A stretch of 61,158 nt of DNA from Candidatus Bacteroides merdigallinarum. Its GTDB lineage: Bacteria; Bacteroidota; Bacteroidia; Bacteroidales; Bacteroidaceae. The position numbers were made by a program, and so were the translations under genes. The DNA is taken from positions 1-61,158 of the forward strand of contig DXBX01000062.1 in the NCBI GenBank assembly GCA_019116285.1, written 5' to 3'. Within the stretch, counting starts at the first letter, position 1. Each line of letters starts with the position of its first letter. The notes below the pieces were generated by a model, which worked only from the letters and a program-made list of their open reading frames with translations, ran no database searches and was not told the DNA's origin. Below, piece after piece: positions 1-61,158 of this stretch.

Positions 1-53
1 CCGGCCAATAGTGCGAACAGCCGGAATCGGAATGGATTCTTGTCGTTTTGCAT
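1..53 (-). CDS. 5' end of an unidentified protein, cut by window edge
   Basis: Seventeen codons run leftward from an ATG at 51-53 and read MQNDKNPFRFRLFALLA, a charged N-terminus entering a hydrophobic stretch, as in a signal peptide or membrane anchor. A -7-type box at 121-128 on the same strand supports a start here. The rest lies outside the window, so no function can be given. Confidence 0.4.
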   Translation of the reverse strand, partial: MQNDKNPFRFRLFALLA

Positions 54-120
54 GACATTAAAATTTATGATTCTACAAACACTTGGCGTGCCTCGTTCTC
101 CCGGGTGAAGAAGCACGATG

Positions 121-128
121 CAAAAGTA
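121..128 (-). promoter_or_regulatory. Putative Bacteroidales -7 box (TACTTTTG)
   Basis: Read on the minus strand this is TACTTTTG, matching the TAnnTTTG consensus of the Bacteroidetes housekeeping sigma factor. It would give a leader of about 60 nt before the ATG at 53. No matching -33 TTTG is seen at the usual distance. The surrounding 54-257 stretch holds no gene. Confidence 0.4.
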
Positions 129-257
129 TCGGAAAAAACAAGGGGCGGCTCTCCCGAATAGCAAGAAAGTAGTAATTGATTTATATCAAGAAATTGGCTG
201 CCAAGCACATACGCCTTGCCGGCATGGCCAAAAAAGTAGCGTCTGAAAACGTGCAGG

Positions 258-1913
258 TTACATCTTCAGGCGTCCGATGCGGGCCACAAGCCCCTCCAGT
301 TCCTCCCGGTTGCCGGCGGCCTTGTTGCGCACGCGGGTGCGGTAATTGTAGATGGTGGTGACGGAGTAGCGCAGGAACTGGGCAATCTTCACGCTGTCCG
401 TGATGCCCAGGCGGATGAGGGCATAGATGCGCAGTTCGGTGTTCATGCGTTCGCCGGGCTTGGGCGTGATGCGCTCGTCGGGCAGGAGCAACGAGTTGAG
501 ATCTTCGATAAAAGTCGGGAAGAGTTGCAGGAAGGTGTCGTCGAAGTTGGCATAGAAGTCCTTCAGCTCCTGCTCCACCTGCTTGGACGATTTCAGATCC
601 TTGTAGAGTTCTTGTACCTTACCCGCGGCAGCCAGCTTGCCTAAGTGGCGGCGATAGGCGTCCAGCTTCTCAATGTAGGTACTGCACTGGTCCATGTAGC
701 GGCCGATGTATTCCTCCTTCAGGTAAGAGTTCTCGGCAATGCTGCGGTTGGCCTCTTTCAGACTAGCGTTGGAGCGGTGCAGCTCGTCGTTCAGTTCCTT
801 CAGGCGGGCATTGGCCTCCACCACCTCGCGACGGGCCTGCACCACGCGCCGCATCTGCCGACGCACATAAAACACGGCCACCACCAGGAAGACGGACAAC
901 AGACTGATGGACACCAAGGCCCACGCCATCTGCCGCTGCCGCTTCTTGATTTGCAGTTGGTAGACATCGTTCACCACGGGGAATATCTTCAGGATTTCAA
1001 GGATGCGCAGGCGGGCGTTGCAGGCCACGGCATCCTCCATGCAGAGTTTCAAGTAAGTATAGGCACGCTCCACGTCGCCCTCATGGAAAAGCAGGACAGC
1101 CAGACGTGGCAGTGAGGCATATTCCAACACGGGGGTGGACATGTCGGCGATGGCGGAGATGGCCAGATATTTCTTCTCCTGCCTTGCGTCGGCCTTGTGA
1201 CGGTAGGACTCGGCCAGTGTATAAGCGGCAAGGGCCTCGTAATGGACGTCTCCGGCGTGGAGGTAACGCTCCATCAGGCGGATGGCATCGTCGTAACGGC
1301 CGGACTGGTTGTAGTGCTGGCAGCGGTTCATCACGTAGGACAGGGTGTCGCCCGTGGCCAGGTGATACTTCAGCAACGAGTCGGTATAGCAGTCCATCAG
1401 CCGGTGATAGCGCGTCTCCTCCTCGGGCACCACCACATAGTCGGCCATCCAACCGTAGAACGTGCGCAAATTATTGAAATAATACGGACGCAGATAGCCC
1501 GCCAGCGAATCCAAGCAGACAGAATCCATCCGCTCCAGCGCCTCCTTGTACATACCGGCGATACCCATCACCTCGGCCAGGTTCATACGGGCGTTGGCCA
1601 AACGTTCCGGACTGCCCAGCCGACGGGCCAGTTGCAGGCGTTCGCTCACAATGGCCTGCGACGAATCGGCATTGAACGAGCGGTATTCCTCGAACAACAG
1701 ACCCAACTGCTCGAAGCGTTCCTCGTCCGGCAGGCCGGGATAAAGTCGTTGTTTCAATTCCTGCAAGCGGTGTTGTTTGTCCGCAATATAACGCGGGCGG
1801 TCCTTGATGACCGCATCCAGCCGGTCCAACAAAGAGTCTATCTCCGAAGCAGCCGCCATAAGCGGCAACGTGCAGCACAGTAAGCAATACAGGCAAAAAA
1901 GGACTTTCTTCAT
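258..1913 (-). CDS. DUF6377-type membrane regulator (TPR-like sensor, HTH)
   Basis: A 551-residue protein. The start is placed at 1913 because it gives the signal peptide MKKVLFCLYCLLCCTLPLMA; a longer frame upstream lacks one. Residues about 25-375 are helical and TPR-like, and would be periplasmic. A transmembrane helix follows (WALVSISLLSVFLVVAVFYV), then a coiled coil. The C-terminal part has a helix-turn-helix look (IAQFLRYSVTTIYNYRTRVR), resembling LuxR-type recognition helices. This order matches the DUF6377 family of Bacteroidetes, proposed membrane-tethered regulators. It sits downstream of the two GH3 genes but has its own -7 box and a terminator before it, so it is probably a separate transcription unit. 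What it senses is unknown; regulation of the neighbouring locus is inference. Confidence 0.75.
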   Translation of the reverse strand: MKKVLFCLYCLLCCTLPLMAAASEIDSLLDRLDAVIKDRPRYIADKQHRLQELKQRLYPGLPDEERFEQLGLLFEEYRSFNADSSQAIVSERLQLARRLGSPERLANARMNLAEVMGIAGMYKEALERMDSVCLDSLAGYLRPYYFNNLRTFYGWMADYVVVPEEETRYHRLMDCYTDSLLKYHLATGDTLSYVMNRCQHYNQSGRYDDAIRLMERYLHAGDVHYEALAAYTLAESYRHKADARQEKKYLAISAIADMSTPVLEYASLPRLAVLLFHEGDVERAYTYLKLCMEDAVACNARLRILEILKIFPVVNDVYQLQIKKRQRQMAWALVSISLLSVFLVVAVFYVRRQMRRVVQARREVVEANARLKELNDELHRSNASLKEANRSIAENSYLKEEYIGRYMDQCSTYIEKLDAYRRHLGKLAAAGKVQELYKDLKSSKQVEQELKDFYANFDDTFLQLFPTFIEDLNSLLLPDERITPKPGERMNTELRIYALIRLGITDSVKIAQFLRYSVTTIYNYRTRVRNKAAGNREELEGLVARIGRLKM

Positions 1914-1935
1914 GGTGCAGGTGGTATTTTGCGGC

Positions 1936-1943
1936 CAAAGATA
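1936..1943 (-). promoter_or_regulatory. Putative -7 box (TATCTTTG) for the DUF6377 gene
   Basis: Minus-strand TATCTTTG 22 bp before the ATG at 1913 predicts a start site near 1929 and a very short leader. No convincing -33 element. Confidence 0.5.
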
Positions 1944-1977
1944 AGGATTTTTCCGGGAAAAGAGAACAGAAAGGACG

Positions 1978-2009
1978 AAAAAAGGAGGGACGCCTCCCGG
2001 CATCCCTCC
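1978..2009 (-). terminator. Rho-independent terminator after the GH3 gene
   Basis: Arms 1984-1994 and 1999-2009 pair over 11 bp with one G.U around a 4-nt loop. On the minus strand the stem is followed by six T (1978-1983). It ends the leftward glycosidase transcript. Confidence 0.8.
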
Positions 2010-2052
2010 CCCTACATTTTTTCTTATGCCTTTTTTAAGAAAAACCGTAATA

Positions 2053-4386
<2,334 letters not shown>

Positions 4387-4421
4387 ATAGGTAATATAAC
4401 ATTTGGTTGTTTACGCGAGGG

Positions 4422-4429
4422 CAAATATA
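4422..4429 (-). promoter_or_regulatory. Putative -7 box (TATATTTG) for the GH3 gene
   Basis: TATATTTG on the minus strand, with an expected start near 4415 and about 29 nt of leader to the ATG at 4386. It lies just beyond a terminator-like hairpin, consistent with a promoter restarting transcription. Confidence 0.5.
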
Positions 4430-4473
4430 CCGCTTTTACTGCAGACTTGTTACTGCCCTTGTACAGAAATAGA

Positions 4474-4517
4474 CAAAAGCAGCACACAAATGAAACAAAA
4501 CCTCACCCGTGTGCTGC
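4474..4517 (-). terminator. Terminator-like hairpin between the two GH3 genes
   Basis: Perfect 9-bp arms (4479-4487 and 4509-4517, GCAGCACAC/GTGTGCTGC) with a 21-nt loop. On the minus strand a short TTTTG follows. The weak T tract means it may be partial termination or 3'-end protection. Confidence 0.5.
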
Positions 4518-4525
4518 CAACCCTA

Positions 4526-6871
4526 TTACCGTTTCAACAAACTCAACTCCACTTGAGGCTTCAGGAGGTTGCCGACTTTCTCGGCAGAGGCGGCCACGTC
4601 GGCCTTCAGCGTAGCCTTGATGTCGCGCGAGGAGGCACCTACCAGGAACTGATACTCGCCCTCGGCGACTACCCACGAGGAGGCGGCTTCGTCAAACGAG
4701 GCCAGGTCGCGCGTGTTGACGGTCAGCACGACGTTCACCGTCTCGCCCGGCTGCAGCTCGGCAGTCTTGGCAAAGTCCTTCAACTCCTTGGCGGGCTTGT
4801 TGGCCTTGGCGGCATCGGGAGCGGTGACATAGAGCTGCACCACCTCCCGTCCGGCCACCTTGCCGGTGTTGGTCACATCGACGCGCACGGTGTACGAGCC
4901 GGTGCCGGCCTCGATGACGGGGTTGGTGTACTCGAACGTCGTATAGCTCAGGCCGTAGCCGAAGGGATAGGACACCTGCCGGTTGAAGCTGTCGAAGTAG
5001 CGGTAGCCCACGTAGATGTCTTCCTCGTAGTCCGTATAGTCCACGTTCTCCACGCGGCCCTCCTTGCGGGCCTCACGCTCGGAAGCCACCAGGGAGATGT
5101 CGGACGTCTGGTCGACGGGGAAGTTCTCCGTAGAGGCATGGTCCTGGTAACGCACGGGGAAAGTCATGGGCAGCTTGCCGCTCGGAGAGACCCGTCCGCT
5201 GAGGATATCGGCTACACTGTTACCTCCCTCTTGTCCGCCCTGCCAGGCGCAAAGGATGGCATCGGGCTGTGCCTTCCACGAAGCTGTCTCGATGGCGCCG
5301 CCTATGTTCAGCACCACGACCACCTTCTTGCCGGCGGCATGGAACGTACGGCAGACGTCGGCTATGAGCCGGTGCTCCTTCTTGCTCAGGTCGAAGCCGG
5401 AGGACTCGCGGTCGCGGAACTCGCCGGAGCCGCGGCCGATGGTGATGACGGCCACGTCCGCCCGGGCGGCCTGGGCCTGCAGCTCGGCCTCACTGATTTC
5501 CATCTCTTCGGGCAGGACAATGGGCAGGAAGGCCGCATACGGGTCTTTGTCCGACGGCTTCAGGCGCTCCTTCTCGGCAGCGATGTGGGCCTTGTACCTG
5601 GCCTCCAGCGCATCGTCGGTCACGTATCCCGCATTCTTCAGACCCTCCGGCATGGAGACCGTATAGGCGCGGTTGACGTTGCCCGAACCGGTACCGCCGG
5701 GGATGAAGTCATACGACGTGCAGCCGAAGAGTGCCACCTGCTTCACCTCCTTGGCCAGTGGCAGCGTGTTGTCCGCGTTCTTCAGCAAGACCATGCCCTC
5801 GGTGGCCGACTGCCGCGTGACGGCGGCATGGGCTTTCAGGTCGGGCTTGTTGCTGTACTTGTAGCCCTTGAACTTGGGCGACTGCAGAATCATCTCCAGG
5901 ATGCGGCAGACATTGGTGTCGAGGACAGCCTCGTCCAGCTTGCCGCTCTTCACGCCCTCCAGGATGTCCGTGTACTGGCGGTCATAACCGGGCTGCAGCA
6001 TGTCGTTGCCGGCCTTCATCTGGGCCACGGCATCCTTGCCGCCGAACCAGTCGGTCATCACCATGCCCGGGAAGCCCCACTCGTCGCGCAGCAGCGAGGT
6101 CAGCAGTTCGGGGCTCTCGGAAGTATAGGTGCCGTTCAGGTAATTGTAGGACGACATCACCGTCCAGGGCTTGCCCTCCTTCACGGTGATTTCGAAGCCC
6201 TTCAGGTAGATTTCGCGCAGGGCACGCTGCGACACACGGGCATCGTTGGCCGTGCGGTTAGTCTCCTGGTTGTTCACGGCAAAGTGCTTGATGCTGGTGC
6301 CCACGCCGTTGCTCTGGACGCCACGCACGTAGGCGGCGGCTATCTTGCCGCTCACCACGGGGTCCTCGGAGTAGTACTCGAAGTTACGGCCGCAGAGCGG
6401 GTTGCGCTGGATGTTCAGTGCCGGAGCCAGCAGGACGTCGGCGCCATACTCCAGCACCTCGTTGCCGATAGCCTTGCCGACATTCTCCACCAGGTCGGTG
6501 TCCCACGTTGAGGCCAGGAGAGTGCCGATGGGGAAGTGTGTGCAATAGTAGGTGGCGGTGTCGCCCTCGCGCGTGGGATTGATGCGCAGGCCGGCAGGGC
6601 CGTCGGCCAGCACCACGGCCGGGATGCCCAGGCGCTCGATGGGATAGGTGGTGCCGGCAGCACCGGGCACAATGTTGCGCGTCTCGCCGATGACGGCACT
6701 GTCGCCGGAGAAGCCGGCCATGCCGGTACCGATGACCAAGTGTATCTTCTCCTCCAGTGTCATGGCGCCGATGACGTCCTCGATGGGAGCCTGGCCCAGC
6801 TGCGGCGCACCGGGACCGCAGGCGCACAAGGTGGCGGACAAGAGAGCCGCCGAAAGTAATTGTTTCTTCAT
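4526..6871 (-). CDS. GH3 glycosidase lipoprotein (beta-glucosidase/xylosidase)
   Basis: A 781-residue GH3 enzyme. The N-terminus has a lipobox (LCAC, Cys18), so it is probably membrane-anchored, unlike the neighbouring GH3 protein. The nucleophile region is GMVMTDWFGG (Asp274). A C-terminal GH3 sandwich and a fibronectin III-like domain follow (FGYGLSYTTFEYTNP). Length and order match beta-glucosidase B-like enzymes. It lies 29 bp downstream of the esterase gene on the same strand, so the two are likely co-transcribed. The two GH3 proteins differ clearly in sequence and sorting signal, suggesting different linkages or cell locations; this is inference. Confidence 0.92.
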   Translation of the reverse strand: MKKQLLSAALLSATLCACGPGAPQLGQAPIEDVIGAMTLEEKIHLVIGTGMAGFSGDSAVIGETRNIVPGAAGTTYPIERLGIPAVVLADGPAGLRINPTREGDTATYYCTHFPIGTLLASTWDTDLVENVGKAIGNEVLEYGADVLLAPALNIQRNPLCGRNFEYYSEDPVVSGKIAAAYVRGVQSNGVGTSIKHFAVNNQETNRTANDARVSQRALREIYLKGFEITVKEGKPWTVMSSYNYLNGTYTSESPELLTSLLRDEWGFPGMVMTDWFGGKDAVAQMKAGNDMLQPGYDRQYTDILEGVKSGKLDEAVLDTNVCRILEMILQSPKFKGYKYSNKPDLKAHAAVTRQSATEGMVLLKNADNTLPLAKEVKQVALFGCTSYDFIPGGTGSGNVNRAYTVSMPEGLKNAGYVTDDALEARYKAHIAAEKERLKPSDKDPYAAFLPIVLPEEMEISEAELQAQAARADVAVITIGRGSGEFRDRESSGFDLSKKEHRLIADVCRTFHAAGKKVVVVLNIGGAIETASWKAQPDAILCAWQGGQEGGNSVADILSGRVSPSGKLPMTFPVRYQDHASTENFPVDQTSDISLVASEREARKEGRVENVDYTDYEEDIYVGYRYFDSFNRQVSYPFGYGLSYTTFEYTNPVIEAGTGSYTVRVDVTNTGKVAGREVVQLYVTAPDAAKANKPAKELKDFAKTAELQPGETVNVVLTVNTRDLASFDEAASSWVVAEGEYQFLVGASSRDIKATLKADVAASAEKVGNLLKPQVELSLLKR

Positions 6872-6900
6872 TATGGAATGTCTTTAAAGGTAAATATCTC

Positions 6901-8094
6901 TCACTTGAACAGCAGCGGCGCAAATTCCGTCAGGTAGATGCGCCAGTTGCGCCAGATGTGTCCGCCCTCACTCTCGTAGTACGTGTACTTGTAGCCATGC
7001 TTGTCCAGCAGCTTGCGGTAGTCCACGTTGGCCTGATAGAGGAAGTCGGTCTTGCCGATGCCGATCCAGTAGAGGGCCGGCTTCTTGGCGAACTGCACGG
7101 CCAGCTTCTGCTCCAAGTCCTCGTAGATGGGCGACTGTATGCTCTTGTCCGGCAGGATGGCGGCGGAGAACAGGCCGACATAGTTGAAGAGGTCGGGATA
7201 CTGCTTGGAGATGTGCAGCGAGTGATAGCCGCCCATCGAGAGGCCGGCGATGGCGCGGCTCCGCTTGTTGGCCTTCGTGCGGTAGGTCTTGTCGATGAAC
7301 TTCACCACGTCGGGGAAGGCGGACTCGAACGAGCCTTCCATCGTCTGCGGCAGATTGATGGTGGGAGCCTTGAAGCCGTCCTGCGACTCGCCCGGAGCGG
7401 CCTCCTGCGAGGCATTGCCGTTGGTCATGACCACGATCATCGGCTCGGCCTTGCCCTGCGCAATGAGGTTGTCCATGATCTGCGCCGTGCGGCCCAGGGC
7501 AATCCAGGCCTCTTCATCGCCGCCCATGCCGTGCAGGAGGTAGAAGACGGGGTAACGCTTGCCGCTCGTCTCATACCCGGCGGGGGTGTAGACCGTCAGG
7601 CGGCGCGTCTTCTTCAGCGTGGGGCTGTCATACCAGAGGCGCGACACGGTGCCGTGGGGCACGTCGTTCACCTTATACAAGTCGGCCCGGCCGCCCCCTA
7701 TCAGGAAGACGTTGGTCACCGTGGCCACGTCGCGGATCATATAGACGTTGCCGGGGTCCATCATCCGCAGGCCGTCCACCAGGAAGGAATAGCTGTACAG
7801 CTCCGGGGCCAGGGGTTCGGGCGTGGTAAACTCCCACACGCCGTCCTTGCCCTCCTTGAGGTCGGCCACACCCGGTGCCTCCCATACGCCGTTGGGCGTC
7901 TGGATGGGGGTCGGGGCCAGGAAGTCGCCCGTCACCTGCACCTTGACGGCCTTGGGCGCCTTCAGGCGGAAGGTCACGGTGTTGTCGTCATGCACTTCGG
8001 GAGACACTACGGGGATGGTTCCCCACAGGGCTTGCTGGGCATAGGCCATTACGCCGGTCAGCAGCAAAAGAGATAAAAAGAAAATTTTCTTCAT
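6901..8094 (-). CDS. CE1-like carbohydrate esterase with N-terminal E-set domain
   Basis: A 397-residue secreted protein (signal peptide ending AYA/QQ). Residues about 25-125 form an early-set, CBM48-like beta domain seen in Bacteroidetes ferulic-acid-esterase-type proteins. The alpha/beta-hydrolase domain of the esterase D/CE1 family follows, with nucleophile motif GLSMGG (Ser286), an oxyanion-region motif YLLHGMGGDE, and the catalytic His in GGHIWRNWR near the C-terminus. The family removes feruloyl or acetyl groups from plant polysaccharides. Its place between SusD and two GH3 genes fits deacylation before exo-glycosidase attack. The ester substrate is not known. Confidence 0.85.
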   Translation of the reverse strand: MKKIFFLSLLLLTGVMAYAQQALWGTIPVVSPEVHDDNTVTFRLKAPKAVKVQVTGDFLAPTPIQTPNGVWEAPGVADLKEGKDGVWEFTTPEPLAPELYSYSFLVDGLRMMDPGNVYMIRDVATVTNVFLIGGGRADLYKVNDVPHGTVSRLWYDSPTLKKTRRLTVYTPAGYETSGKRYPVFYLLHGMGGDEEAWIALGRTAQIMDNLIAQGKAEPMIVVMTNGNASQEAAPGESQDGFKAPTINLPQTMEGSFESAFPDVVKFIDKTYRTKANKRSRAIAGLSMGGYHSLHISKQYPDLFNYVGLFSAAILPDKSIQSPIYEDLEQKLAVQFAKKPALYWIGIGKTDFLYQANVDYRKLLDKHGYKYTYYESEGGHIWRNWRIYLTEFAPLLFK

Positions 8095-8141
8095 TGTTCT
8101 GATGTTTTATGATTATACATGGTTCATTTGATTCCAAACAA

Positions 8142-8167
8142 GGGGGCGGCCCGCGGGCCATTCCCCC
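8142..8167. repeat. Palindromic GC-rich element upstream of the esterase
   Basis: A perfect 12-bp palindrome GGCCCGCGGGCC (8148-8159) is flanked by GGGGG (8142-8146) and CCCCC (8163-8167), in the spacer between susD and the esterase gene. It could be an mRNA hairpin setting relative expression, or a protein site. Confidence 0.4.
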
Positions 8168-8237
8168 GCAAAGTAACTGAATTTTCCGTTAAATCAATCC
8201 TTTATACCTTATTTTTTACAACACATTTGCCGTGTCC

Positions 8238-8280
8238 GTTCGCGGGTATCCGCGAACGCGCTCGGCGGAGCCGACGAGCG
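8238..8280. repeat. Two adjacent hairpins in the susD-esterase spacer
   Basis: A perfect 8-bp stem with GTAT loop (8238-8257) is followed at once by a second inverted repeat (CGCTCG at 8259-8264 with CGAGCG at 8275-8280). The words resemble the GGTACC-centred repeats at 21476 and 56754. The location between the binding-protein genes and the enzyme genes suggests transcript-end protection or partial termination. Confidence 0.55.
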
Positions 8281-8305
8281 CACGGTAACACGGGCAATGA
8301 GAGGG

Positions 8306-9922
8306 TTACCAGCCTTCGTTCTGCTCCATGGCAGGGTTCACCTCCGTCTCGCGCAAGGGGATGGGCAGCAGCTTGTTGCGCTCCTTGAAGCCGTAGACCG
8401 TGTTCGTGGCCAGGGTGCTCTGCTCGTGCGAGGCGATGGACGTGGTGCCGTCGGGGTTGTAGGAAACGGTCCAGGCAAACTGGGGAATCTCCTTGCCCTG
8501 CTCGCCCAGCACGCGCTCCGCGTCGCCCCAACGTACGAGGTCCTGATAGCGGCAGCTCTCCATGCAGAGTTCCAGGCGCTTCTCGGTCTTCACGTCATCC
8601 ATCGTGACGGCAGCCAGGGCCGGCAGCTGGGCACGCCCGCGCACCTCGTTGACGTAGGCCAGGGCCTTGGAGGCATCCACGCCGCCCTGGATGTGGGCCT
8701 CGGCGGCCATCAGCAGCACCTCGGCATAGCGCATGATGCGCAGGTTGCTCCACTGCAGCATCTGCAGGTAGCTCTGGTCGATGATGCAGTCCTCCTTCAG
8801 CAGGCGGGTCTTCCAGAAGAAGTAGCCCTCGTTGCCCGGCAGCGCGGCACCGGCAAAGTTGACCACGCCCGCCTCGTTCATCTGCTCGTAGGTGCGGATG
8901 GTGCTGCGCAGGCGGTAGCCGTCCACACCCTCCTCGGCCACGAAGGCGTCATACAAGGATTTCTGCGGGCTCATGAAGCCATAAGAGCCTTGGGCGACAA
9001 GGTTGCCGACTTCCGTCCCGGGCATGTAGCTCAGCATGGACGTGCGCCAGCCCAGCATGATGTTCAGCTGCGAGAACTGGTTCCACGCCTGTTCTGCGTT
9101 CTTTACGCGATTGAGCTCGAAGATGGCTTCGCAGTTGTTGTTGGTGGAGGCGTGGCCCAGCATTTCGTATTCGCCCCGATAGAGGTCGTACTTGCCGGAA
9201 GCGATGACTTCGTCAAGGACGGAAGCCGCCTCGGCATACTTGCCTTCGAACAGGTAGGCCTTGCCCAGGAACGCCTTGGCCGTCTCGGCCGTGATGCGGA
9301 TGCCGGTCTCCTTGTCATCCACGCTGTTCTTGGAGGGCAGGGCCCCGGCGTCGATGGCGGTCTGGAATTCGGTCTCCACAAACTCCCACGTGGTCTCGGG
9401 CGTGCCGTTGGACATGTGATATTCCGCATTGTCCAGCACGTGGTCCACCACGGGAGCCGTCCCCCAGAGGGTCACCAGGTAGAAGTGTGCCCAGCCGCGG
9501 GCCACGTGTGCCTCGGCCACGGCGCGACGCATCGTCTGGCTGTCACCCGTCACATTGTCGATAATCAGGTTGGCCTTATATATTAAGGTATAGAGGCCGG
9601 AATACAGGCCTTGTATCATGCTGTGGTCCGTGTCATAGTTGAACTCGTTCAGCTTCTCCATGTCGGCGTTGTCGTTGCGCTGTCCGCCGGCCGTCCAGGC
9701 ATCGTCGGACATGCAGTTCAGCACGAAGTACCAGTTGTAGTGCAGGTCGCGCCAGGAGGCGTACATGGATGCCACGGCGGCTTCCGCCTCCGTGTCTGTC
9801 TGGTAATATTCGTCCGGACTGCCCAGACTGCCGTGCTTCGAGATGTTCAACCGGTCTTCGCAACCGGCAAAGCATACTGCCAGCAAAACTGCGAGCATAG
9901 TGTATAACGATTTTGTCTTCAT
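8306..9922 (-). CDS. SusD/RagB-family glycan-binding lipoprotein
   Basis: A 538-residue surface lipoprotein with lipobox FAGC (Cys21). It has the SusD architecture: an N-terminal helical SusD-like region (SPDEYYQTDTEAEAAVASMY, WRDLHYNWY) with TPR-type helices, and the C-terminal SusD/RagB domain including LRIMRYAEVLLMAAEAH and ALAYVNEVRGRAQLPAL. SusD proteins cap the SusC barrel and deliver oligosaccharides. It lies 25 bp after the susC-like gene and is surely co-transcribed with it. The glycan bound cannot be told from sequence. Confidence 0.95.
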   Translation of the reverse strand: MKTKSLYTMLAVLLAVCFAGCEDRLNISKHGSLGSPDEYYQTDTEAEAAVASMYASWRDLHYNWYFVLNCMSDDAWTAGGQRNDNADMEKLNEFNYDTDHSMIQGLYSGLYTLIYKANLIIDNVTGDSQTMRRAVAEAHVARGWAHFYLVTLWGTAPVVDHVLDNAEYHMSNGTPETTWEFVETEFQTAIDAGALPSKNSVDDKETGIRITAETAKAFLGKAYLFEGKYAEAASVLDEVIASGKYDLYRGEYEMLGHASTNNNCEAIFELNRVKNAEQAWNQFSQLNIMLGWRTSMLSYMPGTEVGNLVAQGSYGFMSPQKSLYDAFVAEEGVDGYRLRSTIRTYEQMNEAGVVNFAGAALPGNEGYFFWKTRLLKEDCIIDQSYLQMLQWSNLRIMRYAEVLLMAAEAHIQGGVDASKALAYVNEVRGRAQLPALAAVTMDDVKTEKRLELCMESCRYQDLVRWGDAERVLGEQGKEIPQFAWTVSYNPDGTTSIASHEQSTLATNTVYGFKERNKLLPIPLRETEVNPAMEQNEGW

Positions 9923-9947
9923 TGTCTTTCTGTTGTTTAGAGGTTAA

Positions 9948-12900
9948 TTAAAATTCGATGTTGAAGCCGAATACGACCTTCTTGGAACTGGGGTAGCCGC
10001 CCATGTCGATGCCCATGCCGTTGGTGGAGTTGGCCGAAGCCTCGGGGTCGAAGCCGGGATAGCTGGTGAAGGTGAAGAAGTCGTCCAGCGAGCAGTACAC
10101 GCGCAGGTTGTTGATGAAGGCCTTCTTCAGCCACGTCTTCGGCAGGGTGTAGCCCAGCTGGATCTGCTTGATCTTGAAGAACGAGCCGTCGAACACCACG
10201 GCGTCGGACGTGATGTAGCGCTCCATATAGTTGGCACCGGCACGGGGCTTGGTCCCGTGGGGATTGTCCACCGTCCAGCGGTCGTCAAAGTAGATTTCCT
10301 TCAGGTGATTGGCCTTGGTCTGGTCCGGGCGGAACGATGCGTTGTAGATGTCGTTGCCTGCCGAGCCGGTACCGAAGACAGTCAGATCAAGACCTTTCCA
10401 GGCGGCGGTCAGCGTGATGCCGTAGGTGAAGTCGGGGATGGCATCGCCGATATACGTGCGGTCGTCGTCGTTGATGACGTTGTCGCCGTTCAGGTCCTTG
10501 AAGGTCGGGTCGCCCGTGGCGGGATCAATTCCGGCAAACTGGTAGCCGCGGAAGTAATAGACGGGATAGCCTTCCTCGAAGTAACTAAGAGGATAAGTGT
10601 GGAACTGGGTGCCCACCACGCGATCCAACGAGGGGTCGAGGTAGGTCACTTTGTTCTTCAGCGTGGCGAGGTTGGCGCGGACGCTGTAACTGAAGTCTTT
10701 GATATTGTCGCGCCAGCCCAGCTCGAACTCGAAGCCTTTGTTCTCGACGTTGCCGGCGTTGATGGGCGATACCGTGCCGCCTACTACGAGTGAAGGCGTT
10801 GTGCCCGTCACCAGCAGGTCTTTCGTCTTCTTGTTGAACCAGTCCATGCTGAAGGTCAGGCGGTCGCGCAGGAAGCGGGCGTCGAAACCGATGTTCAGCT
10901 GTTCGGAGGTCTCCCACTTCAGTTCGTCGTTACCCATGGAGTTGGGCGCATAACCGTTGACAAAGGCATTGGCATTGGTGAAGGGATACAGCCCGGAGGC
11001 AGCCATCAGGACGCTGTACGGGTAGTTGCTCAACGCGGCGAGGCTACCGTTCTGTCCCCAGCTGGCACGGATTTTCAGGTTGGTCACATAGTTGCGGATG
11101 GGCTGGAAGAACTGCTCCTCGGACACGGTCCAGCCGGCGGACACGGCGGGGAAGTAGCCCCAGCGGTTGCTGGCCGGCAACAGGGAAAGGTCGGCAGCAT
11201 CGGCACGGAGCGAAGCCTGCACCATGTAGCGGCCCTTGTAGTCGTAGCCGACACGTCCGTAGTAGGACATCTTGGCCGTGCGGGTCTTCTCGCCGCCCAC
11301 GGTCTTGGTGGCCGAGGCCGCAGCGTAGTTCAGGAAGTAGAACAGGGGGTCGTTCTGCGTGATGGCATGTTCGCCGTTGGCAGCCAGGCTGCCGCTGACG
11401 TAGTCATACGTCTGCTCCTGGAAGGACATACCGAGCATGGCGGAGACGGTATGGGCGTCGGCGAAGGTCTTCATGTAGTTAGCGAAGTTTTCCCACTGGT
11501 AGTATATGGTCGTGGACGACTGGCCGTTGACGCTGGTGAAGAGGTTGGACTGCGTCGAGTTGCCATAGAACGGCAGGTTGACCCCGGACGAGCGGGCGCC
11601 GCCGAGGCGGTAGCCGAAGCGGGAGGTGAACGTGAAGCCGTCGAACGGCGTGAGGTCGGCAAAGATGGAGCCGGTGACATTGAAGCCGCTGTTGCGCGTG
11701 ATGTTGTTGTTCATCATGATGAGGGGGTTGTAGTTCTCGCCCTCAAAGAAGGCGGACACGCCGTAGTAGTCGCCGTTGGGCGCCTTCATCAGGTCGCGGC
11801 CCTGGTTCAGCAGGTTCTGCATGTTGGCCGGGAGATTGTCGGGGCTGTAGGTGGGGGCCGTCAGGGGGTCCATCATCAGCACAGCGGACAAGGTGCTGCC
11901 GTAGGCGTTCTGACCCGTGACGCGGCGGACGCTGTACTTCTCAATCTGGTTGGTCGTGCCCACCTTGAGCCAAGGCTTGATTTTGTAGTCGGCATTGATG
12001 GTGGCGGTCATGCGGTTGTACTTGTCGTTGTCGCCCACGATGATACCGTTGTTGTTCAGATAGGTCAGCGAGAGGTAGTAGCTGCCGCGGTCGCTGCCTC
12101 CGGCAAAGGACAGGTTGTGCTTCTGCATCTTGCTGTTCTCAAAGATGGCGTCCACCCAGTCGGTGTCGGTCACGCCGTCCCAGTTGGCCTCGATGCTGCT
12201 CACCGGGATGAGGCTCGTGCCGCCGGGGGCCGCTTCCGTCATGTAGGCGATGTACTCTTGGGCGTTCATCAGCTTCGGCACGCGGGCGATGGACTGCGAG
12301 GCGAACTGGAAGTCGTAGGAAATCTTCGTCTGTCCGGGACGTCCCTTCTTCGTGGTGATGAGGATGACACCGTTACCGGCCTCGGCACCGTAGATGGCGG
12401 CCGATGCGGCGTCTTTCAATACCTCCATGGACTCAATGTCATTGGGGTCTATGCCGGAGATGTCGCTCAGGCGCACGCCGTCCACGACATAGAGCGGGTC
12501 GGAAGCCACGTTGGAGGAGTAACCGCGCACGCGGATGGTGGGCGTCTCGCCGGGACCGCCGGACGAAGTGATGAGCTGCACGCCGGCCGTCTTGCCCTGC
12601 AAGGCCTGGGCGGCGGTGGTGATGGTGCGGTTCTCCATATCGGCGGCTTTCACCTGCGAGATGGCGCCCGTCACCGAGCTCTTCTTCTGCACACCGTAAC
12701 CGATGACGACCACTTCTTCCAAGGTCTCGGTGTCTTCCTTCAAGGTCACATTCAGGATGCCGCCCTTGACCACATGTTCCTGCGGGATGTAGCCCACGTA
12801 GGAGAACACGAGGGTGGCTCCCGGCTCCACGGTGACGGAATAGTTTCCGTCGATGTCGGTGATGGCACCGCTCGCGGTGCCTTTCACCTGCACACTGACG

Positions 12901-13043
12901 CCGATCATGGGCTCGCCCAAATCGTCGATTACCTTACCTGTCACTTTCGCCGGGCCTTGGGCCATGGCGAAAGGAACGCACATCAATAAGAAAAGCACCG
13001 GCCATGCCAGCCTTTTCAGTCCTGTGTGTCTTTTTTCTTTCAT
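9948..13043 (-). CDS. SusC/RagA TonB-dependent outer-membrane transporter
   Basis: A 1031-residue protein. The signal peptide ends near PFAMAQ. A carboxypeptidase-D-regulatory-like domain (residues about 34-110, ending VFSYVGYIPQE) comes next, then the plug domain with the SusC signatures TIRVRGYSS, PLYVVDGVR and IESMEVLKDAASAAIYG, then a long beta-barrel ending in an aromatic residue (FGFNIEF). No STN signalling domain precedes the plug, so regulation probably runs through the divergent hybrid two-component protein rather than an anti-sigma factor. It imports oligosaccharides across the outer membrane using TonB. First gene of the leftward operon; a -7 box lies 116 bp upstream. Confidence 0.96.
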   Translation of the reverse strand: MKEKRHTGLKRLAWPVLFLLMCVPFAMAQGPAKVTGKVIDDLGEPMIGVSVQVKGTASGAITDIDGNYSVTVEPGATLVFSYVGYIPQEHVVKGGILNVTLKEDTETLEEVVVIGYGVQKKSSVTGAISQVKAADMENRTITTAAQALQGKTAGVQLITSSGGPGETPTIRVRGYSSNVASDPLYVVDGVRLSDISGIDPNDIESMEVLKDAASAAIYGAEAGNGVILITTKKGRPGQTKISYDFQFASQSIARVPKLMNAQEYIAYMTEAAPGGTSLIPVSSIEANWDGVTDTDWVDAIFENSKMQKHNLSFAGGSDRGSYYLSLTYLNNNGIIVGDNDKYNRMTATINADYKIKPWLKVGTTNQIEKYSVRRVTGQNAYGSTLSAVLMMDPLTAPTYSPDNLPANMQNLLNQGRDLMKAPNGDYYGVSAFFEGENYNPLIMMNNNITRNSGFNVTGSIFADLTPFDGFTFTSRFGYRLGGARSSGVNLPFYGNSTQSNLFTSVNGQSSTTIYYQWENFANYMKTFADAHTVSAMLGMSFQEQTYDYVSGSLAANGEHAITQNDPLFYFLNYAAASATKTVGGEKTRTAKMSYYGRVGYDYKGRYMVQASLRADAADLSLLPASNRWGYFPAVSAGWTVSEEQFFQPIRNYVTNLKIRASWGQNGSLAALSNYPYSVLMAASGLYPFTNANAFVNGYAPNSMGNDELKWETSEQLNIGFDARFLRDRLTFSMDWFNKKTKDLLVTGTTPSLVVGGTVSPINAGNVENKGFEFELGWRDNIKDFSYSVRANLATLKNKVTYLDPSLDRVVGTQFHTYPLSYFEEGYPVYYFRGYQFAGIDPATGDPTFKDLNGDNVINDDDRTYIGDAIPDFTYGITLTAAWKGLDLTVFGTGSAGNDIYNASFRPDQTKANHLKEIYFDDRWTVDNPHGTKPRAGANYMERYITSDAVVFDGSFFKIKQIQLGYTLPKTWLKKAFINNLRVYCSLDDFFTFTSYPGFDPEASANSTNGMGIDMGGYPSSKKVVFGFNIEF

Positions 13044-13158
13044 TTGGATGTTAGTTAGTAATGAAGTAAATTAATAGATGGATTGATTCAAGTGTTTCCA
13101 TGGTCCGGCATCCGCACACGGAAAACCGAAGCGTGAAGCCCGGCCACATCGACGGCAG

Positions 13159-13166
13159 CAAAAGTA
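13159..13166 (-). promoter_or_regulatory. Putative -7 box (TACTTTTG) of the susC operon
   Basis: Minus-strand TACTTTTG, expected start near 13152, giving a leader of about 110 nt. Long leaders are common before susC genes. No clear -33 element, as expected for an activated promoter. Confidence 0.45.
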
Positions 13167-13210
13167 CAGCAACCGGCGGGGACGGGCTTGCCGTTTCTGC
13201 CCGATAAACC

Positions 13211-13268
13211 AGCCGTTTCGTTCAAACACGATAGCCGTTTTGTTCAAAGAATAGCCGTTCTGTTCAAA
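13211..13268 (+). promoter_or_regulatory. Three operator-like direct repeats, AGCCGTTTTGTTCAAA
   Basis: Three 16-bp copies at 13211-13226, 13233-13248 and 13253-13268 differ at one or two positions and start 22 and 20 bp apart, about two helical turns. They lie between the divergent susC-like and hybrid regulator genes, upstream of the regulator's -7 box. Spaced direct repeats suit dimeric AraC-type binding, so the regulator itself is the first candidate. Confidence 0.65.
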
Positions 13269-13306
13269 ACCTGCCGTACAACAGCTTCACAGTCGCACAT
13301 TTCTTA

Positions 13307-13314
13307 TACCTTTG
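13307..13314 (+). promoter_or_regulatory. Putative -7 box (TACCTTTG) of the hybrid regulator
   Basis: TACCTTTG ends 25 bp before the ATG at 13340, giving a leader of roughly 20 nt. It lies downstream of the three direct repeats. Confidence 0.55.
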
Positions 13315-13339
13315 CACGCATTACAAAATAACAGACCTC

Positions 13340-16300
13340 ATGAAAAACCTGATTCGACACTGCTGTTCGTCGGTACTGCTGCTCGTGCTCGCGGGCTCCT
13401 GCGCTCCTGCTCCCGGGAGCCCGCGAGCAACCGCCGCAACGATACAATATCCCATCCTGGCAGACGGGATTTCCAACCAACAGGTAAACGCCTTCGCCGA
13501 AGACGCGCAAGGCCATATCTGGATAGGCACTTTCCGCGGGCTGAACAAGTATGACGCCTACGAGTTCCAGCAATACTACTGCACGGACGACTCGCTGGGC
13601 CCGCAGGACAACCAGATCCGGGCCTTGCTGCGCGACACGCGCGGACGGCTCTGGGTCTCCAGCGTCAACGGCCTGTCCGTCTACACGGACCAGGACACCT
13701 TCCGGCACATCCCCACCGACCTGCCCAACCGGAACGGCACGCAACTGCTGGAGACGCGCGACGGACGCATCCTGCTGAACACCGTCACCCACCTGGGCGT
13801 CTACAACCCGGAGAGCGGACGGATGGAGCAGGCCTTGCCACGCCTGACCGAAAGCGGCTCCTACACGGCAACGTGCCACGTCGATGCGGACAATCGTCTG
13901 TGGGTAGCCTCGCCGCAATCGGTCCGATGCTATGACACGGACGGCTTCCGCCTGACGGACTCCGTGGCCGTGGCCGGCTATCCCACCCATTATTATTTCC
14001 ACCCGGACGGCACCCTGTGGCTGACCGGCAACCGCCGCCTGCAACTGCTGGACCTGCGGACGCTCCGCTTCCGCCCCGTGCCCGAGGCCATCGCCCGCCA
14101 CCCCGTCCTGTCCCGCGCGGAAATCACCCGCTTCCACACCTACGGGCCGCACGGCCTGCTGCTCGCCACGGCCTTCGACGGCCTGTTCTACTACGACAGC
14201 CGGACGGGCACCGTCAGCCACCAGGACGAGAAGGGCTTCCCCTTCGAGGCGCCCCGCTTCGACATCAGCACCTTCTTCACCGACTCGCGCGGCAACCTCT
14301 GGATAGGGTCATCAGACCAGGGCTACGCCGTGGCCTACCGCTACAAAGAACGCTTCAACCGCGACAACTTCCTGCGCGCCTCGATGCAGCACAAGTCGGT
14401 GGTGTCCGTCGCCGACGACGGGCACGGCGCCCTGTGGATGGCCACGCGCTCCGACGGGCTGTACTGCTACGACCTGCGGCGGCAGCGGATGGAGCATCAC
14501 GACGTCCGCGCCAACCAGGTGCTGGTGGACCGCGAAGGCTACGTCTGGCTGAGCCTGCTGAACAGTCAGATACGAAAATGCCGCCCCGTCCGGGGACGCC
14601 TGGAGACCGTGGCGGAGTATGACGTCTACCTGCCCATGTCCCTCGCGCAGGACCACCGGGGCAACATCCTGGCGGGCACGGCCACGCCCTATGTCCACGT
14701 CTTGCGGCCGGGCGACCGGCAGTTCACGCCCATACAGGTCTTTGCCGACGGATTCACGTTCATCCCCGGCCTGTTGCCGCTGGACGACGGGCGGGTGCTG
14801 ATCGCCGCCTTCGACCGTCCGCTCCGCCTGCTGGATCCCGCCACAGGCCGCGTGGAACCGCTGCCCATCCGCGAGGGAGACATGGAACGCTGCATCCGCC
14901 GCTCCACCCTCATCCCCACCGCCCTCTGCCGCAGCGCGCGGGGCGACCTCTACATCGGCACCGTCAGCAACGGCCTGCTGCACTACATCCCCTCCACGCA
15001 ACGGATGGAACCGGTGGCAGGCGTCGCCTGCTCGGACATCTCCAGCATCGAGGAGGACCGCGAGGGAAACCTCTGGATAGGCACCCAGCACGGACTGAGC
15101 AAGCTGGACACACGGACGGACAGCATCACCAATTATTATACCGACGACGGCATCGGGGGCAACCAGTTCTACGACCGCTCCTCGTGCCGCCTGCCCGACG
15201 GCACCCTGGCCCTGGGCGGCACGCACGGACTGACCTTCTTCGACCCCCTGGCCGCCACCCCCAAGCGCGACGTCCCCCTGTTGTTCGAGAGCCTGAAGGT
15301 GCACAACCGCCTGGTGCGCCCCGGCCGGACGGACGGCTGCATTGACCGCCACCTGTCCTACTGCCCGGACATCCGCCTGGCGCACGACCAGAACGGGTTC
15401 AGCATCTCCTTCGCCGCCCTGGACTACAACGAGTTCGAGCGCGTGCATTATTACTACCGGCTGGAGGGATTCGACCATTACTGGATTGACGCCCGGCACA
15501 ACCGCGAGGCCTACTATGCCAACCTGCCCGACGGCTGCTACACCTTCCGCGTACGGGCCGCGGGGAACGACCCCGGCTCCATCCAGGCCGAGAGCGCCCT
15601 GCGCGTCATCGTGCGTCCCGCTCCGTGGAACACGTGGTGGGCCTGGCTGCTCTACCTGCTGGCCGCTGCCACCGTGGCCGCCTTCTTCGTGCAGAGCATA
15701 CGCCGGATACGGGCCGAAAAAGCCGCCATCCGCCGCGCCGAACAGGAGAAGGAGCAGGAGCAGCGGGTGAACCGCATGAACATGAGCTTCTTCGCCAACG
15801 TGTCCCACGAGTTCCGCACGCCCCTGACCATGATTGCAGGCCCCGTCCGCCAACTGTGCGATGCCCCCGACATCACGGGCGAAAACAAGGGACTGTTGCT
15901 CATTGTCTGGCGCAGCGTGGAGCGGATGTTGCGCCTGGTCAACCAGATGATGGACTTCAACAAGCTGGAGAACGACGCCTTGAAACTGAAAGTGCGTCCG
16001 GCGGACATCATCGGCGTGCTGCGCCGCCTGACGGACGTCTTCCGCGTCAACACGCAGGACAAGGGCATCACCCTGACCGCCACAGGCCTGGAGGACAGCT
16101 ACACCCTCTGGCTGGACGAGGACAAGGCGGAGAAAATCTTCACCAACCTGATGGGGAACGCCCTGAAGTTCACCCCCGCCGGCGGCAGCATCCGCGTCAG
16201 CTTCGACGTCGTGACGCGCGACGAGGCCGCCCGCCTCTTCCCCCTGACGGCGGACGACCGCGACACGCAGTGGGCCAAGGTCAGCGTGTCCAACACGGGG

Positions 16301-17395
16301 CCGGGCATCCCGCCCGCCCAGCGGGAGAAAATCTTCGAACGCTACTACCAGGTGAACACCCCCGACGGCACCGGAGCATACAATCGCGGCACAGGCATCG
16401 GGCTCTACTACGCCCATAACCTGGTCCGCCTGCACCACGGCTACATCCTGAACACCGACCCCGACGAAGGCAGCGGCACGCAGTTCATCTTCATCCTGCC
16501 CGTCAACGCCGCCTCCTACACCGACGAAGAGCGCACCCCCGACCGCAGCGAACGCCAGGACGAGGCCTTCCCCCTGCCCGCCCCTGCCGTCCACGAACCG
16601 TCGGAAGACGCGGAGGCAGAAGACGACCGCCAATCGCTGCTGGTGGTGGACGACGATACCGAGGTGGCCCACTACCTGCGGGCCCTGCTGGCGCCGCACT
16701 ATCGCGTCAGCTGCCGCTTCAGCGCAGACAGTGCCCTCCGGACCATGCGCGAAGAAGCGCCCGACCTGGTGCTGAGCGACGTCGTCATGCCGGGGAAGGA
16801 CGGCTATACCCTCTGCCGGGAAATCAAGGAAGACCTCCAGCTGTGCCACATCCCCGTCATTCTGCTGACGGCGAAGACATCCGTGGACGAACAGGTGAAG
16901 GGGCTGAACACCGGGGCCGATGCCTATGTCACCAAGCCCTTCGACCCCGAATACCTGCTGGCTCTGGTCCGCTCGCAGCTGGACAACCGCGCCAAGGTGC
17001 GCAGCCTCCTGGGACAAGCCACGCAGACCGACGCGGAGGCCAAGGACATGCTGCTGCCGCAGGATGCTGCCTTCATGACCGACCTCTATCAGCTGATGGA
17101 AAACAAATTGTCCAACCCCGAACTGGACGTGGCGCGCATGACGGACGTGCTGAGAATGTCGCGCACCAAGTTCTACTACAAAGTGAAGGGACTGACGGGC
17201 GAGAATCCCAGCACCTTCTTCAAGACCTACAAGCTGAACCGCGCCGCCGAACTGATAGCCGAGGGACGGCACACCATCGCCGAGATTGCGGATATGACGG
17301 GCTTCAGCACGCCCTCGCGCTTCACCAAGAACTTCAAGAAGCAATTCGGCGTCGTGCCCTCCGAGTACAAACGGCAAGGAACCGGCGGGGCATAA
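13340..17395 (+). CDS. Hybrid two-component system sensor/regulator (HTCS)
   Basis: A 1351-residue single-chain regulator. Signal peptide, then a periplasmic sensor of beta-propeller repeats (for example GHIWIGTFRGLNKYD, GNLWIGTQHGLSKLD) and a YYY-type domain near residues 690-760. A transmembrane helix at about 765-785 (WAWLLYLLAAATVAAFFV) is followed by a histidine kinase with H-box SHEFRTPLTM (His823) and an HATPase domain. The receiver domain has phospho-acceptor Asp1147 (LVLSDVVMPGKDGY), and an AraC-family DNA-binding domain ends the protein (IAEIADMTGFSTPSRFTKNF). All expected catalytic residues are present. HTCS proteins bind oligosaccharide in the periplasm and activate the adjacent susC/D operon. 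It is divergent from susC here. Confidence 0.96.
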   Translation: MKNLIRHCCSSVLLLVLAGSCAPAPGSPRATAATIQYPILADGISNQQVNAFAEDAQGHIWIGTFRGLNKYDAYEFQQYYCTDDSLGPQDNQIRALLRDTRGRLWVSSVNGLSVYTDQDTFRHIPTDLPNRNGTQLLETRDGRILLNTVTHLGVYNPESGRMEQALPRLTESGSYTATCHVDADNRLWVASPQSVRCYDTDGFRLTDSVAVAGYPTHYYFHPDGTLWLTGNRRLQLLDLRTLRFRPVPEAIARHPVLSRAEITRFHTYGPHGLLLATAFDGLFYYDSRTGTVSHQDEKGFPFEAPRFDISTFFTDSRGNLWIGSSDQGYAVAYRYKERFNRDNFLRASMQHKSVVSVADDGHGALWMATRSDGLYCYDLRRQRMEHHDVRANQVLVDREGYVWLSLLNSQIRKCRPVRGRLETVAEYDVYLPMSLAQDHRGNILAGTATPYVHVLRPGDRQFTPIQVFADGFTFIPGLLPLDDGRVLIAAFDRPLRLLDPATGRVEPLPIREGDMERCIRRSTLIPTALCRSARGDLYIGTVSNGLLHYIPSTQRMEPVAGVACSDISSIEEDREGNLWIGTQHGLSKLDTRTDSITNYYTDDGIGGNQFYDRSSCRLPDGTLALGGTHGLTFFDPLAATPKRDVPLLFESLKVHNRLVRPGRTDGCIDRHLSYCPDIRLAHDQNGFSISFAALDYNEFERVHYYYRLEGFDHYWIDARHNREAYYANLPDGCYTFRVRAAGNDPGSIQAESALRVIVRPAPWNTWWAWLLYLLAAATVAAFFVQSIRRIRAEKAAIRRAEQEKEQEQRVNRMNMSFFANVSHEFRTPLTMIAGPVRQLCDAPDITGENKGLLLIVWRSVERMLRLVNQMMDFNKLENDALKLKVRPADIIGVLRRLTDVFRVNTQDKGITLTATGLEDSYTLWLDEDKAEKIFTNLMGNALKFTPAGGSIRVSFDVVTRDEAARLFPLTADDRDTQWAKVSVSNTGPGIPPAQREKIFERYYQVNTPDGTGAYNRGTGIGLYYAHNLVRLHHGYILNTDPDEGSGTQFIFILPVNAASYTDEERTPDRSERQDEAFPLPAPAVHEPSEDAEAEDDRQSLLVVDDDTEVAHYLRALLAPHYRVSCRFSADSALRTMREEAPDLVLSDVVMPGKDGYTLCREIKEDLQLCHIPVILLTAKTSVDEQVKGLNTGADAYVTKPFDPEYLLALVRSQLDNRAKVRSLLGQATQTDAEAKDMLLPQDAAFMTDLYQLMENKLSNPELDVARMTDVLRMSRTKFYYKVKGLTGENPSTFFKTYKLNRAAELIAEGRHTIAEIADMTGFSTPSRFTKNFKKQFGVVPSEYKRQGTGGA
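13386..13429. repeat. 14-bp inverted repeat inside the HTCS signal-peptide codons
   Basis: Arms 13386-13399 and 13416-13429 are perfect inverted copies (TGCTCGCGGGCTCC and its complement) around a 16-nt loop, within codons 16-30 of the regulator. The words resemble the intergenic repeats elsewhere in the window. In mRNA it would form a strong hairpin just after the start of translation. Confidence 0.6.
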
Positions 17396-17711
17396 AAAAA
17401 CCGTCCCGACCCTCACGGGCCAGGACGGAACACAAGTCAATAATACATGAAAAAACGCTATTTAGAGAGAGTTCTATTGTTGGATTCTCAAATCCGGTTC
17501 AAAGGTAGGCAATCCAAACGAAACATGCAAGAGTTTCCCGACAAAAAAACGTTTTTTATCGACGAATTTCCCCAAATAAGTCCCAAATACGACCAAATAA
17601 CCCAAAAAACCGTATTCGCACAGTCATCCCACGGCATTTTTTGGAGCCGGATGACACGGATGACGCGGATTTGTCGTATCTTTGCAGAAACGAACCTAAA
17701 AAAGAAACGAC
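17396..17711. other. Intergenic region: one hairpin and the rbfA -7 box
   Basis: About 316 bp without a convincing gene. A 6-bp inverted repeat (CCGTCC 17401-17406, GGACGG 17423-17428) follows the regulator stop, with a run of A before it, so the T tract lies on the minus strand and it is not a clear terminator for the regulator. A TATCTTTG -7 box at 17677-17684 probably drives rbfA. The middle is A-rich with no further structure seen. Confidence 0.5.
17677..17684 (+). promoter_or_regulatory. Putative -7 box (TATCTTTG) for rbfA
   Basis: TATCTTTG 27 bp before the rbfA ATG; predicted start near 17691 and a leader of about 20 nt. Confidence 0.5.
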
Positions 17712-18047
17712 ATGGAGACAACCCGACAGAACAAAATAGCCCGCCTCTTGCAGAAGGAGCTGGGCGACATCTTCCAAAAACAGACACAGGCAACGCACGG
17801 CGTGCTGGTGTCCGTCAGTGCCGTGCGCATCAGCCCGGACCTCAGCGTGGCACGCGGCTACCTGAGCATCTTCCCCTCGGACAAGGCGCAGGAAATCCTG
17901 AACAACATCAACGCCAATGCCAAGTCCGTGCGCTTCGAACTGGGCACCCGCGTACGCCACCAGCTGCGCATCATCCCCGAACTGAAGTTCTTCCTGGATG
18001 ACTCGCTGGACTACCTGGAGCACATCGACGAGCTGCTGAAGAAGTGA
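17712..18047 (+). CDS. rbfA: Ribosome-binding factor A
   Basis: A 111-residue protein of normal RbfA length. It begins with a helix typical of the family (RQNKIARLLQKELGDIFQK) and contains the KH-fold strands VSVSAVRISPDLSVARGYLS and the conserved C-terminal stretch IPELKFFLDDSLDYLEHIDE. RbfA is a KH-domain factor that binds the 30S subunit during 16S rRNA maturation and cold adaptation. Its stop codon overlaps the GTG start of the next gene, so the two are translated together. Confidence 0.93.
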   Translation: METTRQNKIARLLQKELGDIFQKQTQATHGVLVSVSAVRISPDLSVARGYLSIFPSDKAQEILNNINANAKSVRFELGTRVRHQLRIIPELKFFLDDSLDYLEHIDELLKK

Positions 18048-19267
18048 GACTTTCCCTCTACATCGCCCGCCGCTATCTCTTCGCACCCAAGAAACACCGT
18101 GCCGTCAACGTCATCTCCACCCTGTCTGCCTGTGGAGTGGCGCTGGCCACGGTGGCTTTGGTGTGCACCTTGTCCGTGTTCAACGGCTTCCAAGAGATGG
18201 TGGCGGGCTTTTTCACGGCCTTCGACCCGGAACTGAAGATTACCGTGCGCCGCGGCAAGACCTTCGACCCGGCCGACTCCTGCCTCCGGACCGTGCGAAG
18301 CCTGCCCCAGGTGGCCGTCTGGAGCGAGACGCTGGAGGAGAACGCCCTGGTGCGCTACCGCCACCGCCAGCTGACCGCCACCGTGAAGGGCGTAGACGAC
18401 GCCTGGCGGCAACTGGCCTCGGTGGACAGCCTGCTGGTGGGCGGCGGCACCTTCCTCCTACAGGACTCGGTCGTTTCCTACGCCGTGCCCGGCGTGGAGC
18501 TGATGTCGGAACTGGGCTGCGGCATCGCTTTCGTCGATCCCCTGGAACTCTATGCGCCCCGTCCCGGGGCACGCATCAACGTGGCCAACCCCTACGCCAG
18601 CCTGCGCCACGGATACCTGCACAGCAGCGGCCTCATCTTCATCGTCAACCAGCAAGAATACGATGCACACTATATCCTGACGTCACTGGACTTTGCCCGC
18701 CGACTCTTCGGACAGCCGGACCGGGTCTCGGCCATCGAATTGCGCCTTGCGCCCGATGCGGACCTCGCCCGCGTGAAACGGCGTATCCAGGCGCTCGTCG
18801 GCCCGGACTACCTTGTCCAAGACCGCTACGAACAGCAGGCCGACGTGTTCCGCATCATGGAGAGCGAGAAACTCATCGCCTACCTCTTCCTGACTTTTAT
18901 CCTCCTGATGGCCTGCTTCAACGTGGTGGGCTCCCTCTCCATGCTGATGCTGGAGAAGCGTGACGACGTGCGGACGCTCCGCTGCCTGGGGGCGGACACG
19001 CGGCTGGTGAGCCGCATCTTCCGGTGTGAAGGCGGCCTGATTGTGGTGTGCGGGGCGGTGACGGGCATCGTCATGGGATGGCTGCTCTGCCTGGCGCAAC
19101 AGCGGTTCGGACTTATCCGGCTGGGCAGCGCGGGCGAGTTCGTGACGGATGCTTTCCCCGTCAGCGTACAGGCGGGGGACATGCTGGTGGTGTTCGTGAC
19201 GGTGACGCTGGTCGGCGGACTGGCGGTGTGGCAGGCAGTGAGGTATCTCAGCAGGCGGCTGTTGTAG
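18044..19267 (+). CDS. FtsX-family ABC permease (LolC/LolE-like)
   Basis: A 407-residue membrane protein. It starts at GTG 18044, inside the rbfA stop (GTGA overlap), giving the family-typical N-terminus MRLSLYIARRYLF followed by a first membrane helix. A large periplasmic MacB-PCD-like domain comes next, then three helices with the FtsX fold (LIAYLFLTFILLMACFNVVG; RCEGGLIVVCGAVTGIVMGW; the C-terminal pair). This is the layout of the lipoprotein-release permease that works with the LolD ATPase. No ATPase gene is adjacent. The lipoprotein role is family-based inference. Confidence 0.85.
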   Translation: MRLSLYIARRYLFAPKKHRAVNVISTLSACGVALATVALVCTLSVFNGFQEMVAGFFTAFDPELKITVRRGKTFDPADSCLRTVRSLPQVAVWSETLEENALVRYRHRQLTATVKGVDDAWRQLASVDSLLVGGGTFLLQDSVVSYAVPGVELMSELGCGIAFVDPLELYAPRPGARINVANPYASLRHGYLHSSGLIFIVNQQEYDAHYILTSLDFARRLFGQPDRVSAIELRLAPDADLARVKRRIQALVGPDYLVQDRYEQQADVFRIMESEKLIAYLFLTFILLMACFNVVGSLSMLMLEKRDDVRTLRCLGADTRLVSRIFRCEGGLIVVCGAVTGIVMGWLLCLAQQRFGLIRLGSAGEFVTDAFPVSVQAGDMLVVFVTVTLVGGLAVWQAVRYLSRRLL

Positions 19268-19292
19268 CGCGTCGCCCTTTCTCCTTTCGGTT

Positions 19293-19925
19293 TCAGTCTT
19301 TCTTCCGTATCAGCGTCAGGCCGTCGCGCAGGGGCAGGATGACCTTCTCCACGCGCGTATCCTGCGCCACGCGGTCATTGAAGGCCTGTATGCCCAGCGT
19401 CTGGAGGTCTGACGGGCGGGGATGGGCCTCCAGCACGTGACCGTCCCACAAGGTGTTGTCGGCAATGATGTAGCCGCCGGGACGGAGGCACGACAGTACC
19501 ATCTCATAGTAATCCACATACCGGCGCTTGTCCGCGTCGATGTAGGCCAGGTCGAAGGTCAGCCCCAGGCGGGGCACCTCCGTCAGCGCGTCGCCGATGC
19601 GGAAGTCGATGCGGTCCGCCCAAGGCGAATGCTCCAGCCACGGGCGGGTGAAGTCCTCCTGCTCGTCGTTCACCTCGAAAGTGTATAACCTTGCACCGTC
19701 CTCCAGCCCCTCGGCCAGGCAGAGGGCGGAGTAGCCGCTGTATGTGCCCAACTCCAGCACCAGGCGCGGCCGGATCATCTGCACCAGCATCTTCAGCAAG
19801 CGGCCCTGAAGGTGACCGGACGCCATGCGCGGATAGAGCAGACGGAGGTGCGTGTCGCGGTAGAGGGCGTGCAGGTAGTCACTCTCAGGGTCGATGTGGG
19901 AAAGGATATAGTCGTCAAGCGTCAT
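19293..19925 (-). CDS. SAM-dependent O-methyltransferase (class I)
   Basis: A 210-residue protein of the caffeoyl-CoA-type O-methyltransferase family. The SAM-binding motif I is LVLELGTYSGYSAL, followed by RIDFRIGDAL and the metal/substrate motif FDLAYIDADKRRYVDYYEM, with IIADNTLWDGHV after it. Length is normal. Its ATG overlaps the pyruvate kinase stop by 3 nt, so it is translationally coupled to pyk. The substrate is unknown; bacterial members often act on small catechols. Confidence 0.88.
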   Translation of the reverse strand: MTLDDYILSHIDPESDYLHALYRDTHLRLLYPRMASGHLQGRLLKMLVQMIRPRLVLELGTYSGYSALCLAEGLEDGARLYTFEVNDEQEDFTRPWLEHSPWADRIDFRIGDALTEVPRLGLTFDLAYIDADKRRYVDYYEMVLSCLRPGGYIIADNTLWDGHVLEAHPRPSDLQTLGIQAFNDRVAQDTRVEKVILPLRDGLTLIRKKD

Positions 19926-21379
19926 AGGTATCGGTTGCTGTTGGGCAGCACAAAGTCGTCGGCATACTTCAGCACGTCCTCCACCACGTTGATTTCCAGG
20001 AAGGAAGTCTGCGTGCCCGCCTTGCCGCTGCTCAGGTAGCCCACCATGTCGGTGGGTTGCAGCTTGCCGTCGTTCAGCAGGCGGCGCAGGGCGGCGAAGT
20101 AGTACTGCTGCCCATTGGCCAGTTCGGGCATGTAGATGGCCTCCACGCCGTAGGACAGGGCGAGGTGGCGCATGGTCTTCTCCTTGTAGCAGATGGCCAG
20201 GACGGGATACTTGCCTCGGAAGGCAGCCAGGTTGCGGGCGGTGCGTCCGCTGTAGCTGTCGGTGATGATGGCACGGATGCGCAGCTTGATGGTGGCCTTG
20301 ACAGCCTGCTTGGCCAGGAAGGCGGTGACGTCGTTACTATTTTCATCCAGGGGGATACGGATGTCGTTGTCGGGCAGTTTGTCCTGCTCGGCTTGGGCGG
20401 CAATCTTGGTCATGGTCTTGACGGCCTCCACGGGATACTTGCCATAGGCGGTCTCGCCGCTCAGCATAAGGGCGTCCGTGCGGTAGTAGATGGCGTTGGC
20501 GATGTCGGTCACCTCGGCACGCGTCGGGCGCGGGTTGTTAATCATCGTGTGGAGCATCTGCGTGGCCACGATGACGGGCTTCTTGGCCAGGATACACTTG
20601 CGGATGAGGATGCGCTGGATACCGGGGATGCGCTCTTGCGGGACCTCGATGCCCAGGTCGCCGCGGGCAATCATCACGCCGTCGGCCACCTCGAGGATTT
20701 CGTCGATATTGTCCACACCCTCCTCGTTCTCTATCTTGGCGATGATGCGGATATCGCTGCCCTTCGCGTCGAGGATTTCGCGGATGTCCAGGACGTCCTG
20801 CTTGTTGCGCACGAAGGAATGGGCAATGAAGTCGATGTCGCGCTCAATGGCATAGTCGATGTTGCGGCGGTCGCGCTCGGTGAGCGACGGCAGGTTGATG
20901 CGCACGCCGGGGACGTTGACGCTCTTGCGGCTGCCCAGGGTGGCCTCGTTCTGCACCTCGCAGAGGAGGGCGTCCCCGGTCTTGTCCACGACGGTCAGCT
21001 CCAGGTCGCCGTCGTCGATAAGGACGTGCCCGCCCACGTTGACATCGCGCACAAAGTCGGGGTAGCTGACGGCGATGCAGTCATGGGTGGTCTCCCGCGC
21101 GGGGTCGCCGACAATTTGCACACGCTCGCCCGCATGGAAGTCGATGGGGGCGGCGCAGGCGGTGGTACGCACCTCGGGCCCCTTGGTGTCCATCAGGATG
21201 GCGATGCGGTTGGAGACGGCGCGCGTGTTGTTGATGAGCTTGTCCAGCCCCTCGAAGTCCAGGTGCGCGGTGTTGAGGCGGACGACGTTCATCCCGGCCT
21301 CGAACAGTTGACGTATGAAATCCACCTCACAGCGTTTGTCGGAGATGGTGGCTACAATCTTGGTTTGCTTCAGTAACAT
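19922..21379 (-). CDS. pyk: Pyruvate kinase
   Basis: A 485-residue enzyme converting phosphoenolpyruvate and ADP to pyruvate and ATP. Visible motifs in order: NVVRLNTAHLDFEGL, the DTKGPEVRT stretch, the active-site lysine region IIAKIENEEGVDNIDEI, VADGVMIARGDLGIEVP, and the metal/substrate loop PTRAEVTDIANAI with DALMLSGETAYG. The C-terminal regulatory-type domain is present. Length is normal. First gene of a two-gene leftward unit with the O-methyltransferase, with a -7 box at 21441-21448. Confidence 0.96.
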   Translation of the reverse strand: MLLKQTKIVATISDKRCEVDFIRQLFEAGMNVVRLNTAHLDFEGLDKLINNTRAVSNRIAILMDTKGPEVRTTACAAPIDFHAGERVQIVGDPARETTHDCIAVSYPDFVRDVNVGGHVLIDDGDLELTVVDKTGDALLCEVQNEATLGSRKSVNVPGVRINLPSLTERDRRNIDYAIERDIDFIAHSFVRNKQDVLDIREILDAKGSDIRIIAKIENEEGVDNIDEILEVADGVMIARGDLGIEVPQERIPGIQRILIRKCILAKKPVIVATQMLHTMINNPRPTRAEVTDIANAIYYRTDALMLSGETAYGKYPVEAVKTMTKIAAQAEQDKLPDNDIRIPLDENSNDVTAFLAKQAVKATIKLRIRAIITDSYSGRTARNLAAFRGKYPVLAICYKEKTMRHLALSYGVEAIYMPELANGQQYYFAALRRLLNDGKLQPTDMVGYLSSGKAGTQTSFLEINVVEDVLKYADDFVLPNSNRYL

Positions 21380-21440
21380 ATCTTTCTACCTTATTATATA
21401 AAACAATTCAAATACCGCCGGGGGCGGAAGCAAGCTTTCG

Positions 21441-21448
21441 CAAATGTA
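21441..21448 (-). promoter_or_regulatory. Putative -7 box (TACATTTG) for pyk
   Basis: Minus-strand TACATTTG with an expected start near 21434 and about 55 nt of leader before the pyk ATG. Confidence 0.5.
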
Positions 21449-21475
21449 AGGGCAGGTTCCCGCAAGGCTGTTCGC

Positions 21476-21531
21476 CGGTACCTGCGAGCACAAGCGACGG
21501 TACCCACGAGCACGAACGACGGTACCGGCGC
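21476..21531. repeat. Tandem 22-bp repeats centred on CGGTACC
   Basis: CGGTACC begins at 21476, 21498 and 21520, exactly 22 bp apart. The first two units share the pattern CGGTACC, two variable bases, CGAGCAC, two variable bases and CGA; the third is partial and runs into the end of aroQ. The same unit and period recur at 56754. Each unit contains a 6-bp palindrome and can pair with its neighbour. Function unknown; the array lies between the pyk promoter and the end of aroQ. Confidence 0.75.
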
Positions 21532-21957
21532 TCATTCCCCGCCGAGCAGCCCCTCCAGGGCCAGGCGATAGGAGTCCAGGCCGAAGCCACAGATCACACC
21601 GCGGCAGGCACCGGCAATCATGGACACATGGCGATAGGCCTCGCGGGCGTGCACATTGCTGATGTGTACCTCGACCACCGGGGCCGGGACGGCACGGATG
21701 GCATCCTGCAAGGCAATGGACGTATGGGTGTAGGCACCGGCGTTGAGGATGATGCCGTCATAGTCGAAGCCCACCGCGTGGATGCGGTCGATGAGCTCGC
21801 CTTCAACATTGGATTGGAAATACGCTATCTCTACGTCCGGATAGCGCCGGCGCAGGTCGGCCAGGCAGCTGTCGAACGGCTGTGCACCGTAAACGCCCGG
21901 CTCGCGGCGGCCCAGCAGATTGAGATTGGGGCCGTTGATGATCTGAATCTTTTTCAT
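21532..21957 (-). CDS. aroQ: Type II 3-dehydroquinate dehydratase
   Basis: A 141-residue enzyme of the shikimate pathway. The start at 21957 gives the family-typical MKKIQIINGPNLNLLGRREP. Other motifs: the flexible catalytic loop with Tyr (EPGVYG), NAGAYTHTSIALQDAI, and VEVHISNVHAREAYRHVS with the catalytic His. Normal length. It is divergent from xerD across a 49-bp spacer containing facing -7 boxes. Confidence 0.95.
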   Translation of the reverse strand: MKKIQIINGPNLNLLGRREPGVYGAQPFDSCLADLRRRYPDVEIAYFQSNVEGELIDRIHAVGFDYDGIILNAGAYTHTSIALQDAIRAVPAPVVEVHISNVHAREAYRHVSMIAGACRGVICGFGLDSYRLALEGLLGGE

Positions 21958-21975
21958 ATTATCCTGTATTTGCAC

Positions 21976-21983
21976 TATCTTTG
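21976..21983 (+). promoter_or_regulatory. Putative -7 box (TATCTTTG) for xerD
   Basis: Expected start near 21990, supporting the xerD ATG at 22007 rather than an in-frame ATG at 21986. It overlaps the transcribed region of the facing aroQ promoter. Confidence 0.55.
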
Positions 21984-21988
21984 CCGTG

Positions 21989-21996
21989 CAAAGGTA
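21989..21996 (-). promoter_or_regulatory. Putative -7 box (TACCTTTG) for aroQ
   Basis: Minus-strand TACCTTTG facing the xerD -7 box with only 5 bp between them. Expected start near 21982 and a leader of about 25 nt. Confidence 0.55.
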
Positions 21997-22006
21997 CGGA
22001 AAAGAT

Positions 22007-22957
22007 ATGGAATCTACATCAAAAAACGAGCAGAAGGAGCAAAATGCACAGATTATCAAGGAATACGTGCAGTGGCTGAGACTGGAAAAGTCGCTCTCGG
22101 CCAACACCGTGGACGCTTACCAGCGCGACCTGCAGAAGCTGCTGGACTTTCTCCGCGCGGAGGACATCCCCTTCCTGGACGTCCGCTTGGACGACCTGCA
22201 ACGCTTCAGTGCCGGCCTGCACGACATCGGCATCCACCCGCGCTCGCAGGCGCGCATCCTGTCCGGCGTGAAGTCGTTCTACCGCTTCCTCCTGCTGGCG
22301 GACTATCTGGAGGCCGACCCCTCCGAACTGCTGGAGGGCCCGAAAATCGGCTTCCACCTGCCCGAAGTGCTGACCGTGGAAGAGATTGACCGCATCATCG
22401 GGGCCGTGGACATGGACAAGCCCGAGGGGCAGCGCAACCGCGCCATCATCGAGACGCTCTACAGCTGCGGCCTGCGTGTCAGCGAACTGTGTGGCCTGCG
22501 CCTCAGCGACCTCTACTTCGACGAACAGTTCATCCGCGTGGAGGGCAAGGGCAGCAAGCAGCGGCTGGTGCCCATCTCCGGGCGCGCCATCAAGGAGATC
22601 CGCTACTGGCTCCTGGACCGCAGTCACGGCCGCATCAAGCCGGGCAACGAGGACTACGTCTTCCTGGCCCGCTGGGGCAACCGCATCTCGCGCATCATGG
22701 TCTTCCACCTCGTCAAGGAGCTGGCCGAGCGGGCCGGCATCACCAAAACCATCAGTCCGCACACCTTCCGCCACTCCTTCGCCACCCACCTGCTGGAGGG
22801 CGGAGCCAACCTGCGCGCCATCCAGGAGATGCTGGGCCACGAATCCATCGCCACCACCGAGATTTATACCCACATCGACCGCCAGATGCTGCGCAGCGAA
22901 ATCATCCTGCACCATCCGCGGAACATCAAGTACCGGGAAGAACAAAAAAGGACATAA
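22007..22957 (+). CDS. xerD: Tyrosine recombinase XerD
   Basis: A 316-residue site-specific recombinase. An N-terminal SAM-like core-binding domain (EYVQWLRLEKSLSANTVDAY) precedes the catalytic domain. The catalytic residues are all visible: Arg157 (CGLRVSEL), His252 and Arg255 (HTFRHSFATH), His278 (LGHESIAT) and nucleophile Tyr287 (TEIYTH). It matches housekeeping XerD, which resolves chromosome dimers with XerC at dif, and its pairing with aroQ fits a core gene. Although it abuts the secretion locus, nothing suggests it is an integrase for that locus. The start was set by the -7 box position. Confidence 0.9.
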   Translation: MESTSKNEQKEQNAQIIKEYVQWLRLEKSLSANTVDAYQRDLQKLLDFLRAEDIPFLDVRLDDLQRFSAGLHDIGIHPRSQARILSGVKSFYRFLLLADYLEADPSELLEGPKIGFHLPEVLTVEEIDRIIGAVDMDKPEGQRNRAIIETLYSCGLRVSELCGLRLSDLYFDEQFIRVEGKGSKQRLVPISGRAIKEIRYWLLDRSHGRIKPGNEDYVFLARWGNRISRIMVFHLVKELAERAGITKTISPHTFRHSFATHLLEGGANLRAIQEMLGHESIATTEIYTHIDRQMLRSEIILHHPRNIKYREEQKRT

Positions 22958-23256
22958 ATACACCGGTAACGAACATTTTTTAAGAAAGAAAATCCGGGCG
23001 CATAAATGCCATTATGGATTTTTTGTGTATATTTGCCGCTACATACGGATATTGCAAACAAATGGCAGATGCGTATATATGCGGCTCCTAAAAAGGGTGA
23101 ATCCGCATCGTACAAGTAATGAATAGTAGCAATGAAAACAGAAGGGAGTCACATCCCTACTTTTGCCGCAAGACATGTAACTGTTTGATTCCTTGGCTCT
23201 AAGGGATTTTACAGGATTCACCCTATTGTCTGTCCTTCACCACAACCACCCACCCA
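22958..23256 (+). promoter_or_regulatory. Leader and promoter region of the T6SS operon
   Basis: About 300 bp without a gene. It holds two -7-type boxes, TATATTTG at 23028-23035 and TACTTTTG at 23158-23165, neither with a clear -33 TTTG. An 11-bp perfect inverted repeat (AGGGTGAATCC at 23094-23104, its complement at 23214-23224) encloses the second box. If transcribed from the first promoter this leader could fold end to end. A long structured leader before a NusG-like gene resembles loci controlled by processive antitermination. Confidence 0.5.
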
Positions 23257-23805
23257 ATGGAATACCCACAACCGGACGAGGCGACTATGTGCTGGTTCGT
23301 CATGCGCGACCTCACACGCAGCAATGCACAACAACCCGCCTACCGGTTGTTGGAGGAAAAAGGTTTCGAAGTCTTCACCCCGATGCAATGGAAACTGGTG
23401 AAACGACAGGGCAAGGAGGTGCGCCGGCAACTGCCCTTCATCCACGACCTGCTGTTCGTACACTCCACGCAGGAAGCCTTGGACCCGGTCGTGCTGCGCA
23501 CCCGGACACTGCAATTCCGCTACCTCCGCGGCGTCTACCATGTACCGATGACCGTCAACGAGAAGGAGATGAGCCGCTTTATCAACGCCGTACGCGCCAC
23601 CGACTCCCCACGCTACTACCTGCCCGACGAAGTGACCCCCGCCATGTGCAAGCGGCGGATACGCATCATCGGCGGCCCGCTGAACGGCTACGAGGGCACG
23701 CTGGTGACCACACGCGGCTCGAAGGCCCGGCGCCTGCTGGTGCAACTGCCCAACCTGCTGGCCATGACGGTCGAGGTGAACCCTGAATATATCCAATTGC
23801 TATAA
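23257..23805 (+). CDS. NusG-like transcription antiterminator (UpxY type)
   Basis: A 182-residue NusG-family specialist. It has an N-terminal NGN domain (MCWFVMRDLTRSNAQQPAYR; FIHDLLFVHST) and a C-terminal KOW-type domain (IRIIGGPLNGYEGTLVTTRG). UpxY relatives in Bacteroides bind RNA polymerase at the 5' leader of long surface-polysaccharide operons and prevent early termination. It is the first gene of a 25-kb same-strand run and lies 22 bp before clpV, so it probably keeps polymerase going through its own operon. That role is inference from family and position. Confidence 0.85.
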   Translation: MEYPQPDEATMCWFVMRDLTRSNAQQPAYRLLEEKGFEVFTPMQWKLVKRQGKEVRRQLPFIHDLLFVHSTQEALDPVVLRTRTLQFRYLRGVYHVPMTVNEKEMSRFINAVRATDSPRYYLPDEVTPAMCKRRIRIIGGPLNGYEGTLVTTRGSKARRLLVQLPNLLAMTVEVNPEYIQLL

Positions 23806-23827
23806 GCATACACTAAATCCTTCTATT

Positions 23828-26293
23828 ATGAACGAGACTTTGAAAAGCATAGCCAATTCTTATGCAGAGGAGCTGTGCAGCGATGCCATCTATCCCGCCC
23901 ACTTGTTCAAGGCCATCTTGCACAAGGAAATGGGACTGGTGCGTTTCATCGAGACAGACCTGGGGAAGGACTACTTCTACCTGCAGGACTGGGCCGACAT
24001 CCAGATGCAGCTGGCACCCCGCTCGGCCCGCCCCCTGCGCGACCTGTCTCTGTCAGAAGAATCCGAAGCCGTCCTGTCCGAAGCATTGGATTACCGCGAC
24101 AAGTTCGGCCTGCAAGACTGTACGGCCGAATGCGTACTGGCCTCGCTGGTCACCCCGGGCGTAGGGTTCACCTTCGACCAACTGAAAACCCTGCCGCTCA
24201 CCCCGGCGGAAGTATGCGAGAAGATGGGCACGGAGGCGCAGGCCGCCACACCCGGCTATGAAGCACGTCCCGCAGGCGGAAAGACCGGCACCAACGGAAG
24301 CAACCTGGCCAAGTATTGCATCGACAAGGTGGCCGCCGTAAGGGCCGGACAGATAGACAGCGTAGTGGGGTTCGAGAAAGAGATAGGCACCATCTGCGAA
24401 ATCCTGGGCCGCAAGACCAAGAGCAACCTGCTGATAACGGGCGAAGCCGGCGTGGGAAAGACCGCACTCATCAACGGCTTCTGCATCCAGCTGGCCGAGG
24501 GCCACGTGCCGGACTTCCTGAAAAACGCCCAGGCCTACGAGCTGGACAACGCCGCCCTGGCCGCCGACGCCTCCTACAAAGGAGAGGTGGAAGACCGCTT
24601 CAAGAAGCTGCTGGAAGAAATCAAGGCCGAAGGAAACATCATCCTCATCATCGAGCAGATAGACAAGTTCTTCGACAAGCAGGGCTCCCTGTACGGCGCC
24701 TCGTCCATCCTGAAGCAGGAAGTCTGCAAGGGACGGCTTGCCTTGCTGTGCACCTCCTCCATCGACGGCTACACCAAGAATATAGAAACTGACAAGGAAA
24801 TAGTGACGAAGCTGGAAAGAATCATGGTGGAAGAGCCCAATGCCGAACTGGCCTTGCGCATCCTGAAGGGCGCCCTGCCCGCCTATGAGGAATTCCACCA
24901 CCTGACGGTGGACGAGGACGTGATGGGCAACGCCATCCGCCTGGCCAAACGCTACCTGACCGAAAAGTCGCTGCCCGACTCTGCCTTCGACCTCATCGAC
25001 CGCACCATGGCACAGTTGAAGACAATGAACGACATGACCGAGCCTGTCATCGCCGAACTGCGCGGGGAATTGGATGCCCTGAAAGCCAAGAGCCAAGAAC
25101 GGGAAGCCGTCGACCCCGCATTGATGCAGGAGCTGAACTGGCTGAACTATAAGGTGCTCAACAAGGTGAACTGCATCCTGCTGGCCGCCCTCGACTCGGA
25201 CACGGACTTCGGCAAGATTGCCACCGCGGCCGAACGCATCGATTACCTGCAACAGACCTTGGACAAGCTGGCCGAACTGGGCCGGACGAAACGGACCGCC
25301 TTGTGCAGCAGCGACCTGGATGCCGTCGTGGCCAAACAGACCGGCATCCCCCTGGGCAAGGTACAGACCAAAGAACGCGACCGCCTGCTCGGCGCCGAAG
25401 ATGTGCTGAAGCAACGCGTCATCGGACAGGACCACGCCGTGAAGAAAGTGCTGGACTCGGTCTTCGAGTCGCGTTCGGGCCTCAACAAGAAAGGCCAGCC
25501 CATGGGCTCCTTCTTCTTCCTGGGTCCCACGGGAACCGGTAAGACGGAACTGTCGAAGGCCCTGGCCGCCTTCCTCTTCGGCGACGAGTCTTCCCTAATC
25601 CGCTTCGACATGTCCGAATTCAAGGAGGAGCACTCCGTGGCCCTGCTCTACGGCGCGCCTCCGGGATACGTGGGATACGAGGAAGGCGGACTGCTGGTGA
25701 ATAAGATCCGCCAGAACCCCTACTCCGTCGTGCTGTTCGACGAAATCGAGAAAGCCCACAAGTCCGTCTTCGACCTCTTCCTGCAGATACTGGACGAAGG
25801 CAAGTTGCATGACCGCCTGGGCCGCGTGGGCGACTTCTCGAACGCCCTGCTGCTCTTCACCTCCAACATCGGCAGCCAGTTCATCGTGGACTCCTTCAAC
25901 CAAGGCCGAATCCCCGAGAACAACGACCTGATGAACATCATGCAGGACTACTTCCGCCCGGAGTTCCTGGGCCGTCTGACGGAAATCGTGCCTTTCTCGC
26001 CCATCACGGAGCAGACCGTGACGCGCATCTTCGACGTCCACCTGAAGAGCCTGCTCCGCCTCTTGGACGAGCAGGACATCCGTCTGCAGATGACGCCCGA
26101 AGTGAAGCAGGCCATCGCCATGTCCGGCTTCAATCCCCAATACGGCGCCCGCCCCATCCTGGGCATCATCCGCAAGCAACTGCGCCAGCCCTTGAGCAAG
26201 CTCATCATAGCGGGCAAGGTCAAGGCCGGCGACACCGTGGAGGTGACCATCGGCGAGGACGGCACCCCCCAATTCCACGTAGCCAACCCCTGA
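23828..26293 (+). CDS. tssH: T6SS sheath-recycling AAA+ ATPase ClpV
   Basis: An 821-residue Clp/Hsp100 ATPase. An N-terminal Clp repeat region (about 1-150) and two AAA+ modules are seen. The first has Walker A GEAGVGKT (residues 205-212), but its Walker B stretch reads IILIIEQIDKF, without the usual Asp-Glu pair. The second has Walker A GPTGTGKT (566-573) and an intact Walker B VVLFDEIEKA. ClpV unfolds contracted sheath (TssB/TssC) for reuse; tssB and tssC follow directly. The degenerate first Walker B suggests ATPase activity rests mainly on the second ring. General ClpB is the alternative, but the context favours ClpV. Confidence 0.92.
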   Translation: MNETLKSIANSYAEELCSDAIYPAHLFKAILHKEMGLVRFIETDLGKDYFYLQDWADIQMQLAPRSARPLRDLSLSEESEAVLSEALDYRDKFGLQDCTAECVLASLVTPGVGFTFDQLKTLPLTPAEVCEKMGTEAQAATPGYEARPAGGKTGTNGSNLAKYCIDKVAAVRAGQIDSVVGFEKEIGTICEILGRKTKSNLLITGEAGVGKTALINGFCIQLAEGHVPDFLKNAQAYELDNAALAADASYKGEVEDRFKKLLEEIKAEGNIILIIEQIDKFFDKQGSLYGASSILKQEVCKGRLALLCTSSIDGYTKNIETDKEIVTKLERIMVEEPNAELALRILKGALPAYEEFHHLTVDEDVMGNAIRLAKRYLTEKSLPDSAFDLIDRTMAQLKTMNDMTEPVIAELRGELDALKAKSQEREAVDPALMQELNWLNYKVLNKVNCILLAALDSDTDFGKIATAAERIDYLQQTLDKLAELGRTKRTALCSSDLDAVVAKQTGIPLGKVQTKERDRLLGAEDVLKQRVIGQDHAVKKVLDSVFESRSGLNKKGQPMGSFFFLGPTGTGKTELSKALAAFLFGDESSLIRFDMSEFKEEHSVALLYGAPPGYVGYEEGGLLVNKIRQNPYSVVLFDEIEKAHKSVFDLFLQILDEGKLHDRLGRVGDFSNALLLFTSNIGSQFIVDSFNQGRIPENNDLMNIMQDYFRPEFLGRLTEIVPFSPITEQTVTRIFDVHLKSLLRLLDEQDIRLQMTPEVKQAIAMSGFNPQYGARPILGIIRKQLRQPLSKLIIAGKVKAGDTVEVTIGEDGTPQFHVANP

Positions 26294-26326
26294 CATTTAT
26301 TTCTAATCCCTTTAATTCCTATAATT

Positions 26327-26791
26327 ATGGCAATGAAAGAGAACTTCATCTCGATGGCTCCCGACGAGGAGTCCAATGCGAAAGTCAATCCCATCGACAA
26401 CAACAAGACCTTGATGATTGACCAATATACCAGTGATGTGGAACCGGGCAACCCGGAGTTCGTGGAAGACGTCCAGAACATCGACGACGCCTTCGCACAC
26501 TTCAAGCCCCAAGTGGCTGTGAGCTTCACGGACGAAGAAGGCGGCGCGGTGGACGAGACACTCCACTTCAGCGAGTTGCGCGACTTCGAGGCACAAGGCG
26601 GCAAGGGCAACCTGGTGAAGAACAGCGCCTTCCTGTCCGGCACCAAGAAGAGCATCGACACGAACGTCAAAATCCGCAAGAGTATCGAACAAAACCGCAA
26701 GCTGCGCGACATCCTGAAAGACGCTTCCTCACGCGAGGAACTGAAGGAGATGCTGCAAGCCATGCTGGACGAACTGGAAAACAATAAATAA
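26327..26791 (+). CDS. tssB: T6SS contractile sheath small subunit TssB
   Basis: A 154-residue protein directly before TssC. Stretches such as EPGNPEFVEDVQNIDDAFAH, SFTDEEGGAVDETLHFSELR and NRKLRDILKDASSREELKEM fit the TssB/VipA fold, whose strands interlock with TssC to build the sheath. Length is normal for Bacteroidetes TssB. Two in-frame ATG codons (26327, 26333) are possible starts. Identification rests partly on order. Confidence 0.85.
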   Translation: MAMKENFISMAPDEESNAKVNPIDNNKTLMIDQYTSDVEPGNPEFVEDVQNIDDAFAHFKPQVAVSFTDEEGGAVDETLHFSELRDFEAQGGKGNLVKNSAFLSGTKKSIDTNVKIRKSIEQNRKLRDILKDASSREELKEMLQAMLDELENNK

Positions 26792-26811
26792 GCAACTAAG
26801 AGGAAAAGACT

Positions 26812-28182
26812 ATGGCAGAAACTGAAATGCAAAAAAGCCAAGCGGCACAGCAAGCCGCCGCCTCGGAATTACAGTCCAAGCAAACTGAACAGAAGAAAGA
26901 CATCAGCCAGTTGCTATCCGCGTTCGGTGGCTTCAACGCCATCCGGGGCTTCCTGCCCGACGCCGACAACCTGAACCCCGCCCGCAAGGCGGCCAAGGCC
27001 GTGTTCCTGTCGGACAAACGATTCAAAGAAAAACGTGAAGGCCTGATACAGGACATCAAGGGCTGGCTCGACATCCTGAACGAGGGCCACAACAACGCCA
27101 CGGAATTCGTGGACGCCTGCAAGGCCAAGGAAGAGAAATATACCCGCGTACTGAAGCAGGGCATCACCGACGCACTGTATGCCACTGCCAACCTGGAACG
27201 TTCCTACCGCTCATTGGACGCTTTCTTCAAGTCGGCCAATTCGGACAAAGTGAAGAACCTGCGCCTCATCAATGCCTACAAGGATGACATCGCCGACCCC
27301 GACTCCGGCTTCGCACAAGAGGTGGAGAACCTGTTGCGCAACGGCTTCGACCGCCTGAGCCTGAAGGACTGCTACAGCCTGCTGGTGGTGGCCGGCAGCG
27401 TGTTCCAGGACAAGCCCACCCTGCTGCAATGGGCCAAGATGGCCTACAAGTACAAGGTGATGCTCATCACCGACCACGCCGACGAATACTCGTACGACGA
27501 CCTGTTTGCCAACACCGAGGACTACAAGGACAGCGACGCCGAGCTGCAAAATGTCATCATGACCGCCAACTGGATTGTAGGCCGCGAATCCGAGCAGATG
27601 TCCGCCGACGAGGAGGAAAGCAAGGCTTTCTACATCTATCCCTCGGGCGCACTGGCCGGCAAACTGTATGACGAAAGCGCCAACATGGCACAGGGTGCCG
27701 GCGGCAAGAAGTACGGCACACTGAACGGCATCAAGGGCGTCAAGCTGGACCTCCTGAAATCCGAAATCGCCTCACTGATGGACAACCAGGTCATCCCGAT
27801 GGTCTACTCGGAAGGACGCGTCATGGCCTTCAACAACACCAACCTGTACAACGGCGACAACACGGCCATGAAGGAATATCCCATTGTCCGCGTGTTCGAC
27901 TGGGTGAAGAAAGTACTGATGAACTTCGTGCACGAAGTGGCCTTGGAGAACTGGGATCCCTACAACTCCCCCAAGAACCTGAAAGCACGCATCCAGGCTT
28001 TCCTGAACGACTACAAGGGCTACGGCAACCTGTTCCAGAACTACGAAATCAAAGAACCCACGCAAGACCCCGTCACCAAGCGCATCACCTGCGACATCAG
28101 CCTGACGCCGTTCTACTCCGCCAAGAACTTCATCATCAAGGTGGCAGCAGACAAGAAGGACAAAGAGGCCACCATGGCATAA
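26812..28182 (+). CDS. tssC: T6SS contractile sheath large subunit TssC
   Basis: A 456-residue sheath protein of normal length, 20 bp after TssB. It contains family-like stretches (DKRFKEKREGLIQDIKGWLD; KDCYSLLVVAGSVFQDKPTL) and a C-terminal domain with SLTPFYSAKNFIIKVAA, resembling the phage tail sheath C-terminus. TssB/TssC polymerise around the Hcp tube in the cytosol and contract to drive it out. The low cysteine and high lysine/aspartate content is ordinary. Confidence 0.9.
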   Translation: MAETEMQKSQAAQQAAASELQSKQTEQKKDISQLLSAFGGFNAIRGFLPDADNLNPARKAAKAVFLSDKRFKEKREGLIQDIKGWLDILNEGHNNATEFVDACKAKEEKYTRVLKQGITDALYATANLERSYRSLDAFFKSANSDKVKNLRLINAYKDDIADPDSGFAQEVENLLRNGFDRLSLKDCYSLLVVAGSVFQDKPTLLQWAKMAYKYKVMLITDHADEYSYDDLFANTEDYKDSDAELQNVIMTANWIVGRESEQMSADEEESKAFYIYPSGALAGKLYDESANMAQGAGGKKYGTLNGIKGVKLDLLKSEIASLMDNQVIPMVYSEGRVMAFNNTNLYNGDNTAMKEYPIVRVFDWVKKVLMNFVHEVALENWDPYNSPKNLKARIQAFLNDYKGYGNLFQNYEIKEPTQDPVTKRITCDISLTPFYSAKNFIIKVAADKKDKEATMA

Positions 28183-28218
28183 AACATACGCATTATCATC
28201 AACTAAATCATAATTATT

Positions 28219-28611
28219 ATGGCAAAGACTCCTGTAAAGATTGAAATTGACGGTTACAAGGAACGCGAAGTCCAAATGGTCACTTACGAGTTCGACCAGG
28301 CAACCGATGTAGAAGGCCAAATGTCCGGCATCCCCCGTGGCGGTCTGATCACGGTGCGTGTGAAAGCACTGAACGACGGCACGCCCGACCTGCTGGCTTG
28401 GATGATTGAACGCAACCTGCCGAAAAACGGTACCATCACCTTCCTGGAGACCAAGACGGGCAAGAACATGAAGACTATCAAGTTCACCAACGGCTATTGC
28501 GTGAACTTCGAAGAGAAATGGGAAGACAAGAAAGGTCATTTCGAGGAAATCGTCATCACTTGCCAGAAGATAGAGTTCGGCTCAGTGGTTTACGAAAATG
28601 ACTGGGCCTAA
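28219..28611 (+). CDS. hcp: T6SS tube protein Hcp (TssD), copy 1
   Basis: A 130-residue Hcp-family protein. Its core matches the Bacteroidetes TssD pattern: a beta strand with YEFDQATDVEGQMSGIPRGG, then ITVRVKALNDGTPDLLAWMI, then KNGTITFLETKTGKNMKTI, and a final VITCQKIEFGSVVYENDW. Hcp stacks as hexameric rings forming the inner tube. The next gene is a close paralogue sharing the EGQxSGIPRGG stretch. Confidence 0.9.
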   Translation: MAKTPVKIEIDGYKEREVQMVTYEFDQATDVEGQMSGIPRGGLITVRVKALNDGTPDLLAWMIERNLPKNGTITFLETKTGKNMKTIKFTNGYCVNFEEKWEDKKGHFEEIVITCQKIEFGSVVYENDWA

Positions 28612-28652
28612 GTCCATCCCCTTAATGTTTAACTTTAATATTCTGAATAGAT

Positions 28653-29051
28653 ATGGCTGAAAACTTAACCCCGGTATCTTTATCGGTCAAAGACTTCGAG
28701 ACCAGAGAAGTGATGATGATAGATTATAAGTTCGACCAGACGGTAGACCGTGAAGGACAAATTTCCGGCATTCCCCGCGGCGGACGCATCAGCATCCGTG
28801 TGAAGGCAATGAACGACGGCAACAACCAGCTGCTGCAATGGATGCTGTCGCCCAACGACCCGCGCGACATCACAGTGACATTCTTCAACACCGTGGATGG
28901 CTCCACGATGAAGGAGCTGCAAGGCATAGGCTGCTACTGCGTGCACTACATCGAAAAATGGGAAGATGGCGAGGAACACTTCGAAGAACTGGAAATCGTC
29001 TGCCAGGAACTGAAGAACGGACCGGTAGCCTTCCAGAACCCCTGGAAATAA
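28653..29051 (+). CDS. hcp: T6SS tube protein Hcp (TssD), copy 2
   Basis: A 132-residue paralogue of the preceding gene, sharing YKFDQTVDREGQISGIPRGG, the following SIRVKAMNDG region and the same ending (GPVAFQNPW). Forty-one bp separate the two. Similar but not identical copies suggest mixed tube rings, or one structural and one effector-loading Hcp; this is inference. Confidence 0.9.
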   Translation: MAENLTPVSLSVKDFETREVMMIDYKFDQTVDREGQISGIPRGGRISIRVKAMNDGNNQLLQWMLSPNDPRDITVTFFNTVDGSTMKELQGIGCYCVHYIEKWEDGEEHFEELEIVCQELKNGPVAFQNPWK

Positions 29052-29141
29052 ACCGGATATCATGACCTGCGGAGGAGCGGTGTGGCACGTTTCCACACCG
29101 TTCCCCGCAGTTTTTCCCTCCACCCATTTCTTCATACAGAT

Positions 29142-29534
29142 ATGGCACTACTTGCCCAATTACAATTCGGCGACAACGCGGTCCACCTCTACACCAAGAC
29201 CTACAACATCGTGGACTGCCGCTGCCACTTCTGCCGGACCTACAACCACTCGCGCCCGGAAAGCGACGCTCGATGCGAACGCATCGAGCTGACCGTGGTC
29301 GCCCCCGCCATGACCGACCCCCTGCTCTACGAATGGTATATCAACCAAGGGGAGCAGAATTGCCGGCTAGCGTTTTTCTTCTCGGCCACCGATGGCAACC
29401 TGGAAGTTGAACGAGAAATGCTACTGGAAAACGCCGTATGTTTCGGCATCGAAGAGGATTATTCCATCGACCACCAAAGCCGCCGGCTGCTGAAGCTGCA
29501 AATCATGGCCGAAGAAGTAAGCCACAATCCCTGA
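29142..29534 (+). CDS. Divergent Hcp-family protein, copy 3
   Basis: A 130-residue protein. The start at 29142 gives MALLAQLQFGDNAVHLYTKT, aligning with the Hcp N-terminus; a longer frame from 29082 would add an unrelated segment. The region ELTVVAPAMTDPLLYEWYIN and the closing LKLQIMAEEVSHNP track the Hcp fold, but it is cysteine-rich (CRCHFC near residue 26), unlike copies 1 and 2. The CxCxxC cluster could bind metal or form disulfides. It could cap the tube or adapt it to the spike. Confidence 0.6.
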   Translation: MALLAQLQFGDNAVHLYTKTYNIVDCRCHFCRTYNHSRPESDARCERIELTVVAPAMTDPLLYEWYINQGEQNCRLAFFFSATDGNLEVEREMLLENAVCFGIEEDYSIDHQSRRLLKLQIMAEEVSHNP

Positions 29535-29572
29535 ATGCATACACGCATACCCTCCTAATCATACAATGGCCC

Positions 29573-30037
29573 ATGGCTGAAAATCTATCCAGACACCTGA
29601 AAGGACTGTTCACCGCGGAAGACCTCACCGAAAGCGGGGTCATTATCCGCCAAGACCGCTGCCTCACACTGCAACACTATCATTACGACTGCTACCGAAG
29701 CCGTAACACACAAGGAGTCCCCTACGGCAAAACGGTATCCAACCTGCTATTCTTCACCGTCAGACTCCCCCACCCGAAAGACGGGCAATTTTTCTTCCAA
29801 CAACTGAAGAACAACATACCCCACACCTTCTCCTTCCTTTTCAACGCAACTTTCGATGAACATGGCAGTCTGAAATCATACGACAATGCCCTGACCGTCC
29901 GAGGGTTTCTCGTGGATCTGGAGGAAGAATTCCACAGCAGCGAGGACGAACAGATGCAATTGCACGTGCAAATCCTGCTGAACGCCATCACCTACATCGG
30001 ACGCGAGCAACACAAGACACTCGTCATCAGCCAGTGA
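29573..30037 (+). CDS. Divergent Hcp-family protein, copy 4
   Basis: A 154-residue protein; the start at 29573 is the first that gives only the conserved region. The stretches NLLFFTVRLPHPKDGQFFFQ, HTFSFLFNATFD and LHVQILLNAITYIGREQHKT follow the strand order of an Hcp-like barrel. Similarity to copies 1 and 2 is weak, so the assignment depends on position between Hcp-like genes and vgrG. A specialised ring joining tube and VgrG spike is possible. Confidence 0.5.
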   Translation: MAENLSRHLKGLFTAEDLTESGVIIRQDRCLTLQHYHYDCYRSRNTQGVPYGKTVSNLLFFTVRLPHPKDGQFFFQQLKNNIPHTFSFLFNATFDEHGSLKSYDNALTVRGFLVDLEEEFHSSEDEQMQLHVQILLNAITYIGREQHKTLVISQ

Positions 30038-30095
30038 GACGAACGTCACGCATTCTGCCGCCCCCACATTACATATAATCCCTACACTGAGAAAC

Positions 30096-33000
30096 ATGAG
30101 CACACTGATACTCACCCTTACCATCCGGCCCGAAAGGGAAACAGAAAAAGAAGGAGGAAAGAGCCAAACGCCCCCCGCGACTACCCGAAAAGTCGTGGAA
30201 CAAACCATCGTGCTGCACTCCGACAACACCGCCGAGAGCACCATCAACCTGATGATCGGCAACCAGGAGAGTTCCTTCACATTAATAATCAAACAACTGA
30301 ACTTTCAGAAACAGCTGTACCAACCTTGCGAAATCCAAGCTGTACTCCAACTGGACAAAGGGGACTATCAAGAAGCCATACCGCATGATACCCTCTTCGC
30401 TACCTTCCTGGAAGCTGTCGTCGACCTGCAATGGAAGAAAGACAACGACACCGCATCGATATCCATAGCCTCAAACTACTACGTACACGAAGTGACTCCA
30501 CGCTACTACCGGAATGGCACTCTGGAAATCAACCTCCGGATATTCAGCCGGGACAAGAAGCTGACATTGGACCGGTTCTGCCGAACCTACACAGCCAAGA
30601 AACTGCTCCGCGACCTGGTGCTGCAAAAGGAACCCCAAAACGAGGAGACGGGGAAACAGGATGCGACAACAACCTCCCAGACGGCAGATGCCGGTTGGGT
30701 CAACAAATATAACGAACTGATCAACAATGCCGCCGTGCAGGTGGCCACCGACACCCACCTCACCTTCCTACACTACACGCGCACAAATGCGGAAAACAAA
30801 AGCGAAACGAACGAATACATCCAGCCTTATCTGGTGCAATACAATGAAAGCTACTACGACCTGATAGCGCGCGTAGCCAACCGCTGCGGCGAATTTCTGT
30901 ACTTCGAGGACGGAAAGCTTCACCTGGGCCTGCCATCCAACAACAGGAGAAATGCCCAAAAGACCATCACGCAGTATGACTCCGTTTCTTTCCAAGACCT
31001 GGCAACAGGCATTACCGAGGTGAAGGACCATTACTACGATGGCACCAATCCTGCCGGCACGTACACCCAAGACAACTACGCCTACAATACGGAGATTACC
31101 TTGGACGACTACATCACCATCTTCCAACAGGACTCCTTCAGCAATTTCACGGACGAATGGTGGGGCAACTGGGGCACACAGATACTCAACATGATCAGTT
31201 CCGTACTGAATAGTACTTCGTTAAGCGATACGCTTGTCAATTGGGGTATCGCCCAAGGCACGTCGCTCATCAAAACGCCCTCTGCTGTAAAAGCCAAAAA
31301 CAACTCGATGAACGAAGCACACATCACCTCCATGCCTGAAGACCAGAAGCGCCCCATCGGTTCGGGAGAAAACACGCAAAGCAACAGCAGCCTCTACGAG
31401 GCCTCGCCTTTCAGCACGTTACTGAAAAAGGCCGATACCCCTTACAAGTTCCAAGAGAACCTGAACACCTTCTTCTACGAATTCGTGAAGCGTGCCGAAA
31501 AGGACGTATCGAAACAAGCGGTGGTCGTGGACCTCGGCACAGGCTATGCCGACCTCAAGCTCGGCGAACTGGTATCCCTGGCGAACTTCACGGATCAGAC
31601 GTATGTCGTCATCAAACTGGAAGGCCAAAACCAAATCACCAACTCTGAGACCATCAGTCATTTCCAAGCCACCTTGCTGCCCATCTATACCTATACAGAG
31701 ACCACAGAAACCGCAAAAGAGGGAAAACCGCTACAATTAGTTATCCCTCCCTACCATATCGTAAGCCAAATCCGGAACTCCGGCCCGCAACGTGCACTGG
31801 TGGCCGACAACAGCGACCCGGAAGGTTTGGGCCGAGTGCGCATCCGGTATCCGTGGCAAACCGCCAACAGCGATGCCTCGCCCTGGATACGCATGGCGAC
31901 GCCCTTCGCCACGAACGGCGGAGGCATGTATTTTGCCCCGTCCACAGGCGATGAAGTACTGGTGGATTATGACAACGGTAATATCGAACGTCCGTATGTC
32001 GTAGGAGCCCTCTTCAACGGCAAGGCAACCGCTCCCGGCAACGGCACGCGTGTCATTTCGTCGGCCAACGGCCACAGCATCGTCCTGAAAGATGCCAAAA
32101 GCGGTAGCGGCTTTTTCTCCGGACTTTGGGGCGGCATGACACTGCTGGAAACCGCCATACCGGGAATAAGCAACGCCTTCAAAGGTGCCAAAGACCTGGG
32201 AGGAGGCATCACCCTCACCGACAAATACGGAATCTATTCCATCAGCATGTCCTCCGAAGGACGAAAAGTCAGCATCAGCTCCCCCTTCGGAAACGTGAAC
32301 ATCAACGCCTTTACCGGCATCAGCCTGTCCGCCCCCAACGGCGACATCAAGATAACGGGAAAGAATGTCACCATCAAGGCCAGCAACAACCTGACCATCA
32401 CGTCGGGCGAGAACATCCCGGACTCCAACACGCAAATGCTGAAGATGGCTCCCGAAGAGGTCTCGCGACGAAGAAAACTCAAGGAGCACTCTGCATCACT
32501 CTTCTTCTCCGACATGGGGGCATCGATCAAGGAAACGACGAGCAATCTCAAGCCGGAGCTCAAAAAATCACTGGAGAAACTTTGGGACTTCGCCAAATAC
32601 GACAGTGCCAGCTTTGCCACAAGCAAACTGTTTGAAAGTGTGGCGGCAAGCTACGTGGACCTGTCCCTGCTGCGTAACATCATGGAAGCCATCCTAAGAC
32701 CTACGGCGGGCACCATGCTCATCAAGTCGTGGAGATTCTTGCGTCTGGAGGCCGGACGAGGCACAACCCGCATCCCCAACAATGCCTATACCACCAGCGG
32801 GCTGCAACGGGTGCTCAATGACAACCATTCCAAAATGAAGGTGACCTACGAGACCATCATGGCCCTCTCCAACATGGTAGACAACTGGATCAGCAGCATC
32901 CTGACCAAGCACCGAAAGGCATACATTGCCCGCAAGGACCTGACAAAACTGCTGAAAGACTACACCCTCACCAAGAAGGAGGATCAAGGCGACAGAAGCG

Positions 33001-33830
33001 ATGCGGACATCAAGAAGTACATCGACGACCTCATTAAGGACGCCCTGACAAGCACCTTCGTGACATCCTCCCACAAGGGAGACTTTATATTCAAGGAGAT
33101 TGGCACAGGGGAAAACAAAATTCCTCTCCCGAAAGAAATACAAGAGTTCGTTGCAAATTGCGCCACCTACCTCCGCAAGACCGTCGCCGAACACCGCAAG
33201 CTCATCGAGGACTACACCCAATCCCTATCCGGATATCAAATCAACAGCTTGCTGCGCAAGAGTCTGGTGAAAGGGGCAAAATCCGTCACGGGCAACCAAC
33301 AAATCGAATTCAAACTGGATGCCTTCAAATCCGTTACCGACGGCACCGAGACCTACGAACAAGAGCCCATGGAAGTGGCTCCTTTCATGGCCCAGCAACA
33401 GGAATGGATTCAAAAGACCAAGCGCAAGCTCATATTTAGATATATCATCAACTACAGTAATCTTGCATCCGCAAAAGAAATCACCATCAACGAGGAAAAT
33501 CTCATCACAGGAAACGGTTGGGAAGGTTTTGTCAACCTCTTGCACGAACGGGGAAAAGATGACCCAAGCAACAAAGATAACGATCTGCTGAACAAAACCC
33601 TCATGAGCGCCATCAGCACGGCCACCGACAGCCTGCTGGACTTGATAGCCTTCCCGGATTGGAGCAAGTCGAAAGACCTTTGGGGGCCGGAATCGGAAGG
33701 CGAAATCCTCTTCTCGGACAAGAGCGGGCACACCCTCAACTTCGAGCGCGGGCACCTGAACCATACGGTCAACAGCGACAGAGCAGATGACTACCTGCTC
33801 AGAATCAAACTCAAGCTGAAATCCATCTGA
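30096..33830 (+). CDS. vgrG: VgrG spike protein with large C-terminal extension
   Basis: A 1244-residue VgrG (TssI), about twice the usual Bacteroidetes length. Residues about 50-540 correspond to the gp27-like hub. Residues about 566-650 are the gp5 OB-fold (GLGRVRIRYPW, GDEVLVDYDNGNIERPYVVG). Residues about 655-785 form the beta-prism spike (VSISSPFGNVNINAFTGISL, ITGKNVTIKASNNLTITSG). Beyond residue 790 lie about 455 mostly helical, lysine-rich residues with no family I recognise. The extension could be a fused effector, an adaptor-binding region or a spike sleeve. A PAAR-like gene lies two genes downstream. Confidence 0.9.
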   Translation: MSTLILTLTIRPERETEKEGGKSQTPPATTRKVVEQTIVLHSDNTAESTINLMIGNQESSFTLIIKQLNFQKQLYQPCEIQAVLQLDKGDYQEAIPHDTLFATFLEAVVDLQWKKDNDTASISIASNYYVHEVTPRYYRNGTLEINLRIFSRDKKLTLDRFCRTYTAKKLLRDLVLQKEPQNEETGKQDATTTSQTADAGWVNKYNELINNAAVQVATDTHLTFLHYTRTNAENKSETNEYIQPYLVQYNESYYDLIARVANRCGEFLYFEDGKLHLGLPSNNRRNAQKTITQYDSVSFQDLATGITEVKDHYYDGTNPAGTYTQDNYAYNTEITLDDYITIFQQDSFSNFTDEWWGNWGTQILNMISSVLNSTSLSDTLVNWGIAQGTSLIKTPSAVKAKNNSMNEAHITSMPEDQKRPIGSGENTQSNSSLYEASPFSTLLKKADTPYKFQENLNTFFYEFVKRAEKDVSKQAVVVDLGTGYADLKLGELVSLANFTDQTYVVIKLEGQNQITNSETISHFQATLLPIYTYTETTETAKEGKPLQLVIPPYHIVSQIRNSGPQRALVADNSDPEGLGRVRIRYPWQTANSDASPWIRMATPFATNGGGMYFAPSTGDEVLVDYDNGNIERPYVVGALFNGKATAPGNGTRVISSANGHSIVLKDAKSGSGFFSGLWGGMTLLETAIPGISNAFKGAKDLGGGITLTDKYGIYSISMSSEGRKVSISSPFGNVNINAFTGISLSAPNGDIKITGKNVTIKASNNLTITSGENIPDSNTQMLKMAPEEVSRRRKLKEHSASLFFSDMGASIKETTSNLKPELKKSLEKLWDFAKYDSASFATSKLFESVAASYVDLSLLRNIMEAILRPTAGTMLIKSWRFLRLEAGRGTTRIPNNAYTTSGLQRVLNDNHSKMKVTYETIMALSNMVDNWISSILTKHRKAYIARKDLTKLLKDYTLTKKEDQGDRSDADIKKYIDDLIKDALTSTFVTSSHKGDFIFKEIGTGENKIPLPKEIQEFVANCATYLRKTVAEHRKLIEDYTQSLSGYQINSLLRKSLVKGAKSVTGNQQIEFKLDAFKSVTDGTETYEQEPMEVAPFMAQQQEWIQKTKRKLIFRYIINYSNLASAKEITINEENLITGNGWEGFVNLLHERGKDDPSNKDNDLLNKTLMSAISTATDSLLDLIAFPDWSKSKDLWGPESEGEILFSDKSGHTLNFERGHLNHTVNSDRADDYLLRIKLKLKSI

Positions 33831-33844
33831 CAAACAAGCACATT

Positions 33845-35692
33845 ATGGACCTGAGATATAACATAGACCTGAATGAAAGCCAGGATTTCGTCTTCAAAGA
33901 CTGGATGAATATGTTGGACAAGTTCCACCAGGAGGTGAATGCATCCATTGACATCATCCACCAGCACAAACAGGAAATCCAGGAGATGAAAAAAGAAATC
34001 TACGACCGCATCAGCGAAGGATGCTACCTGTATGACGACACGCGGATTGTCATCTCTGCCCCTGAAATCATCATCGGCAATGTAGACAAGAGCGGACAAC
34101 TCAAACCGGGCGGGAACAAAATCATCCTCCGCGGCAATCAAATCAACCTGGAAGGCGCGGGCGAGGATGGCACGATCCAAACCAAGGCAACCCATATCAA
34201 CCTGCGGGCCATAGACCCCGGCGTGGACGGTATGGAAGGCATCGTCCACGACAGTGCCCGGATAGACATGCAAGCACGTTCCATCGGTATTGACAGCAAC
34301 CAGTCCAGCGGTGCCTACACCCGCGACCTGGGCGAGAACTCCATCAACGGCATCTCCATCCACTCCGACGGACAACTGAAGATAGATGCCTCCATCAGCC
34401 ACAAGGAATGGACTGAAGGCATCCAGCAAAAAATCAAAGAAGCAGATACGGCAATCACCCCTTTGCAGGTCAAAGCCGCAGAGCTGAAAGGCAAGTTGCA
34501 GGCACAAGTCACAGACATGGAGAAATTGCTGAAGCAAGACTTTTCACTGAGCGAGAGCGATGAAGTCACCAGTGCCAACATGGCAGCCCTTGATGCACTC
34601 CATCTGCGAGTAACAGACGCTTCCATTGCCTTCTTCCACCAAATAGACGCATACCTGGCCACGCTCTCGTCCCTGGCCGAACAGCTCAGGTACAAGAAAG
34701 CCCTCGCCGAAGCCAAAAGGACCGACACGACCGAAGCCTTTAAGAAGTCAGCCACAGGGGCACATCTCATACTCAACGGTGAACGGACAGAATTGAACAG
34801 CACGGACGGAGACCGCCAGATTCACACCACTGAAAACACACAGATTACCTTGAACTCCAAAAACATCACTATAAAATCTGAAACCGAAAACAACTCCAAC
34901 ATAAAAGATGGTGATATCACACTAAATGCCGAACATATAACCATTTGGACCAATGACTGCCAAACTGATGCCAACGGCAACAAGGACATTCCGACCAACG
35001 GTTCATTAACATTGAATTCGAAGCAAATCACCATCGCAGCTGTAGACTATGAACAAAAGGAAAACGCAGATGTCACGGAAAAAAGCCTCACCAATGACGG
35101 AAAAATCCAAATACGTGCTGAAGACATCAGCATAGACGGGACAGATACCGAAGGTAAAGCAGTCAGCAACACCGTCATCAACAGCAAAATCATAGTCCTC
35201 GCCTCCGCAGATTTAAACAAGGAGGAAGGCAAAATCAACAAATTTGCAGATGATGGTTCTATAGAAATAGATGCTGCAAACATTTTCATAGGAAGCAACA
35301 CGGAAGAATTTAAAACCGAACTAGTACAAATTGCCGCTACAGAGATTGCAGGCCAAGCAAAAACGAAAGCCGAATTCGCACAAGGAGAGAAAGGCACGAC
35401 GCTAAAACTGGCTGATGACAAGGCCATACTGGCTACGACTCAAGAGAATAGCATCTACGGCAAAAAGATCACCTTCAACGGAGAAAGTTCCTTCAACGGG
35501 AAGATGACAGCTGGAACCATCAATGTAAAATCATTGGATGTGAGCAACAAGCTCACAGCTCCAAACTTAGAAGCTGGCACAGCAGCCACTCCCAAAGAAT
35601 CTGCATCCACCTACAGCGAAAAACTAGAACTGAAAGAACAGATTTTAGAAAAACTGAAATTCACACAAGGAAACAAAAATCAAGAAAAATAA
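33845..35692 (+). CDS. Beta-repeat spike-like protein, unknown family
   Basis: A 615-residue protein with no signal peptide. Residues 1-55 are helical (FHQEVNASIDIIHQHKQEIQ). Residues 60-190 are beta-rich with strands like IVISAPEIIIGN and KIILRGNQINLEG. Residues 195-290 are a helical coiled coil. Residues 300-560 carry many short strand repeats of the type ITLNSKNITIKS, ITLNAEHITIWT and LTLNSKQITIAA. This resembles the VgrG spike beta-prism more than a globular enzyme. It sits 14 bp after vgrG and before the PAAR-like gene, so a second spike or spike sheath is likely. The region is clearly AT-richer than the core genes. Confidence 0.6.
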   Translation: MDLRYNIDLNESQDFVFKDWMNMLDKFHQEVNASIDIIHQHKQEIQEMKKEIYDRISEGCYLYDDTRIVISAPEIIIGNVDKSGQLKPGGNKIILRGNQINLEGAGEDGTIQTKATHINLRAIDPGVDGMEGIVHDSARIDMQARSIGIDSNQSSGAYTRDLGENSINGISIHSDGQLKIDASISHKEWTEGIQQKIKEADTAITPLQVKAAELKGKLQAQVTDMEKLLKQDFSLSESDEVTSANMAALDALHLRVTDASIAFFHQIDAYLATLSSLAEQLRYKKALAEAKRTDTTEAFKKSATGAHLILNGERTELNSTDGDRQIHTTENTQITLNSKNITIKSETENNSNIKDGDITLNAEHITIWTNDCQTDANGNKDIPTNGSLTLNSKQITIAAVDYEQKENADVTEKSLTNDGKIQIRAEDISIDGTDTEGKAVSNTVINSKIIVLASADLNKEEGKINKFADDGSIEIDAANIFIGSNTEEFKTELVQIAATEIAGQAKTKAEFAQGEKGTTLKLADDKAILATTQENSIYGKKITFNGESSFNGKMTAGTINVKSLDVSNKLTAPNLEAGTAATPKESASTYSEKLELKEQILEKLKFTQGNKNQEK

Positions 35693-35703
35693 CTGATAAC
35701 ACT

Positions 35704-36093
35704 ATGGCAAAACCTGTATGTATGGGTGCTATGCTGCAATGCTCGTTCGGCATGGCCCCCGCCACCCTCAACGTACTGGACCCGATGCGTCCCAAACTGC
35801 AGAGCAAACCAATAGCCAACATCATGGACTTTACGCCGATGGCAAACATCCCGCCTTTCGGCATGTGCCAAGCTCAGACCAACCCTGCCGTCATCGCCGC
35901 CACGGCAGCCGCATTTGGCACCCCCACCCCTGCCCCCTGCATCCCCGTATTCGTGGCCCCTTGGACCCCTGGCGGCAAAGACAAATCGGGATCCTTCCCC
36001 ATGTTGCTGGACAATTGCAAACTGATATGCGCGTACCAAGGACAAATCACCGTCAAGAATCCGGGACAAACCACCAATGTGGACTACAAGTAA
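35704..36093 (+). CDS. PAAR-like spike tip protein (DUF4280)
   Basis: A 129-residue protein of the DUF4280/PAAR-like family. It has MAKPVCMGAMLQCSFGMAPA at the start, CIPVFVAPWTPGG in the middle, and a cysteine pattern (Cys6, Cys13 and later CQAQT, PCIP, NCKLIC) suited to binding metal at the tip. PAAR proteins sharpen the VgrG spike. It lies just after the beta-repeat gene and overlaps the next gene by 17 nt. Confidence 0.85.
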   Translation: MAKPVCMGAMLQCSFGMAPATLNVLDPMRPKLQSKPIANIMDFTPMANIPPFGMCQAQTNPAVIAATAAAFGTPTPAPCIPVFVAPWTPGGKDKSGSFPMLLDNCKLICAYQGQITVKNPGQTTNVDYK

Positions 36094-37408
36094 ATCCAGC
36101 CTTCTCCTGCTCGCCTTGTGGCTGTTTCTGCCGATTGTCTCGCTGAAAGCACAGCAGATGACCGTGAAGGATTTCCGAAAGTCCACCCATCTCTGGCCGT
36201 TGCCCAAACACTATCCCATAGACAAGAAACAAGCCTGGCTAGATTTCTTTACGGCGGAAACGGATTTTTCTTTCCTGGCAGACGGCAAGACACCGATAGA
36301 GGCCCAACCGGGCGAGGGACTGCTAACCCTGCTGTTGCCGCACAAAACTCAGTTTGTGGTAATCCAACATCCCCGATATGGACTATACACTTGGAAGGTG
36401 CCAGGTAAATCCCTTCGGAAGAAAAAGCATTACCAAGCCACCTTGGTCACTTTTGATACCGAAAAGCCCTACGAACTGCAAAAGCAATGGACGGTGTTCC
36501 ATATCTCGCCGAGCAATGCCCTGCTATGGGTGGATTCCATAATGACACCCATCCGAACTGGGACGGAACAATTCTTCCTGCCGTTGGGACAGCATACTTA
36601 TCGCGTTGAGGCTCCCTTCTACCGGACAGTGACGGACACTTTCCACTTAGGCGACAGCAAACGTACTGTCATCCGGACCGAACTACAGCCACTCTACTCC
36701 TACCTGAACGTTCGGACACCGCTCCAAAACGCAGACATCTACGTGGATGGTGAACACATAGGACAAGGAGAAGGAACAAGCGGACGACTGCAAGCTGGCA
36801 CCCATCGACTACGAATCACAGTTGGACATACATGTCTATACGACCGTGACATCACGCTGGACGAATCCGAGAAAAAGGAAATGACCCTGCAACGAAGCGA
36901 CCTGTCTATCCAACCCAAAGAAACGTTTGCCCTGACGCCAGACACAACGGACAGCGTATCACTACAAATAGTCATCCACCGGGCACCTGTAGTCATCAAC
37001 GCTCCCGCACCAGACACGGAAATCCTAATTAACCGCGAGACCATAGGCTATGGCACATGGCAAGGGAAGCTACCTTTAGGCACTTATGCCGTACAGACAA
37101 GAAAAAAGGGACTGGAATCGGACATCACATGGATACATATACCGGACACGCTCAAGAAAGAATTCAGCCTCACCGTCCCCCAAACTACCTATGGAACACT
37201 GAGCATCAGCAGCAACGTAGTCAATGCGGAAGTTTGGATTAACGATTCGTTGAGGGGATACACACCTTGTATCATCGAACGTTTGCCCGCCCAAAAGGCC
37301 TGCCAGATTGCATTGCGGAAAGCAGGCTATAAAGAAGTCCTCCAAACCGTTGTCCCACCGAGAAACAATTTGCTTGAAATAAAACTAAAGTTGAAAAGAA
37401 AGAAATGA
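36077..37408 (+). CDS. Secreted PEGA-domain protein, role unknown
   Basis: A 443-residue protein with a signal peptide (SSLLLLALWLFLPIVSLKAQ). From about residue 200 there are PEGA-like beta domains (YLNVRTPLQNADIYVDGEHI; later EILINRETIGYGTWQGKLPL; VVNAEVWINDSLRGYTPCII), a fold common in surface and stress-linked proteins. The N-terminal 190 residues are unassigned. It overlaps the PAAR-like gene by 17 nt and the next gene by 4 nt. A periplasmic partner of the membrane complex is possible. Confidence 0.6.
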   Translation: MWTTSKSSLLLLALWLFLPIVSLKAQQMTVKDFRKSTHLWPLPKHYPIDKKQAWLDFFTAETDFSFLADGKTPIEAQPGEGLLTLLLPHKTQFVVIQHPRYGLYTWKVPGKSLRKKKHYQATLVTFDTEKPYELQKQWTVFHISPSNALLWVDSIMTPIRTGTEQFFLPLGQHTYRVEAPFYRTVTDTFHLGDSKRTVIRTELQPLYSYLNVRTPLQNADIYVDGEHIGQGEGTSGRLQAGTHRLRITVGHTCLYDRDITLDESEKKEMTLQRSDLSIQPKETFALTPDTTDSVSLQIVIHRAPVVINAPAPDTEILINRETIGYGTWQGKLPLGTYAVQTRKKGLESDITWIHIPDTLKKEFSLTVPQTTYGTLSISSNVVNAEVWINDSLRGYTPCIIERLPAQKACQIALRKAGYKEVLQTVVPPRNNLLEIKLKLKRKK

Positions 37409-38133
37409 AACTCAACATAGAGCTCATCCAAGACGAATACGACCACACGCTGAGCCGTCGCGTGTCTCTTCTGATGTTCTGTTACCTGAATCTCTGCACC
37501 AAGGCCGAACCAGCCGCCCTGCTCTCCGTACCAGTGACAATGGGAGGTAAATCCTACGGGCTGGAAGAGGTGGCAGAAGTCATGCTGCTGAACAAGGATC
37601 AGTTCATTTTGGTACCCAAAAAGAATGCCTATATCTCCGTCATCCTCAGAGGACTGATGAAAGAACATCCCGAATTCAAGAACGAAATCAAAGCTTTCGA
37701 TGGAGAAAAACTTCTTAATCCGGATGATGTGGAAGATGAGAACCCTATACTGCTCATACTCTCTACCATTCCCGAAGTGAACAAGGACCGATACGACGCC
37801 CTGCTGAAAGCTGTCGACATCTTCTACGACAAATGCAAGGTAGAGATGGAAAAATACAAGGCCAACTACACGGCCCAACTAGTACAGGCTCTAGAGAACA
37901 ATACCTCCGAAAATCCGGACGAGGCGAAGGATAAACTAGAGCAGACCAACGACACTTATACAAAAATGCGCGATGAGTTGAAAGAGAAGAAAATAAAAGA
38001 AGTAGAAGACGCCTACCAACGCTACCTTGCCAAAGAAACCGAGGAAGAAAACCTTCGGAAAGAAGAGGAAGAAGCCCGAGGAGAAAAAGCCGGATTTAGC
38101 TTGAACATGCTTATAGAGGACAATGAAGAATAA
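37405..38133 (+). CDS. Acidic helical cytosolic protein, unknown
   Basis: A 242-residue protein without signal peptide or membrane segment, starting inside the previous stop (ATGA). The first 130 residues look globular. Residues about 130-225 are a long charged helical stretch (KDRYDALLKAVDIFYDKCKV, DTYTKMRDELKEKKIKEVED), with a weak resemblance in order to ribosome-recycling-factor helices. The tail is very acidic. Its end overlaps the E1-like gene by 11 nt, so the two are translationally coupled. I infer it is a partner, adaptor or substrate of the E1-E2 pathway, or a baseplate accessory. Confidence 0.5.
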   Translation: MKLNIELIQDEYDHTLSRRVSLLMFCYLNLCTKAEPAALLSVPVTMGGKSYGLEEVAEVMLLNKDQFILVPKKNAYISVILRGLMKEHPEFKNEIKAFDGEKLLNPDDVEDENPILLILSTIPEVNKDRYDALLKAVDIFYDKCKVEMEKYKANYTAQLVQALENNTSENPDEAKDKLEQTNDTYTKMRDELKEKKIKEVEDAYQRYLAKETEEENLRKEEEEARGEKAGFSLNMLIEDNEE

Positions 38134-39274
38134 CCTTTTCCGTCAAGACATAGTGGCCGACGCGCGATTTATGGTCGTGGGCTGCGGCGCGCTGGGCAAC
38201 GAGGTCCTGAAGAACCTAGCCTTGATGGGAGCCCGCCACTTAGTGGCTGTGGACTTCGACCGGGTGGAGGTGGGCAACCTGAATCGTTCCATCCTCTTTA
38301 CGCGCCAGGATGCCGAGACACACCGCCGCAAGACCGAAGCCGTAGCCGAACGGCTGGTGGCCATGAATCCCAACCTAGACCTGACAACACTGGACGGCGA
38401 CATTGCTTATGACATCGGTCTAGGCTGGCTGCGCCGTACAGACGTGGTAATCGGATGTGTGGACAGCCGGTGGGCCCGCTATTGCATCAACCGTCTGTGT
38501 ATGCGTGCCGGCATCCCATGGGTAGACGGCGGCATCAGCCAACTGGAAGGCACTGTGCGCGTATTCAGACCCGGTATAAACTGCTATGCCTGCAACCTAG
38601 GGCCTGAAGGAATGGACGAACTGCGCCAACGGATGCCATGTTCGGGTATCATCCGACAAGAAGAAGCAGAAGGGCACGCACCCACCACATCGCTCATTGC
38701 CTCCATCATCGGAGCCGTACAAGTGCAGGAAGCCTTGAAACTGGTTCATCCGGCCGAATTGGCAAATGGCGTATTCACCTCCCTTTGTGGGCAAATGTTT
38801 TACTACGAAGGACGAAATCTTAGCACACGAACGGTGGCCTTCCAAGCTTATGATGAAGAATGCCCTATTCATGATAAATGGGAACCGGTAAAAGAGACAG
38901 ACATACCCACCCACATTACCATAAGAGAGGCATTTAAACGCCTGGCTCATCTGCTAAACACCTCCAATATTGAAATCGAACTGACGGATGATTGTTTCGT
39001 AGACTTCATCACTGATCGAGAAACCGAACACAACATCCCCGTAATGCGTCCAGGCAGACAAGTGTCTTTGTTCGTTGAACAAGACGAGACATTACATGGT
39101 CTTCCACGAACCCGCTTCTACCAACACGAATATCATATAATTGACAAACATTTCCCCTACGCAGACCTCACCCTGCAACAATTGGGTCTGCCGACTTGGA
39201 GCGTACTACCGGTAACAGCCGGCAATAGGCGACATTATATAGAACTGGCCGCAGACAAGCGGACAGACTTTTAA
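38123..39274 (+). CDS. E1-like ubiquitin-activating enzyme (ThiF/UBA fold)
   Basis: A 383-residue E1-superfamily protein. The adenylation domain shows GCGALG (20-25), the acidic nucleotide-binding pair Asp44/Asp46, NLNR (52-55, with the arginine finger) and Asp114 in GCVDSRWAR. A zinc site is suggested by Cys154/Cys157 and Cys247/His250. Cys173, in MPCSGI upstream of HAPTTS, is the best candidate for the thioester cysteine. After residue 260 a separate domain ends in a beta-grasp-like pattern (YADLTLQQLGLPTWSVLPVT), possibly an E2-binding UFD-like domain. It would adenylate the Ubl C-terminus and pass it to the E2. It overlaps the preceding gene by 11 nt and is followed by baseplate genes. 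Confidence 0.88.
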   Translation: MKNNLFRQDIVADARFMVVGCGALGNEVLKNLALMGARHLVAVDFDRVEVGNLNRSILFTRQDAETHRRKTEAVAERLVAMNPNLDLTTLDGDIAYDIGLGWLRRTDVVIGCVDSRWARYCINRLCMRAGIPWVDGGISQLEGTVRVFRPGINCYACNLGPEGMDELRQRMPCSGIIRQEEAEGHAPTTSLIASIIGAVQVQEALKLVHPAELANGVFTSLCGQMFYYEGRNLSTRTVAFQAYDEECPIHDKWEPVKETDIPTHITIREAFKRLAHLLNTSNIEIELTDDCFVDFITDRETEHNIPVMRPGRQVSLFVEQDETLHGLPRTRFYQHEYHIIDKHFPYADLTLQQLGLPTWSVLPVTAGNRRHYIELAADKRTDF

Positions 39275-39285
39275 CACAGAGCAAG

Positions 39286-40074
39286 ATGAATATTCCCGGA
39301 AATCTATCAGAAATAAGTGCGGAAATGCTCCTTGACTACCTATATCCTGAACTGGAACAGAAATGGATAAGCCAGTACAAAGGAACATTCTACCGCAACT
39401 ATAGCCCCGATATCATGGAACTGGAGCCAGACATTCCCCAAGTAGGGCTCTCGCGCGACGGCTTTCTGAAGCTACTGCCGCAAGGGATATTAGCCAACGA
39501 AAACGAACTGAAAGACGACGACCGAACAGAAAACTACGATGAGATGCAACGACGCCTGCGCATCCTGAAAGAAGCTTTCCTACCCTTCGATGTATTTCAT
39601 TTCCGCAGCCGACTGGCCGCCGAACGGCAATTGTCGGAATTACTGAACCAGAAGTTGGCATTTATCCTAAAACACTTCTTCGGCATCGTTCTAGAAGAGG
39701 AGAACAATCCTTACTTACGCGAAGCTGCCGTATTGTTGCCTTATAGTTGCTCACTAAAAGGCGACTTTAAATTTGTACGCAACCTGCTAGCTACCCTCTT
39801 GGAATGTAAAGTGAAAATGGTCGAAGGGCGCTACAGAACCAATAGCCGTATGGAGCATTGGATTCCACAAGTGAAATACTACCTGCTGATCCCATCGCTC
39901 ACAAGGAAATCCTATCATGACTTAATTAAAAAAACCACTCCTCTCTTCCACTTCATTCGCGAATGGTTCATCCCTTTCGACATCCACTGCGAAATTCAGC
40001 CTAAAGAAGCTAGCAACGAAAGCCAATTGAACAACCGGCTTATCCTGGACTATAACGCTTGGCTGACTATCTAA
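39286..40074 (+). CDS. Probable T6SS baseplate protein, TssG-like
   Basis: A 262-residue cytosolic protein 11 bp after the E1-like gene and directly before tssK. Its RDGFLKLLPQGIL stretch and helical pattern (FRSRLAAERQLSELLNQKLA) fit a small baseplate wedge protein. With TssK, TssE and TssF present nearby, TssG is the missing wedge subunit, so the call depends on elimination and order. The size is plausible for TssG. No catalytic motif is seen. Confidence 0.5.
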   Translation: MNIPGNLSEISAEMLLDYLYPELEQKWISQYKGTFYRNYSPDIMELEPDIPQVGLSRDGFLKLLPQGILANENELKDDDRTENYDEMQRRLRILKEAFLPFDVFHFRSRLAAERQLSELLNQKLAFILKHFFGIVLEEENNPYLREAAVLLPYSCSLKGDFKFVRNLLATLLECKVKMVEGRYRTNSRMEHWIPQVKYYLLIPSLTRKSYHDLIKKTTPLFHFIREWFIPFDIHCEIQPKEASNESQLNNRLILDYNAWLTI

Positions 40075-40109
40075 CTAATTATTAAACAGAAACAAGCACC
40101 TTCACGAGA

Positions 40110-41246
40110 ATGGATATAAATTCAAAAATTAACTGGCAACCGGGGATGGAACTCACAGCAGAGACATTCATCTCGCTGGATCGTACCTTCGACCTACGGC
40201 AACAAGTAGCTATGCGGCTAGCCGCCGGAGGCATGAGAGCCGGACGAATTCCCTACGCAGAATTCTGCAACAAGGGCGTATTTGTCCGCAACTCCTTCCA
40301 GATGGATCGCTTCCGATGCACGGCACTGCTACCCTCAGGCAAGATTCTAGACATAGACGAGCCCATGTCCATCAAGATTCCCATGCTGTACGGCAACCTG
40401 TACTACCTGACCGTGGGACCGGGCACAGGAATAACCGAATTTGAATATGAGGGCGTACCTTTCATCCGTCCGGAACATACCTATGCCATCCAGACAGCGG
40501 AAGAATTGGCCGAAGCAGACCGATTGCCAGTGGTGCGCTTCAGCGTCACAGACGGCGTTTTCAACTTAGACGAGAACTATATTCCTCCCTGTCTCAGCCT
40601 GGAATCCGAGCCTCGCTTTGCCGACTATCTGACAGACTATACTGTTTGGATGGAAAAGCTGGCCACCCACGCGAATTTGGAGGAAGGGGAAGGCAAACGT
40701 CTGTTCATGCGGTATCTCTTTCTACTGAAAGGCTACCACCTTCAGAATCCGCTGCAAGATTTCATTCTCTTCACGCAGGAAATGGCTCAGGCCATTGACT
40801 ACTATGTGATGACACCCCACAACGGACACCGAGACATCCCGCAACCGGCTTGGCATGACATACAGCGCTGGCTGGAATGGCTCAAGAACTATTTCGACGG
40901 AGCCGTCAGTATCCTAAACACCGTAGTGCTGGAAGACCACAGCATCAACTTCGATGAACTGAAGGCACAAATCAAGGCTGAAATCTACGAACGGCTCAAT
41001 CCCGAACTCTACGAGCGACTGATAACCGACCTCAAGGAGAACTTGCACCGCGAACTGAACGAGGAACTGATGAAAGCACTGACGGAATACTTCGACAGCA
41101 CCATGAAACCCGAGCTGTACGAACGCCTGTCCGCTGAATTGGGCCAGCAACTGCGCGATGACCTCTACAAGGCACTTTACGATGCCCTCTACAACGCACT
41201 CTATGTACCGCCCGAAAAAGAAGAAGAATTCATTCCCCTCATCTAA
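40110..41246 (+). CDS. tssK: T6SS baseplate protein TssK
   Basis: A 378-residue protein with the TssK-like start INWQPGMELTAETFISLDRT and a beta-rich N-terminal half (LLPSGKILDIDEPMSIKIPM; YLTVGPGTGITEFEYEGVPF). TssK trimers join the wedge to the membrane complex. The C-terminal quarter is an unusual acidic helical repeat with two near-identical PELYERL blocks (about residues 299 and 335) and a DLYKALYDALYNALY end. This tail may replace the usual membrane-contact domain. It lies 6 bp before tssE. Confidence 0.8.
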   Translation: MDINSKINWQPGMELTAETFISLDRTFDLRQQVAMRLAAGGMRAGRIPYAEFCNKGVFVRNSFQMDRFRCTALLPSGKILDIDEPMSIKIPMLYGNLYYLTVGPGTGITEFEYEGVPFIRPEHTYAIQTAEELAEADRLPVVRFSVTDGVFNLDENYIPPCLSLESEPRFADYLTDYTVWMEKLATHANLEEGEGKRLFMRYLFLLKGYHLQNPLQDFILFTQEMAQAIDYYVMTPHNGHRDIPQPAWHDIQRWLEWLKNYFDGAVSILNTVVLEDHSINFDELKAQIKAEIYERLNPELYERLITDLKENLHRELNEELMKALTEYFDSTMKPELYERLSAELGQQLRDDLYKALYDALYNALYVPPEKEEEFIPLI

Positions 41247-41252
41247 AACGAC

Positions 41253-41714
41253 ATGGGCTGCCTGACTTTACCTTTACAAATCACTAACGGAGAAATTGCA
41301 CGGGAAAAAAATATCAAGGAAGGCATTGATGCTTTTCTCTCGCTACTAATTGCTTCGCCACAGGATGGATGCGTAGCCGAACGCGACTTTGGATTCATTT
41401 TCAATAACCTGCGCTTTGAAATCCTGAACGAGAGCGAAGGCGTAATCTACGATTCGATGCAGGACGAAGAATCATCCGACGTCCATACGACAGAACTCTA
41501 TGAAAAGAAAATTTCCGGCTCGTCCAAGAATCTGAACACTTTTGCAGCCGAACTAAAAGAAAGCATCCGGAAATACGAGAAACGCCTACAGAACCCGACC
41601 GTCTCCATGACTTATATCCGCGAAGAACGCCTAATATATGTGACCGTAAAAGGAATTATCGCCGTCTCTGGCGAGAAATACCAATATACGACCACCATTC
41701 GAATCTGGAATTAA
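41253..41714 (+). CDS. tssE: T6SS baseplate protein TssE (gp25-like)
   Basis: A 153-residue protein of the GPW/gp25 family. The key region is CVAERDFGFIFNNLRFEILN, equivalent to the family's ERxFG stretch, followed by ESIRKYEKRLQNPTVSMTYI and closing strands RLIYVTVKGIIAV. gp25-type proteins start sheath polymerisation on the baseplate. Spacing to tssK and tssF is 6 and 4 bp, so all are one transcript. Confidence 0.9.
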   Translation: MGCLTLPLQITNGEIAREKNIKEGIDAFLSLLIASPQDGCVAERDFGFIFNNLRFEILNESEGVIYDSMQDEESSDVHTTELYEKKISGSSKNLNTFAAELKESIRKYEKRLQNPTVSMTYIREERLIYVTVKGIIAVSGEKYQYTTTIRIWN

Positions 41715-41718
41715 AACT

Positions 41719-43398
41719 ATGAACCGTACGATATTTGAAACCCGGCAACGGGCCGAAGAGCTACTGAAAGAGGCTATAGCCATTTGGCGTCAAGGCGCAC
41801 AGAGCGATGCCTTGGAAGGCTTAGAAGAAGATCCTGTATTCTTCTTGTTGATGTCGGCTCTAGCCTACCAGGCCAACAACTTCGACAGCGAACTGGAACG
41901 TTTGAAAACGGATGTGTTAGAAGATTACCTCCACACACTCCGTCCCTACGGATTGGGGCATGCCATCCCAGCTGTGGCTGTCGTCAAAGCGCCTTTGCAA
42001 GCCAACATCGCCGAACTGAATGTCAATGCTAACAACCTGTTCACTTTGGGCAACACAGGTTACACCTTTATGCCCCTGCTGGCTACCAAGGCCGTAAACC
42101 TCAGCATTCAATCTATTGTCCGCTTGGACGGACGCCGGTGGAAGGTATCCCTCAAGTCCCCGCATATCATTTCGGACCTATCTTACTTTTCATTCGCTAT
42201 CAAAGACTCCATCTTCAGTACATTATCGGTCAGTATCAAAGGAAAAGTCCTGCCACTTATCAGCCCTTGGCAATATGCCGACCTGCCTTTTAACGAATGT
42301 TTCTCGGTAGACAACCTGCTCTATAACCGCCAACAGGTGTTCAACCCTACCCCCATAGGACTAGATTTATTCGCACAACAGAACATCCGTGTTTATCACG
42401 TGCGCCCTTGCAACCTAAAGCGCTTCCTGCCTACTGAGACAGATCAATTGGAATTAGTCTTCGAATTCTCAGAAATAACAGACACGTTCGTCTTCGATAA
42501 ATCCAAACTGGTACTGAACGTGCTCTTCCTGGCCAATGTCAAGCAGAACACCGTTAACCTATCAGCCAAGAACCCGGTATTTCGCGTGGACAGCAACCAC
42601 TTCCTCCACTTGCTACGCCCTACAGAGGAACAATTGTTTGGTAACGTACAGATAGACATCCGGCACGTGGCCGCTGACCGCTTCAACCTCGGAAGCCTGC
42701 TTCGACTCTTACAAAGCCTTATCGACAAGTATGACACTGATTTCTATGCTTTTCAAGCTTTAGAAGAATGGAAAGGAGATCGCACCATGACCCAACTGCG
42801 CAATATCTTGGCTAAACTTGCCGAGAAAGTTCGTAACAACGAGAATAGCTTGAAATCGGGCATTTACCTGATGCTGCACCGACCACAAATCTCTAGCCAG
42901 GAAAACATGAGCGTAGCCGTCAACTACTTGACGACCGACGGCGCCCGCGTAAACAGCTTTCTCACTCGAGAAAGCGTCCTGCAAGCAGCCTATGGTTTCG
43001 ACAACAACCAAATCGCCCTCATTGCTCCGCCTACACCCGGATATGACGAAGTGGACAAGGAAAAAGCCAAAGATGAACTGGCACGCTACTACATGACCAC
43101 CCAAGACCGCATCGTAACACCATCAGATATTAAGCATTTCTGCCTGGCAGAACTGATGGCACGTTATGGGATAGGCAAGGAACTGATCAAATCCATCAGC
43201 ATCGGGCATCGCCCGCAACAGGTCTACCGCGGCTGCGGATACGAAATCGTGGTAGACATTCTGCTGACTGACAACACATTCATCAAGCGCAACTTCGAAA
43301 TACTCATCCCGCAAGTAGAAATCCTACTAAGCAAGATGCTACAGGTAAGAAGCACAAACATATATCCCATTGACGTCAATATCCAAATTGATAAGTAG
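41719..43398 (+). CDS. tssF: T6SS baseplate protein TssF
   Basis: A 559-residue protein of normal TssF length. It opens with LKEAIAIWRQG and EDPVFFLLMSALAYQANNFD, and its C-terminal part has DRIVTPSDIKHFCLAELMAR, matching the gpJ/TssF signature, then a beta-domain (GCGYEIVVDILLTDNTF). TssF with TssG forms the wedge that links TssE and the hub. It is followed after 70 bp by the ubiquitin-like gene. Confidence 0.9.
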   Translation: MNRTIFETRQRAEELLKEAIAIWRQGAQSDALEGLEEDPVFFLLMSALAYQANNFDSELERLKTDVLEDYLHTLRPYGLGHAIPAVAVVKAPLQANIAELNVNANNLFTLGNTGYTFMPLLATKAVNLSIQSIVRLDGRRWKVSLKSPHIISDLSYFSFAIKDSIFSTLSVSIKGKVLPLISPWQYADLPFNECFSVDNLLYNRQQVFNPTPIGLDLFAQQNIRVYHVRPCNLKRFLPTETDQLELVFEFSEITDTFVFDKSKLVLNVLFLANVKQNTVNLSAKNPVFRVDSNHFLHLLRPTEEQLFGNVQIDIRHVAADRFNLGSLLRLLQSLIDKYDTDFYAFQALEEWKGDRTMTQLRNILAKLAEKVRNNENSLKSGIYLMLHRPQISSQENMSVAVNYLTTDGARVNSFLTRESVLQAAYGFDNNQIALIAPPTPGYDEVDKEKAKDELARYYMTTQDRIVTPSDIKHFCLAELMARYGIGKELIKSISIGHRPQQVYRGCGYEIVVDILLTDNTFIKRNFEILIPQVEILLSKMLQVRSTNIYPIDVNIQIDK

Positions 43399-43468
43399 AC
43401 AACCCGGGACACCAATTTTTGTGCCTCTTTCTAGTTTATCCCACTTTATCCCACACTATAAATATAAT

Positions 43469-43792
43469 ATGGAAAACGAAGAATTCTTTCTGAACATCGT
43501 GTATAAAAACAAAAGCGTAAAGTTCCGGGTAGTCAACCCACAGGCACCCCTGGCTACGCTGATGCACAATCTGCGCCATGCCATCAGCAGCGATGGCAGG
43601 CTGATATTTGATTTCCCCTCCATAGACGAAACGGGGGCCCCGTTAGACTATTTCTTCGGCAAAGAAGACGACAAGGTGCACGAGGTACGCATCCTGCGCC
43701 CCCGCATCGGCCGTACCGACCAGACACTGGAAGATTATGGAGTAAATAATGGAGACACGATATTCCTGATACCCGACCCCTTCCCCGGTTAA
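43469..43792 (+). CDS. Ubiquitin-like protein with exposed C-terminal glycine
   Basis: A 107-residue protein. The start at 43469 gives MENEEFFLNIVYKNKSVKFR, a first beta hairpin as in ubiquitin; an upstream frame adds only low-complexity sequence. A helix follows (LATLMHNLRHAIS). The last strands read TLEDYGVNNGDTIFLIPDPF, closely like ubiquitin's TLxDYN..xxxTLxLV order. The protein stops straight after PG, so Gly107 is already free and needs no processing. It would be the modifier activated by the E1-like protein. Three base pairs separate it from the E2 gene. It resembles YukD-type and ubiquitin-type beta-grasp folds; no paralogue is seen nearby. Confidence 0.8.
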   Translation: MENEEFFLNIVYKNKSVKFRVVNPQAPLATLMHNLRHAISSDGRLIFDFPSIDETGAPLDYFFGKEDDKVHEVRILRPRIGRTDQTLEDYGVNNGDTIFLIPDPFPG

Positions 43793-43795
43793 GCC

Positions 43796-44395
43796 ATGCC
43801 GAAACCAGATAATTTCACTCCCCGGCAACTCAGTGGACGGAACCGCCGCCTGCTTCATGAATGGAAGGCGATGGATGAACAACTGAGCGAGAGGAACGAT
43901 ATCCGTTACTCCGTCTTGAAATACAATGCAGACGGACTGCCGGTAAGCTACCAGATAGACTACCGGCTGACCAGCATCTGCGGTGTGGAACAGGAAGATC
44001 AATTGGACAACCCAAACATTCCCAACCCACCTCGCTTCGCCGATATATTCGTCATGCAGATAACGATTCCTCCGGGCTATCCGTGCGTAGACGCCGCGCC
44101 CTCCTACCGTTTCTTGACGACCGGCCCCGATGGCCAGGACATACCCCATCCCTGGCACCCCAACATTCGCTACCATGGAGCCTTTGCGGGACGGGTCTGT
44201 CTCAATCAGCAAGATACCTATGCGGACATTGTCTGGGCCGTGAAAAGGATTGCCGGATACCTGACTTATGAGCGCTACCACGCAAAAAACCAACCGCCCT
44301 ATCCGGAAGACCTGACAGTGGCTCGCTGGGTTATTGAACAAGGAGAACCCAATGGATGGATTTTCTTCAACCAAAAGAACAACTGCACTCTGTGA
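43796..44395 (+). CDS. E2-like ubiquitin-conjugating enzyme
   Basis: A 199-residue UBC-fold protein. Landmarks in order: strand VMQITIPPGYPCVDAAPSYRF (the E2 PxYP region), HPNI at 121-124, and catalytic Cys135 in AGRVCLNQQD. A helix (DIVWAVKRIAGYLTY) and the C-terminal helical region follow. In classical E2s the cysteine lies 8 residues after HPN; here it is 12, a small insertion. It would take the Ubl from the E1 as a thioester. The gene starts 3 bp after the Ubl stop. Its own stop overlaps the next, membrane-module gene by one base. Confidence 0.85.
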   Translation: MPKPDNFTPRQLSGRNRRLLHEWKAMDEQLSERNDIRYSVLKYNADGLPVSYQIDYRLTSICGVEQEDQLDNPNIPNPPRFADIFVMQITIPPGYPCVDAAPSYRFLTTGPDGQDIPHPWHPNIRYHGAFAGRVCLNQQDTYADIVWAVKRIAGYLTYERYHAKNQPPYPEDLTVARWVIEQGEPNGWIFFNQKNNCTL

Positions 44396-45588
44396 TGGGC
44401 CGAATGAGTTACGTAACAATTAAAATGCGGAAAACAATGGTTATGCCGAACAAATTTCTCATCATCTTCTTCAGCCTGCTGATACCCTTGACCCTGCAAT
44501 CCCAGACGGTCAAGCACATCACGCTTACAGCCCGAGATGCATATACCGGACATATTGCCCTATCAGAAGACTCCAAAGATCTGGACCTGATAGTCAAGTT
44601 CATCTTCAACGAACAGGAAAATCGCCTCTCCGTCACCCTATTGTCCTACCGATCTTTGTTTGTATTTCAGGAAGACGTCCGCTATGGGCAGGCCGTGAAA
44701 AAAAGGAAGTTGCGTCCGGATCGCTTGCCTTATGTAGTACCCACCGATCCATCCATCCGCATCAAAGCCTCCCGAGATTTCCGCCAACAGCTGCCCCGCC
44801 CCCGCCGTAAATTTATCTTCAAGCGGTGGTTTGGATGCGACGGACTACAACCTATCCCCCAAGAGTATCAATTGGTAAACGACTATATCGAACAAGATTT
44901 CGACATCTTGCACGGACGAAACGAAATAATCGTTTCTCTGCACCACCTCCTCGTAATGGATTCGGAGCAAACAAAGAACGGCCAAGCACGCTATCAATGG
45001 ACTTTCTTCAAAAACCTGGACCTGGAATACCACATCACACTGCAACGAGACCCCTGTCTGGGCGCCGAGACCGCCCTGCAACAAGCAAGCCGGGACACGG
45101 AAAGCATCCGAACGGCCTATAAGAACCTGCGAAACAGCTATCCGCATGAAACCGCGAACACAGAAGAACAATTCAACCAATTCACGGAACTCAAACAGAT
45201 GCTGACGAAACAATTCCCCCGAAAAGCCATAGAGAGCGACTGTCCGGATGTGCAGCAGCAGCTAGAAACCTACAACACATACGTCGACTCCATCGCCGCT
45301 ATGCAATGCCAACTGGTACAACAGGTAAAGACCGCCACCGGCATTGACCCCGACCTGCTACTCACTAGAGCACGGATGATAGACAACATGGTAAGCCGCT
45401 GGATCGGCAGTACGGACCCCATTGAACGCCGAGACTTAAATCTGATGTGCCACAACATCATCAACGAAATGAATGCCCAAATAGAGGTATGCGGCTTTGC
45501 CAACGAAGAACAGAAGAAGGCCGGACGCGTGTTCTTCAAAGCCCGCCAGTATTACCAAACCACCATCAACGCGAACAAACAGCCATGA
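44395..45588 (+). CDS. Secreted T6SS membrane-module protein, unknown
   Basis: A 397-residue protein if started at 44395, whose ATG overlaps the E2 stop (TGATG). An in-frame ATG at 44425 gives a cleaner signal peptide (MVMPNKFLIIFFSLLIPLTL) and may be the real start. The mature part has beta strands (VKHITLTARDAYTGHIALSE), then a helical section with several cysteines. No family is recognised. Position suggests one of the Bacteroidetes-specific TssN-R-type envelope components replacing TssJ/L/M. It overlaps the next gene by 4 nt. Confidence 0.5.
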   Translation: MGRMSYVTIKMRKTMVMPNKFLIIFFSLLIPLTLQSQTVKHITLTARDAYTGHIALSEDSKDLDLIVKFIFNEQENRLSVTLLSYRSLFVFQEDVRYGQAVKKRKLRPDRLPYVVPTDPSIRIKASRDFRQQLPRPRRKFIFKRWFGCDGLQPIPQEYQLVNDYIEQDFDILHGRNEIIVSLHHLLVMDSEQTKNGQARYQWTFFKNLDLEYHITLQRDPCLGAETALQQASRDTESIRTAYKNLRNSYPHETANTEEQFNQFTELKQMLTKQFPRKAIESDCPDVQQQLETYNTYVDSIAAMQCQLVQQVKTATGIDPDLLLTRARMIDNMVSRWIGSTDPIERRDLNLMCHNIINEMNAQIEVCGFANEEQKKAGRVFFKARQYYQTTINANKQP

Positions 45589-46385
45589 AAGGAGCCTTAC
45601 TTATCATATGCCTTTGCTGCCTCTCCCCGGTACTCCCGGCTGTGGCCGATGACCACGGCGATGACGAAATCGTGGAAAAGCTGAACAGCTATATCCGGGA
45701 CTACGCCCGGCTGGGCACAGGGCTGGAAAGAGCCTCCAAGAACCAGCTCAAGGAAACCCAAGCACAACTGGAGCGGCTGAACGTAAAGTACGAGTTCTAT
45801 TGCCAAGCGCAACAGGACTTCATCGTCGCAGACGATTCATTGATGAACCTGATGGCCGAATACCACGAGTTACGGCAGCAGACCGACAACACCATCCGAC
45901 AACGGGAACAAGTCCTCCAAGCCTACCAAACCATTCAAGAGGCGGAGCAGCTGATTGCCTCGAAAGACTCTCTCTACAGCCAGATGCAGAAAAGGGCCCT
46001 GCTGCTATCGCAAACGCCCAAGACCGCCCAGCAATTGGAAGCCTTGAAGGGAGAGGAACAACTGGTCTTCACCGAGATAGAGAAGCAGTTCAACGCTGCC
46101 AAAGAGGCCATTGAGGATGTCCCTCTCCTGGAAAACCGCCTGAAAGCAATGGAAACGAAATACATTGAACTGAAGAACGCCTCGACCCGGATACAGGAGG
46201 CCAACTACACACCTTTCTTACAACGCATCAAGGACTACCTGCTGAGCATCGCGGCCGTGGGATTCATTTTGATGGTCATCAACATGATCCACACCAAGAT
46301 ACAAGCCTTCAGACAAATGCGCGAAAGCGCCAGACAGATGAAAGAGATGATGCGCAAGGCGAACAATGACTACCCACAAATTTAA
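45585..46385 (+). CDS. Coiled-coil envelope protein of the T6SS locus
   Basis: A 266-residue protein. It has a signal peptide (MKGALLIICLCCLSPVLPAV) and a long periplasmic coiled coil (about residues 25-205, e.g. NQLKETQAQLERLNVKYEFY). A transmembrane helix lies near residue 217-236 (LLSIAAVGFILMVINMIH), and a short basic cytosolic tail ends the protein. This layout suits a trans-envelope strut. It starts inside the preceding stop (ATGA). A TssO/TssQ-like role is possible but unproven. Confidence 0.55.
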   Translation: MKGALLIICLCCLSPVLPAVADDHGDDEIVEKLNSYIRDYARLGTGLERASKNQLKETQAQLERLNVKYEFYCQAQQDFIVADDSLMNLMAEYHELRQQTDNTIRQREQVLQAYQTIQEAEQLIASKDSLYSQMQKRALLLSQTPKTAQQLEALKGEEQLVFTEIEKQFNAAKEAIEDVPLLENRLKAMETKYIELKNASTRIQEANYTPFLQRIKDYLLSIAAVGFILMVINMIHTKIQAFRQMRESARQMKEMMRKANNDYPQI

Positions 46386-46392
46386 CGAAGAA

Positions 46393-48792
46393 ATGATGAA
46401 CAAGCGAATGATAGGCCTATGGCTGCTCATGCTTGCCGTACTGACCGGATGCACCGGCACGTGGAACACGGCAAGCATCGAAGAAGTGACCTCGAACAAA
46501 AAAGAGAACATCAAGGTGACCCACATACAGTTCTCACCGGACTACAAGCACATCACCCTGGACCTCGACCTGCCCTCCGACCTCAACAACACCCTGCTGT
46601 CCGACACAGACAGCGTACACGTCGTCATCAAGGAAACCACCCGCGGCACAACGGGCAACCAGAATTACTATGACGCAACGCAACCCCAACTGACCAGCAT
46701 CCGCAATGTGGTGAAGGAGGAAACCACCCGGCAAAACCTTAAAATAGTGGCCTTGGTGGACCTCACCCTACCCCAACCGATAGTGGACGAACAGCGGGAA
46801 GCCTTGCAACAGATAAAGAACGTGTATGCCGACGACGAGAAAATACATGTCAGCTTCATGTATGACTGGCAGACCACCAAGCCCATCCCGCTCACCAATT
46901 ATGTGCTGAGAAACTACTTCAACGCCAAGGAAGGTTCGGGCAAATACCTCTTCCGCAGCATCGTAGAGAAGAGAAACGAAATCCTGAATCCCGACCTCTT
47001 TCCCAGCACAGACAACCTGGCGATGCTGGTATTCTCGGACGGCGAGGTCTACGGGGAGGATGACACCCCTTCGGATCCGGACTACTACCAATACAAGGCC
47101 GAACTGGACAAGGCCTATCCGAGGCTCGTGGCAGACACCCTGTCCATCTACTACGTGAACTGTGCCACAAACCCCAATGGCGTGAACATAGAGGCCACTG
47201 GCACCCTGCAACGGATGTGCAAGAATTATGACGGCCTCTACCAGGAACACTTCAACTGGTCTCAACTGGAGGCGGACTTCAAGCGAGCCTTCCAATTAGA
47301 CTATTGCGACTATCGCCTGACCCTGACCAACCCCAACCGGAAAATCTATAAAGGCAATGCACACACCATCCACATCGAGCTTCATGGCCGCGGCGACCAA
47401 CTGATGGCATCGGGCAAGACTGTCTACAAGCTGGGCAATGTCTACAGCCCCATTATCGTCAACGGCGACAAGCAGTTGCTGGTCCTCATACAAGGCTTCG
47501 TCATCATGGCCTCCTTGTGGCTGCTCATCTTCCTTATGGGGCAGTTCATAGTGCCCGCCATCCGCTACCACCTGTTCCGGTCGAAATACGTCGTCCGCTA
47601 CACAGGCAAGGGAATGAGCGCAAGCGGGCATCCCGTGGCCGACATGTGCTACTTCTGCAAGGCCCCGTTCGAGGAGGGCGATGAAATCGTAGTGAAGTGC
47701 ACCCACACCATGCATAAGGACTGCTGGGACGAGAACAACTACCACTGCCCCGAGTACGGCCGCCACTGCAAGGAAGGAGCCTACTACTACAACAGGCACC
47801 AGCTGTTCGACTCGCACAACGCCACCCCCTCCACACGCTGGCTTTTGGTGGGATGTCTGTCCGCCTTTGTGGCATGGGTGGCCTTCACGTCGGGCTACAA
47901 CCGCATCTTCCCGGAAGGCTGGCTGGATGGCATCGTAGACAGCCTGTACAACCTCCGTCTGGGCTTGTCCATCTCCGACGAACAACTGTCCGACTACAAG
48001 GAACAGCTCAACGTCATGCCCTATTTCGGCTTCTGCATCGGCCTCTGCTATTCGCTGTTCTTCAGCATTTCCTCCGAAGGCTGGAAGCAGTCCACCCAAC
48101 GCGTCTGGCTCATCCTGCTGCGCACGGTCATCGGTGCCGTAGGATGCTGGATGTTTTTCGCCGTGGAATGCGTGCTGGCCATCGCGCTGGGCATCACCAC
48201 CTATTCCTACCTCATCGACTGGATTCCATGGACGCTGTCCAGCACCCTCATCCTCTATCTGCTGGCGTGGCGCACGCAAAGCCGGGTGGACAAGCGGGGC
48301 ATTCTCATCTCGTGCATCGCGGGTGTATTCTCCATGAACATCTGGAACTTCCTCTTCATGGATTCCGTGCTGGACTACCGTCTGCTGCTGCTCTTCAGCT
48401 TCGAGTTCTATTCCGTCACCTTGTCTGCCTGTATCTCGCACACGGCTTTCCGGTCCGAGCACTTTTTCCTGGGCATCTCCAAGGGAGTCAAGCCCATAGA
48501 CATCGCACTCTACAAATGGTTCCGTTCCAACCCGCACCGGGTGGTCACGCTGGGCAAATCCGTGGACTGCGACCTGCAAATCACGTGGGACATCCGCAAC
48601 CCCATCAGCCCCATACAAGCCGAGTTGCGGATGGAGAAAGGCCACATCAAAATGTATGCACTGGAGGAGGGCGTATTTGTCCACGGCAAGCCATGGCCAT
48701 TGGGCAAGGGACTGAAACTATTCCATGGAACGAGCTTCACCATCGGCGATACTTTGTTCACCTACAAGGAAAAGGACCTTAACCATTTCTGA
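46393..48792 (+). CDS. vWA-RING-FHA membrane protein, candidate E3 ligase/T6SS hub
   Basis: A 799-residue protein. The start at 46393 puts a signal sequence with lipobox LTGC at Cys20. Residues about 116-290 are vWA-like: a degenerate metal site DLTLP after KIVALV, and VFSDGEVYGED. A membrane helix at about 361-390 leads to a cytosolic zinc finger with ligands Cys419, Cys422, Cys436, His438, His441, Cys444, Cys452 and Cys459. The spacing is that of RING-H2 except that the last pair is CX6C. Five or six more helices (about 481-680) follow, and an FHA domain (about 715-795, LGKSVDCDLQITW, EGVFVHGKPWPLG) ends the protein. The vWA part recalls TssR-type proteins. RING plus E1/E2/Ubl neighbours suggests an E3; FHA suggests phospho-control. 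Confidence 0.75.
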   Translation: MMNKRMIGLWLLMLAVLTGCTGTWNTASIEEVTSNKKENIKVTHIQFSPDYKHITLDLDLPSDLNNTLLSDTDSVHVVIKETTRGTTGNQNYYDATQPQLTSIRNVVKEETTRQNLKIVALVDLTLPQPIVDEQREALQQIKNVYADDEKIHVSFMYDWQTTKPIPLTNYVLRNYFNAKEGSGKYLFRSIVEKRNEILNPDLFPSTDNLAMLVFSDGEVYGEDDTPSDPDYYQYKAELDKAYPRLVADTLSIYYVNCATNPNGVNIEATGTLQRMCKNYDGLYQEHFNWSQLEADFKRAFQLDYCDYRLTLTNPNRKIYKGNAHTIHIELHGRGDQLMASGKTVYKLGNVYSPIIVNGDKQLLVLIQGFVIMASLWLLIFLMGQFIVPAIRYHLFRSKYVVRYTGKGMSASGHPVADMCYFCKAPFEEGDEIVVKCTHTMHKDCWDENNYHCPEYGRHCKEGAYYYNRHQLFDSHNATPSTRWLLVGCLSAFVAWVAFTSGYNRIFPEGWLDGIVDSLYNLRLGLSISDEQLSDYKEQLNVMPYFGFCIGLCYSLFFSISSEGWKQSTQRVWLILLRTVIGAVGCWMFFAVECVLAIALGITTYSYLIDWIPWTLSSTLILYLLAWRTQSRVDKRGILISCIAGVFSMNIWNFLFMDSVLDYRLLLLFSFEFYSVTLSACISHTAFRSEHFFLGISKGVKPIDIALYKWFRSNPHRVVTLGKSVDCDLQITWDIRNPISPIQAELRMEKGHIKMYALEEGVFVHGKPWPLGKGLKLFHGTSFTIGDTLFTYKEKDLNHF

Positions 48793-48800
48793 CCCTATTC

Positions 48801-48834
48801 AAAGCCTCGCCCCCCCCGGCGGGGCTTTATTTTT
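48801..48834 (+). terminator. Rho-independent terminator ending the T6SS operon
   Basis: Arms 48801-48809 and 48820-48828 pair over 9 bp (one G.U) around a C-rich 10-nt loop, followed by ATTTTT. It begins 9 bp after the last gene of the operon and is the first such structure seen downstream of the NusG-like gene. Confidence 0.85.
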
Positions 48835-48869
48835 GCCGGACAAGCTATTAATATCCCAAATTATTGTCG

Positions 48870-48877
48870 TACATTTG
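48870..48877 (+). promoter_or_regulatory. Putative -7 box (TACATTTG) for the P-type ATPase
   Basis: TACATTTG 28 bp before the ATG at 48905, downstream of the T6SS terminator. Predicted leader of about 20 nt. Confidence 0.5.
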
Positions 48878-48904
48878 CCCCCGAAACCTAAACAAGGCTT
48901 GTTA

Positions 48905-51598
48905 ATGAACCCAATGAAAGAGAATTACTATCACGTCGGCCTGACCGACGAAGAGGTACGGAAAAGCCGTGCCGAACACGGTGTCAACCTGATGACGCCC
49001 CCCAAACGCCCCTCTATGTGGAAACTGTACCTGGAGAAATTCCAGGACCCGGTGGTCAAGGTGCTGCTCGTAGCCGCCTTCTTCTCACTGGTCATCTCCA
49101 TCGTAGAGAACGAATATGCCGAGACCATCGGCATCATCGCCGCCATCCTGCTGGCCACGGGCATCGGATTTTTCTTCGAATACGACGCCAACAAGAAGTT
49201 CGACCTCCTGAACCAGGTCAACGAGGAAACGAAAGTAAAAGTAATCCGTAACGGGCACGTGCAGGAGATCCCCCGCAAGGATGTGGTCGTGGGCGACATC
49301 GTTGTGCTGGAGACCGGCGAGGAAGTGCCTGCCGACGGCCAACTGTTCGAATCCATCTCCCTGCAAGTCAATGAGTCAAACCTGACGGGCGAGCCCGTCG
49401 TGAGCAAGACGACCGTCGAGGCCGACTTCGATGAAGACGCCACCTATGCCTCCAACCGCGTGCTGCGCGGCACCACCGTAGTGGACGGACACGGTTCGAT
49501 GTGCGTGGATGCCGTGGGCGATGCCACGGAGATAGGCAAGGTGGCCCGACAGAGCACCGAGCAGACCACCGAGCCCACCCCGCTGAACATCCAGCTGACA
49601 CGCCTGGCCAACCTCATCGGCAAGATAGGCTTCACTGCCGCCGGACTGGCCTTTGCCATCTTCTTCATCAAGGATGTGTTGCTGCACTATGACTTCTCTT
49701 CCTTCCATACCTTCAACGACTGGCTGCCTGCCTTGAAGCAGACTCTGCAATACTTTATGATGGCCGTTACCCTGATTGTGGTGGCCGTGCCCGAGGGATT
49801 ACCCATGAGCGTCACGCTCAGTCTGGCACTCAATATGCGGCGTATGCTGTCTACCAACAACCTGGTGCGCAAGATGCACGCCTGCGAGACGATGGGCGCC
49901 ATCACCACCATCTGCACCGACAAAACGGGCACCCTGACGCAGAACCTGATGCAGGTGCACGAGCCCAACTTCTACGCGCTGAAGAACCGTGGCGAACTGG
50001 GCGAAGACGACATCAGCCACCTCGTGGCCGAAGGCATCAGCGCCAACTCCACCGCCTTCCTCGAAGAGACCGCCCCGGGTGAGAAGCCCAAAGGCGTGGG
50101 TAACCCCACCGAAGTGGCCCTGCTGCTCTGGCTCAACAGACAGGGCCGGGACTACCTGCCGTTGCGCGAGAATGCCCAAGTGCTGGACCAGCTGACTTTC
50201 TCCACCGAACGAAAATATATGGCCACACTGGTACAGTCGCCCCTGCTGGGCAAGAAGGTACTCTACGTAAAGGGTGCGCCGGAAATCGTGCTGGGCAAGT
50301 GCAAGGACGTGGTTCTGGACGGCCAGCGCGTGGATGCCACCGAATACCGCTCCACCGTGGACCAGCAACTGCTGACCTACCAGAATATGGCGATGCGCAC
50401 ACTGGGCTTCGCCTATAAGATTGTAGATGACAATGCAAAACAGGACTGCGTAGAGCTGGCCGGCAACAACGACCTCTCCTTCCTGGGCATTGTGGCCATC
50501 AGCGACCCCATCCGTCCGGACGTGCCCGCTGCCGTGGGCAAGTGCCAGTCCGCCGGCATCAGCGTGAAGATTGTCACGGGCGATACGCCGGGCACCGCCA
50601 CGGAGATTGCCCGACAGATTGGCTTGTGGAAGCCCGAGGACACGGAGCGCAACCGCATCACCGGTGCCGCCTTTGCCGAGCTCTCCGACGAAGAGGCCTT
50701 GGACCGTGTGCTGGACTTGAAGATTATGTCGCGTGCCCGGCCTACAGACAAGCAACGCCTCGTACAGCTGCTCCAGAAGAAAGGTGCCGTAGTGGCCGTG
50801 ACCGGCGACGGCACCAACGACGCTCCCGCCCTGAATCACGCACAGGTGGGCCTCTCCATGGGTACGGGTACTTCCGTGGCCAAGGAAGCCAGTGACATCA
50901 CCCTGCTGGACGACTCCTTCAACAGCATCGCAACGGCCGTCATGTGGGGACGCTCGCTCTACAAGAATATCCAGCGCTTCATCGTCTTCCAGCTCACCAT
51001 CAACTTCGTGGCCCTGTTCATCGTGCTGCTCGGCTCGCTCATCGGCACCGAACTGCCGCTGACGGTGACACAGATGTTGTGGGTGAACCTCATCATGGAC
51101 ACCTTCGCCGCCCTGGCCCTGGCCTCCATCCCGCCCAGCGAGGATGTGATGCAGGAGAAGCCCCGCAAGAGCACGGACTTCATCATCACCCGCCCCATGT
51201 GGTGGAACATTATCGGCGTGGGCATCGTCTTCCTCGTCGTTCTGATGGGCATGCTCTGGTACTACAACCACACCCCCGGCGGCATGACGACCTACGACCT
51301 CACTGTGTTCTTTACCTTCTTCGTGATGTTGCAGTTCTGGAACCTGTTCAACGCACGGGTGTTCGGCACGAATCATTCGGCTTTCAGCCACCTCTCCAAA
51401 TCCTACGGTATGGAGCTGATTATACTGGCCATCATCGTAGGCCAGGTGCTCATCGTGCAGTACGGCGGCGCCGTGTTCCGCACCGTGCCCCTCGACGGCA
51501 TGACGTGGCTGCAGATTGTGGCTCTCTCGTCCTGCGTGCTGTGGGTAGGCGAAATCTACCGGGGTGTGAAACGCTTAATGAGCAAGAGACATGCTTGA
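48905..51598 (+). CDS. P-type Ca2+-transporting ATPase (PMCA-like)
   Basis: An 897-residue P-type ATPase (a start at 48914 is also possible). An N-terminal cation-ATPase domain is followed by membrane helices, the actuator loop NLTGEPVVSK, the ion-binding helix VVAVPEGLPMSVTLSLALNM, the phosphorylation site CTDKTGTLTQN, and the hinge TGDGTNDAPALNHAQVGLSM. A C-terminal bundle of membrane helices completes it. The PEGLP motif and length point to a plasma-membrane Ca2+ pump type. Its end overlaps the HAD gene by 8 nt. Confidence 0.93.
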   Translation: MNPMKENYYHVGLTDEEVRKSRAEHGVNLMTPPKRPSMWKLYLEKFQDPVVKVLLVAAFFSLVISIVENEYAETIGIIAAILLATGIGFFFEYDANKKFDLLNQVNEETKVKVIRNGHVQEIPRKDVVVGDIVVLETGEEVPADGQLFESISLQVNESNLTGEPVVSKTTVEADFDEDATYASNRVLRGTTVVDGHGSMCVDAVGDATEIGKVARQSTEQTTEPTPLNIQLTRLANLIGKIGFTAAGLAFAIFFIKDVLLHYDFSSFHTFNDWLPALKQTLQYFMMAVTLIVVAVPEGLPMSVTLSLALNMRRMLSTNNLVRKMHACETMGAITTICTDKTGTLTQNLMQVHEPNFYALKNRGELGEDDISHLVAEGISANSTAFLEETAPGEKPKGVGNPTEVALLLWLNRQGRDYLPLRENAQVLDQLTFSTERKYMATLVQSPLLGKKVLYVKGAPEIVLGKCKDVVLDGQRVDATEYRSTVDQQLLTYQNMAMRTLGFAYKIVDDNAKQDCVELAGNNDLSFLGIVAISDPIRPDVPAAVGKCQSAGISVKIVTGDTPGTATEIARQIGLWKPEDTERNRITGAAFAELSDEEALDRVLDLKIMSRARPTDKQRLVQLLQKKGAVVAVTGDGTNDAPALNHAQVGLSMGTGTSVAKEASDITLLDDSFNSIATAVMWGRSLYKNIQRFIVFQLTINFVALFIVLLGSLIGTELPLTVTQMLWVNLIMDTFAALALASIPPSEDVMQEKPRKSTDFIITRPMWWNIIGVGIVFLVVLMGMLWYYNHTPGGMTTYDLTVFFTFFVMLQFWNLFNARVFGTNHSAFSHLSKSYGMELIILAIIVGQVLIVQYGGAVFRTVPLDGMTWLQIVALSSCVLWVGEIYRGVKRLMSKRHA

Positions 51599-52208
51599 CG
51601 GACGCATTAAGAACTTGCTGATAGACTTTGGCGGCGTGTTGATCGACCTCGACCGCCGCCGTTGTCTCGAGCACTTCCGCCAACTGGGAATGCCCGACGT
51701 GGAGAACCTGCTGCACGACTGTCATCAGACGGGATTCTTCCAGCTGCACGAAAGGGGAGAGCTCTCGGACGCCGACTTCCGCGAACGCATCCGCCAAGCC
51801 ATCGGCCGACCCGTAGGAGACGAGGCTATCGACGAGGCGTGGAACAGTTTCCTGGACGGCATCCCTGCCTACAAGCTGGACTTCCTGCTGGAACTGCGCA
51901 AGCGCTACAAAGTCTGCCTGCTGAGCAACACCAACGCCATTCATTGGGACTACGCCTGTGCGCACGACTTCGCCCGGGACGGCCACCGCGTGGAAGACTA
52001 CTTCGACCGCATCTACCTCTCCTATAAGATGAAGATGGCCAAGCCCGACGCGGAGATTTTCCGGGCCGTGCTGGCCGACGCCGGACTGGCACCGGAAGAA
52101 ACCCTGTTCATCGACGACTCCGATGCCAACTGCCGCACGGCCCGCTCGCTCGGCATCGACACCTATACCCCCCAGGCCCATGAGGATTGGCGACATCTGT
52201 TCCAATAA
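51591..52208 (+). CDS. HAD-superfamily phosphatase (HAD-IA)
   Basis: A 205-residue HAD hydrolase. Motif I reads IDFGGVLID, as in the YihX-like group where the second Asp is replaced by Gly. Motif II is LLSNTN, motif III the Lys in KMKMAKPDAEIF, and motif IV FIDDSDAN. A helical cap lies between motifs I and II. It overlaps the ATPase gene by 8 nt and ribF by 29 nt. A sugar-phosphate or FMN-type substrate is possible; the link to ribF is positional only. Confidence 0.9.
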   Translation: MLDGRIKNLLIDFGGVLIDLDRRRCLEHFRQLGMPDVENLLHDCHQTGFFQLHERGELSDADFRERIRQAIGRPVGDEAIDEAWNSFLDGIPAYKLDFLLELRKRYKVCLLSNTNAIHWDYACAHDFARDGHRVEDYFDRIYLSYKMKMAKPDAEIFRAVLADAGLAPEETLFIDDSDANCRTARSLGIDTYTPQAHEDWRHLFQ

Positions 52209-53103
52209 CCCTCCCAGCGTGGCCACCATTGGCTTCTTCGACGGTGTGCACCGGGGCCACCGCTTCCTCGTCGACCAGGTACGGCACGAGGCGGCGGCAC
52301 ACGGCCTGGAGTCGGCGGTCGTCACCTTCCCCGTCCATCCGCGCCAGGTGCTGCAGAGCGACTATCGCCCCAAGCTGCTGACCACGCCGCAGGAGAAACT
52401 TGCCCTGCTGGAACAGACGGGCGTGGGCACCTGTATTTTGTTGGATTTTACCCTCCACTTGGCCTCCCTCTCCGCCCGCGAGTTCATGGAGGTGCTGAAA
52501 CATCGCTACCACATCCGCTCCTTGGTCATCGGCTACGACCACCGTTTCGGCCACAACCGAAGCGAGGGCTTCGACGACTACGTGCGCTACGGCCGGGAAC
52601 TGGGCATCGACATCCGGCCCGCCGAGGCTTTCCGCCTGCCCGACGCCCCGGACGGCGCTCCGGTCAGCTCTTCGCTGATACGCCGCCTGCTGCTGGCGGG
52701 CGATGTGGCACAAGCCGCCACGTGCCTGGGCTACCCCTACTTCCTGAACGGCACGGTAGTCAGCGGACGGCGCATCGGCCATCAACTGGGCTATCCCACC
52801 GCCAACCTGCAACCGGACCACCCGGACAAGATTGTCCCCGCCAACGGTGTCTATGCCGTCCGCGTGGAGACGGAGGGCCGGACCTACGGCGGCATGCTGA
52901 ACATCGGCCGGCGCCCCACCCTGGATAACGGAGACGACCGCAGCATCGAAGTGCATATCTTTGATTTCGACCGCAACATCTACCAAGAGCCCCTGCGCCT
53001 GTCCTTCATCCGCCGCATCCGCGAGGAACGACGCTTTGCCTCCGTGGACGAGCTGGCCGAACAGCTGCATCGCGACGCCGCGACCATCCGCGCCCTGCTG
53101 TAG
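52180..53103 (+). CDS. ribF: Bifunctional riboflavin kinase/FAD synthetase
   Basis: A 307-residue RibF. The start at 52180 gives MRIGDICSNN; an earlier frame start would add unrelated residues. The FAD synthetase half has IGFFDGVHRGHRFLV and GYDHRFGHNRSEG, and SSSLIRRLLLAGDV closes it. The riboflavin kinase half has RRIGHQLGYPTANL and ANGVYAVRV. Together they make FMN and FAD from riboflavin. The overlap with the HAD gene suggests co-translation. The fumarate reductase flavoprotein nearby uses FAD. Confidence 0.95.
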   Translation: MRIGDICSNNPPSVATIGFFDGVHRGHRFLVDQVRHEAAAHGLESAVVTFPVHPRQVLQSDYRPKLLTTPQEKLALLEQTGVGTCILLDFTLHLASLSAREFMEVLKHRYHIRSLVIGYDHRFGHNRSEGFDDYVRYGRELGIDIRPAEAFRLPDAPDGAPVSSSLIRRLLLAGDVAQAATCLGYPYFLNGTVVSGRRIGHQLGYPTANLQPDHPDKIVPANGVYAVRVETEGRTYGGMLNIGRRPTLDNGDDRSIEVHIFDFDRNIYQEPLRLSFIRRIREERRFASVDELAEQLHRDAATIRALL

Positions 53104-53123
53104 CCCCCTCCCCCAGCCTTGCC

Positions 53124-54083
53124 ATGAAGAATTACCTGAAAAACTTCCTTTATTTCTCGCGCACGGAGCGGCGCGGCATCCTGATGTTATGTACGCTCAT
53201 CCTGCTGGTGCTGGGTTTCACGGTCTGCCACAGGCACTTCCGGGACAAGTCTGCCTGCCTTTCTGCCGAGGATAAGGCCCTCCGGGCACAGATGCAAGAG
53301 GAATACGCTGAGTTTATGGCTTCCCTGCATGAAGAGGCAAAGGCCCGTCCGCCGCACACACACTCTGCAGACAGATACCGCAATGATTTCCGGGCATCCC
53401 CGGCTCTGACCCCGGCTCCCTTCGACCCGAACACGACGGACAGCGCCGGCTTCCGCCGCCTGGGTCTGCCCGGCTGGATGGCCCGCAACATCGTGCATTA
53501 CCGCGAGAAGGGCGGCCGCTTCCGCCGGCCCGAAGACTTCCGCCGGATTTACGGCCTGACGGAGGAGCAATACCACATCCTCCGCCCCTATATCCGCATC
53601 GCGCCGGAAGACACCGCCAGATTGGCCGTACCCCGGATCTACACAAGCCCGTCCGACACCATCGCCCCGGACCGTCCCGCCAAGTATCCCGCCGGCACGG
53701 TGGTCGAACTGAACCGCGCCGACACCACCGAACTGATGCGCATCCCCGGCATAGGCAGCGCCATCGCCCGCCTCATCGTCGGCTACCGCCAACGCCTGGG
53801 CGGCTTCTACACCCTAGGGCAATTAGAGGAAATCAACCTGAACCCCGAACCGCTGCGCCCTTGGCTGCGCATTGACACCACCGCCATCCGCCGCCTCAAC
53901 CTCAACCGCGTCAGCATAGACCGCCTGCGTCGCCACCCCTACTTCAGCTTCTACCAGGCACGGGCCATCGTGGAGCGGCGCCGGAAGCACGGCCCCCTGC
54001 GCAGCATGAAGGCCTTCACCCTCTACGAGGAGTTCACGCCCGCGGACTTCGAGCGGCAACGGCACTACATCTGCTTCGAGTGA
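53124..54083 (+). CDS. Membrane-anchored helix-hairpin-helix protein
   Basis: A 319-residue protein. One N-terminal membrane helix (GILMLCTLILLVLGFTVCH) is followed by three helix-hairpin-helix segments: FRRLGLPGWMARNIVHYREK, the clear ComEA-like LNRADTTELMRIPGIGSAIA, and FSFYQARAIVERRRKHGPLR. Such motifs bind DNA without sequence specificity. ComEA-type proteins act in DNA uptake, but no competence genes are nearby. It lies 20 bp after ribF. Confidence 0.85.
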   Translation: MKNYLKNFLYFSRTERRGILMLCTLILLVLGFTVCHRHFRDKSACLSAEDKALRAQMQEEYAEFMASLHEEAKARPPHTHSADRYRNDFRASPALTPAPFDPNTTDSAGFRRLGLPGWMARNIVHYREKGGRFRRPEDFRRIYGLTEEQYHILRPYIRIAPEDTARLAVPRIYTSPSDTIAPDRPAKYPAGTVVELNRADTTELMRIPGIGSAIARLIVGYRQRLGGFYTLGQLEEINLNPEPLRPWLRIDTTAIRRLNLNRVSIDRLRRHPYFSFYQARAIVERRRKHGPLRSMKAFTLYEEFTPADFERQRHYICFE

Positions 54084-54183
54084 ACACCCGCCTTGCCCCA
54101 TTCACACCGCAGTATTGCGGAACGCGAGCGCGGATACCGCCCATTTTTTTGCCTTCACAGCCGGAGAAAACCCGAACATTGAC

Positions 54184-54191
54184 TAACTTTG
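54184..54191 (+). promoter_or_regulatory. Putative -7 box (TAACTTTG) for the GH110 gene
   Basis: TAACTTTG with an expected start near 54198, 26 bp before the ATG at 54224. The earlier in-frame ATG at 54209 would then have almost no leader. Confidence 0.5.
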
Positions 54192-54223
54192 CAAACAATT
54201 ATACAATCATGCAACCCGCTTAT

Positions 54224-56002
54224 ATGAAGAAAAACCTGCTTTGCCTCCTCGCGTTCGCCCTCTGTCTGGGCGCGGAGGCCCAACAGGTCATCGACGTCGC
54301 CCGCTACGGCATTCGCCCGGACACCGGCAAGGACATAACCTCCCGCATCCAGAAGATGCTGAAAAAAATTGCCCCCTTGTCCGGACAGGGCAAGGAGCTT
54401 ATCCTCCGGTTCGCCCCGGGACGCTATGACTTCCATCCCGACAAGGCCGCCACGCGCACCTATTATATCTCCAACCACGACCAAGACAACCCCAAGCGCG
54501 TCGGCATCCCCCTGGAAGGTCTGGAGAACGTGACCCTGGACGGCGGCGGGGCCTCCTTCGTGTTCCACGGACGGATGCTGCCCATCTCCCTATTGAACTC
54601 CAAGGGCTGCACGCTGCGCAACTTCAGCATTGACTTCGACAACCCGCACATCGCCCAGGTGCGTATCGTGCGCTCGGACAGCACGGACGGAACAGTGTTC
54701 CGCCCGGAACCGTGGGTCAAGTGGCGCATTGCTCCGGACTCCGTGTTTGAGGCTTATGGAGAGGGCTGGACCGTGCGCCACGGCTGGGGCGTAGTGTTCG
54801 AAGCTGACAACAAGCACCTGGTATTCAACACAGGCGACCGCGGCTGTCCCACCCACAATGCCCGGCTGACAGCCGACGGCGACATCCTTGCCCCGCACTG
54901 GAAGGACGCTGCCTTGAAGCCCGGTATGCGCTTCATCCTGCGCAGCGGCGGACGGCCCACACCCGGCATCTTCCTCTACAAGGACACGGACACACGGCTG
55001 GAGAACATCCGCATCCACTACGCGGAAGGCATGGGCGTGCTGGGACAAGTCTGCGAGAATATCACGCTGGACCGCCTCAGCGTCTGCCTGAAAGGAGAGA
55101 ATGACCCACGCTGTTTCACCACCCAGGCCGACGCCACCCACTTCTCAGGCTGCCGGGGACTCATCTCCTCCTGCAACGGACTGTACGAAGGGATGATGGA
55201 CGATGCCATCAACGTGCACGGCACCTACCTGAAAGTGGTCCGCCGCGTGGACGACCATACGCTGGTGGGCCGCTACATGCACGGCCAGTCCTGGGGCTTC
55301 CATTGGGGCGACGCAGGCGACACGGTGCAGTTCATCCGCTCCAACACCATGGAACTGGTGGGCAACAATGCCAACGTCATCACGGCCATCCGCCCGAACG
55401 GACAAGAGACGGAGGAAGGCGTCCGCGAATTTCTGATTACCTTCCGCGATAGTGTACCCTCCGAGGTCAGCGAGGCGGGTGCCTACGGCATTGAGAACCT
55501 GACCTGGACGCCGGAAGTGCGCTTTGCCGGCAACACCGTCCGCAACAACCGCGCACGCGGTGCCCTCTTCAGCACGCCCCGCCGCACGGTGGTGGAGGAT
55601 AACCTCTTCGACCACACCGCAGGCACAGCCATCCTGCTCTGCGGCGACTGCAACGGCTGGTACGAGACCGGCGCCTGCCGCGATGTCCTCATCCGCCGCA
55701 ACCGCTTCGTCAACGCCCTCACCAGCCTCTACCAGTTCACCAACGCCGTCATCTCCATCTATCCGGAGATTCCGGAGCTGGACAAGCAGCAGCAATACTT
55801 CCACGGCGGACAAGGAAAGGGGATTGTCATAGAGGACAACGAGTTCGAGATGTTTGACGCGCCCCTGCTCTACGCCAAGTCTGTAGACGGGCTGTGGTTC
55901 CGCCGCAATGTCATCCGCCGGAACACGGACTACCCGCCCTATCACTTCAACCGCGACCGGTTCCGCCTGGAGCGGGTGACGAACGCGCACCTGGAGGAAT
56001 GA
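54224..56002 (+). CDS. GH110 alpha-1,3-galactosidase
   Basis: A 592-residue secreted enzyme; the start at 54224 gives the signal peptide MKKNLLCLLAFALCLGAEAQ. It is a right-handed parallel beta-helix of family GH110, with characteristic segments TYYISNHDQDNP, LRNFSIDFDNPHIAQV, FTTQADATHFSGC, GLYEGMMDDAINVHGTYLKV and RNNRARGALFSTPRRTVVED. The acidic pair in MMDDAIN lies in the active-site region. GH110 enzymes remove terminal alpha-1,3-linked galactose from blood-group B or linear alpha-Gal structures, typical of gut Bacteroides feeding on host glycans. No SusC/D pair is adjacent. Confidence 0.92.
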   Translation: MKKNLLCLLAFALCLGAEAQQVIDVARYGIRPDTGKDITSRIQKMLKKIAPLSGQGKELILRFAPGRYDFHPDKAATRTYYISNHDQDNPKRVGIPLEGLENVTLDGGGASFVFHGRMLPISLLNSKGCTLRNFSIDFDNPHIAQVRIVRSDSTDGTVFRPEPWVKWRIAPDSVFEAYGEGWTVRHGWGVVFEADNKHLVFNTGDRGCPTHNARLTADGDILAPHWKDAALKPGMRFILRSGGRPTPGIFLYKDTDTRLENIRIHYAEGMGVLGQVCENITLDRLSVCLKGENDPRCFTTQADATHFSGCRGLISSCNGLYEGMMDDAINVHGTYLKVVRRVDDHTLVGRYMHGQSWGFHWGDAGDTVQFIRSNTMELVGNNANVITAIRPNGQETEEGVREFLITFRDSVPSEVSEAGAYGIENLTWTPEVRFAGNTVRNNRARGALFSTPRRTVVEDNLFDHTAGTAILLCGDCNGWYETGACRDVLIRRNRFVNALTSLYQFTNAVISIYPEIPELDKQQQYFHGGQGKGIVIEDNEFEMFDAPLLYAKSVDGLWFRRNVIRRNTDYPPYHFNRDRFRLERVTNAHLEE

Positions 56003-56011
56003 AGCCGCCGC

Positions 56012-56614
56012 TCACTCCCCGAACAGCCACTTGTTCAGCCACTTGTTGATATACACATTCGCCACCGCGAATCCTGCGCCGATGGCCGCGCCCGCCAGCA
56101 CGTCGGACGGATAGTGCACCCCCTCGTTCATCCGCGAGATGCCCACCGAACAGGCCCACAGTGCGGAGGGAGCGATGACATACCACTTGGGATAGCGGAT
56201 GCTGAGGGATGTGGCCAGGGCAAAGGCCGTGGCGGTATGGCCCGAGGGGAAGGACGGGCTGTCCTCCCGGCTATAGGGATGCACGCGGTCGGGATAGCGT
56301 TCGTAGGGGCGGTCGCGGTCCACGATGTACTTCAGGCCATAGGTGACGATGAACGTGCCCGCCACGCTGGTGCCCACATAGAGCGCGTCCTTCAGCAGGT
56401 CGCGGTCGTCCTTGATCCAGGCGGTCAGGGCCATGGCCACGGGGACGCCCACAGCCAGGTAGGGCTCGGACTTCGAGATGACCTTATTATAATTGCGGAT
56501 GAACCGTCCGTCCCAACTATTGATCCGGTGGACGGTGTTGATGTCCCAATTCTGCGCAGAGAGCGGCAGCAGGGCGGGCATCAGAAGAAGGAAAAGGAAT
56601 AATAATCTTTTCAT
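56012..56614 (-). CDS. PAP2-family membrane phosphatase
   Basis: A 200-residue protein started at 56614, giving signal or anchor MKRLLFLFLLLMPALLPLSA. The three PAP2 motifs are complete: KYIVDRDRPYERYP, SFPSGHTATAF and SRMNEGVHYPSDVLAGAAIG. Such enzymes dephosphorylate lipid phosphates, for example undecaprenyl-pyrophosphate or lipid A. It converges on the GH110 gene with a 9-bp gap. A TATCTTTG -7 box lies at 56635-56642. Confidence 0.92.
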   Translation of the reverse strand: MKRLLFLFLLLMPALLPLSAQNWDINTVHRINSWDGRFIRNYNKVISKSEPYLAVGVPVAMALTAWIKDDRDLLKDALYVGTSVAGTFIVTYGLKYIVDRDRPYERYPDRVHPYSREDSPSFPSGHTATAFALATSLSIRYPKWYVIAPSALWACSVGISRMNEGVHYPSDVLAGAAIGAGFAVANVYINKWLNKWLFGE

Positions 56615-56634
56615 AAACAACGGGATTGAGGGCG

Positions 56635-56642
56635 CAAAGATA
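56635..56642 (-). promoter_or_regulatory. Putative -7 box (TATCTTTG) for the PAP2 gene
   Basis: Minus-strand TATCTTTG ending 21 bp before the ATG at 56614. Short leader. Confidence 0.5.
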
Positions 56643-56753
56643 CGCAATCTTATTGAAATATCCACCATCCGCCCGCCACGGCCGCCCGCTGTATCCTATA
56701 TAATAAAAGGTATATCGCCGCTCGCGCTCGTCGGCTCCCGCGCAGGCGCTCGC

Positions 56754-56797
56754 CGGTACCGACGAACGCGAGCACCGGTACCGACAAACAAAGGCGC
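56754..56797. repeat. Second 22-bp CGGTACC repeat pair
   Basis: CGGTACC begins at 56754 and 56776, again exactly 22 bp apart as at 21476. The stretch just before (56713-56750) holds GCTCG/CGTCGG words like those at 8258. It lies in the 345-bp divergent spacer between the PAP2 and fumarate reductase genes, upstream of the latter's promoter. Confidence 0.7.
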
Positions 56798-56856
56798 CGG
56801 GAAAGTGCCTCGGAGGCGGCGTTTCCGCAAAGGATAACGAATTATTTCGCTAATCA

Positions 56857-56888
56857 TTTGTTTCCTAAAGGTTTTTCGTTTACATTTG
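56857..56888 (+). promoter_or_regulatory. Full Bacteroides-type promoter of the fumarate reductase operon
   Basis: TTTG at 56857-56860 and TACATTTG at 56881-56888, with 20 bp between them, fit the consensus -33 and -7 elements. It is the best promoter in the window. Predicted start near 56895, leader about 65 nt. Confidence 0.75.
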
Positions 56889-56959
56889 CAAGGAATTAGC
56901 AGAATCAGCCTTGCGCTAGACATTTACTAACAATTTAAATAACTTTAATTCAATCATTT

Positions 56960-57649
56960 ATGTGGTTAAGTAATTCATCTGTAGGAAGGAAAGTGGTGAT
57001 GAGCGTTACCGGCATCGCCCTCATCCTGTTTCTGACGTTTCACATGGCGATGAATCTGGTTGCACTTGTTTCCGCAAGCGGATACAACGCCGTCTGTGAG
57101 TTCCTGGGAGCTAACTGGTATGCCGTGGCCGGCACCTTGGCGCTGGCCGTGCTGTTCGTCATTCACCTCATCTACGCCTTCTGGCTGACGATGCAGAACC
57201 GCCGCGCCCGCGGTGCCGAGCACTATGCCGTCACCGAGCGCCGCAAGGAAGTGGAATGGGCTTCCCAAAACATGCTGGTACTGGGTCTGATCGTCATCCT
57301 GGGCCTGATTCTGCACTTGGTTAACTTCTGGTCCAACATGATGTTGCCCGAGCTGATGCACGACATGGGCATGCACGCCGACACGATGGTGCTGGCCTAT
57401 GCCGCAGACGGCATCCACCACATCGAGAAGACCTTCGCCAACCCCGTGTTCGTAGTCCTCTACCTCATCTGGCTGGCCGCCCTGTGGTTCCACCTGACCC
57501 ACGGTTTCTGGAGCGCCATGCAGACGCTGGGCTGGAACAACAAGGTATGGATCAGCCGCTGGCAGTGCATCTCCAACATCTATGCTACCATCGTTGTGGC
57601 TTGCTTCGCCCTGGTAGTCGTTGTGTTCTACATCAAATCTCTCATCTAA
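56960..57649 (+). CDS. frdC: Fumarate reductase cytochrome b subunit
   Basis: A 229-residue membrane protein with five hydrophobic helices. Conserved histidines for haem ligation appear in LFLTFHMAMNLVAL, VIHLIYAFWLTMQN, ILHLVNFWSNM and LWFHLTHGFWSAMQ. It belongs to the single-anchor, dihaem type (as in Wolinella). It passes electrons from menaquinol to the flavoprotein. First gene of the operon; Bacteroides use this complex for succinate production in anaerobic respiration. Confidence 0.93.
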   Translation: MWLSNSSVGRKVVMSVTGIALILFLTFHMAMNLVALVSASGYNAVCEFLGANWYAVAGTLALAVLFVIHLIYAFWLTMQNRRARGAEHYAVTERRKEVEWASQNMLVLGLIVILGLILHLVNFWSNMMLPELMHDMGMHADTMVLAYAADGIHHIEKTFANPVFVVLYLIWLAALWFHLTHGFWSAMQTLGWNNKVWISRWQCISNIYATIVVACFALVVVVFYIKSLI

Positions 57650-57672
57650 TCAGCTAAAAGGAGACAAACAAT

Positions 57673-59619
<1,947 letters not shown>

Positions 59620-59652
59620 TCGGGAAGTTGAACCAATTAAAGAATTAACACA

Positions 59653-60408
59653 ATGGATAAAAATATATCGTTTACTTTGAAGGTATGGCGTCAGAAAGGC
59701 CCGAAGGCCCAGGGCGCATTTGAAACCTACGAAATGAAGGACATCCCGGGCGACACCTCGTTCCTGGAAATGATGGATATCCTGAATGAGCAACTGATCA
59801 GCGAGGGCAAGGAGCCCGTTGTCTTCGACCACGACTGCCGCGAAGGCATCTGCGGCATGTGCTCGCTCTACATCAACGGACACCCGCACGGCCCTGCACA
59901 GGGTGCCACGACGTGCCAGATCTACATGCGCCGCTTCAACGACGGTGATGTCATCACGGTTGAACCGTGGCGTTCGGCCGGCTTCCCCGTCATCAAGGAC
60001 TTGATGGTGGACCGTACGGCCTACGACAAAATCATGCAGGCCGGCGGCTACGTCAGCGTCAACACGGGTGCTCCCCAGGACGCCAACGCCATCCTCATCC
60101 CGAAGCCCATCGCCGACGAGGCTATGGACGCTGCAAGTTGCATCGGCTGCGGTGCCTGCGTGGCTGCTTGTAAGAACGGTTCCGCCATGCTGTTCGTATC
60201 GGCCAAGGTGAGCCAGCTGAACCTGCTGCCGCAAGGCAAGCCGGAGGCTCTGCGTCGTGCCAAGGCTATGTTGGCCAAGATGGACGAACTGGGCTTCGGT
60301 AACTGCACCAACACCCGCGCCTGCGAGGCTGAGTGCCCGAAGAACGTGTCCATCAGCAACATCGCCCGCCTGAACCGCGACTTCATCCGCGCCAAGCTGA
60401 AAGACTAA
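59653..60408 (+). CDS. frdB: Fumarate reductase iron-sulfur subunit
   Basis: A 251-residue protein linking haem and FAD subunits. The [2Fe-2S] cluster ligands lie in [16 protein letters not shown]. The other two clusters use [14 protein letters not shown] and [17 protein letters not shown]. The layout matches the B subunit of fumarate reductase/succinate dehydrogenase. It ends the operon, followed by a terminator at 60445. Confidence 0.95.
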
Positions 60409-60444
60409 CAGGACTCCTTTCTACATTTGATTAATATCAACAGA

Positions 60445-60489
60445 GACCCTCTTCTGCAGGAATCATCCCGCGGGAGAGGGTTCTTTTTT
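60445..60489 (+). terminator. Terminator after the fumarate reductase operon
   Basis: Arms GACCCTCT (60445-60452) and AGAGGGTT (60475-60482) form an 8-bp stem with one G.U, followed by C and six T (60484-60489). Confidence 0.8.
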
Positions 60490-60679
60490 GACATTCGGGG
60501 CATTCGGGGGAATGAATCTGCCGCCGGACCGCCACAAACCGAATATCGCGAAGAGCAATCTATCAGAAAAAGAACCGATTTAGAGAGAAAGAGTAAGCAA
60601 GAAAAGGATTTATCTTTTAAATAGAATTAAAAAGTGAATACATTTGCAAGAGAGACTTGCAGGTTTGATAAGAAAGCAA

Positions 60680-60758
60680 TACCTTTGCGCTGTGATTTTT
60701 TTCATAGTATTAGATTTAAGGTTAACAAACGGTTGGGGCTCGGCGGAGCCCTTTTTTT
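60680..60758 (+). ncRNA. Possible short transcript: -7 box then terminator
   Basis: TACCTTTG at 60680-60687 would start RNA near 60694, and a perfect 6-bp hairpin (GGGCTC 60736-60741, GAGCCC 60746-60751) followed by seven T ends at 60758. The result would be about 65 nt with an A/T-rich 5' part. It lies in the 596-bp region 60409-61004, which has no convincing gene. It could equally be a terminated leader for the lipoprotein gene at 61005. Confidence 0.3.
60736..60758 (+). terminator. Strong terminator hairpin in the 60.4-61.0 kb spacer
   Basis: GGGCTC, GGCG loop, GAGCCC, then TTTTTTT. It is far (nearly 330 bp) from the end of the fumarate reductase operon, which already has its own terminator. 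Confidence 0.75.
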
Positions 60759-60868
60759 ATGCGCCCGGACCAAGAGCCCGAAACACGCGCAACCCGTCCC
60801 CACGCGCAACCCGTCCATTCCTGCCTCATTTTTAGAGAAAAATGAGCCTATTTCTGAAATAATATGTT

Positions 60869-60876
60869 TATCTTTG
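60869..60876 (+). promoter_or_regulatory. Putative -7 box (TATCTTTG) for the lipoprotein gene
   Basis: TATCTTTG 129 bp before the ATG at 61005, after the second terminator. No clear -33 element. Confidence 0.35.
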
Positions 60877-61004
60877 GCCATAGTTTTTTAGAATTGATTC
60901 CTTTTTGATAGCACTTAAAGATTCTCATTTTCTGTGAAATACAGGACTAAAAGCTATACTTTTTTACTTGCGAAACTTGAATTGGGAACAATACTCATTA
61001 TCTC

Positions 61005-61158
61005 ATGAACAAATATATCTTTCTTTCACTATTGTGCCCTTGGGTGATTCTGACATCTTGCCAAGACACGCCATCCACACATTCCCCCGTCAAGGAAATC
61101 CATATAGCGGATTTCGAAGGGAAATTCTTGCCGCAGACAGAACTACCCCTGATGCAAC
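61005..61158 (+). CDS. 5' end of a lipoprotein gene, cut by window edge
   Basis: Fifty-one codons from ATG 61005 encode MNKYIFLSLLCPWVILTSCQ, with lipobox LTSC at Cys19, then a soluble region (EIHIADFEGKFLPQTELPLM). The start resembles Bacteroides surface lipoproteins, some with six-bladed beta-propellers, but too little is present to name it. Confidence 0.6.
   Translation, partial: MNKYIFLSLLCPWVILTSCQDTPSTHSPVKEIHIADFEGKFLPQTELPLMQ

Follow-up and report, generated by a model that had tools for sequence, protein, structure and literature searches.

The window, that is, the whole 61,158-nucleotide stretch of contig DXBX01000062.1 from Candidatus Bacteroides merdigallinarum that was analyzed, carries a T6SS operon. 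Between 38123 and 48792, genes for an E1-like enzyme, a ubiquitin-like modifier, an E2-like enzyme, and a RING-like membrane protein are interleaved with tssG, tssK, tssE, and tssF (Table 1), and the presence of this cascade within the operon, as described by the first-pass annotation, was confirmed by sequence. By its sheath, tube, and baseplate gene sequences, the operon is classified as a Bacteroidales T6SS-iii. TssC is of the Bacteroidota type (PF17541, 353.4 bits; cut-off, 25), as is the TssD pair (PF17642, 104.1 and 76.5 bits; cut-off, 25.8). Regarding the baseplate, TssK and TssE on their own fall below the NCBIfam cut-offs, and TssK, TssE, TssF, and TssG were assigned through family profiles and a neighborhood common to TssN-type loci. 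The TssG-like profile matches ORFs beside TssK in TssN-type loci (2e-16), and such ORFs score against PF06996 (TssG) over the cut-off in one locus (L109) and below it in another (L111). The TssF family profile matches ORFs adjoining TssE and TssK in TssN-type loci, and in related loci, TssE is flanked by TssK and TssF. The C-terminal half of TssK appears by eye to be a coiled coil with a conserved PLI tail.

Table 1. Positions in the window of the T6SS genes, the cascade genes, and their neighbors; counts of loci refer to the best 80 of 116.
Feature	Position	Strand	Basis or remark
TssH/ClpV-type AAA+ ATPase	23828..26293	+	PF07724 and ClpB_D2-small
TssB, sheath	26327..26791	+	VipA 0.066, weak; precedes TssC
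TssC, sheath	26812..28182	+	PF17541 2.4e-105
Hcp/TssD, two genes (28219-28611, 28653-29051)	28219..29051	+	PF17642 6.3e-30 and 2.1e-21
VgrG spike, long C-terminal part	30096..33830	+	PF04717 7.5e-22
PAAR-like DUF4280 protein	35704..36093	+	PF14107 3.1e-29
PEGA-domain protein	36077..37408	+	PF08308 1.8e-20; in 63/80 loci
Ribosome-recycling-factor-like protein	37405..38133	+	PF01765 6.6e-10, over cut-off; in 53/80 loci
E1-like enzyme, ThiF-fold adenylating domain	38123..39274	+	PF00899 9.5e-48, MoeB alignment, PDB E1 matches
TssG-like baseplate protein	39286..40074	+	family profile shared with TssN-type loci
TssK, baseplate	40110..41246	+	TIGR03353 1.9e-8, below cut-off
TssE, baseplate	41253..41714	+	TIGR03357 0.0083, weak; TssK-TssF interval in related loci
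TssF, baseplate	41719..43398	+	family profile; no Pfam/NCBIfam name
Ubiquitin-like modifier, 107 aa, ATG 43469, ends PFPG	43469..43792	+	AlphaFold beta-grasp
E2-like enzyme, UBC fold, WHPN and C135	43796..44395	+	
44356 protein, signal peptide by eye	44356..45588	+	always adjoins E2; start probably 44395-44443
45585 protein: signal peptide, helical middle, C-terminal membrane helix (all by eye)	45585..46385	+	ATG 45585
Membrane protein with vWA, RING-H2-like, and FHA; candidate E3	46366..48792	+	

The E1-like enzyme, whose PF00899 match exceeds the cut-off, possesses the ATP loop G20-x-G-x-x-G25, and G20, G22, G25, D44, and D114 are invariant. C154/C157 and C247/H250 are probable Zn ligands, and C173 is the candidate catalytic Cys. 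The enzyme ends in an extension of ~130 residues (~255-383), which is absent from MoeB in the alignment and for which the PDB search gave no relevant entry (best E 0.43). The AlphaFold model of the modifier (best pLDDT, 86.2) has a beta-grasp fold on which ubiquitin overlays; the model thus speaks against an unrelated fold, which the first-pass annotation had named as a result that would overturn its view. Fold matches include a bacterial E1-E2-Ubl complex (8tyz) and Caldiarchaeum subterraneum ubiquitin (6fno). The last residue of the modifier is Gly in 82/82 rows and E2 retains HPN and C135 in 84/84 rows, these and similar row counts holding two duplicates (L005/L006, apparently the same records as L030/L034). 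HPN and the catalytic Cys of E2 are also kept in the 120 listed of 653 homologues. Related loci do not lack the modifier, E2, or their catalytic residues, a loss that, if routine, had likewise been named as damaging, although the E2 conservation among the 80 loci is partly circular because the patterns used to find them include HPN and the E2 Cys.

The RING-like membrane protein comprises a lipobox-like C29, a vWA domain (~115-313), a helix (370-408), a RING-H2-like segment (428-468), further helices (488-694), and an FHA domain (~700-808). The Zn ligands C428, C431, C445, H447, H450, C453, C461, and C468 are conserved, each being kept in 78/78 to 79/79 filled rows with the exception of C468 (78/79). 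The segment scores weakly as a RING (best E 0.016; Pfam below cut-off). Six residues separate its last two Zn ligands, and Lys or Arg follows the last Cys in only 57/80 rows. This protein is a predicted, candidate E3. Of the two exported proteins encoded between E2 and the candidate E3, the 44356 protein, which has no Pfam family over the cut-off, is present in 79 and the 45585 protein in 76 of the 80 loci (best 80 of 116), and the misses are at locus ends.

The gene-neighborhood survey that the first-pass annotation had proposed indicates that the cascade is a fixed part of this type of T6SS. The order tssF, modifier, E2 is found in all 80 named loci, which are the best 80 of 116 confirmed. 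E1 is present in 75 and the RING gene in 76 of these; the misses are at locus ends, so the missing core genes would sit past them. Besides the patterns including HPN and the E2 Cys by which these loci were found, searches were seeded with TssF or the 44356 protein. With the TssF seed, all four cascade genes were found in 5 of 15 TssF-matching systems (393 genomes), and 8 of the 15 have TssN/O/P/R, with no cascade in the regions read. With the 44356-protein seed, the modifier and E2 were intact in 7/7 systems, although four of these seven genomes apparently repeat named loci. Baseplate and membrane genes are the most fixed neighbors of the cascade, and, within the 10-kb flanks covered, vgrG and hcp vary in position. 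The E1 tree and the TssG and TssF trees, in which the window-clade rows were hand-picked (19 for E1, 11 each for TssF and TssG, with G213 absent from the TssF tree), have broadly the same backbone order. The earlier statement that the genes are co-translated with the machine rather than inserted as a cassette does not hold as worded: three genomes have an E1-modifier-E2-JAB-RING operon that is free-standing and lacks TssC. Such a cassette does exist, but insertion of a foreign one was rejected for the window on the basis of the interleaving and the broadly parallel trees.

A JAB peptidase is encoded in 3/3 free-standing relatives and in 4/4 genomes with a divergent T6SS, and that of the divergent relatives is a membrane JAB. 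The window's clade has no JAB that could be found: none was detected in the 80 loci (best 80 of 116), in the window's own genome, where one search had no positive control and another had one, or in the G000, G007, and G013 genomes, searched with a positive control. Regarding the membrane complex, profiles of TssN/O/P/R matched nothing in the window or in the 80 loci (best 80 of 116), nor in further related or divergent loci, in a search in which controls gave matches. At the level of whole genomes, TssN was not found in G000, a genome whose 80.6 percent completeness weakens this absence and that of JAB, and was over the cut-off in 1 of 13 genomes with a cascade-type T6SS (G1033). This TssN is encoded in a second T6SS locus, which has a separate set of TssR, P, O, G, H, F, and E; therefore, the two types are not mutually exclusive within a genome. 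The absence of TssN/O/P/R suggests that the target of the cascade is to be sought at the anchor and baseplate instead of the sheath, tube, or an effector. Comparison of the profiles of the RING-like, modifier, 44356, and 45585 proteins with those of TssN/O/P/R revealed no homology, the probabilities being at most 1.0 percent (profiles of 3-11 sequences). The proposal that the cascade stands in for TssN is accordingly based on which loci have or lack the genes and on a shared fold. The corresponding TssG comparison is circular because its profile had absorbed window-type rows, and the TssG assignment relies on the family-profile and PF06996 matches given above. The C-terminal half of TssK differs between the window clade and TssN-type TssK, but that of the cascade-bearing G082 looks TssN-like by eye, and the TssK comparison hence counts against, not for, the docking model given below.

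According to passages of PMC10781749, TssN is a hub that binds TssK and has a beta-grasp domain built into it. We consider it probable, with considerable room for doubt, that the cascade conjugates the modifier to a component of the machine, likely at the inner membrane, and thereby licenses docking of the baseplate to the membrane, as TssN would elsewhere. E1 would adenylate the terminal Gly of the modifier and pass the modifier via C173 to C135 of E2. The RING-like protein, whose vWA domain would face the periplasm and whose RING and FHA would face the cytoplasm, would recruit the E2~modifier. The target may be the membrane hub, or it may lie in the baseplate (TssK, TssE). A free beta-grasp protein attached on demand would thus create a docking platform. 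No trimming of the mark would be required, as the modifier already ends in Gly, and no locus-encoded JAB would be there to remove it in the window's clade, in which none was found. Conserved lysines were surveyed as acceptor sites; K86 of TssE (82/82) and K196 of TssK (79/80) stand out, but they are otherwise unsupported and were not adopted.

An alternative that we regard as unlikely places the function in loading instead of docking: the cascade would modify either an effector or the tube (VgrG, Hcp, PAAR); alternatively, the modifier itself would be loaded and injected. The genes for VgrG, PAAR, and Hcp in the same operon and the terminal Lys that the PAAR-like protein keeps in 65/67 rows would suit such a function, but the most fixed neighbors of the cascade are baseplate and membrane genes, not vgrG and hcp, and the cascade has a membrane protein as its candidate E3. 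The modifier could also be a non-covalent structural beta-grasp subunit, like the EccD domain, with E1 and E2 being relics or acting on another target. The catalytic residues of E1, E2, and the modifier are kept almost without exception, while the RING-like protein of the same clade is only 31-38 percent identical, which makes this quite unlikely.

E1 gives a partial-length match to the PADLOC E1-E2 models (best 1.3e-15; PADLOC gives no cut-offs) and matches BubCD in the PDB (9.5e-12), as would be expected if a ubiquitin-like system for anti-phage defense, akin to Bil, Bub, or CBASS Cap2, lay by chance inside the T6SS operon. This is very unlikely, because the modifier, E2, RING-like, and 44356 proteins have no match to those models at E <= 0.1, the genes are interleaved with tssG-K-E-F in every locus of sufficient length, the E1 and baseplate trees are broadly parallel, and E2 has no match in phage or plasmid records. 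Least of all do we expect E1 and the modifier to form a sulfur carrier pair like ThiF/ThiS or MoeB/MoaD, with E2 and the RING-like protein being structural. ThiF (2.6e-36) and MoeB are the best and second NCBIfam matches of E1, and MoeB is among its PDB matches (1.2e-27), but the scores are far below the cut-offs (124.9 versus 275.25 bits for TIGR02356; 98.2 versus 266 for PRK05690). In addition, E1 carries the C-terminal extension that MoeB lacks, an adjacent E2 with HPN and Cys is never missing, and divergent systems have JAB. On the model cut-offs, E2, and the RING-like protein, MoeB/ThiF sulfur transfer, by which the first-pass annotation would have been refuted, was rejected.

The docking model may be extended to a branch of contractile weapons built by ubiquitylation, in which the modifier, covalently attached by a membrane RING ligase, would create the baseplate docking platform that TssN provides elsewhere as a fused domain, and the cascade would be ancestral to T6SS-iii and later replaced by TssN-R; we hold this extension to be doubtful, though conceivable. 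If the docking model is true, bacterial E1-E2-RING conjugation would assemble or license a secretion machine, beyond antiviral defense and cofactor synthesis, and the cascade would mark out a distinct T6SS type in gut and rumen Bacteroidales. The loci would also form a natural series from a free-standing cascade with JAB to a machine-bound cascade without JAB. The role of bacterial RING-containing ubiquitin-like operons and the anchoring of T6SSs without TssN-R thereby become testable questions.

The Bil and Bub antiviral operons and CBASS Cap2 have the E1 fold and the E2 and modifier logic seen in the window. To our knowledge, they include no RING protein and no T6SS. E2 and the modifier of the window differ from them in having no PADLOC model match, and BubCD (PDB) and 8tyz (fold) are matched. 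Burroughs, Iyer, and Aravind (2011) reportedly predicted bacterial E1/E2/JAB/RING operons with YukD-like modifiers. The ubiquitin operon of Caldiarchaeum subterraneum is archaeal, whereas the window is bacterial, and we know of no injection machine associated with it. Its resemblance to the window is that, according to passages of PMC11354881, a single cluster holds E1, E2, RING, and modifier, together with a deubiquitinase. The predicted bacterial operons, including those in passages of PMC1779556, share the component set of the window cascade and likewise have an E1 with an extra C-terminal domain, an E2 with HPN, and a RING candidate E3. A membrane JAB is a further common feature with the divergent relatives, in contrast to the window's clade, in which no JAB was found. 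In those passages, none of the E1/E2/JAB operons is linked to a T6SS, unlike the window. The T6SS-iii of Bacteroidota (GA1-GA3; TssNQOPR), as described in PMC10781749 and PMC4714493, shares TssC (PF17541), TssD (PF17642), TssK/E/F/G, VgrG, and ClpV with the window, and in both, vWA is located on a membrane component (TssR there, the RING-like protein here). In the loci read, the window type has E1, the modifier, E2, and the vWA-RING-FHA protein in place of TssN/O/P/R; the terms ThiF, ring finger, and von Willebrand do not occur in the main text of PMC4714493. No report of a ubiquitin-like cascade in a contractile machine was found among open-licence PMC papers.

In the window annotation, a one-strand run of genes from tssH to the RING protein encodes TssH, TssB, TssC (PF17541, 2.4e-105 by profile search), two Hcp, VgrG, a PAAR-like DUF4280 protein, a PEGA protein and a ribosome-recycling-factor-like (RRF-like) protein, together with E1, TssG, TssK, TssE, TssF, the ubiquitin-like modifier, E2, two exported proteins and a large membrane protein. 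The window is contig C46 in a 2.7-Mb genome (93 contigs, 80.6% complete) that, judging from its genes and relatives, probably belongs to Bacteroidales. The coordinates and spacings of the first-pass annotation are correct; the overlap that it described between the E2 stop and the next gene varies with the start codon chosen. The NusG-family gene could encode an antiterminator for the long operon, the C-terminal part of VgrG is a possible effector or adaptor part, and the RRF-like gene is found in 53 of 80 related loci (the best of 116).

Positions of individual features in the window and in related loci
Feature	Position	Remark
Gene run, tssH to RING protein	window 23828-48792	one strand
NusG-family gene	window 23257-23805	22 nt 5' of tssH
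VgrG	window 30096-33830	about 600 residues past OB-fold domain
RRF-like gene	window 37405-38133	PF01765, 6.6e-10; 11 nt overlap with E1 gene
TssK tail (tssK end)	window 41127-41246	in window clade; E-rich, PLI-terminated, after repeated LYERL-like units
SrfB-family protein	L008:11382-14423	PF07520, 1e-213; close to end of G052 free-standing run
Second JAB of G052	L098:9924-10790	same contig as SrfB-family gene

A protein database search returned 653 E2 homologues (E <= 0.001), and 116 loci were confirmed in genomes, the best 80 of which, all titled Bacteroidales or Bacteroidia, were retained. Around E2, these 80 contain the modifier and tssF (80 each), tssE and the exported 44356 protein (79 each), tssK (77), TssG, the exported 45585 protein and RING (76 each) and E1 (75), and the expected position of a missing gene, judged by position, is always past the locus end. 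The order tssF-modifier-E2 is kept in all 80, with a PEGA gene interposed in L084, and the modifier ends in PFPG (68 of 82 rows) or PIPG (14 of 82).

As the first scan relied on E2 patterns, the survey was rerun from other seeds. TssF matched in 15 of 393 order genomes, including five window-type systems (G000 as the window genome, G082, G213, G423, and G277, which is spread across three contigs); every one of these carries the E1, modifier, E2 and RING genes. Eight others (G055, G135, G179, G285, G320, G322, G343 and G427) possess TssN and/or TssO/P/R; no cascade occurs within the stretches examined, and a whole-genome search of six of them gave no E2 match. Where a genome carries TssR, the ORF matched by the TssF query is in some cases a TssF-like one close to TssR. 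The remaining two, G293 (L136) and G308 (L135), show neither TssN/O/P/R nor cascade in the stretches examined; they carry a further T6SS-iii arrangement with TssG, TssK, TssF, VgrG and PAAR (Hcp in L135) and two neighbouring genes, kinase-like by eye, one with GxGGMGRVFKG. The 44356-protein seed matched in 7 of 399 family genomes, all with WHPN..C and a Gly-ending modifier, and the RING motif is present in the window and in all six systems with a longer stretch examined. E2 itself was found in 5 of 295 order genomes and 4 of 61 relatives, one of each being free-standing. The cascade-type T6SS occurs in many genera, yet is rare within the genome sample.

In the free-standing relatives (G052, G491 and G585), E1, modifier, E2, a membrane JAB peptidase and the vWA-RING-FHA protein form a single run, and TssC is absent by the same search that finds it in 7 T6SS-type genomes. 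Among 395 phylum genomes, long matches besides the window occur only in G491 and G585; the other 19 are short and fall roughly in the vWA part. JAB with an HxHP...S..D motif is found in these three genomes and in the divergent T6SS of G082, G213, G277 and G423, and none was detected in the window genome (80.6% complete), relatives G007 and G013, or the 80 loci. All T6SS modifiers examined terminate at Gly, and the free-standing ones end in IIAGYLVV (G052), VPGGK (G585) and VPG (G491); judging from these ends, the G052 and G585 modifiers could require trimming. Quick, unrooted trees of hand-picked rows were built for E1, TssG and TssF. In the E1 tree, the JAB-less rows lie together on the same side of a 100-support branch, and the backbone runs from free-standing through G082, G423 and G213 with G277 to the window clade. 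The TssG and TssF trees broadly match this order, with TssN-type rows grouping with G082 and two rows lacking both TssN-R and cascade grouping with G423. These topologies agree with joint inheritance of the cascade and the baseplate and also, without showing it, with a cascade that predates TssN-R.

Profiles of TssN, TssO, TssP and TssR matched the control loci but nothing in the window, in the 80 loci or among the 44356-seeded ones. Whole-genome searches found TssN above cut-off in one of 13 cascade-type T6SS genomes and in both positive controls. The sole exception, G1033, carries TssN on a different contig (C17, L188 and L189), where it belongs to a further T6SS equipped with a separate set of TssR, P, O, G, H, F and E; therefore, cascade-type and TssN-type T6SS are distinct machines able to share a cell. 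According to one report, B. fragilis TssN is a TssK-binding membrane hub that resembles EccD and has a beta-grasp domain in the cytoplasm (PMC10781749). The components, their residues, their linkage and the absence of TssN/O/P/R from the loci are shown by the sequences. In the mechanism proposed as most likely, the RING protein would take the hub role at the membrane and the free modifier would be attached to candidate targets, the RING protein or the baseplate, thereby licensing docking. Against this stand the profile comparison, which found no sequence homology between cascade-locus proteins and TssN-R, and the weak RING match scores. TssK likewise counts against it: its C-terminal half in the window clade is unlike that of TssN-type TssK, but the G082 half is TssN-like by eye although G082 has the cascade, so that the difference tracks baseplate lineage, not cascade.

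T6SS-iii is already known, and bacterial E1-E2-RING-JAB operons were reportedly predicted by Burroughs in 2011. An earlier study likewise predicts bacterial E1/E2/JAB operons of this kind (PMC1779556). Another study records no T6SS among nine Alistipes genomes (PMC4714493), whereas six of the 80 loci (the best of 116) bear the title Alistipes sp. or Candidatus Alistipes. A fixed union of cascade and T6SS-iii was not found in print in searches of the open-licence PMC literature; the fixed combination of an E1-E2-RING operon with T6SS-iii would be the new element.
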